Under the pieces are notes generated by a model that saw only the letters and a list, made by a program, of their open reading frames with translations, did no database searches and was not told where the DNA came from. Positions 1-26,195 of a DNA stretch of 26,195 nt are shown in pieces. The DNA comes from a virus. Each line of letters begins with the position of its first letter. Position 1 is the first letter of the stretch. The DNA is taken from positions 1 through 26,195 of IMG/VR virus record IMGVR_UViG_3300044801_000304, one strand, 5' to 3'. Both the position numbers and the translations under genes were made by a program.

Positions 1-2
1 CG

Positions 3-425
3 ATGAAAATAACAGACCAATACCTTGCCGGTTTTTTCGATGGCGAAGGCTGCATTATGATCCACCATCATGGTGCGCGTGGTGCGCGTGGTCGCCACAT
101 TACGGTTAATGTCACTCTGACGAATAACAATCAAGATTTGCTTTTGCTGGTTCAACAGAGTTTTGAAGGAAGTATGTCATCGTATAAGAATAAGCACCGA
201 TACATTCATCGGTTGAGTTGGACGAATAAGGACAGCATCCGCTGTCTTTTGGGAAGAATTATCCCGTATTTAATTTTGAAAAGGGATCACGCCTTGCTGA
301 TGCTCGAATACATAAAACAGCGTCCACCACAAAAGCGGGCAACGCTCACGATACAAGACATCGCTTTTGCAAAGCGCATGGTAGAACTAAACTCCAAATT
401 AAGATTCCGACTCCCCAAAACCTAA
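3..425 (+). CDS. Single-motif LAGLIDADG homing endonuclease
   Basis: The 140-residue product has a LAGLIDADG-type helix near its N terminus (YLAGFFDGEGCI, about residues 7-18), with the acidic residues DGEG in the expected place. The rest is basic and mixed alpha/beta, as in single-motif enzymes that act as homodimers and cut long asymmetric DNA sites. Family knowledge says such proteins mobilise introns, inteins or themselves as free-standing genes. I see no intron or intein around it, so a free-standing endonuclease is inferred. The ATG is only two bases from the window edge, so an upstream start cannot be excluded, although the motif position fits this start. It ends 30 bases before the glycosyltransferase gene on the same strand. 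Confidence 0.85.
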   Translation: MKITDQYLAGFFDGEGCIMIHHHGARGARGRHITVNVTLTNNNQDLLLLVQQSFEGSMSSYKNKHRYIHRLSWTNKDSIRCLLGRIIPYLILKRDHALLMLEYIKQRPPQKRATLTIQDIAFAKRMVELNSKLRFRLPKT

Positions 426-455
426 AGGGACGGGGTTTCAACCCAGAAAAAAGTG

Positions 456-1277
456 ATGAAACTGCACGTCGTTCAGATCGTTCTTGACGGAATGCCATAC
501 CTGCCGCTCCATCTGCCGCAGTTTGAGAGGCTGTCCTGTGATTGGAATTACACCATTGTTCACGGCGCGGCGGCAAACACCGGATCGACGAGTTGGTGTC
601 AAGAGCAGACCCCGCGCTTGAGCCGCGACGGAAGCTCAGAGTTTATCAATTCCCTCACCAAACATCCAAGGGTGACGGTCATCCAGAGGCAGTGGTGGCC
701 GGGCGGAAAGGATGAGATGTTCAGAACTGCATTGGAGAGGATTAAAGAACCGGGAGTGCTTTTTATGCCAGACGTTGACGAGATTTTCACGACCGAGCAG
801 ATCGAAAAGATTGTCAAATTGTTTGAGGACAGGCCTCAGGCAATGAGGATGTTATTTTATTGCAGATACTTTATAGGCCAAAATATCCTTGCGACTGGCG
901 ACAACTGCTGGGGAAACAGGGGCGGAATAGAATGGTTGAGGGCTTTCAGATTCCGCGCAGGCGACACAATGAACAGCCATGAACCGCCCGTGGTCGCTGG
1001 AAACAAGGGACTTGCCATAAGTCGTGAAGAAACTCGCAAAATGGGACTTGTGTTCGACCATTTTTCGTGGGTGCTCGAATCAAACGTATTGGCAAAATTA
1101 CGTTATTACAAATATGGCGAACAGCATTTGGATGGATGGCGACGATTGCAGGCGAACAAACAATGGCCGATTTCCGACTTGAAAGCATTTTTACCGTGGG
1201 TCGGGAACGGAGTCACAGCAGACCTTTTTGAGAATGTTTTTCCAAACGAAATCAATCCAACATCACAATTCAAATAA
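456..1277 (+). CDS. Glycosyltransferase family 2-like protein
   Basis: The 273-residue product resembles GT-A fold nucleotide-sugar transferases. It has an acidic metal/nucleotide-sugar motif DVDE at residues 106-109, preceded by a hydrophobic strand (GVLFMP). The first 40 residues carry a pattern typical of proteins reporting on a glycan target (VVQIVLDGMPYLPLH). It should transfer a sugar from a nucleotide donor; acceptor unknown. The ATG at 456 follows an in-frame GTG at 453 and is preferred as the stronger codon. The stop overlaps the next ATG by one base (TAATG at 1275-1279), so it is coupled to the methyltransferase. Role inferred: glycosylation of host envelope sugars or of virion proteins. 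Confidence 0.75.
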   Translation: MKLHVVQIVLDGMPYLPLHLPQFERLSCDWNYTIVHGAAANTGSTSWCQEQTPRLSRDGSSEFINSLTKHPRVTVIQRQWWPGGKDEMFRTALERIKEPGVLFMPDVDEIFTTEQIEKIVKLFEDRPQAMRMLFYCRYFIGQNILATGDNCWGNRGGIEWLRAFRFRAGDTMNSHEPPVVAGNKGLAISREETRKMGLVFDHFSWVLESNVLAKLRYYKYGEQHLDGWRRLQANKQWPISDLKAFLPWVGNGVTADLFENVFPNEINPTSQFK

Positions 1278-1945
1278 TGAAAACACTAGTTGAAATAATC
1301 AAACGCGCAACTGATCCCGCAGTGAAAAGGGCCATACACCAAATATGGTCGAAAATGCCGCCGTCACATCAAATCGGCCCAACGGTTGAACACATGGGTC
1401 TGGCTGGCGAGAACGGAGAACAGTGGGCCAATATCCATACCTGCGTTTTTTCCGGGGCCGAAGCGTCCAAGACTTATTTGGAGGTAGGCGTTCGACGGGG
1501 ACACTCTTTTTTGTCCGCCTTGACCGCCAATCCGACGCTGGATGCAAGCGCGGCGGATATGTGGTGCGGAGAATATGGCGGAGAAGAAAACACCCGGAAA
1601 TTGTTTGAACAAACGGTAACACAGTTAAAGCCGGGGATTAAGTTTTCCGTAATTGAGGGTGATTCAAAAATAACGCTGCCGGAACTTTCAAAACAGGGCA
1701 GGCATTTCGACATGATTACCATTGACGGCGACCACGAACCGGAGCCGGCGGAGATTGATTTGCAAAATGCGGATAATTTGCTGGATGCCGGGGGGATTCT
1801 TATTTTTGATGATGTTGTTCATCCTCGTTACCCTGGACTGAAACAGGTCTGGGAAGATTTCAGAAAGAACCGACCGCTTTGGGAGTTTTCGTATTTTGAT
1901 TGGAGCGTCGGGACGGGAATTGGAATCAAGTACGTTGCAAAATGA
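1277..1945 (+). CDS. Class I SAM-dependent methyltransferase
   Basis: The 222-residue product has a Rossmann-type methyltransferase layout. Motif I is YLEVGVRRGHSF (residues 67-78), binding S-adenosylmethionine. A motif IDGDHE follows (149-154), then a strand GGILIFDDVVHP (about 172-183). This order matches the Methyltransf_24 family, often found in polysaccharide and sugar-modification clusters. It sits between two glycosyltransferases with one-base and ATGA overlaps on either side, so sugar O-methylation is the likely job. DNA methylation is unlikely because there is no NPPY/DPPY motif or target-recognition region. Substrate unknown. Confidence 0.78.
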   Translation: MKTLVEIIKRATDPAVKRAIHQIWSKMPPSHQIGPTVEHMGLAGENGEQWANIHTCVFSGAEASKTYLEVGVRRGHSFLSALTANPTLDASAADMWCGEYGGEENTRKLFEQTVTQLKPGIKFSVIEGDSKITLPELSKQGRHFDMITIDGDHEPEPAEIDLQNADNLLDAGGILIFDDVVHPRYPGLKQVWEDFRKNRPLWEFSYFDWSVGTGIGIKYVAK

Positions 1946-3156
1946 AAATCAAGCTCGTCACCCTTTACGACGAAAAGCTCAAGTCCATCGGCGATCTTTC
2001 CAGCCGGGTCATGGCGGAGTATTGCGCCAGGCGCGGATATGAATTTGTCTGCTACAAACACCTTCCCGACAAATCGCGCGGGGCGGTCTGGAACAAGATT
2101 CGGGCGATCCAGCAGGAGCTTCCTTCCTGCGACTGGTTGTTGTGGATGGACGCGGATTCCATTCCTATTACGCATGGTTTTTCTTTGGAAAAACTGATTG
2201 AAAAAGCACCGGACAAGGATTTGATGTTTTCGAGCGATGGCAAGGGGCCATGCGCTGGTATTTTGCTGTCCAGGAATTGCGCTTGGTCGGTTCAGTTTTT
2301 CCAAACCGCCTGGTTTTGCGGCCAGATGGCATCGGGAGTCCATTTTGAACAGGACACGATGCTTGCCCTGAGCGGCACATTCCCTTCAATCAATGACAGG
2401 ATGTTGGTTTTACCTGAAAGTTTTGTGTGTAATCGGTGTAGCGAGTTCCTGCCGGATTGTTTCGCAATGCACTATTATTCATCGAATTTTTCATCAAACA
2501 AAAAATACCTTGCCTCAATCGCCCGAAGAATGGGAATTTTCATTTCAAGCGGCTGGTCGCCGTCCGCGCATCTGGATTTGAAGATTATAACGGGGGATGA
2601 TGCCTTTGGGCGTTTACAAAATGAATCGGCAGGATATGAGGTTTATGAGATGGGGGTCGAATCGAATCTTCCACAATTGATTCGCAAGGCGTTGGAATTA
2701 CAACATCAGTTCATCGTTTACATGGATGCGAACGCTTTCGCAATCCGAAGATTTGATGAAGTGAACACATTGGATTACGACGTTGGAATGACTATGCGGC
2801 GCAAGGAGGAACGAGGGGCAACCAACCGGCCAATGATGAACGGATTCCTTGACGCCGGGGTTTTGTTTTTCAATTACACGCCAGCCGCATTCAAGTTTCT
2901 TGAAATTTGGGAATCGGAACTTGCCTTAACGCCGTCCGATCAAGAGGCATTGAACGCCGTGGTTTTGAGGGCAACCGACCTAACAGAATATGACAAGGTT
3001 TTTCCCTTGGAGGGAATACGCATCAAGATATTCAAATGCGAAGAATATAATTTCTCGCGTTGGCCGCAGGAGCCATTGCCGGAAACAAGAATCGTTCAGT
3101 GCAATCGAATCGAAGCATTGGAAGATTGGGGAAACAGAAAATGGCAGGACAAATGA
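1942..3156 (+). CDS. Two-domain glycosyltransferase
   Basis: The 404-residue product appears to hold two GT-A type domains in tandem. The N-terminal half has a strand followed by a DxD motif (WMDADSIPI, D70-A71-D72), as in galactosyltransferase-like GT34 proteins. The C-terminal half (about 235-404) has a second set: VYMDANAFAI (D262-A263-N264), LDAGVLFFN (around 303-311) and SDQEALN, typical of GT8-like or nucleotide-diphospho-sugar transferases. In the second motif the final Asp is replaced by Asn, so one domain could be altered in metal binding. The ATG at 1942 overlaps the methyltransferase stop (ATGA); an upstream in-frame GTG at 1900 would need a 45-base overlap and is less likely. Confidence 0.72.
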   Translation: MKIKLVTLYDEKLKSIGDLSSRVMAEYCARRGYEFVCYKHLPDKSRGAVWNKIRAIQQELPSCDWLLWMDADSIPITHGFSLEKLIEKAPDKDLMFSSDGKGPCAGILLSRNCAWSVQFFQTAWFCGQMASGVHFEQDTMLALSGTFPSINDRMLVLPESFVCNRCSEFLPDCFAMHYYSSNFSSNKKYLASIARRMGIFISSGWSPSAHLDLKIITGDDAFGRLQNESAGYEVYEMGVESNLPQLIRKALELQHQFIVYMDANAFAIRRFDEVNTLDYDVGMTMRRKEERGATNRPMMNGFLDAGVLFFNYTPAAFKFLEIWESELALTPSDQEALNAVVLRATDLTEYDKVFPLEGIRIKIFKCEEYNFSRWPQEPLPETRIVQCNRIEALEDWGNRKWQDK

Positions 3157-3320
3157 AACTGAAAACATCAATACCGATGACTGGTTGGAAGCGGGAGTTC
3201 CAAGACGGGGAACTAATTCCAATCAAAGGACACGGATTTTCCGTTGTCAAAATTACCAAGCGTGGTCTGGCTTTGCGTCACGTCAAATCACCATCACATT
3301 CGGATACTCACCAATCCTGA
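3153..3320 (+). CDS. Small hypothetical protein after the glycosyltransferase
   Basis: A 55-residue product starting at an ATG that overlaps the preceding stop (ATGA, 3153-3156). It carries a compact pattern, ELIPIKGHGFSVVKITKRGL, similar in style to small phage proteins that form one beta-rich domain. No function is recognised. Its last 27 bases overlap, in convergent orientation, the 3' end of the terminase gene on the minus strand. The overlap junction and coherent beta pattern support expression; short length keeps confidence moderate. Confidence 0.55.
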   Translation: MKLKTSIPMTGWKREFQDGELIPIKGHGFSVVKITKRGLALRHVKSPSHSDTHQS

Positions 3321-4901
3321 ACCATTGAATGATTGTTTTGCTGTTCGTATCGCATAGATGGAATCCTGAATCTCTTGCCAGCATTCGGCGGTCAAGCCGT
3401 ATCCCAAAGAATCCATCGCGTGTTTATATCTGGATTGAACGGGAATTGAATCTGGCGTCTTACTGATATTTGCGTTTTCAAAACACTCAATCAATTTTGG
3501 ACATCTTGCTCCTGAGATTTTAATTCTTCCTTGAACCAAAAGTTTTCTTATCAAACGTATTCGATTTCCCACGCTTCCACGGCCCTTATCAACTCCGACA
3601 AGTTTTATGCGTCCGTTACTTACTGCAAAAATCTCATCAGATACACTTCGATTAGCTATGGATTCCTTAAAATCCAATGCGCTTCTATCGGCCCAACAAA
3701 CCCATTTCAACTTGTTTCCAACTTCTTTTTCCCAGAAATCCATTCGCTTGCAGGTCAATATGGTAAATTCCTCAACCGATATTTGTTCATCAATAAAGGC
3801 CAACTCATCAATCACATTAAATACGCTTGTGTCCTGTTTTTCTTGGTGCAGGATTAACTTTTCAAGAAAATACATTGAAGGATTAGAGCCGCCCGCGTCG
3901 AAGGACATTATCAATTCGGAACACCCCTCGGTTGGAATGATTATCTCCGGCTCTCTGTCGTTTAGATCACCGACAACATGAGATGCGCGTGAGAATTGTC
4001 TGGTGAACAGTCCGTTTTCAACGACTCTAACCCATTCACCAAGCGCAAAGCGCGAATAAAGTGAAGGGCTGTAACTCCATTCACTTCGGAGAACTGCTTT
4101 TTCATTATCTGAAACATACGGATTGTCGTCCATTGTCCAATGGGTTAGGTGAAGCCACTTTTGATATATTTTCTCGTCATCACTTGGCTTGTCTGAAATT
4201 CTCAATTCGTAAAATATATGATATAGGAAGTGCGATTGCCCGGTTGATGCAGGATTGCAGTCTATTAAAAACACATATTCATCATCAGGCCGGTTAAACC
4301 CGCGCAAGGCCAACAATAAAGTAGAAAAGGATTTCCGTTCATAAAATTCAGCAGCTTCCGACCAATAAATCATGGATAGATAACGCGATTTGTATTTATC
4401 AATCTCTCGTTCGTCATCCAGCGAATCCATTTCAAGTTCACTGATTCCACCCGGAGGCATGACAAATTCCCCATTTTCAGGGTTGTGTTTCATTATTGCT
4501 TCATTCCCAAACTTATTGATAACTGCACACATCATTTTCTTGGTCGCTCCGTGTATCCGAGGTTCGCCTCCATTTTTCCACGGGAAAGAAGAACCTTTTG
4601 GTGCCCATTTCATTCCGAAGTCTTGAGCAATAAAAACTGGAAGTACTTGCTCTGTTATTTCATTCCATACGCCAGAAGTTGCCCCCTCTCCTTGTGTTTT
4701 GCATAAGATAAGCACAGAAGCCCCGTTGACATTCCACAGATGGTCAATAATTGCAACAATTCCAGCCGCAGTTTTCCCGGATTTTCTCATGCCAGACATG
4801 AGAATAATCTTTTTCTGCCCATTTTTTTGGTGACATAATTTGACAAGGGCTTCCTGTTTTGGAGCTAAATCGGGTTTTCCGTTGATAAATCTGAATGACA
4901 T
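3294..4901 (-). CDS. terL: Phage terminase, large subunit
   Basis: The 535-residue product is the DNA-packaging motor. The N-terminal ATPase has a Walker A loop GMRKSGKTA (residues 37-45), a Walker B strand ending IYWSE with the likely catalytic Glu182, and a coupling segment FLIDCNPASTG. The C-terminal RNase H-fold nuclease has the expected spaced acids: D335 (SFDAGG), D405 (WADRSALD) and D497 (HAMDSLGYG). Length fits the family (about 450-600). It docks on the portal and cuts concatemeric DNA during head filling. It lies on the minus strand while the portal and head genes lie on plus, so it must have its own promoter in the 114-base divergent gap. No small terminase is obvious next to it. 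Confidence 0.92.
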   Translation of the reverse strand: MSFRFINGKPDLAPKQEALVKLCHQKNGQKKIILMSGMRKSGKTAAGIVAIIDHLWNVNGASVLILCKTQGEGATSGVWNEITEQVLPVFIAQDFGMKWAPKGSSFPWKNGGEPRIHGATKKMMCAVINKFGNEAIMKHNPENGEFVMPPGGISELEMDSLDDEREIDKYKSRYLSMIYWSEAAEFYERKSFSTLLLALRGFNRPDDEYVFLIDCNPASTGQSHFLYHIFYELRISDKPSDDEKIYQKWLHLTHWTMDDNPYVSDNEKAVLRSEWSYSPSLYSRFALGEWVRVVENGLFTRQFSRASHVVGDLNDREPEIIIPTEGCSELIMSFDAGGSNPSMYFLEKLILHQEKQDTSVFNVIDELAFIDEQISVEEFTILTCKRMDFWEKEVGNKLKWVCWADRSALDFKESIANRSVSDEIFAVSNGRIKLVGVDKGRGSVGNRIRLIRKLLVQGRIKISGARCPKLIECFENANISKTPDSIPVQSRYKHAMDSLGYGLTAECWQEIQDSIYAIRTAKQSFNGSGLVSIRM

Positions 4902-5015
4902 GATAAAGCGTTCAGGCGAAACTTTTCACTTGCAATGGATTACGATAAGACGTATTTGTATTTAAGCAATGCCAAAAAAGGCACAATTGGTTAAAAAATT
5001 CAACATACTCATTAT
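4902..5015. promoter_or_regulatory. Divergent promoter region between terminase and head operon
   Basis: This 114-base gap separates the minus-strand terminase start from the first plus-strand head-operon gene, so promoters for both directions should lie here or just inside the genes. On the plus strand TTGCAA and TATTTG are spaced by 17 bases near 4931-4960, a weak sigma-70-like pair with only three of six matches in the -10. I cannot name an operator. The inference rests mainly on gene arrangement. Confidence 0.35.
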
Positions 5016-5294
5016 ATGGCTTCAAAACGAATTCTCTTGCTTGATCCAAACAATCCCGATGACCAAGCACTTGTCGCCGACTGGCAAGATGGCCAGGAAT
5101 ACGACATCGCCTGCCATGTCACCCAGTCCGCGCCGTTCCGCTTTGATATAGTGAGCGCGGTCGAAACCCATGCTCCGGCGGAAGCCGAGACTCCAGAAGA
5201 ACTGGCCACACCGACCGAGGAAGCAAATAAAACGCCCATCGCCGCCGCGAAAAGCAAAACAGGCAATCCGGCGGTGGATGGCTTGATGCAGTGA
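5016..5294 (+). CDS. Hypothetical protein, first gene of the head operon
   Basis: The 92-residue product begins with a folded-looking segment (about residues 1-50, SKRILLLDPNNPDDQALVAD) followed by an Ala/Glu/Thr/Pro-rich, probably disordered tail. No family is recognised. The ATG is preceded by A/T-rich sequence (cattat) with no Shine-Dalgarno motif. It leads a plus-strand run of tightly packed genes into the portal, so a minor role in head assembly or packaging is possible but not shown. Confidence 0.62.
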   Translation: MASKRILLLDPNNPDDQALVADWQDGQEYDIACHVTQSAPFRFDIVSAVETHAPAEAETPEELATPTEEANKTPIAAAKSKTGNPAVDGLMQ

Positions 5295-5296
5295 TT

Positions 5297-5506
5297 ATGA
5301 CAAACTACGAAATATCCACCATTCGTCTTAAAAGACACCCACTGTTGAGAACGATATTTGATGCGATTTGTAATTATTCGGTCGCAAGAAAATGGAAATA
5401 TAAACCACGCCAATTTACAGCCATTGGGAATTTCAACCCTCGTCGACTCCTTGAAACTTATCGCCACAACAAACAGTATATGGATTTCGATTATCCCCAA
5501 CAATGA
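5297..5506 (+). CDS. Small basic hypothetical protein before the portal
   Basis: A 69-residue, strongly basic and aromatic product (RLKRHPLLRTIFDAICNYSV near the N terminus). It starts at ATG 5297, two bases after the previous stop; a GTG at 5291 that overlaps that stop is an alternative. Its own stop overlaps the portal start (ATGA, 5503-5506), which supports it as a real coupled gene. Function unknown; the positive charge would suit nucleic-acid contact, which is only a guess. Confidence 0.5.
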   Translation: MTNYEISTIRLKRHPLLRTIFDAICNYSVARKWKYKPRQFTAIGNFNPRRLLETYRHNKQYMDFDYPQQ

Positions 5507-7848
5507 TTTCCAAAAAGACCATCAAGAAGTACAAGCTGGACACGGCTTCGCTCAAAGTTTTGTTTACCGCCGACAAACCCAAGAAGGGTGTCAGGGCGTT
5601 GGTAGAACTAATTGCCGACCGCCAGCGCGAAGGCAAGGAACGAAGCCTTTTCGATTACAAACAGTACGCAGCGATTGACATGGCGTATGACGCGCCGCTT
5701 AACAATGCCACATCGTCAATCCTACGCAGCATCCTTGACAAAGGCGGGACAGAAAAGGAAATCTTCGGGGCACTCCAACATTGGGGCTTGAATCCAGATT
5801 GTCTTTTTTGCGAGACGAAGATGGAAAATGGCAACTCGAAGTGGACTCCGAATTATCCAATGCTTTACAATGTCACGATCCCGCTGGTGCGGGCATATCT
5901 GACCATCCGGCACGCCACAATCTTCAATGAACGAAATGTTTCTCCGTTGTTCGATTATCAGCCGAGCAAATACAACGCGGAGAACCGTGTTTTGTGCGAA
6001 ATTTGGACGGATTTGATTGAATCCATCGCTACGGATTATGGTTATTCCTCAACTTTGCGCGATTTCATTTTCAATCCCCTGATGTATTCATTGGCGCTTA
6101 AATTCCCAATGGAAAGCTGGGATGTTCAAGAGCAAGAAGGCGCGGACGGCGAGGAATACATTGAAAAAGAGGGCATTCGATACGTTGTCCCGCACATCAC
6201 TCGGATTTATTACGACCTAAATTTTCCGCTGCACACAATCAATACAGGGACGGGCTGTTCCTTTGCCGGGTATTGGACAATCATGCGATGGGGCGACGTG
6301 GAGAGCAACGAACTCTACTGGAATACCGAACATGTTCCACATGGAACAAATTGGCTCGACCCCAATGCGGCATGGGCTAACTACTTCCAACAGGTTTACC
6401 CCTGCACCCTTGATTTTCCCATATTCACCAAAGGCCGCAGAAAAGAGACTGACCGGGAGAAGATGATTGGCTTTTACGGCAAGAATGATTACGACAGCGC
6501 GTTCTTTGTCGGTTATCAATTTGTTCAACTTGTGCCCAGCGAGTGGGATTTGGGCGAATATGACCACAAAGTCTGGATGAAGTTCACCATTGGGGCAGAC
6601 GACGTTATCATGTTCGCCGAGACATTCGGTTACAGGCCGGTGGACTATATCGGATACGATGCCGACAGCGGGCGCGGCAGAAACCCAAGTCTAGCACAAG
6701 AAATCCAGCCGTCACAGGATATGGCGAGCAACATATTATGCCAGTATTTAAGCACCATCAAACGCAACCTCGCCAACATCACTTTTTACAACACGGAGGC
6801 GGTTGACACAGAGCAAATCAAGGAATTGAATCGGCGCAGCCAGTCTCAATACCAGCAAATCAATTTTATCGGTTTTGACGCCTACAAGATGGAAAAGGCG
6901 GGCGTGGATTTGGCAAATGTTTTCAAAAGCATGACGTTTCCCTATGCGAACACGGCAGAGATTCTGCAATCATTCAACACCGTGCTTTCAATTCTTGAAA
7001 GAACACTGGTAATGTCGGCTCAGGAAATTGGCGCGGCGGCGTCACACCAGCAAGGCAACAAAGAGATTGAGATTATCTCTGGCAGCACAAGTAATCGCGT
7101 TGCTTACACGGCTTCATTTGTGGATGAGGGCATTGATGCGTGGAAGCGGCAACTTGTGGAGGCCGCGCTTTGCCACATGACTGCCGATGAAGTTGAGGCT
7201 CAGATTTCAGCCGATATTCCTGACTTGGACAAACATTTGGAAGAACTCGGATTTGAACGCAAGGACGAATCACCATCAATCGGTCAAAAGACCATCACAG
7301 TGACAGGCAAATTATCCAAATTGAAGCTGACTCAGTTTGTTTCCCGGAGAGCGGACAAAGACCGAAAGACAGACATGGGCGCGGCGCAGGCGATGAATCA
7401 GGCAATCGCGGAAATTTCCAGAAACCAAGTGCTGTCTGGGGTTGTTGATCCAACTTCGCTGATAGAACTTGCCGAACTCGCGGCGAAACTGGCTGGCGCG
7501 GACGATGATTTCAAGCTGCGGCTCAATCAGAACGCGGTAGCGAGCGACCAGTTGCAGAAAGCCATCCAACAAATTGAGCAAACCATCATGCAACAGGTCG
7601 CCAAAACGGTCACTCAGCCAGCGGCGCAGGCATTGGCTCAAGAATCAGCAAAGGTTGACGCCATTGAAAAGAACGTAGAAACATTGACTGGGATCGTTGA
7701 GAATTTGAAGAAAGCACTTTCGCCCGGTCAGCCCTCCCCCGCTGGTGACATACCCACCGCGCCGACCGCAGCCCCGCCATTGCCGCCACAAAGTACGCCA
7801 CAACCAACAACGATACCCGTCCCTCCAAATGGTCCACCAATCCAATAA
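5503..7848 (+). CDS. Portal protein (podovirus-like)
   Basis: The 781-residue product has the size and layout of large podovirus portals. It has an alpha/beta N-terminal wing region and a long central body with an SLAQEIQPSQDMASN-type segment near residues 390-405 that matches helices of the stem/clip region. A helical, Ala/Gln-rich C-terminal half follows, with coiled-coil potential at about 650-740, then a Pro-rich tail (about 745-781). The portal forms the dodecameric ring at one capsid vertex through which the terminase pumps DNA. Its place between terminase and scaffold/capsid genes supports the call. The Pro-rich tail overlaps the start of the next gene by 20 bases. Recognition is by size, order and general pattern rather than a single catalytic motif. 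Confidence 0.8.
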   Translation: MISKKTIKKYKLDTASLKVLFTADKPKKGVRALVELIADRQREGKERSLFDYKQYAAIDMAYDAPLNNATSSILRSILDKGGTEKEIFGALQHWGLNPDCLFCETKMENGNSKWTPNYPMLYNVTIPLVRAYLTIRHATIFNERNVSPLFDYQPSKYNAENRVLCEIWTDLIESIATDYGYSSTLRDFIFNPLMYSLALKFPMESWDVQEQEGADGEEYIEKEGIRYVVPHITRIYYDLNFPLHTINTGTGCSFAGYWTIMRWGDVESNELYWNTEHVPHGTNWLDPNAAWANYFQQVYPCTLDFPIFTKGRRKETDREKMIGFYGKNDYDSAFFVGYQFVQLVPSEWDLGEYDHKVWMKFTIGADDVIMFAETFGYRPVDYIGYDADSGRGRNPSLAQEIQPSQDMASNILCQYLSTIKRNLANITFYNTEAVDTEQIKELNRRSQSQYQQINFIGFDAYKMEKAGVDLANVFKSMTFPYANTAEILQSFNTVLSILERTLVMSAQEIGAAASHQQGNKEIEIISGSTSNRVAYTASFVDEGIDAWKRQLVEAALCHMTADEVEAQISADIPDLDKHLEELGFERKDESPSIGQKTITVTGKLSKLKLTQFVSRRADKDRKTDMGAAQAMNQAIAEISRNQVLSGVVDPTSLIELAELAAKLAGADDDFKLRLNQNAVASDQLQKAIQQIEQTIMQQVAKTVTQPAAQALAQESAKVDAIEKNVETLTGIVENLKKALSPGQPSPAGDIPTAPTAAPPLPPQSTPQPTTIPVPPNGPPIQ

Positions 7849-8131
7849 TCTACCGCAGGTCAAACAGGACAAGTTGCGAAAGTTCCTTGATGACGAGGCA
7901 TTGAACACACTGTTCGAGGTCTTGGAATCAAAGGCGTTTGAGTATGAAGTGGAAGCCGCCAACGCCCTGCTTGAAATGCGGGCCGGCTATGATGCCAAGG
8001 CGAAAGAGGCCGTTTCCATTGCAAATTCAATTCACTTTGCGATTGTGCTTTTGAAGGAAATCCGATTACAGAAAACCTTTACCACTTCATCAGCCAAACC
8101 GAACACCAAACCAACCACCAAAACCATCTAA
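7829..8131 (+). CDS. Small helical protein between portal and scaffold
   Basis: The 100-residue product is predicted to be nearly all helical and rich in Glu, Lys and Ala (segment KLRKFLDDEALNTLFEVLES), with a short Lys/Thr/Pro tail. The ATG at 7829 lies within the portal's last codons in another frame; longer upstream starts would add a Pro/Arg-rich stretch that is clearly the portal read in a shifted frame. No family recognised. Position between portal and scaffold suggests a head-assembly accessory. Confidence 0.6.
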   Translation: MVHQSNNLPQVKQDKLRKFLDDEALNTLFEVLESKAFEYEVEAANALLEMRAGYDAKAKEAVSIANSIHFAIVLLKEIRLQKTFTTSSAKPNTKPTTKTI

Positions 8132-8136
8132 ACGCT

Positions 8137-9459
8137 ATGCCAGAAATCATTCCGCCAATCGTTCCCCCTGAAAAACCAGTTGCCGCCACAATGCCCCCAA
8201 AAGGCGCGGATGGCAAGTTTGTATCCGTGCGCGAAAGCATGGGAATTCGCACCAAGAAGCCGAAGGAAGATAAACCGCAGATTGCGCCAAAAGTTGAGAA
8301 GAAGCCGAAACCCGTCATTGCCCCAGCGTCACCATCCCCCATTATTGACGCGGAGCAGATTGCATCGGCGGTTGAGACTGGCGTGAAGCGCGGTATGACT
8401 CCGGCAGAACTGCCCGCGCCAAAGGATGAATCAGAATCGCTCACACCGGAGATGAAGCGCAAATATCTGACGTTGGAACGAATGGCGAAGAACAATGCGT
8501 CAATGGCCGAAAAGCCAAAGCAGTTCCTCGAATCAGTCAAGAAGCTGGAAACCTACAAGGCCGAATGGCTTGCCAAAAACAAAGGCAAGACATTCAGCCT
8601 GGACGACGATGAACACGCTGAATTCCTGCAAGGCAATGATGTCTCTTGGGATGACGACGAATATGTTGAGGCACTGGCCGAGTTGAAGGCTGAGGGAATT
8701 ATCAACAAGGTCGAGAAAAAGTTTGAGGGCAAGCTTTCTGAAATCGAGAAGCGTGAGCGCGCCCGAAATGCCGTGCCGGAAGTGAATGCTCACATGAAAA
8801 CCACCGCTAAAGTGCTGTTCAATGAACTTGGCGCTGAGTTTGAAAGGGTGTTGGATGCCAGCGGCACGTTCAATCCGGTTGAAATGCGCGCCTTGATCGA
8901 GAAGAACCCGGTGTACGAGGATTTGCTTCCGATAGCGCAACACACTGAGGAAGTTGCCGGAGAAATCTACCGGATCGCCAATGGCCTTTCGCAGTTCAGC
9001 GAAACCAATCCAGTTCACCGTGAAATTATCGGCTTTGCCACGTCGGAAGAAAAGCGGTTGAGGTCTCAACCTGCCGACAAACAACTCAATGCCGAGGGAA
9101 AGGTTTTTGCCACATCGGATGAATGGGAGAAACTGAAACCCGCCGAACAGAAAAGCCGATGGCACTTTACAGACAAGGATTTATCCGCACTCTACGCATT
9201 CAGTCAGGCAAAAAGGGCGAAGGAAATCATCAAATTGTCAAATGACCGCGTGGAAAAAACAATCAAAGCGCGCGGTTTGAAGCCTGCTGATGTTCAAAAT
9301 GGCGCAAGTTGGGCTGGTGCGAAAAGGCTGGAAAGGGCCGAAGAAGCCAAGGAAATCGAAAGAACCCCCTCTGGCACGGTTGCGCCAAGAATGACTCCCG
9401 CAATAAATCGTTCACAAAACGATAAACGCTCTATCCGGGACAAGATACTTGGCCGATGA
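8137..9459 (+). CDS. Candidate capsid scaffolding protein
   Basis: The 440-residue product sits directly before the major capsid gene, the usual place for a scaffold. It has a Pro/Lys-rich disordered N terminus (1-95), a highly charged central region with acidic clusters (LDDDEH, WDDDEY around 150-170), long Lys/Glu helices, and a basic C terminus (NDKRSIRDKILGR). Scaffolds often end in a basic helix that binds the capsid shell. No protease motif is seen, so it would be removed intact. The call rests on position, charge and helix content, not on family homology. Confidence 0.62.
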   Translation: MPEIIPPIVPPEKPVAATMPPKGADGKFVSVRESMGIRTKKPKEDKPQIAPKVEKKPKPVIAPASPSPIIDAEQIASAVETGVKRGMTPAELPAPKDESESLTPEMKRKYLTLERMAKNNASMAEKPKQFLESVKKLETYKAEWLAKNKGKTFSLDDDEHAEFLQGNDVSWDDDEYVEALAELKAEGIINKVEKKFEGKLSEIEKRERARNAVPEVNAHMKTTAKVLFNELGAEFERVLDASGTFNPVEMRALIEKNPVYEDLLPIAQHTEEVAGEIYRIANGLSQFSETNPVHREIIGFATSEEKRLRSQPADKQLNAEGKVFATSDEWEKLKPAEQKSRWHFTDKDLSALYAFSQAKRAKEIIKLSNDRVEKTIKARGLKPADVQNGASWAGAKRLERAEEAKEIERTPSGTVAPRMTPAINRSQNDKRSIRDKILGR

Positions 9460-9462
9460 TGA

Positions 9463-9498
9463 TTTCAGCAAGAGGCGAGAGATAAACTTTCGCTGAAA
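9463..9498 (+). promoter_or_regulatory. Stem-loop in the leader of the capsid gene
   Basis: The 53-base gap before the capsid start can fold into an imperfect stem. TTTCAG (9463-9468) pairs with CTGAAA (9493-9498), and CGAGAG (9476-9481) pairs with CTTTCG (9487-9492) around a five-base loop. No U-tract follows, so it is not a terminator. It ends 14 bases before the ATG and could protect or mark the 5' end of an abundant capsid mRNA. Confidence 0.35.
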
Positions 9499-9512
9499 CT
9501 GAAATTATCATT

Positions 9513-11246
9513 ATGCCAAATACGCCGCCGACCCCATCTCAAATAAACAGCATCTTCGAGCGGTGCTCTCCCGCCATCCGATCTAACATATCGGAATGCG
9601 GATCGGTAACGCTCTGCGACAACCTCAAGCCCGAAACGATAAACGATTTGCAGGATATTTATGAGAAGGATGGCGAATATCGTCTCCTGAATCATTTGCT
9701 GATGACGCATTTTACCATCAAGGCGTGCGGCACGGTGCAGCACGGGATGCGCGACTTCTTCATGGCGAACCTGCGAACCACGCGCAAAAGCCAGATCAAA
9801 TTTGACCAGAACGAGCGCGCGATGACCAAGGTGGCTCCGTTCATCATGGCCAATCAGAAGATTCCGAGAAACAACATCTCCTGGCAATTCACGGCTGGCA
9901 GTGGAAATGAGGCCGCTTGGACGGGAAGCGTGGTAAGCCCCAGCGGGATTCCCGCCGACATCCGCTATTTTCCGACCGGAATGGTGGTCTGGATTATTGG
10001 CATCGGCAATGGAGGAATCAAAATCAAGACGCAATGGACGGTGGCCAATGCCGTGTTGAATTCTGGCGGCGGTTCGGTTGAACTGACGTTGACGGGACAA
10101 AACCTGGGTTCATTTTTCCCCGCCGAGGAAAGCGATTTGCCAGTCACCGGAGTTCTTTATCGCGGACTTGCCAATGTTGGCAAGACGGAAAGCTATTGCG
10201 ACGACACGCCGGGACTGATTGACAACAAATACGTCCCCTTCTGGATGCAGGACGTGCGCTGGACAATGTGCGATTCTGAATTGTTCCACGAATGGCAGGA
10301 CTTGGTTTTGGAAAACAACCCGCTTTATCGGGCGTATGAATATCTGCCCGAAGTCGAGAGGATGCGGCAGATGGGTGAAGATTTTGAAGTCCGCCTGTTC
10401 AACGCCCTCTGGTTTCAGGGGGCGCTCAATGACAAGCAAAATCTGACCGAATACGATCAGTTGCCTGAAATCAGCAACTTCCTGTCCGATACCGGCCTCG
10501 GCGTCGAGGGTGGGCGTTGCTTTGGTCGCAAGGCCAATGCCATCGGCTGGCTGGAACAGTTGCGCGAATGCGACCGTTGGTTTGATTGCCAAGGCGCGCA
10601 ATTGAACATTTACAGCATCTTTGATGCGGTCTATGCCATGAGCCGAACTCGTGCCGGCGTTGGTTCGTCTGCGGCCAAGCGTTTTGACGTGTTCACCGAC
10701 GGCACAACCGCCGGGGCCATTGAGCAGGCGTTCATCGGCTATTATGGCGTGAAGTTCGGCGGCAAGGATAGCTATGTTATGAATGAAATGCAGTCCGGCG
10801 AAAACAATGAGCTTGGGCTGGTGTTCAACTCGTATCGTCTGGACGGCAAGAATCAAGGCGTCGTGTTGAACGTCATCAGTGATTGGGCGTTTGACGACAC
10901 TCTCTCCGACTTCTCGGCAATGAGCTTGGACGGTGCCGGTCGCACGCTGATGTTCTTGGATATGACTGGCATTTACATGCAAGTCATCGAATCCGGCAAA
11001 CAGGTCAATCACACGGGCGACTTGAAGGATTTGGTCGCGGTTGATTCCAGTTATCGTTGCGTGATTGAAACCTACGCGATGGACACGACCATCAACTGGC
11101 TCAAATACACGGCGGTTGTCGAATGTCCGGCGGCAAGTCTGGTGATTGACAACTTTAGTTCGGCGGTTCCACTGTTTGCTGCGGCGAACATGACTAGGCG
11201 TCCGAATTACATTCCGGGCACCGTGATGACGCCGTATGCGGTTTAA
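9513..11246 (+). CDS. Major capsid protein (inferred)
   Basis: The 577-residue product follows the scaffold candidate and is closed by a strong terminator, as expected for the most abundant head protein. It shows a helical N terminus, then beta-rich segments with an aromatic/Gly pattern, consistent with an HK97-like fold, with a mid-chain segment (RAYEYLPEVERMRQMGEDFE) that could be the spine helix. It is larger than typical HK97-fold capsids (300-400), so an inserted domain is possible. Start ATG is preceded by A/T-rich cattATG. No motif proves the fold; the call is by gene order, size and composition. Confidence 0.72.
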   Translation: MPNTPPTPSQINSIFERCSPAIRSNISECGSVTLCDNLKPETINDLQDIYEKDGEYRLLNHLLMTHFTIKACGTVQHGMRDFFMANLRTTRKSQIKFDQNERAMTKVAPFIMANQKIPRNNISWQFTAGSGNEAAWTGSVVSPSGIPADIRYFPTGMVVWIIGIGNGGIKIKTQWTVANAVLNSGGGSVELTLTGQNLGSFFPAEESDLPVTGVLYRGLANVGKTESYCDDTPGLIDNKYVPFWMQDVRWTMCDSELFHEWQDLVLENNPLYRAYEYLPEVERMRQMGEDFEVRLFNALWFQGALNDKQNLTEYDQLPEISNFLSDTGLGVEGGRCFGRKANAIGWLEQLRECDRWFDCQGAQLNIYSIFDAVYAMSRTRAGVGSSAAKRFDVFTDGTTAGAIEQAFIGYYGVKFGGKDSYVMNEMQSGENNELGLVFNSYRLDGKNQGVVLNVISDWAFDDTLSDFSAMSLDGAGRTLMFLDMTGIYMQVIESGKQVNHTGDLKDLVAVDSSYRCVIETYAMDTTINWLKYTAVVECPAASLVIDNFSSAVPLFAAANMTRRPNYIPGTVMTPYAV

Positions 11247-11269
11247 TTTGGTGTTGGGTTAGGACGTTC

Positions 11270-11309
11270 AATTGGCGGCGGTTTAGAAAGCCGCCGCCAA
11301 TTTTTCTTT
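11270..11309 (+). terminator. Rho-independent terminator after the capsid gene
   Basis: A 12-bp perfect stem (AATTGGCGGCGG at 11270-11281 with CCGCCGCCAATT at 11291-11302) with a short loop is followed by a T-rich tract (TTTTTCTTT). The G/C-rich stem and U-tract are textbook. It should end the head transcript or attenuate read-through to the neck and tail genes. Confidence 0.9.
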
Positions 11310-11341
11310 GATAAATGCGACAAATGAATTAACTTCCGATT

Positions 11342-11788
11342 ATGGCAATCCGATATTTCAAGAAAATCAATCTGCAAAATACCATTACCGATAGTGCGGG
11401 CAAAGCGATTGTTTTTGAGTCCACGAATGATGCCAATGGGGTTATCGCTCTGGATGACACAGTTGCCGCTCCCTTGATTGCCGATTTGGATAAATTCGCC
11501 GATGCGCGGCTTTGCGGGGTCGTGCGTATATCAAAAGAAATCTATGATGCCCTGCTCAAAAAAAAAGCCTCGACTCCATCGCGGCGTCAATCAGACCGAT
11601 CCAGCCCGTTGCGCCTCGCAAAACAACCCGACCCTTTCAACAAGCAAAACCAAAAGGTTGCGGCAGTTGTGGCCGGCGGCGTTAAGAATCCCAAAGTTGA
11701 TTTGACTCCTGAAATTCCACCATCGTTCGCTCAGTTCCGCGCAAGGACTCGCCGATTGATGGCGGAGGAAAGACAGGCTGAAACATAA
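11342..11788 (+). CDS. Small neck-region protein with possible -1 frameshift
   Basis: The 148-residue zero-frame product has an ordered N-terminal domain (1-75; start MAIRYFKKINL, then VRISKEIYDALLKKK) and a low-complexity basic C-terminal part. The N-terminal pattern resembles small proteins found just after phage capsid genes. At codons 73-75 there is a run of nine A residues. Reading shifted by -1 after it gives a 39-residue tail ending in CGSCGRRR and a stop at 11683-11685, for a 114-residue product. The zero frame instead runs to 11788, where its stop overlaps the next ATG (TAATG). Either the gene uses a slippery site to make two products, or one frame is the true one. Function unknown. 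Confidence 0.6.
   Translation: MAIRYFKKINLQNTITDSAGKAIVFESTNDANGVIALDDTVAAPLIADLDKFADARLCGVVRISKEIYDALLKKKASTPSRRQSDRSSPLRLAKQPDPFNKQNQKVAAVVAGGVKNPKVDLTPEIPPSFAQFRARTRRLMAEERQAET
11558..11566 (+). other. A9 run: candidate -1 ribosomal slippery site
   Basis: Nine consecutive A bases span three in-frame AAA codons, containing the A AAA AAA heptamer in the correct phase for tandem -1 slippage. A downstream stop in the -1 frame lies at 11683-11685. I did not find a clear stimulatory stem directly downstream. A sequencing length error in the homopolymer is an alternative. Confidence 0.35.
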
Positions 11789-11934
11789 TGAGTGAAGAAC
11801 TCCAAATTGCTCCTGAGAAACAGGGCGTTTTCAAACGCATCCTGATTGCGCTGATGGCTGCCAAGCGCGCCGAACGGATAGGGTTAAAGATAGTCCGGTG
11901 TTCGTATTTCAGGAATCCAATCCAAATCACATGA
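11788..11934 (+). CDS. 48-residue coupled small protein
   Basis: An ATG at 11788 overlaps the preceding stop (TAATG) and its own TGA overlaps the next gene's ATG (ATGA, 11931-11934). The product starts MSEELQIAPEKQGVFKRI and is amphipathic and basic (ILIALMAAKRAERIGLKIVR). It could be membrane-associated or a small virion factor, but no family is recognised. The exact fit between two overlapping junctions is the main evidence that it is translated. Confidence 0.55.
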   Translation: MSEELQIAPEKQGVFKRILIALMAAKRAERIGLKIVRCSYFRNPIQIT

Positions 11935-14222
11935 GCCTTACTTTCCTCGAATTGAAAAATGAGAGTCGCCAACTTCTCTGGCCGGATTTGGAGGCTGAAA
12001 ATCTTGTTGATGCTCACGATAGGTTTTTCAACGATGCACTCTGGGATATTTCAAAGAATGTCGAATGCGCGCAGTTTGGAAATTTAAATTTGTACCCCCA
12101 GTGCAGTTCTTACTTCAACTGCGGCATGACTGTTCTTCCGGCTCCGCGTGGAAGGATTCTGAAAGTTTACACGATTAAAGGAGGAACCACGACAACCCCG
12201 ACACCATCCGCTTCCGCGCCAGTTGGAAATCCCATTATTGTCACGGCTGGTCAAGTCATGGGTGAACAGCAATTCACTGTCCCATTTGGAAAATGGAGTC
12301 CAGGCGGTGGGCCTCCGCTGCTTCAGGGCGATCCGGTGGCTGTAAATGTTTGTTCGGTCCCGCTGGATGGACAGTATATCGTAACGGTTTCGCAAGCATC
12401 TCCCTATTGGAATGTTGCTGTTCCAAATTCTCCGCAATACATGGTCACACAGGTCAATTATACGGATGTCAGCGGGAACCCTCAAACAATCCAACCCGCC
12501 CCAAACATATTCCCCAATACGCCCTCAAATACAGGCTCTCTGACAATTTCAGTTAAGGGCGGAACGACCATAAGCGCGGTTGCCACCCCGGTTTGCGTCC
12601 CGCCGACCGATGGTGAAATCAATGTTGATGTGAAGGTTGTGGCGAATGCCAACATCTCAGCCCCCCCGAAAACTCCCGCCACTCCGACCAATGGCTCGGT
12701 AATAAGCGTCTCCGCTGATTGGTGCTCGAAGGTGTTCTACGACCAAGTTGAATACTGTCACATCGAGGAATATGTCAAACTCTCGCGCCATTGCGCGACT
12801 CCCAATTCCATCTTCGCCGGTGCGCTGATCTTCAACCTGTTTGGCTTTGGTCATTGGAGAAACAAGCGCCGGTATCCATGTCCGACCGATGCCGGGCTTG
12901 AGTCGTTGCCATCACTGCCACAAGGATTTCATTATCCGCAAGCTTCAACTGATGCCGGCGGGCGTTCGCGCGGTGGAGTCTGGGCGCTGTATCGCGGACG
13001 CATCTACATTGCTCCGTGGATTGAATCAGACGAAACGGTGGTGGTAGAATGGAACGGAATCAAAGATCAATGGTCAGATAACGATTTAGTCGAGGATGAC
13101 TCAAAGTTTCGTCAAGCGGTGCGATTGAATGTGGCCGTTCAGCATTTTACGCATTACGAGCAAGACCAGCAAAAGTTGGTGATTCTTGAAACTCAATGGC
13201 GGGAAGCCTTGCGCGATTTGATTCACGAATGCAGGGAACAAAATCGGATTCGGTCTTGCAGTGAGGCGGGTGGAAGCGGTTCGGAGGCCAGGGGAATTGG
13301 CACGGCTGACATTGCCACATCATTATATCAAAATGAGGCTCAATCTTACACGGCCAGTTGTCCAGTTGGACAAACTGGAACTGCGGTTACGGTTACGATT
13401 CCTGCTGGACAAGTTGGAAGCGCGTTATCCGTTGCAGATGCGAATGCAACGGCATTGGCTCAAGCTGTGGCAGATGCTACAAGCCGTTTGTCATGTTCGG
13501 TTGCCCCAACGATATTTTACAACGTGGCCGTCTATGGCCATGCAAGTTGTCCGGGGGCTTCCGGTGATACGCCTGCCGCATCTGGAAATGAAGTGACAGT
13601 CGCTATTGCTGCCAGACTTTATTCTTCATCGCTTCCCAATGGACAAGATGTTGCAAATGCGGCTGCTCAAGCAGAGGCGGACAGGCGGGCGAATCTGCAA
13701 TTGGTTTGCACGTTCCACAATTCTCCCCAAAGCGCAAAGGGCAGTTGTCCTAGCGGGACGGCTGGAAGCGACCAAACCGCAACTGTTTTGGCTTCCGACC
13801 CCGATTGTGACGCGACATCACAGGCTGCGGCGGATGCGTTGGCTCAAACCAAAGCGGCGAATCTGTTGGCGGCACAACTTCTGACTGTTTGCATCGGACT
13901 TCCGACTTATTTGATTGGAAATGAGGCAAAGACATATACGATAACGAGAACCCTTAGTTGTCCGTCTGGTTATTTATTTCCTACTGGCTATCCTACTTTT
14001 AATTGCACGTCAAACATTCCCGCAAACTGGATAACGGCACTTGTGACTTCGGATACCGAATTGGCTGTAAGATCGTCGCTTAATCAGCAGGCGCAGACGG
14101 CGGCTCAAACCGACTGCGACAATCAATTTAACTTCGCCCAAGCTCAATATAATGCAGGGTGCAGAGCCACTGGTGGTGGTGGGCAAATACCAGGGGGATA
14201 TCAAGGGCCATACGCAGGATGA
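11931..14222 (+). CDS. Head-tail adaptor-like protein with DUF5977-like repeats
   Basis: The 763-residue product has three parts. The N terminus (1-80) starts with a helical adaptor-like segment (SLTFLELKNESRQLLWPDLE). A beta-rich insertion with Pro/Thr linkers follows (about 85-265). The segment at about 268-450 includes a pattern (GRIYIAPWIESDETVVVEWNG, then DDSKFRQAVRLNVAVQHF) like podovirus adaptor or tubular proteins that join portal to tail. The C terminus (about 465-763) holds about four degenerate repeats with a spaced Cys-Pro and Ala-rich helix (ASCPVGQTGTAVTVTIPAG in the first), matching the DUF5977 style. ATGA overlaps couple it to genes on both sides. The adaptor role is inferred from position and the middle segment; the repeats probably project outward. 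Confidence 0.65.
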   Translation: MSLTFLELKNESRQLLWPDLEAENLVDAHDRFFNDALWDISKNVECAQFGNLNLYPQCSSYFNCGMTVLPAPRGRILKVYTIKGGTTTTPTPSASAPVGNPIIVTAGQVMGEQQFTVPFGKWSPGGGPPLLQGDPVAVNVCSVPLDGQYIVTVSQASPYWNVAVPNSPQYMVTQVNYTDVSGNPQTIQPAPNIFPNTPSNTGSLTISVKGGTTISAVATPVCVPPTDGEINVDVKVVANANISAPPKTPATPTNGSVISVSADWCSKVFYDQVEYCHIEEYVKLSRHCATPNSIFAGALIFNLFGFGHWRNKRRYPCPTDAGLESLPSLPQGFHYPQASTDAGGRSRGGVWALYRGRIYIAPWIESDETVVVEWNGIKDQWSDNDLVEDDSKFRQAVRLNVAVQHFTHYEQDQQKLVILETQWREALRDLIHECREQNRIRSCSEAGGSGSEARGIGTADIATSLYQNEAQSYTASCPVGQTGTAVTVTIPAGQVGSALSVADANATALAQAVADATSRLSCSVAPTIFYNVAVYGHASCPGASGDTPAASGNEVTVAIAARLYSSSLPNGQDVANAAAQAEADRRANLQLVCTFHNSPQSAKGSCPSGTAGSDQTATVLASDPDCDATSQAAADALAQTKAANLLAAQLLTVCIGLPTYLIGNEAKTYTITRTLSCPSGYLFPTGYPTFNCTSNIPANWITALVTSDTELAVRSSLNQQAQTAAQTDCDNQFNFAQAQYNAGCRATGGGGQIPGGYQGPYAG

Positions 14223-17200
14223 ACTTTGACACACTTAACATTGCGGATTGTATAATCCCCGCCGGTAGCGGCGGCAGCGGCGGCAGCGGCGGTGGACAGC
14301 CACCTGACCCGCGATGTTCCGATGCCGGGTTTGCGGCTTCAAATCCATCAATATGCGGTTCGTTGGCATATCTGATTATCAAACCCGGAATCGCGCTTGT
14401 CTGCAAACTTGGTTCAATCAATTTCAGTGTGTTCCTGTATCAAAACGGCATCGAAACCGAAGTAACGGACGGTTTGACGTTCACAAGTTCGGATGAAGAT
14501 ATTCTGGCCATCGGAGTCCATACTGGGGCGGCAACTGGACTGGCCGAAGGCGATGTTAATGTGACGGTCACACGCAACGGTTTGACAGCTACATCGCTTA
14601 TCACCGTACTTGTCGCGGAATGTGGCAGTGGATGTGAATGTGATGCAATCCACGTCAAGACATCCATTCTGATTGACGATTCAAAATCAATGGGTTTGGC
14701 ATTCGGTGGCGGCTATCAATCTCGGCTGGCTTTTGCAAATGCTGTGGCATTGGATTATGCTGACAAGATAATTCAAACATGTGGAACCTCAGAATGTGTG
14801 AACCTGATACCGGACGGGGCGATGTATGGAGGCAATGGTTCATCAAGCTATGTGTATTTGCTGGTTTCCGTTGGAATCGTAACAGTAGGAAACATTTATC
14901 AGATAACTTGGGGAGCCAACGATAGCGTGTTGCAAAACGATCCAAATTCTATTTCAAGTCCCGGAGTTGGACAAACCAGCACTTTTGTTCCCGGCGCACA
15001 GTGCGAACTTATTGGAATCGCAAAATCTCCCGTCACCGCCACCATCTGCAATCCAAATACTGGAATAGGTCCCGTTCCAAAAGACTCAATCAAAGTCTGG
15101 TCATTCTCGGATGTCGTTGACGAAATCTCAACAGGTTATTTGACGGACACAACAGAACTTGCAACTGAAATCAATGGTATCACCCAAACACAGGATATGA
15201 CAGATTTGGGCGCAATTCTGTTGGCGGCGGTAAATGACATGATTGCGGCGGCGGCTGATGAAAAGGTGATTGTGCTTATCAGTGATGGAGAGCAGACGGT
15301 TACAACCGATGTCCAACCGATTCTTGACACGGCGACCTTGTTCAAGGCGGCGGGTGGAATCATAATCTGCATCGGATTGCGCGCAAGTGGTACAGGTTAC
15401 GACTTATTGAGCCGTATTGCGACCGGCGGATTCTTCCTAAACGCCTTTTCAACCAACACACAGGATATACTCGACGGTCTGAATTATCTGAAATCCATTC
15501 TGTGTGCCGGTGATTGCATGACAATAGCTGAAACGACCAATTCAGGCGCATTGGATTATTCATCATTCATCAACTGGGAAGTAATTGCAGGACAAGTTAA
15601 TCTGGTTGGAAATGGCTTCCTAGATTTTCAGCCGGGCAATGGACTTTATGTGGACATGATGGGCGGGGCGGCTGGGACAATACGCAGCATAGACACCTTT
15701 TCGCTTGTGGCGGGACGCACATATCGCATTTCATTCGAGGCCGCGGGAAACAGCCGGCTAGACACTCCGGGCGCAAATCAAAACATTTTGGTTTCCATTT
15801 TGAACTCAGACCCGACCGTTCCATCAAATTTAGCGACGATCTTCTCTCATGTGGTTTCTCCTAATTGGGACGACCCATTTACTGCTTTTTCATTTTCTTT
15901 TACTGCTGCATTTGATGTTGACGTGAAAGTTTTGTTTCAACAGCTTTACGACACGTCCTTTACGGGAGAATGGCATGGGAATCTGCTTGACGATATTAAG
16001 TTTGAAGAAGTGTCCTCTTTTACCACCTTGTTGACAGATAATTTCGATGGAGAGAATCCGACTTCTCAACCCGGAAATGCCTATGGCGCATATTGCACTT
16101 CGGAAGTTCCGGGGTTACAATTACAAGACCCAAATCCATTGCCGAATGTTGAGGTCGGAACCAACCCCCCACCGACAACGACTTACACGAGCACCAAGAC
16201 GGCTTGTGCGACATGTCCAAGCGGCAACATCAGCCTACTTACTCCTCGCGTTGTTATTCCGGCCACTTACGACGATACATCTACCCCCGGAACTATTGTG
16301 GAAACTTACCTAAGCGCAGTGGTGGCGTCCGGGTATTCTGTTGTTGTCTTTCAAGATGTCACCCAAAATTGGATTGGGCCGCAATCTTTCATACTTTACG
16401 GTTCTAACGACGGAATCAATTGGGTTATTCTGGATACACAGACGGGTCTTTCTTGGGCGAATTCTGCGTCTGAAGTAGAAAGAGATTTTTCGATTCCACT
16501 TACGGCTGCTTACACCCAATTTAAGATGACTACTAATTCTTCGTTATCCATGTATAGAAGGTTTAGCTTTGGAATTAATGGAAGTTATGTAAATGTCCTC
16601 GGTCCGACTCAGGTTTGTCAATCCGCCACCGCTGCGAGCCAAATCAGCCAAGCCGACGCCGACAACCAGGCGACCGCAGCGGCGTTGGCGCTGGCACAGG
16701 CCGGCCTCAACTGCGTCCAGGCATTCACATCCACGCAGCAATTCACAGCGAGTTGTCCTGCCGGCTCACTTGGTTCTTCCGTTACAAGGTCGGCTTCGGC
16801 TACCAGTTTAATCAGCCAAACGGATGCCGACAACATAGCATTAGCGGCGGCTACGGCAGCGGCCAATGCTGCGTTGTTTTGCAGTGATTCAAACAACAGT
16901 CAGAAAATCACCATCAATGACAACGCAGTGGCGACACCATATCCAAGCGTGAAGTTTGTGAGTGGACAGACGGGTTTGATTTCCAAGGTAACGGTTTCAA
17001 TCAACGGCCTTTACCATACATGGCCCGACGATATAGGCATGGTCTTAATGAGTCCTGCCGGGACGCTGGTGTATTTGATGGGGCGCTGTGGCGGGGGATT
17101 TCAGGTTGGAACACCAACTGCCGGCATCAATCTTGTTTTTGATGATTCGGCGGCAACTAATTTGCCCGCCACGCTTATTGCGGCTGGCACATACAAACCA

Positions 17201-17392
17201 ACCCTTTTGGGCACTCCCGTAACGCTGCCGCCTCGACCGCCATGTCCGGCTGGAACAATTCAATCCACTTTGGCCGCATTTAATGGAGAAAACCCGAATG
17301 GCAGTTGGGCGTTGTATATTAACGACAATGCCGCCCTCAACGTCGGGACGATTCTAAACGGTTTCGACCTGACAATTACGACAACGATGTAA
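14219..17392 (+). CDS. Large multi-domain adhesin with VWA and P domains
   Basis: The 1057-residue product appears to be a tail adhesin. A Gly/Ser linker (about 15-25) is followed by a bacterial Ig-like segment (55-138). A von Willebrand A domain follows (about 145-430) with a complete-looking metal site: D153-x-S155-x-S157, Thr328 and D356 in SDGE. A DUF642/carbohydrate-binding-like beta sandwich lies at about 436-600, and a discoidin (F5/8 C)-like segment (FILYGSNDGINWVILDT) at about 700-795. Two DUF5977-like repeats lie at about 796-890. A P/Homo B-type domain spans about 895-1057 (GLYHTWPDDIGMVLMSPAGT and NPNGSWALYINDNA). ATG 14219 overlaps the previous stop. Role inferred: metal-dependent binding to host surface glycan or protein. 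Confidence 0.78.
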   Translation: MNFDTLNIADCIIPAGSGGSGGSGGGQPPDPRCSDAGFAASNPSICGSLAYLIIKPGIALVCKLGSINFSVFLYQNGIETEVTDGLTFTSSDEDILAIGVHTGAATGLAEGDVNVTVTRNGLTATSLITVLVAECGSGCECDAIHVKTSILIDDSKSMGLAFGGGYQSRLAFANAVALDYADKIIQTCGTSECVNLIPDGAMYGGNGSSSYVYLLVSVGIVTVGNIYQITWGANDSVLQNDPNSISSPGVGQTSTFVPGAQCELIGIAKSPVTATICNPNTGIGPVPKDSIKVWSFSDVVDEISTGYLTDTTELATEINGITQTQDMTDLGAILLAAVNDMIAAAADEKVIVLISDGEQTVTTDVQPILDTATLFKAAGGIIICIGLRASGTGYDLLSRIATGGFFLNAFSTNTQDILDGLNYLKSILCAGDCMTIAETTNSGALDYSSFINWEVIAGQVNLVGNGFLDFQPGNGLYVDMMGGAAGTIRSIDTFSLVAGRTYRISFEAAGNSRLDTPGANQNILVSILNSDPTVPSNLATIFSHVVSPNWDDPFTAFSFSFTAAFDVDVKVLFQQLYDTSFTGEWHGNLLDDIKFEEVSSFTTLLTDNFDGENPTSQPGNAYGAYCTSEVPGLQLQDPNPLPNVEVGTNPPPTTTYTSTKTACATCPSGNISLLTPRVVIPATYDDTSTPGTIVETYLSAVVASGYSVVVFQDVTQNWIGPQSFILYGSNDGINWVILDTQTGLSWANSASEVERDFSIPLTAAYTQFKMTTNSSLSMYRRFSFGINGSYVNVLGPTQVCQSATAASQISQADADNQATAAALALAQAGLNCVQAFTSTQQFTASCPAGSLGSSVTRSASATSLISQTDADNIALAAATAAANAALFCSDSNNSQKITINDNAVATPYPSVKFVSGQTGLISKVTVSINGLYHTWPDDIGMVLMSPAGTLVYLMGRCGGGFQVGTPTAGINLVFDDSAATNLPATLIAAGTYKPTLLGTPVTLPPRPPCPAGTIQSTLAAFNGENPNGSWALYINDNAALNVGTILNGFDLTITTTM
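14264..14290 (+). repeat. Three 9-bp GGCGGCAGC-like tandem units
   Basis: Three near-identical 9-base units (ggtagcggc, ggcagcggc, ggcagcggc) encode the Gly/Ser-rich linker near the adhesin's N terminus. Copy-number change would keep the frame and alter linker length only. Confidence 0.6.
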
Positions 17393-17398
17393 ACCAGT

Positions 17399-19264
17399 AT
17401 GCCAGATGCTTACAAAACGATTTCCCTGACACCGCTGACTGGAATTTTCGACGCCAGAAGCAGTGTTGACGCCGAACCGTCCGGCGCTTTTGTCTGGAAA
17501 CAGGATTTTGAAATAAGTCCTGATGGAAAACTTCGGCAGGCGCATGGATTTTCAAAGCCTTACAATATCAATCCACTTGTTCAGAATATCGGCGGCGTGC
17601 CCTGTCCCTATGCAAATTGGGATTGGCACAATCAAGGAGTGGCCGTGGCGAGCCGCGAGCCGCCAACCATGTTGTTTGCTTCCACAACAAACGATGGTGT
17701 CAGGAAGCTCGTTCTGGGAACAAAAACCCGACTCATGTTGATGGATGAGTCGGCGGGTTCATGGTCGCAACTTAACCCGTCTGCACTTGGAAATGATGGA
17801 ACGACCAATCTGACACAAACCAGATTTCACGCCGCCGAATTGCAAAACAAGGTGGTCTTTACAAATGGACTAGACGATGTTCAATACTACGATTTGATTG
17901 CGGCAACATTTGGGCCGATACCCGGTCTGGCAACAGCATCGGAAACTGGCGGGACAGTCACACAGGCAAAGGTTGTGATTCAATGGCAGGGTGTTGTTTT
18001 CCTGATGAATGTAGTGGAAGATGGGGTTCGCGTTTCCAGCCGAATCAGATGGTCGGACTTGAACGATGTTCTCAATTGGGGTGCTGGTTTATCTTCAATT
18101 TCAGATTATCAGGATTTGGATTACGGTGAGGAAATCTTGGGTGCTGTTCCTTTGGGCGGTGCGCTTATTGTTTTGACAAATCAAAGTCTTTGGCGTTGCA
18201 CTTTCTCGATTGATTCTGGAAGTCCGGGCGATCCGCTTGCCGTCCCGCCGGTCCTTGCAATTGCCCCATCGGCTGTTTTGAATTGCGTAAAGTTCTACAC
18301 TGACCCGAAGAATCAAAGCCGTTGTTTGGCTTATCCAAATTCCTTGGTTTCGACTGGCTCGGAAATATATTATGCCGGTTCGGATGGAATATATGAATAC
18401 GATGTTTACAAATTGATGCCCGATATAATCGAATGGATTCATCGGGCAGATGTTTTGGTCTTTGACGACCCTGCAATATCGGTCACGGCAATTGACAAGA
18501 CTTGTTGCAACTCTCCCGTTGCCGAATATCGTTCCGACACAAAAGAGATTCACTTTTCGTGGCCGTCCCCGGATTTGGTTCAAGTTGGCTCTGATAGCTG
18601 CGATGCCATCCAGCCGATTCAGGGCAGTGGCATCAACAGGCATACGCTGGTAATAAACACCGGCTTTACCACTTGTGATTATCGGGAATATGGCAGCACG
18701 GCAATGGTCAATTTCAAATCTGATGTTGGTTCGGAGGCCAGTTGTAATCAGTCCATTTTGTTTCTTGGAGCAAACGGAACGGATTTCTGTTTGAAACAGT
18801 TTGGGGTTGGTTATGCGTGGGAGATTTACGATCCGACGATTGATTCCTATGCGATGACTGGATATAGTCCATTGTTGAGGGGCGTTTTTCCTTTTGGAAC
18901 TTTTGACAAAGACAAGTTTTTGAAAAGTTTCCGAATTGATTGCATTCCAGATGGCGACACCGGAACGGTGTTCCGGCTTAGAATTGGAACGTCTTACAAG
19001 GCCGTGAATCCAAATTCAAACGATGCCAGTTGCGGGATTCTCTGGACACAGTTTTCCGACAAGGCGATAAAATGCCCAGACCAGGCAACGCTCACGGCAT
19101 ACGCAACAACAAAAACGAGGCCCACCGATGATTTTAAGTGGAGTTTCCTGCTGAGGGGACGACTGCTTTATTACGAAATTACCATCGCCATGCCCGACGG
19201 CGCTGCGGCAAATTCTGGTGGTGTTTCGTTGAGCCGGTTTGATGTCCAAGCGTTGCAGGTTTAG
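17399..19264 (+). CDS. Tail nozzle / head-closure-like protein
   Basis: The 621-residue product is beta-rich throughout and resembles podovirus tail tubular or nozzle proteins of the T7 gp12/P22 gp10 type. Segments such as RIRWSDLNDVLNWG, GGALIVLTNQSLWRCTF and EIYYAGSDGIYEYD match the repeated blades of these proteins. These proteins seal the portal channel and extend the short tail. The ATG lies six bases after the adhesin stop, so the two genes are probably cotranscribed. It is the last gene before the 1.3 kb gene-poor island. Family assignment is by pattern and order. Confidence 0.7.
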   Translation: MPDAYKTISLTPLTGIFDARSSVDAEPSGAFVWKQDFEISPDGKLRQAHGFSKPYNINPLVQNIGGVPCPYANWDWHNQGVAVASREPPTMLFASTTNDGVRKLVLGTKTRLMLMDESAGSWSQLNPSALGNDGTTNLTQTRFHAAELQNKVVFTNGLDDVQYYDLIAATFGPIPGLATASETGGTVTQAKVVIQWQGVVFLMNVVEDGVRVSSRIRWSDLNDVLNWGAGLSSISDYQDLDYGEEILGAVPLGGALIVLTNQSLWRCTFSIDSGSPGDPLAVPPVLAIAPSAVLNCVKFYTDPKNQSRCLAYPNSLVSTGSEIYYAGSDGIYEYDVYKLMPDIIEWIHRADVLVFDDPAISVTAIDKTCCNSPVAEYRSDTKEIHFSWPSPDLVQVGSDSCDAIQPIQGSGINRHTLVINTGFTTCDYREYGSTAMVNFKSDVGSEASCNQSILFLGANGTDFCLKQFGVGYAWEIYDPTIDSYAMTGYSPLLRGVFPFGTFDKDKFLKSFRIDCIPDGDTGTVFRLRIGTSYKAVNPNSNDASCGILWTQFSDKAIKCPDQATLTAYATTKTRPTDDFKWSFLLRGRLLYYEITIAMPDGAAANSGGVSLSRFDVQALQV

Positions 19265-19466
19265 GATAAAACAAAACCAGAAGGCGGGGGGTCATTTGTC
19301 GTTTGGCGTCGGGGGTTGTGGGGTTGAATCTTTAGCTTTGACGTGGGGGGAGATTGTTGTAGGGGCCAAAATAACCAGTGATGTCATTTTCGCGCATGGC
19401 CACAACCAAATCATAATTCAAGTTGATGTTAATCTGTTGTTTTAAGACTGTTTCCTAGATTCTCAA

Positions 19467-19790
19467 AGAGACCTTTCCTTGCGATAGTCGCAAGGTCTCT
19501 AAGCGGTCGGTTTATCAATCGTTCTGTTTCCTGAGTTCCCAATTTCAACCACACCTTGCATCGTGTAACGCACTCAGGAGCAGATTTGAGGCGCGTCTGC
19601 AAGTTCCATGCTGCTCTGCTGTCGGGAGTCACACCCGACTTGACTGTGCGGTGGAAAGGTCTTAAAAGGCCGCACAACAAACGATTAACAACCGAACGGT
19701 TCATTGTTGACGGGAAAAAGCGCCCACTCGCCCTGCCAAGGCTTCGCTCTTGCGGGCGAAAGGTCGTTTTACCGACAACGAGTGGGACGC
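19467..19790. other. Cluster of strong RNA stems
   Basis: Stem 1: AGAGAC (19467-19472) with GTCTCT (19495-19500), and inside it CTTGCGA (19478-19484) with TCGCAAG (19488-19494). Stem 2: GTCGGG (19621-19626) with CCCGAC (19634-19639). Stem 3: TGTGCGG (19645-19651) with CCGCACA (19670-19676). Stem 4: GCG CCCACTCG (19719-19729) with CGAGTGGG, a bulged A, and CGC (19779-19790), enclosing smaller hairpins. Read on the minus strand, stem 4 is followed by CTTTTTCCC, so it could also serve as a terminator for a minus transcript. No known RNA family is recognised. Confidence 0.45.
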
Positions 19791-19885
19791 AAGATTTTGA
19801 AAGTCTCGCTCGCACCCGGCTTGGCAGCACGGTCAACGAACAAGGTGAATCTAAACTCATTTTAGAATCTTTGCAAGTGTTATTT

Positions 19886-20080
19886 TCAGGCCGCTTGACC
19901 GCTTGTTCCAGAAGCCGCCTTGGGAGCTTTCGGGGCGCGCTTTTGGCCCTTGGCGTGCGGAGTGCCCTTGACGGCCTTGGCCAGCGTAATCGTGGCGTGG
20001 CCGGCCACTGGCGGCGTCAGAAAGGCCATTCCGGTTAACAGGAAGCAACTGATGGTGATGATTGATGTGATTTTTCTCAT
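19886..20080 (-). CDS. Small secreted Ala/Lys-rich protein
   Basis: The 64-residue product begins with a typical signal peptide: MRK, then a hydrophobic stretch (ITSIITISCFLLTGMAFL) and a likely cleavage near PVAGHA. The mature part is short, basic and Ala/Lys/Pro-rich (KGQKRAPKAPKAASG). Codon third positions look richer in G/C than in neighbouring phage genes, hinting at host origin. A longer upstream start would add a poorly fitting 14-residue extension. No function is recognised; a periplasmic basic peptide fits the sequence. Opposite orientation to its neighbours suggests independent expression, for example as a prophage-borne cargo gene. Confidence 0.5.
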   Translation of the reverse strand: MRKITSIITISCFLLTGMAFLTPPVAGHATITLAKAVKGTPHAKGQKRAPKAPKAASGTSGQAA

Positions 20081-20394
20081 ATTTCGATGTTTGGTTATGT
20101 GTTTATTATTGCTAACGCCCAAACGTGCCAGAAGTGGCGCACATTGTCAACAGCTAAAATCAACTTTCTTTTGTCTGAAAGCATGGCATATTGCTGGCAT
20201 TGGCTACATTCCGTAAAAAATCAATCCGGGCGTGTCGGTGGTTTCGTGCGATAGTGATTGCGGCCCTTTGGGGAATGACAAGATTTTCGATTGGCGAGAT
20301 GTGGTTTGCGGCGGGGTCAATTTGTGGAGCCATCTTTGCAAATAAGCAAGGCGACGCGAGCCGGACATTGTATATCCGACGATTGCTGGTTTGC

Positions 20395-20427
20395 CGCCGC
20401 TGCCCGGTTTTTAGTCGGCGCTTTTTT
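20395..20427 (+). terminator. Probable rho-independent terminator in the island
   Basis: CGCCGCT (20395-20401) pairs with AG-CGGCG (20413-20420, one bulged T) around an 11-base loop, followed by C and six T residues. It would end plus transcripts arriving from the tail operon or from a short RNA inside the island, and implies a new promoter before 20574. Confidence 0.45.
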
Positions 20428-20573
20428 ACCTGTGGCAGCCCATTCAGCACACATCCTCAAAATGGTTGCTGGTGTTTCCTTCCGGTTTTGGCTGGAATTA
20501 AATCTGAAAGGTGCTGGCTCCGCGATAAAACCACATCATCCGGTGGCTGGCCGGCTAAATATATGAGAAAATC

Positions 20574-21080
20574 ATGGACGAAACACTGATACAGCCCACC
20601 TACAAGCCAACATTCGGAGAAGCCCTTTTGGATGACGTTGATCCCCTGCGCGGAGTTCTACGACCTGAACAGCGCGCCGTAATTATGAAGATTGAGGACG
20701 CTGACGCCCTGAAAGCGATGCTTTATCAGAACCTCGGCGACATCGTAAATGTGGATATTCCCACGGCGGAAAAGGTGTTTGGAAAGTTGCTGATGCGTAA
20801 ATTTGAACTTCCACAAATTCTGATGACGTGGCATTTCATAACTATACTTGAATGCCGTAATTGCATCGAAGATTGCACGAAGTTGATGAACGATAAAACG
20901 CTGACAGGAACGGAAAGAGTTAATGCTGGAAAGCTAAGATTTGAAGCAAACAAGGCGTTGAACAGAATGATTTTGAATGCCCAAAAACTCGCCAAAACCG
21001 TTGGTGCTTTGACAATATACCGAGGCAAGTCCGAAGTTGTCAAAAAGCCCAAAAATGACGCGCCTTCTTTTGATTCCTGA
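20574..21080 (+). CDS. Hypothetical helical protein
   Basis: The 168-residue product is mainly helical, with charged N-terminal segments and a Lys-rich C terminus. A helical pair near residues 105-145 (GTERVNAGKLRFEANKALNR) could support oligomerisation. No family is recognised. A small terminase subunit is one possibility because none is seen near the large subunit and the size and helix content fit, but no helix-turn-helix motif is clear and the location is distant. ATG is preceded by A/T-rich sequence (gagaaaatc). A weak terminator follows it. Confidence 0.65.
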   Translation: MDETLIQPTYKPTFGEALLDDVDPLRGVLRPEQRAVIMKIEDADALKAMLYQNLGDIVNVDIPTAEKVFGKLLMRKFELPQILMTWHFITILECRNCIEDCTKLMNDKTLTGTERVNAGKLRFEANKALNRMILNAQKLAKTVGALTIYRGKSEVVKKPKNDAPSFDS

Positions 21081-21083
21081 AAT

Positions 21084-21104
21084 GAGCCAAAGTGGCTTTT
21101 TATT
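21084..21104 (+). terminator. Weak terminator-like hairpin
   Basis: AGCCA (21085-21089) pairs with TGGCT (21093-21097) around a three-base loop, followed by TTTTTATT. The five-base stem is short, so termination is probably partial. Confidence 0.3.
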
Positions 21105-21143
21105 GGATTGGAAAAAGCTGTTATTTGTGGCACAGTTCTGAAT

Positions 21144-21521
21144 ATGGCTCTTGACCCTGAAGGTAATTATTACGCCGAACTGCCTGACCCGCCCCTTGGG
21201 GGTGCTGGTTACGGCGGTCAAATCACACATGGGAACGGCGCTCCTGGTGCCAATACGCCCATTTCATCCGGTTACATTGACGATATGAACGGCAATTTTT
21301 ACACCAACACCACCGGCACATCCGGCGGATGGGTTTTGAGCACGGGTGGTAGCGGTGGCACGATTCAAGTCATCAAGGGTGCTTTCGATAATCCAAATGG
21401 CAACGTGACTCCGACCAATGCTGCTGCCGGAGCGATTTACTATCGGGATCAAGCCGTGCCGGTTCAATTTTGGGCGTGGTCAGTCAGTGGCCAAAGTTGG
21501 TTCGCCGTTGTTACCGTTTAA
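21144..21521 (+). CDS. Short Gly-rich fibre-like protein
   Basis: The 125-residue product is rich in Gly, Asn and Thr and contains tail-fibre-style phrases: DDMNGNFYTNTTGTSGGWVL and a following repeat-like unit (GAFDNPNGNVTPTNAAAGAIYY). Such units form short beta segments in fibres and spikes. The ATG at 21144 is preferred; an upstream TTG at 21108 is less likely. Its stop overlaps the next gene's first ATG (TAATG), so it is coupled to the large fibre-like gene. It may be a fibre-attachment or chaperone-like partner. Confidence 0.6.
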   Translation: MALDPEGNYYAELPDPPLGGAGYGGQITHGNGAPGANTPISSGYIDDMNGNFYTNTTGTSGGWVLSTGGSGGTIQVIKGAFDNPNGNVTPTNAAAGAIYYRDQAVPVQFWAWSVSGQSWFAVVTV

Positions 21522-24187
21522 TGATGGTGTGCGGCACAGATTTTATGAAAAAAATACTCGCTTCTGTTTTTCTAGCAACCCTTACCCTGTCGTTATTTGG
21601 ACAGGTTAAACAGTCCGGCTGGACCGGCACAACCAATCCGGCCACCGCCCGATCCTCGTTGGGTTTGGGAACCGCTGCCACGCACGATGTTGGAGATTTT
21701 CCAACGACCAATACTCTTATAGCCAATGCCACCACCTCGGCAACGGCGACGAATGCACGGCAGTTACTCGACGCTGCTGGGAACGTCATCACACATTCGA
21801 TCATAACATCATATATTACGAATACAGTTGCCGCCCTGGACTATTCCCGAATTTGGGGAACCAATCCAGCCGCACCTATGTATGGTGGAAATGGCTGGTC
21901 TTACACAAACAGCGGAGGATATTTTACTAATGCTGCACTATTCGTAATTGGTTATACCAACTCGGATGCTGCATGGGAAAACGGGCCGATGCCTTTTTCT
22001 AGTCTTAATGTGGACAACACCGGGCCAGATCATTATATATTGGCAAGCGCCCCCGCCAATGTGTTAGCATTGCAAAATGCAGCGTGGAGTCCAAACAACG
22101 TTCTGGGTACTTATTATACCTTCTTCTTCACAAATTTGGTGACTATTATCACCACCAATGTCGTTTCTTCTTATACCGGTACCGCGTCTCAGGCGACGAA
22201 TGCCACCACCGCCACCACTGCGGTAATGGCGACGAACACGCCAAACACCGTCATTATTTGCAGTGGCAGTCAGATGTCTCAGCCTTGGTTTTATGATGAC
22301 TTTTCAACCAATAAATTTTATGTAGGTCCAATCGCCAGTCTCGGCGTGATTGCAAGTTCCGGTAGACCGAAATGCTCATGGACGGTTGGCCAGACTGGCG
22401 GTGCGGTTATTAACAATCAAGAGTATATTCCTTATGTCTATAATGTGCGGGCTAACTTGACGCTTAATACAAACCTGCCTGTGTCGGGCACCAATGCCGC
22501 AGGGTGGGCGTTGGTCGTTTATGGACGAGTTCCCAGATATTCAATTACAAGCGACACCGCGGATTATGGCGATGGTGCTGGACTTATATTTGGTTTTTCT
22601 ACGAACGCTAGCTATGTTCTAACGATTGGTGGTTCATACGCTACAGGGTGTGGGATGTACCTTTTCTCTCCATCTGGCCGGACCTATTCTTATGAAGATT
22701 GGTGGTTCACGCCGGACACGGAAATTGGGCTTTGCACAGAACTTCTTACCAATGGGTTTTGCCTGAAAATACAGGGTGGAAACTTTGATGACCAAGGTTG
22801 TGTTCTTGGGTCACAAAACTGGTTTGAGATTTACAGATACCAGACAAACAATGCCAACTGGTTGACCAATTTAGCCGCGTATGTTGGGGCGGAGTGGTAT
22901 AATGGTATTGCGATTTCGCGGGTTGAGATTTACTCGAATTGGGTGGACAGCGGAAGCGCGTCGTTGGTTTATGATGGCATGGACTATTATTGCAAGGCCC
23001 ATGTGCCCGATATTATCTACGACACTTTCGGCAATCATGTGTGTTCGTTTGAAAGCCATTCTTACACCAACGGTGACAGCGGTCCGGTTTCACAGACATG
23101 GCTTTCGATTCAAGCCGCAAATGGAATGTGGTCATCCCCCACTCTAGTTGCTGGAAGTGCTACTAATGCTGTGTATAGTACGGCCACCAATGCTGCGTGC
23201 CTGTCCATGTTGAATGGGCAGCTTGTTGTTTTGTTTCAACACACAACTGGCAATTATGTAACCAACTATTTTACATCTTACAAGGCTGTGTATATTACCA
23301 ATGGAGCAATCACACTCGGAGCGCAGCAGGAGTTTAACGTCACAAATCTTTCCGCTCTTGTTCCCACGCTGTTGTCGGCAACGAACATTGCCATTTGCAG
23401 CCCAATTATCACTGCGCCGGATGGATATTCTGCGGTATTTGCGCCCATGCTCAACACCAACGGACAGGAAAAGTTTGCATATTGCCTTCGATGCGCACCG
23501 AACGACACTAATTGGTGTGCTTATCAAATCAATAATCAAGATTGGGGAACAGATTCTCAAGAGGGCTGCCTGTTTATTATGTCCGATGGCAACTTGGGCG
23601 CAGTAGAACGTAAAGTCACAGGGGCGGCTCAATGGCAGTCCAGCACCAACAGTGGTTTAAGCTGGGGCGCGGGGCTTGTTTGTCCCTGGAGTGCTTCTGA
23701 TATGCGTCCATCTGCCTGTTCTTTGCCTGGTGGACAGGTGGCTTTTGTTGGAGCAGACAACCCCGCCCAAGCAGATAACGGACGTTATATGGGATGTATA
23801 TGGATTGCACAAGTAACCGTCACAAACGGCATTGTATTGCAAAGTAAGATACCAACCTATGGGATAACGAATACTTATTCCTTTAACTATCCTCGCATTA
23901 TTTACCATAATGGAAACTTGGAAACGGTGTGGGCTGAGAATTTTGGAGCCATGTACACCATTTGCAGCGGCATACATTTTAATTCACAGCCGCTTGACCA
24001 GTCATGGAGGATTGCAGCTATCAACGCTAAAAAACAAGCCTTGTCGCGTGCTGACCGACAGGGGGCTCCTGGCCCGACGAACATTCCGCCATCGGCGCTC
24101 ACTCCGCAATTCTCAACGAACATAACCGTCGCGGGTGTTGGAACATTTCGTTTCACCAACGGAGTTTTGGGAGGATTCACACCATGA
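21521..24187 (+). CDS. Sialidase-like tail fibre with N-terminal signal peptide
   Basis: The product is 888 residues from ATG 21521, or 880 from ATG 21545. The second start begins with a clear signal peptide (MKKILASVFLATLTLSLFG). The segment after it contains the tail-fibre phrase NPATARSSLGLGTAATHDVG. From about residue 260 the chain is beta-rich and resembles a sialidase-type propeller: HVPDIIYDTFGNHVCSF, TWLSIQAANGMWSSPTLV, and a degenerate Asp-box S-T-N-S-G-L-S-W at 708-715 where Asn replaces the usual Asp. It is rich in Thr and Asn. Role inferred: binding or cutting host glycans. A signal peptide on a fibre protein is unusual; the TAATG overlap supports 21521, the signal peptide supports 21545. 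Confidence 0.72.
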   Translation: MMVCGTDFMKKILASVFLATLTLSLFGQVKQSGWTGTTNPATARSSLGLGTAATHDVGDFPTTNTLIANATTSATATNARQLLDAAGNVITHSIITSYITNTVAALDYSRIWGTNPAAPMYGGNGWSYTNSGGYFTNAALFVIGYTNSDAAWENGPMPFSSLNVDNTGPDHYILASAPANVLALQNAAWSPNNVLGTYYTFFFTNLVTIITTNVVSSYTGTASQATNATTATTAVMATNTPNTVIICSGSQMSQPWFYDDFSTNKFYVGPIASLGVIASSGRPKCSWTVGQTGGAVINNQEYIPYVYNVRANLTLNTNLPVSGTNAAGWALVVYGRVPRYSITSDTADYGDGAGLIFGFSTNASYVLTIGGSYATGCGMYLFSPSGRTYSYEDWWFTPDTEIGLCTELLTNGFCLKIQGGNFDDQGCVLGSQNWFEIYRYQTNNANWLTNLAAYVGAEWYNGIAISRVEIYSNWVDSGSASLVYDGMDYYCKAHVPDIIYDTFGNHVCSFESHSYTNGDSGPVSQTWLSIQAANGMWSSPTLVAGSATNAVYSTATNAACLSMLNGQLVVLFQHTTGNYVTNYFTSYKAVYITNGAITLGAQQEFNVTNLSALVPTLLSATNIAICSPIITAPDGYSAVFAPMLNTNGQEKFAYCLRCAPNDTNWCAYQINNQDWGTDSQEGCLFIMSDGNLGAVERKVTGAAQWQSSTNSGLSWGAGLVCPWSASDMRPSACSLPGGQVAFVGADNPAQADNGRYMGCIWIAQVTVTNGIVLQSKIPTYGITNTYSFNYPRIIYHNGNLETVWAENFGAMYTICSGIHFNSQPLDQSWRIAAINAKKQALSRADRQGAPGPTNIPPSALTPQFSTNITVAGVGTFRFTNGVLGGFTP

Positions 24188-24801
24188 CCATGAGCGCCGA
24201 AACCAAAGCATTCACAGAAGCGACTGGACTGGTGACGCTGTTCATCATGTCACTTGTCGCCGCGTTGCTGCTCTCCGGGTGCGCGACGCGGGCGGTTGCC
24301 ACGAAGTTTTTAGTCATCACGCCGCCGAAAACACAAAAGGCTCCGGCCCTGAACGCCAAACAATCGGCTCAATTGATGAACCTGTCGCTGCCAAAACATC
24401 CTGTTCAGCGCACGCTCACGGTCGTCTGCAACCCGGTCGCGGGAGCCAGCAGTTACGGCTGGGCTTGGGGCACGAATTCGACTTCAACGGCTGCAACAAA
24501 CTGGACAGCTTCTCCGCAAATAACCGTCGGCAATCTGCCGCCGGCGGGCCGGGTCTGGCTGTGGTGCTGTGTGTCGGTCGGGACGAACGTCTCGCCTTGG
24601 AGCGCGCCGACCACATTCTCGAAGTTCGTGTCGGCCTGGCAGATGTGCGCCACAGGCGCATGTCGAATCGCCGGCAACATCGCCGGTCCGTGGACATTGC
24701 TAACCAATTACACCGAGACGGTCATTCCCGGCAGCACAACAGGCTCACGGTTCCTGTCAGGCATGGTTGCCACCACAATCACACAAGTTCCAATGCCATG
24801 A
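24184..24801 (+). CDS. Lipoprotein with fibronectin-like domain
   Basis: The 205-residue product has an N-terminal hydrophobic segment ending in a lipobox LLSGC (Cys33), predicting lipid attachment and export. Residues about 75-145 form a beta-rich fibronectin III-like domain (LTVVCNPVAGASSYGWAW). The start ATG overlaps the fibre stop (ATGA). In a phage, such a lipoprotein beside small membrane proteins could be an outer-membrane spanin-like lysis factor or a superinfection-exclusion protein; length is larger than classic Rz1. Function not settled. Confidence 0.68.
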   Translation: MTMSAETKAFTEATGLVTLFIMSLVAALLLSGCATRAVATKFLVITPPKTQKAPALNAKQSAQLMNLSLPKHPVQRTLTVVCNPVAGASSYGWAWGTNSTSTAATNWTASPQITVGNLPPAGRVWLWCCVSVGTNVSPWSAPTTFSKFVSAWQMCATGACRIAGNIAGPWTLLTNYTETVIPGSTTGSRFLSGMVATTITQVPMP

Positions 24802-24843
24802 CTGCTTTTATTCCCATACTGGTCAACCTCAACGAAAGGGTGA

Positions 24844-25215
24844 ATGGATAAGATGAAGTATTTATCGTTTCTGGCAGCTTTTACAGGGATGGGAGCGAGC
24901 ATCGAAGGCGGATTGCCCACTGACCCCGGCACATTAAATGCCTTGGCACACTGGCCATTGACGACAATTCTCGGCGCGGTGTGTGTAATCTGCGTTTATT
25001 TTTTATATCGCCAGTCGAAAGAAAACGGCCAAACAATGTTGAAGATGGTGGAAGGCGAGCGACAGGCAACCGAACACCGCATTTCCAGCAACGCATTGAT
25101 TACGAAAGAACTGGCCGACAACAACGCGAAGCTGGTCAGGGAATTGGCTGAAGGCCATGCACAAAATTTACGAATGCTATTGGACGAAATTGGCAAGAAA
25201 AACAAACCAAACTGA
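24844..25215 (+). CDS. Membrane protein with coiled coil, possible lysis factor
   Basis: The 123-residue product has a mildly hydrophobic N terminus (6-20), one clear transmembrane helix at about 38-56 (TTILGAVCVICVYFLY), then a long charged coiled-coil-like helix (57-123). This layout fits an inner-membrane spanin or a one-helix holin. It sits between a lipoprotein and a two-helix membrane protein, which together resemble a lysis module. No endolysin is recognised nearby. Confidence 0.6.
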   Translation: MDKMKYLSFLAAFTGMGASIEGGLPTDPGTLNALAHWPLTTILGAVCVICVYFLYRQSKENGQTMLKMVEGERQATEHRISSNALITKELADNNAKLVRELAEGHAQNLRMLLDEIGKKNKPN

Positions 25216-25219
25216 AATT

Positions 25220-25504
25220 ATGATTCAAAAACTATTCTCACATTGGAAAACATCCTGCGTTGGAGTTGGAATGATTGTGCTTGGACTCGTTCATCTTGTC
25301 TATGCCCTGATGCACCATGCGCTGACAGAAGTGGACTGTGGCGCAACCATAATGTCCATTCTCGGTGGCATTGGGTTTATTTCTGCTGGCGATGCTGCCA
25401 ACTCCGAAAAGAACGCCGTTGCAATTGACAAAATCAACCTTGTTGGGCCGGATGCCTCTGCCGCGCCACTGGCAACCGCGCCAGCCGTTCCGCCAACGCC
25501 CTAA
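25220..25504 (+). CDS. Two-helix small membrane protein, holin-like
   Basis: The 94-residue product has two predicted membrane helices (about 11-33 and 38-58) with a short connecting turn and a Pro/Ala-rich tail. The second helix is followed by SAGDAANSEKNA, reminiscent of small phage membrane proteins ending a Gly-rich helix with a charged turn. Size and topology fit a class II holin. ATG is preceded by A/T-rich gaaatt. Holin activity is inferred from topology and neighbours only. Confidence 0.55.
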   Translation: MIQKLFSHWKTSCVGVGMIVLGLVHLVYALMHHALTEVDCGATIMSILGGIGFISAGDAANSEKNAVAIDKINLVGPDASAAPLATAPAVPPTP

Positions 25505-25548
25505 TTTCACGCTGGCAAATTAACAAAAACGCACCATCCTTTAATTCT

Positions 25549-26160
25549 ATGAAAAAACGAATCGTATTAACTCTGGCCGCGCTGCTGCTTTGCGCGGGTT
25601 ATTCACAGGCCCAAACCTCAACCAACCCGCCTGACATTTACGACAGCATCGGAAATGTGCTGGGCACGCTCGGTCTTTCGAGCAACCCCAGCAACTACGC
25701 AGCAGCCGTCTTCGGCGGCAGGAGCTTCGACAATAACCAATGGTCGGCGGGCATATTGGTTGTCGAGAACGTGACCGAAAGCGGCAACGTTGGAGTTGTG
25801 GCCGGCATTGATACCCTTTGGGGTGGTGGCAAGATTGGTTCCGCCAACATTGTTTCTGGCGGCTTGACGCTTAAAGCGCCATGTCACCCGCTCACATTCC
25901 TGTCAGCCGACACAAATTCATGGACGCATAAGGTGACGTTAACGCCCTATGCGATTGCAATGGTGGCAACCCCAATCAGCGGAACTGGGAGCGCCGATGG
26001 TGGGCTTGGCTCTATCACCCGCGCCGGATTCAATCTTGACCTTGTGAACATCAAGGGATGGGAATTGGGCGGTGGAATTGATTACGGCAAGCGCACCGGG
26101 GCAGGACAATACAGTGGAAATTGGGGCGACATAACGCTGAACGTTCGCAAGGGCTTTTAA
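25549..26160 (+). CDS. Secreted beta-barrel-like outer-membrane protein
   Basis: The 203-residue product has a clear signal peptide (MKKRIVLTLAALLLCAG, likely cut after SQA at residue 21). The mature part is Gly-rich with alternating polar and hydrophobic residues (GGGIDYGKRTGAGQYSGNWG) and ends in Phe (LNVRKGF), matching the C-terminal signal for outer-membrane barrel insertion. It could be a small barrel such as a receptor-masking or superinfection-exclusion protein. It is the last gene seen and has its own A/T-rich start context. Virion incorporation is less likely given the export signal. Confidence 0.65.
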   Translation: MKKRIVLTLAALLLCAGYSQAQTSTNPPDIYDSIGNVLGTLGLSSNPSNYAAAVFGGRSFDNNQWSAGILVVENVTESGNVGVVAGIDTLWGGGKIGSANIVSGGLTLKAPCHPLTFLSADTNSWTHKVTLTPYAIAMVATPISGTGSADGGLGSITRAGFNLDLVNIKGWELGGGIDYGKRTGAGQYSGNWGDITLNVRKGF

Positions 26161-26195
26161 TCTCCAACGCCGGGGCGCGCTTCGTATAACATTCC

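Follow-up and report, generated by a model that had tools for sequence, protein, structure and literature searches.

Several bacterial and phage systems resemble the protein described here. Pilus-tip adhesins, such as Mfa5 of Porphyromonas gingivalis and the streptococcal proteins PilB and PitA, combine a VWA core and MIDAS residues with further domains. In bacterial fibrillar adhesin-like proteins, adhesive VWA domains and DUF5977 or Ig-like stalk domains are joined in one long protein; a survey of these proteins places VWA among the adhesive domains and DUF5977 among the stalk domains (PMC8286594). Lectin-like modules are also found in podoviral fibres and spikes, including T7 gp17 and DEV gp53. 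The T7 fibres dock where the adaptor and the nozzle meet (PMC6872550), and the fibre collar of phage DEV touches the adaptor, which bears an outward lectin-type insert (PMC10925440). Finally, a VWA-like region is present in a phage tail protein, Rhodobacter phage RcTitan gp22.

The protein under study, P0001, is encoded in a virus record of 26,195 bases (IMGVR_UViG_3300044801_000304), the whole of which is hereafter called the window. Like the pilus-tip adhesins, P0001 has a VWA core with MIDAS residues and additional domains, but it is phage-encoded in a neck operon, with no pilus genes seen adjoining, and it harbours DUF5977, discoidin-like and P domains where the former have pilin domains. 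According to the classes of PMC8286594, it unites an adhesive domain (VWA) and a stalk domain (DUF5977) in one protein. In contrast with the bacterial fibrillar adhesins, its gene is part of a phage structural operon, and neither a secretion signal nor a cell-wall anchor was recognised; by eye, its N terminus (MNFDTLNIADCIIPAG) shows no obvious signal peptide. P0001 shares lectin-like modules with T7 gp17 and DEV gp53 but differs from them by its VWA/MIDAS domain, and its sequence was not found to resemble any known fibre anchor. The gene order, together with the conserved N-terminal half of the protein (see below), nevertheless suggests a docking site as for these two proteins.

The resemblance to RcTitan gp22 is more distant. 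The Pfam VWA match of that protein is weak and below the cut-off, its gene adjoins the tape measure gene at a tail-tip position, unlike that of P0001, and a profile-profile comparison between gp22 and the P0001 family was not significant. RcTitan gp22 (L046 17177-18904) is DUF2460-like, harbours a DVSGSM motif and is annotated only as hypothetical. Together with other BFVD entries named VWFA, gp22 shows that tailed phages can have VWA-like regions. The first-pass annotation called a VWA domain unusual for a short-tailed phage neck/tail operon; this is broadly right but, given the weak match in gp22, not absolute.

We analysed the genetic environment of P0001 (Table 1). The intact ORF has the coordinates given in the first-pass annotation, and its start codon overlaps the stop codon of the upstream gene as ATGA (14219-14222), which typically signals translational coupling. 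From gene order and position, that upstream gene, conserved in 9 phages, would encode the head-tail adaptor. It contains a DUF5977 match (2.5e-11), and profile searches yielded neither a PDB match nor an informative PHROG match for it. The neck protein encoded downstream also matches a 'phage stabilization protein' in MW202710. The probable major capsid protein was assigned by gene order, size and conservation because family and PDB searches gave no informative match, and the probable portal protein likewise lacks a family match. Among the terminase, portal, capsid, adaptor and neck genes, informative family matches were obtained for the terminase and the neck protein only; PDB profile searches with the adaptor, neck and capsid proteins returned nothing significant. 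Further downstream, the window codes for another long protein (21542-24187) with a weak BNR-like match. A related record of 70.9 kb (G008) harbours a 2991-aa ORF (L048 3236-12211) whose PHROG matches are of unknown function only (phrog_3170, phrog_21376). It is possibly an ejection-type protein, which agrees with a short-tailed phage; the phages that carry P0001 are likely to be short-tailed.

Table 1. Features of the P0001 locus, in window coordinates.
Feature	Coordinates	Strand	Basis or remarks
Terminase large subunit	3294..4901	-	Pfam Terminase_3 1.4e-7; phrog_2 1.6e-14
Probable portal protein	5503..7848	+	Size, position, conservation in related phages
Probable major capsid protein	9513..11246	+	Conserved in 8 phages; between scaffold-like and adaptor genes
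Proposed head-tail adaptor (gp4/gp11-like position), C-terminal DUF5977 repeats	11931..14222	+	Open from 11898
VWA/MIDAS multi-domain protein (P0001)	14219..17392	+	Intact ORF, ATG 14219, stop 17392, 1057 aa; Pfam; orthologues
Ig-like Big_2 domain, residues ~49-134	14363..14620	+	Pfam, sub-threshold in P0001
VWA domain, residues ~141-436	14639..15526	+	Pfam; profile matches; AlphaFold model
Predicted MIDAS, D153-x-S155-x-S157	14675..14689	+	D153 and S157 invariant, 155 S/T in 11 orthologues
Insert of ~97 aa inside VWA domain, residues 188-284	14780..15070	+	Window protein only
Predicted MIDAS, T328	15200..15202	+	Invariant in 11 orthologues
Predicted MIDAS, D356 (ISDGE)	15284..15286	+	Invariant in 11 orthologues
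DUF642/choice-of-anchor-C-like beta-sandwich, residues 440-613	15536..16057	+	TIGR04362, DUF642, pLDDT
DUF5977 unit 1, first half, residues ~656-670	16184..16228	+	Motif YTSTKTACATCPSG
Discoidin-like (F5/8 type C) domain, residues ~671-798	16229..16612	+	Nested in DUF5977 unit 1
DUF5977 unit 1, second half, residues ~799-832	16613..16714	+	Motif SQADADNQATAAA; Pfam DUF5977
DUF5977 unit 2, intact, residues ~836-888	16724..16882	+	Pfam, best stretch 839-883
P/Homo B-like domain, residues ~895-1055	16901..17383	+	PF01483
Neck/nozzle protein (P22 gp10-like)	17399..19264	+	phrog_3287 virion structural protein 1.3e-26

Viral VWA-MIDAS genes found in the literature are mostly CobT- or MoxR-associated (PMC8651126, PMC7911831, PMC7824862), and P0001 might similarly work with a MoxR/CobS-type AAA+ chaperone as its VWA partner. 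However, its gene neighbours are neck genes, no adjoining AAA+ gene was recognised, Ig-, lectin- and stalk-like domains are ill-suited to a cytosolic co-chaperone, and the match to the NCBIfam cobaltochelatase entry is far below the cut-off. Given the gene context, this explanation appeared highly improbable and was dropped.

Other observations were made on the window and related contigs. The terminase genes of L005 (2079-5327) and of L002/L004 (L004 176-3184) harbour an intein-like segment directly after the Walker A SGK motif (...SGKC ... HNT...); that of the window is without such a segment (SGKTAAG). By eye, the ORF at 3-425 (+) of the window, which begins with MKITDQYLAGFFDGEGCI, looks like a LAGLIDADG homing endonuclease. 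Also by eye, glycosyltransferase- and methyltransferase-like ORFs are found beside structural genes in the window (453-3156, +), in L005 (19607-21680, -) and in several other relatives.

Related contigs were found through terminase, capsid and portal queries only; single-protein scans with the VWA and neck proteins revealed no relatives. A scan with a five-row alignment yielded six further VWA orthologues, giving a set of 11 sequences (the window, L005, L036, L016, L035, L033, L038, L039, L040, L041 and L042), from which L043 was left out, as it resembles the DUF642-like part only. The list is possibly incomplete, because the scans rely on short peptides that are conserved. All related contigs that extend to this part of the operon have the VWA gene, in line with the neck-operon placement of the first-pass annotation, and the four contigs without it (L003/L011, L002/L004, L013 and L014) stop short of that part. 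It directly follows the proposed adaptor gene in 10 of the 11 contigs, two ORFs separating them in L041, and the gene that comes next in the five closest genomes encodes the gp10-like neck protein (phrog_3287). In L039 (6001-11407), a Pro/Thr-rich stretch of the orthologue is followed by what seems to be a break into three overlapping ORFs; a frameshift or an error of assembly could explain this, or the gene may truly be split.

In searches for other relatives, a capsid scan of bacterial genomes identified no prophage, and a scan with the VWA protein yielded only DUF642-type proteins of one planctomycete and one alphaproteobacterium. The DUF642-like sandwich has close cellular relatives in these bacteria, the former belonging to Sedimentisphaerales (L044 2250-2897 and L045 1131-18043; 48% and 46% identity over the best segments); the planctomycete protein has a PEP-CTERM-like tail. 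Among ~50,700 phage records, tblastn searches with the window protein and two VWA domains found no VWA relative, and the matches obtained in phage records with the L038 and L040 proteins were confined to the discoidin-like and neighbouring C-terminal parts. The VWA region of the window protein has no PHROG match, even at E 1.

Three Pfam signatures are above their curated cut-offs in P0001, namely VWA (3.6e-7), DUF5977 (PF19404; 2.8e-7 over two stretches, 31.5 bits for a gathering score of 25) and P_proprotein (PF01483; 1.3e-6, 28.8 bits for a gathering score of 21). The first-pass annotation, which listed VWA, discoidin-like, DUF5977-like and P domains with a C-terminal P/Homo B domain, was right on the list of domains; the discoidin-like match is below the Pfam cut-off in P0001 itself and above it in the L005 orthologue (2.8e-10). 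Our analysis adds to that list a Big_2 domain, a DUF642-like sandwich, an insert in the VWA domain and the splitting of a DUF5977 unit by the discoidin-like domain. Big_2 and DUF642, like F5/8 type C, are below the Pfam cut-offs in the P0001 sequence. Big_2 exceeds its cut-off in the L040 and L042 orthologues (up to 3e-6), and a profile of this region (A7) matches Big_2 structures and the phage tail tube protein gp13 (8zdj). VWA_2 matches in the orthologues are as strong as 8.5e-13. The beta-sandwich that follows the VWA domain corresponds to the NCBIfam entry TIGR04362 (choice-of-anchor C; 1.3e-9, 38.5 bits for a cut-off of 120) and to DUF642 (0.001, 19.4 bits for a cut-off of 27), and it is modelled as a beta domain at high pLDDT.

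The C-terminal part of the protein has a nested organization. A motif scan located the two halves of DUF5977 unit 1 at residues 656 and 810, ~120 aa further apart than in an intact unit, which suggests from sequence that the discoidin-like domain splits this unit in two. Several orthologues also appear to harbour a split unit with a nested discoidin-like domain. The F5/8 type C match (PF00754) has an E value of 0.03, or 0.0018 when the region is searched alone; this part of P0001 resembles phage 'tail' or 'carbohydrate binding' proteins and matches the 'tail protein' phrog_17517 at 9.8e-7. The PF01483 match reaches 2.6e-8 when residues 891-1057 are searched alone, and the P domain is above the cut-off in L005 (7.6e-7), L031, L032 and L038. 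These data suggest that DUF5977 is a building unit common to the neck adaptor and the proposed appendage, and that lectin-like domains have been inserted in stalk units.

The VWA domains of the 11 sequences were aligned (26-60% pairwise identity). D153, S157, T328 and D356 are the same in all of them, and position 155 is Ser in 8 and Thr in 3, so that the complete metal-ion-dependent adhesion site (MIDAS) that the first-pass annotation had read from these residues is retained in the family as a prediction. Invariant columns number 17 of the 196 in the VWA core; on these columns, and with the relatedness of the sequences ignored, at least 4 of the 5 preset MIDAS positions would be invariant by chance with a probability of ~2e-4. 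Three Cys residues flanking the domain, C141, C429 and C433, are also invariant (11/11) and could form a disulphide. Mussel PTMP1 has a similar C-terminal Cys pair, which aligns with the cysteines flanking the P0001 domain. Profile matches of the VWA domain include PTMP1, collagen VI, Mfa5, BatB and integrin alpha-X; one solved PTMP1 entry bears the title 'zinc occupied MIDAS motif'.

An AlphaFold model of residues 1-613, built with the 11-sequence alignment, has a mean pLDDT of 70.7, with values mostly of 75-95 in the VWA core and the beta-sandwich (mostly 75-93 in the VWA core alone). The model predicts the VWA fold, with strong structural matches. With VIA-align, its VWA domain superimposes on Mfa5 (6to1) with a Z score of 22.8 and an rmsd of 2.2 over 180 residues at 26% identity; the Mg-bound integrin CR3 I-domain has a Z score of 19.8, and many VWA chains are at Z near 20. 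Foldseek matches are PilB, Mfa5, BatB, PTMP1 and the anthrax toxin receptor VWA domain, and the pilus protein PitA is also among the structural matches. The best of these matches are pilus-tip VWA adhesins. By fold, the closest neighbours are adhesive tips and receptors of the cell surface, in which the MIDAS metal binds an acidic group of the ligand. The insert in the VWA domain of the window protein is missing from all 10 other orthologues; it is modelled at pLDDT <50 and has no family match and no significant PDB match.

The core of P0001 closely resembles the metal-dependent domain of integrins and pilus tips, and the protein therefore probably helps the phages to grip their hosts. The nearest folds, the fibrillar adhesin classes and the docking of the T7 and DEV fibres together favour an adhesin docked at the neck. 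With reasonable though not high confidence, we propose that P0001 is a fibrillar-adhesin-type host-attachment appendage at the adaptor/nozzle junction, with a metal-dependent VWA head and lectin-like modules. Whereas the domains, the predicted VWA fold, the invariant MIDAS residues and the conserved gene position come directly from the analysis, we infer its location on the virion, its docking site, its metal binding and its host-envelope ligand. The conserved N-terminal end of P0001 would dock where the head-tail adaptor joins the nozzle, the usual place of podoviral fibres and spikes. Through a divalent metal in its MIDAS, the VWA domain would then engage an acidic group of a protein or glycan on the cell surface. 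The DUF642-like sandwich and the discoidin-like and P domains might add carbohydrate or protein contacts, and the DUF5977 units may act as spacers between the binding modules. P0001 might even be an integrin-I-domain-like, metal-switched adhesin: once the MIDAS has bound a host ligand, a conformational change could be relayed to the adaptor/nozzle, and genome release would be coupled to adsorption in a metal-dependent manner. We regard this extension as improbable.

Residues 1-613 are more conserved than the region 614-800, where the discoidin-like modules vary among orthologues. By analogy, this could be as in fibres that have a constant anchor and variable binding parts. However, the VWA half lies within the most conserved part of the protein, which counts against the adhesin reading, and because this conservation is strong, a role in structure or assembly is possible. 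Nor did a trimeric fibre signature, such as a coiled coil or a beta-helix, happen to be noticed. P0001 could be a structural collar or an assembly clamp, whose VWA/MIDAS domain binds the adaptor or the nozzle in a metal-dependent manner and stabilises the neck; the C-terminal modules or another protein would then contact the host. An internal partner would account for the conservation of residues 1-613 and of the MIDAS in 11/11 sequences, the DUF5977 units common to the adaptor and the VWA protein suggest one assembly, and the long protein with the weak BNR-like match could be the receptor binder. We nevertheless consider such a role rather unlikely, as the VWA domains nearest by fold belong to adhesive tips or cell-surface receptors, P0001 harbours several lectin-like modules, and a ~97-aa VWA insert restricted to a single phage better fits a surface that faces the ligand.

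If P0001 is an adhesin at the neck, its ligand might belong to the habitat rather than to the host. It would then bind extracellular matrix, mucilage or particles and hold virions near hosts, as could be conceived from the profile matches to collagen VI and to the mussel byssus protein PTMP1; adhesins that bind matrix or surfaces commonly contain Ig-like and VWA domains (PMC8286594). This appears distinctly unlikely, since fibres for the host receptor usually sit at the adaptor/nozzle junction.

We did not find MIDAS-type recognition described for phages in the open-licence literature that we searched. If P0001 is on the virion, it would represent a phage attachment protein built on an integrin- or pilus-tip-like MIDAS domain, and adsorption should depend on Mg2+ or Mn2+ via the MIDAS residues named above. 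The VWA gene is also a marker for a phage lineage without cultivated relatives.
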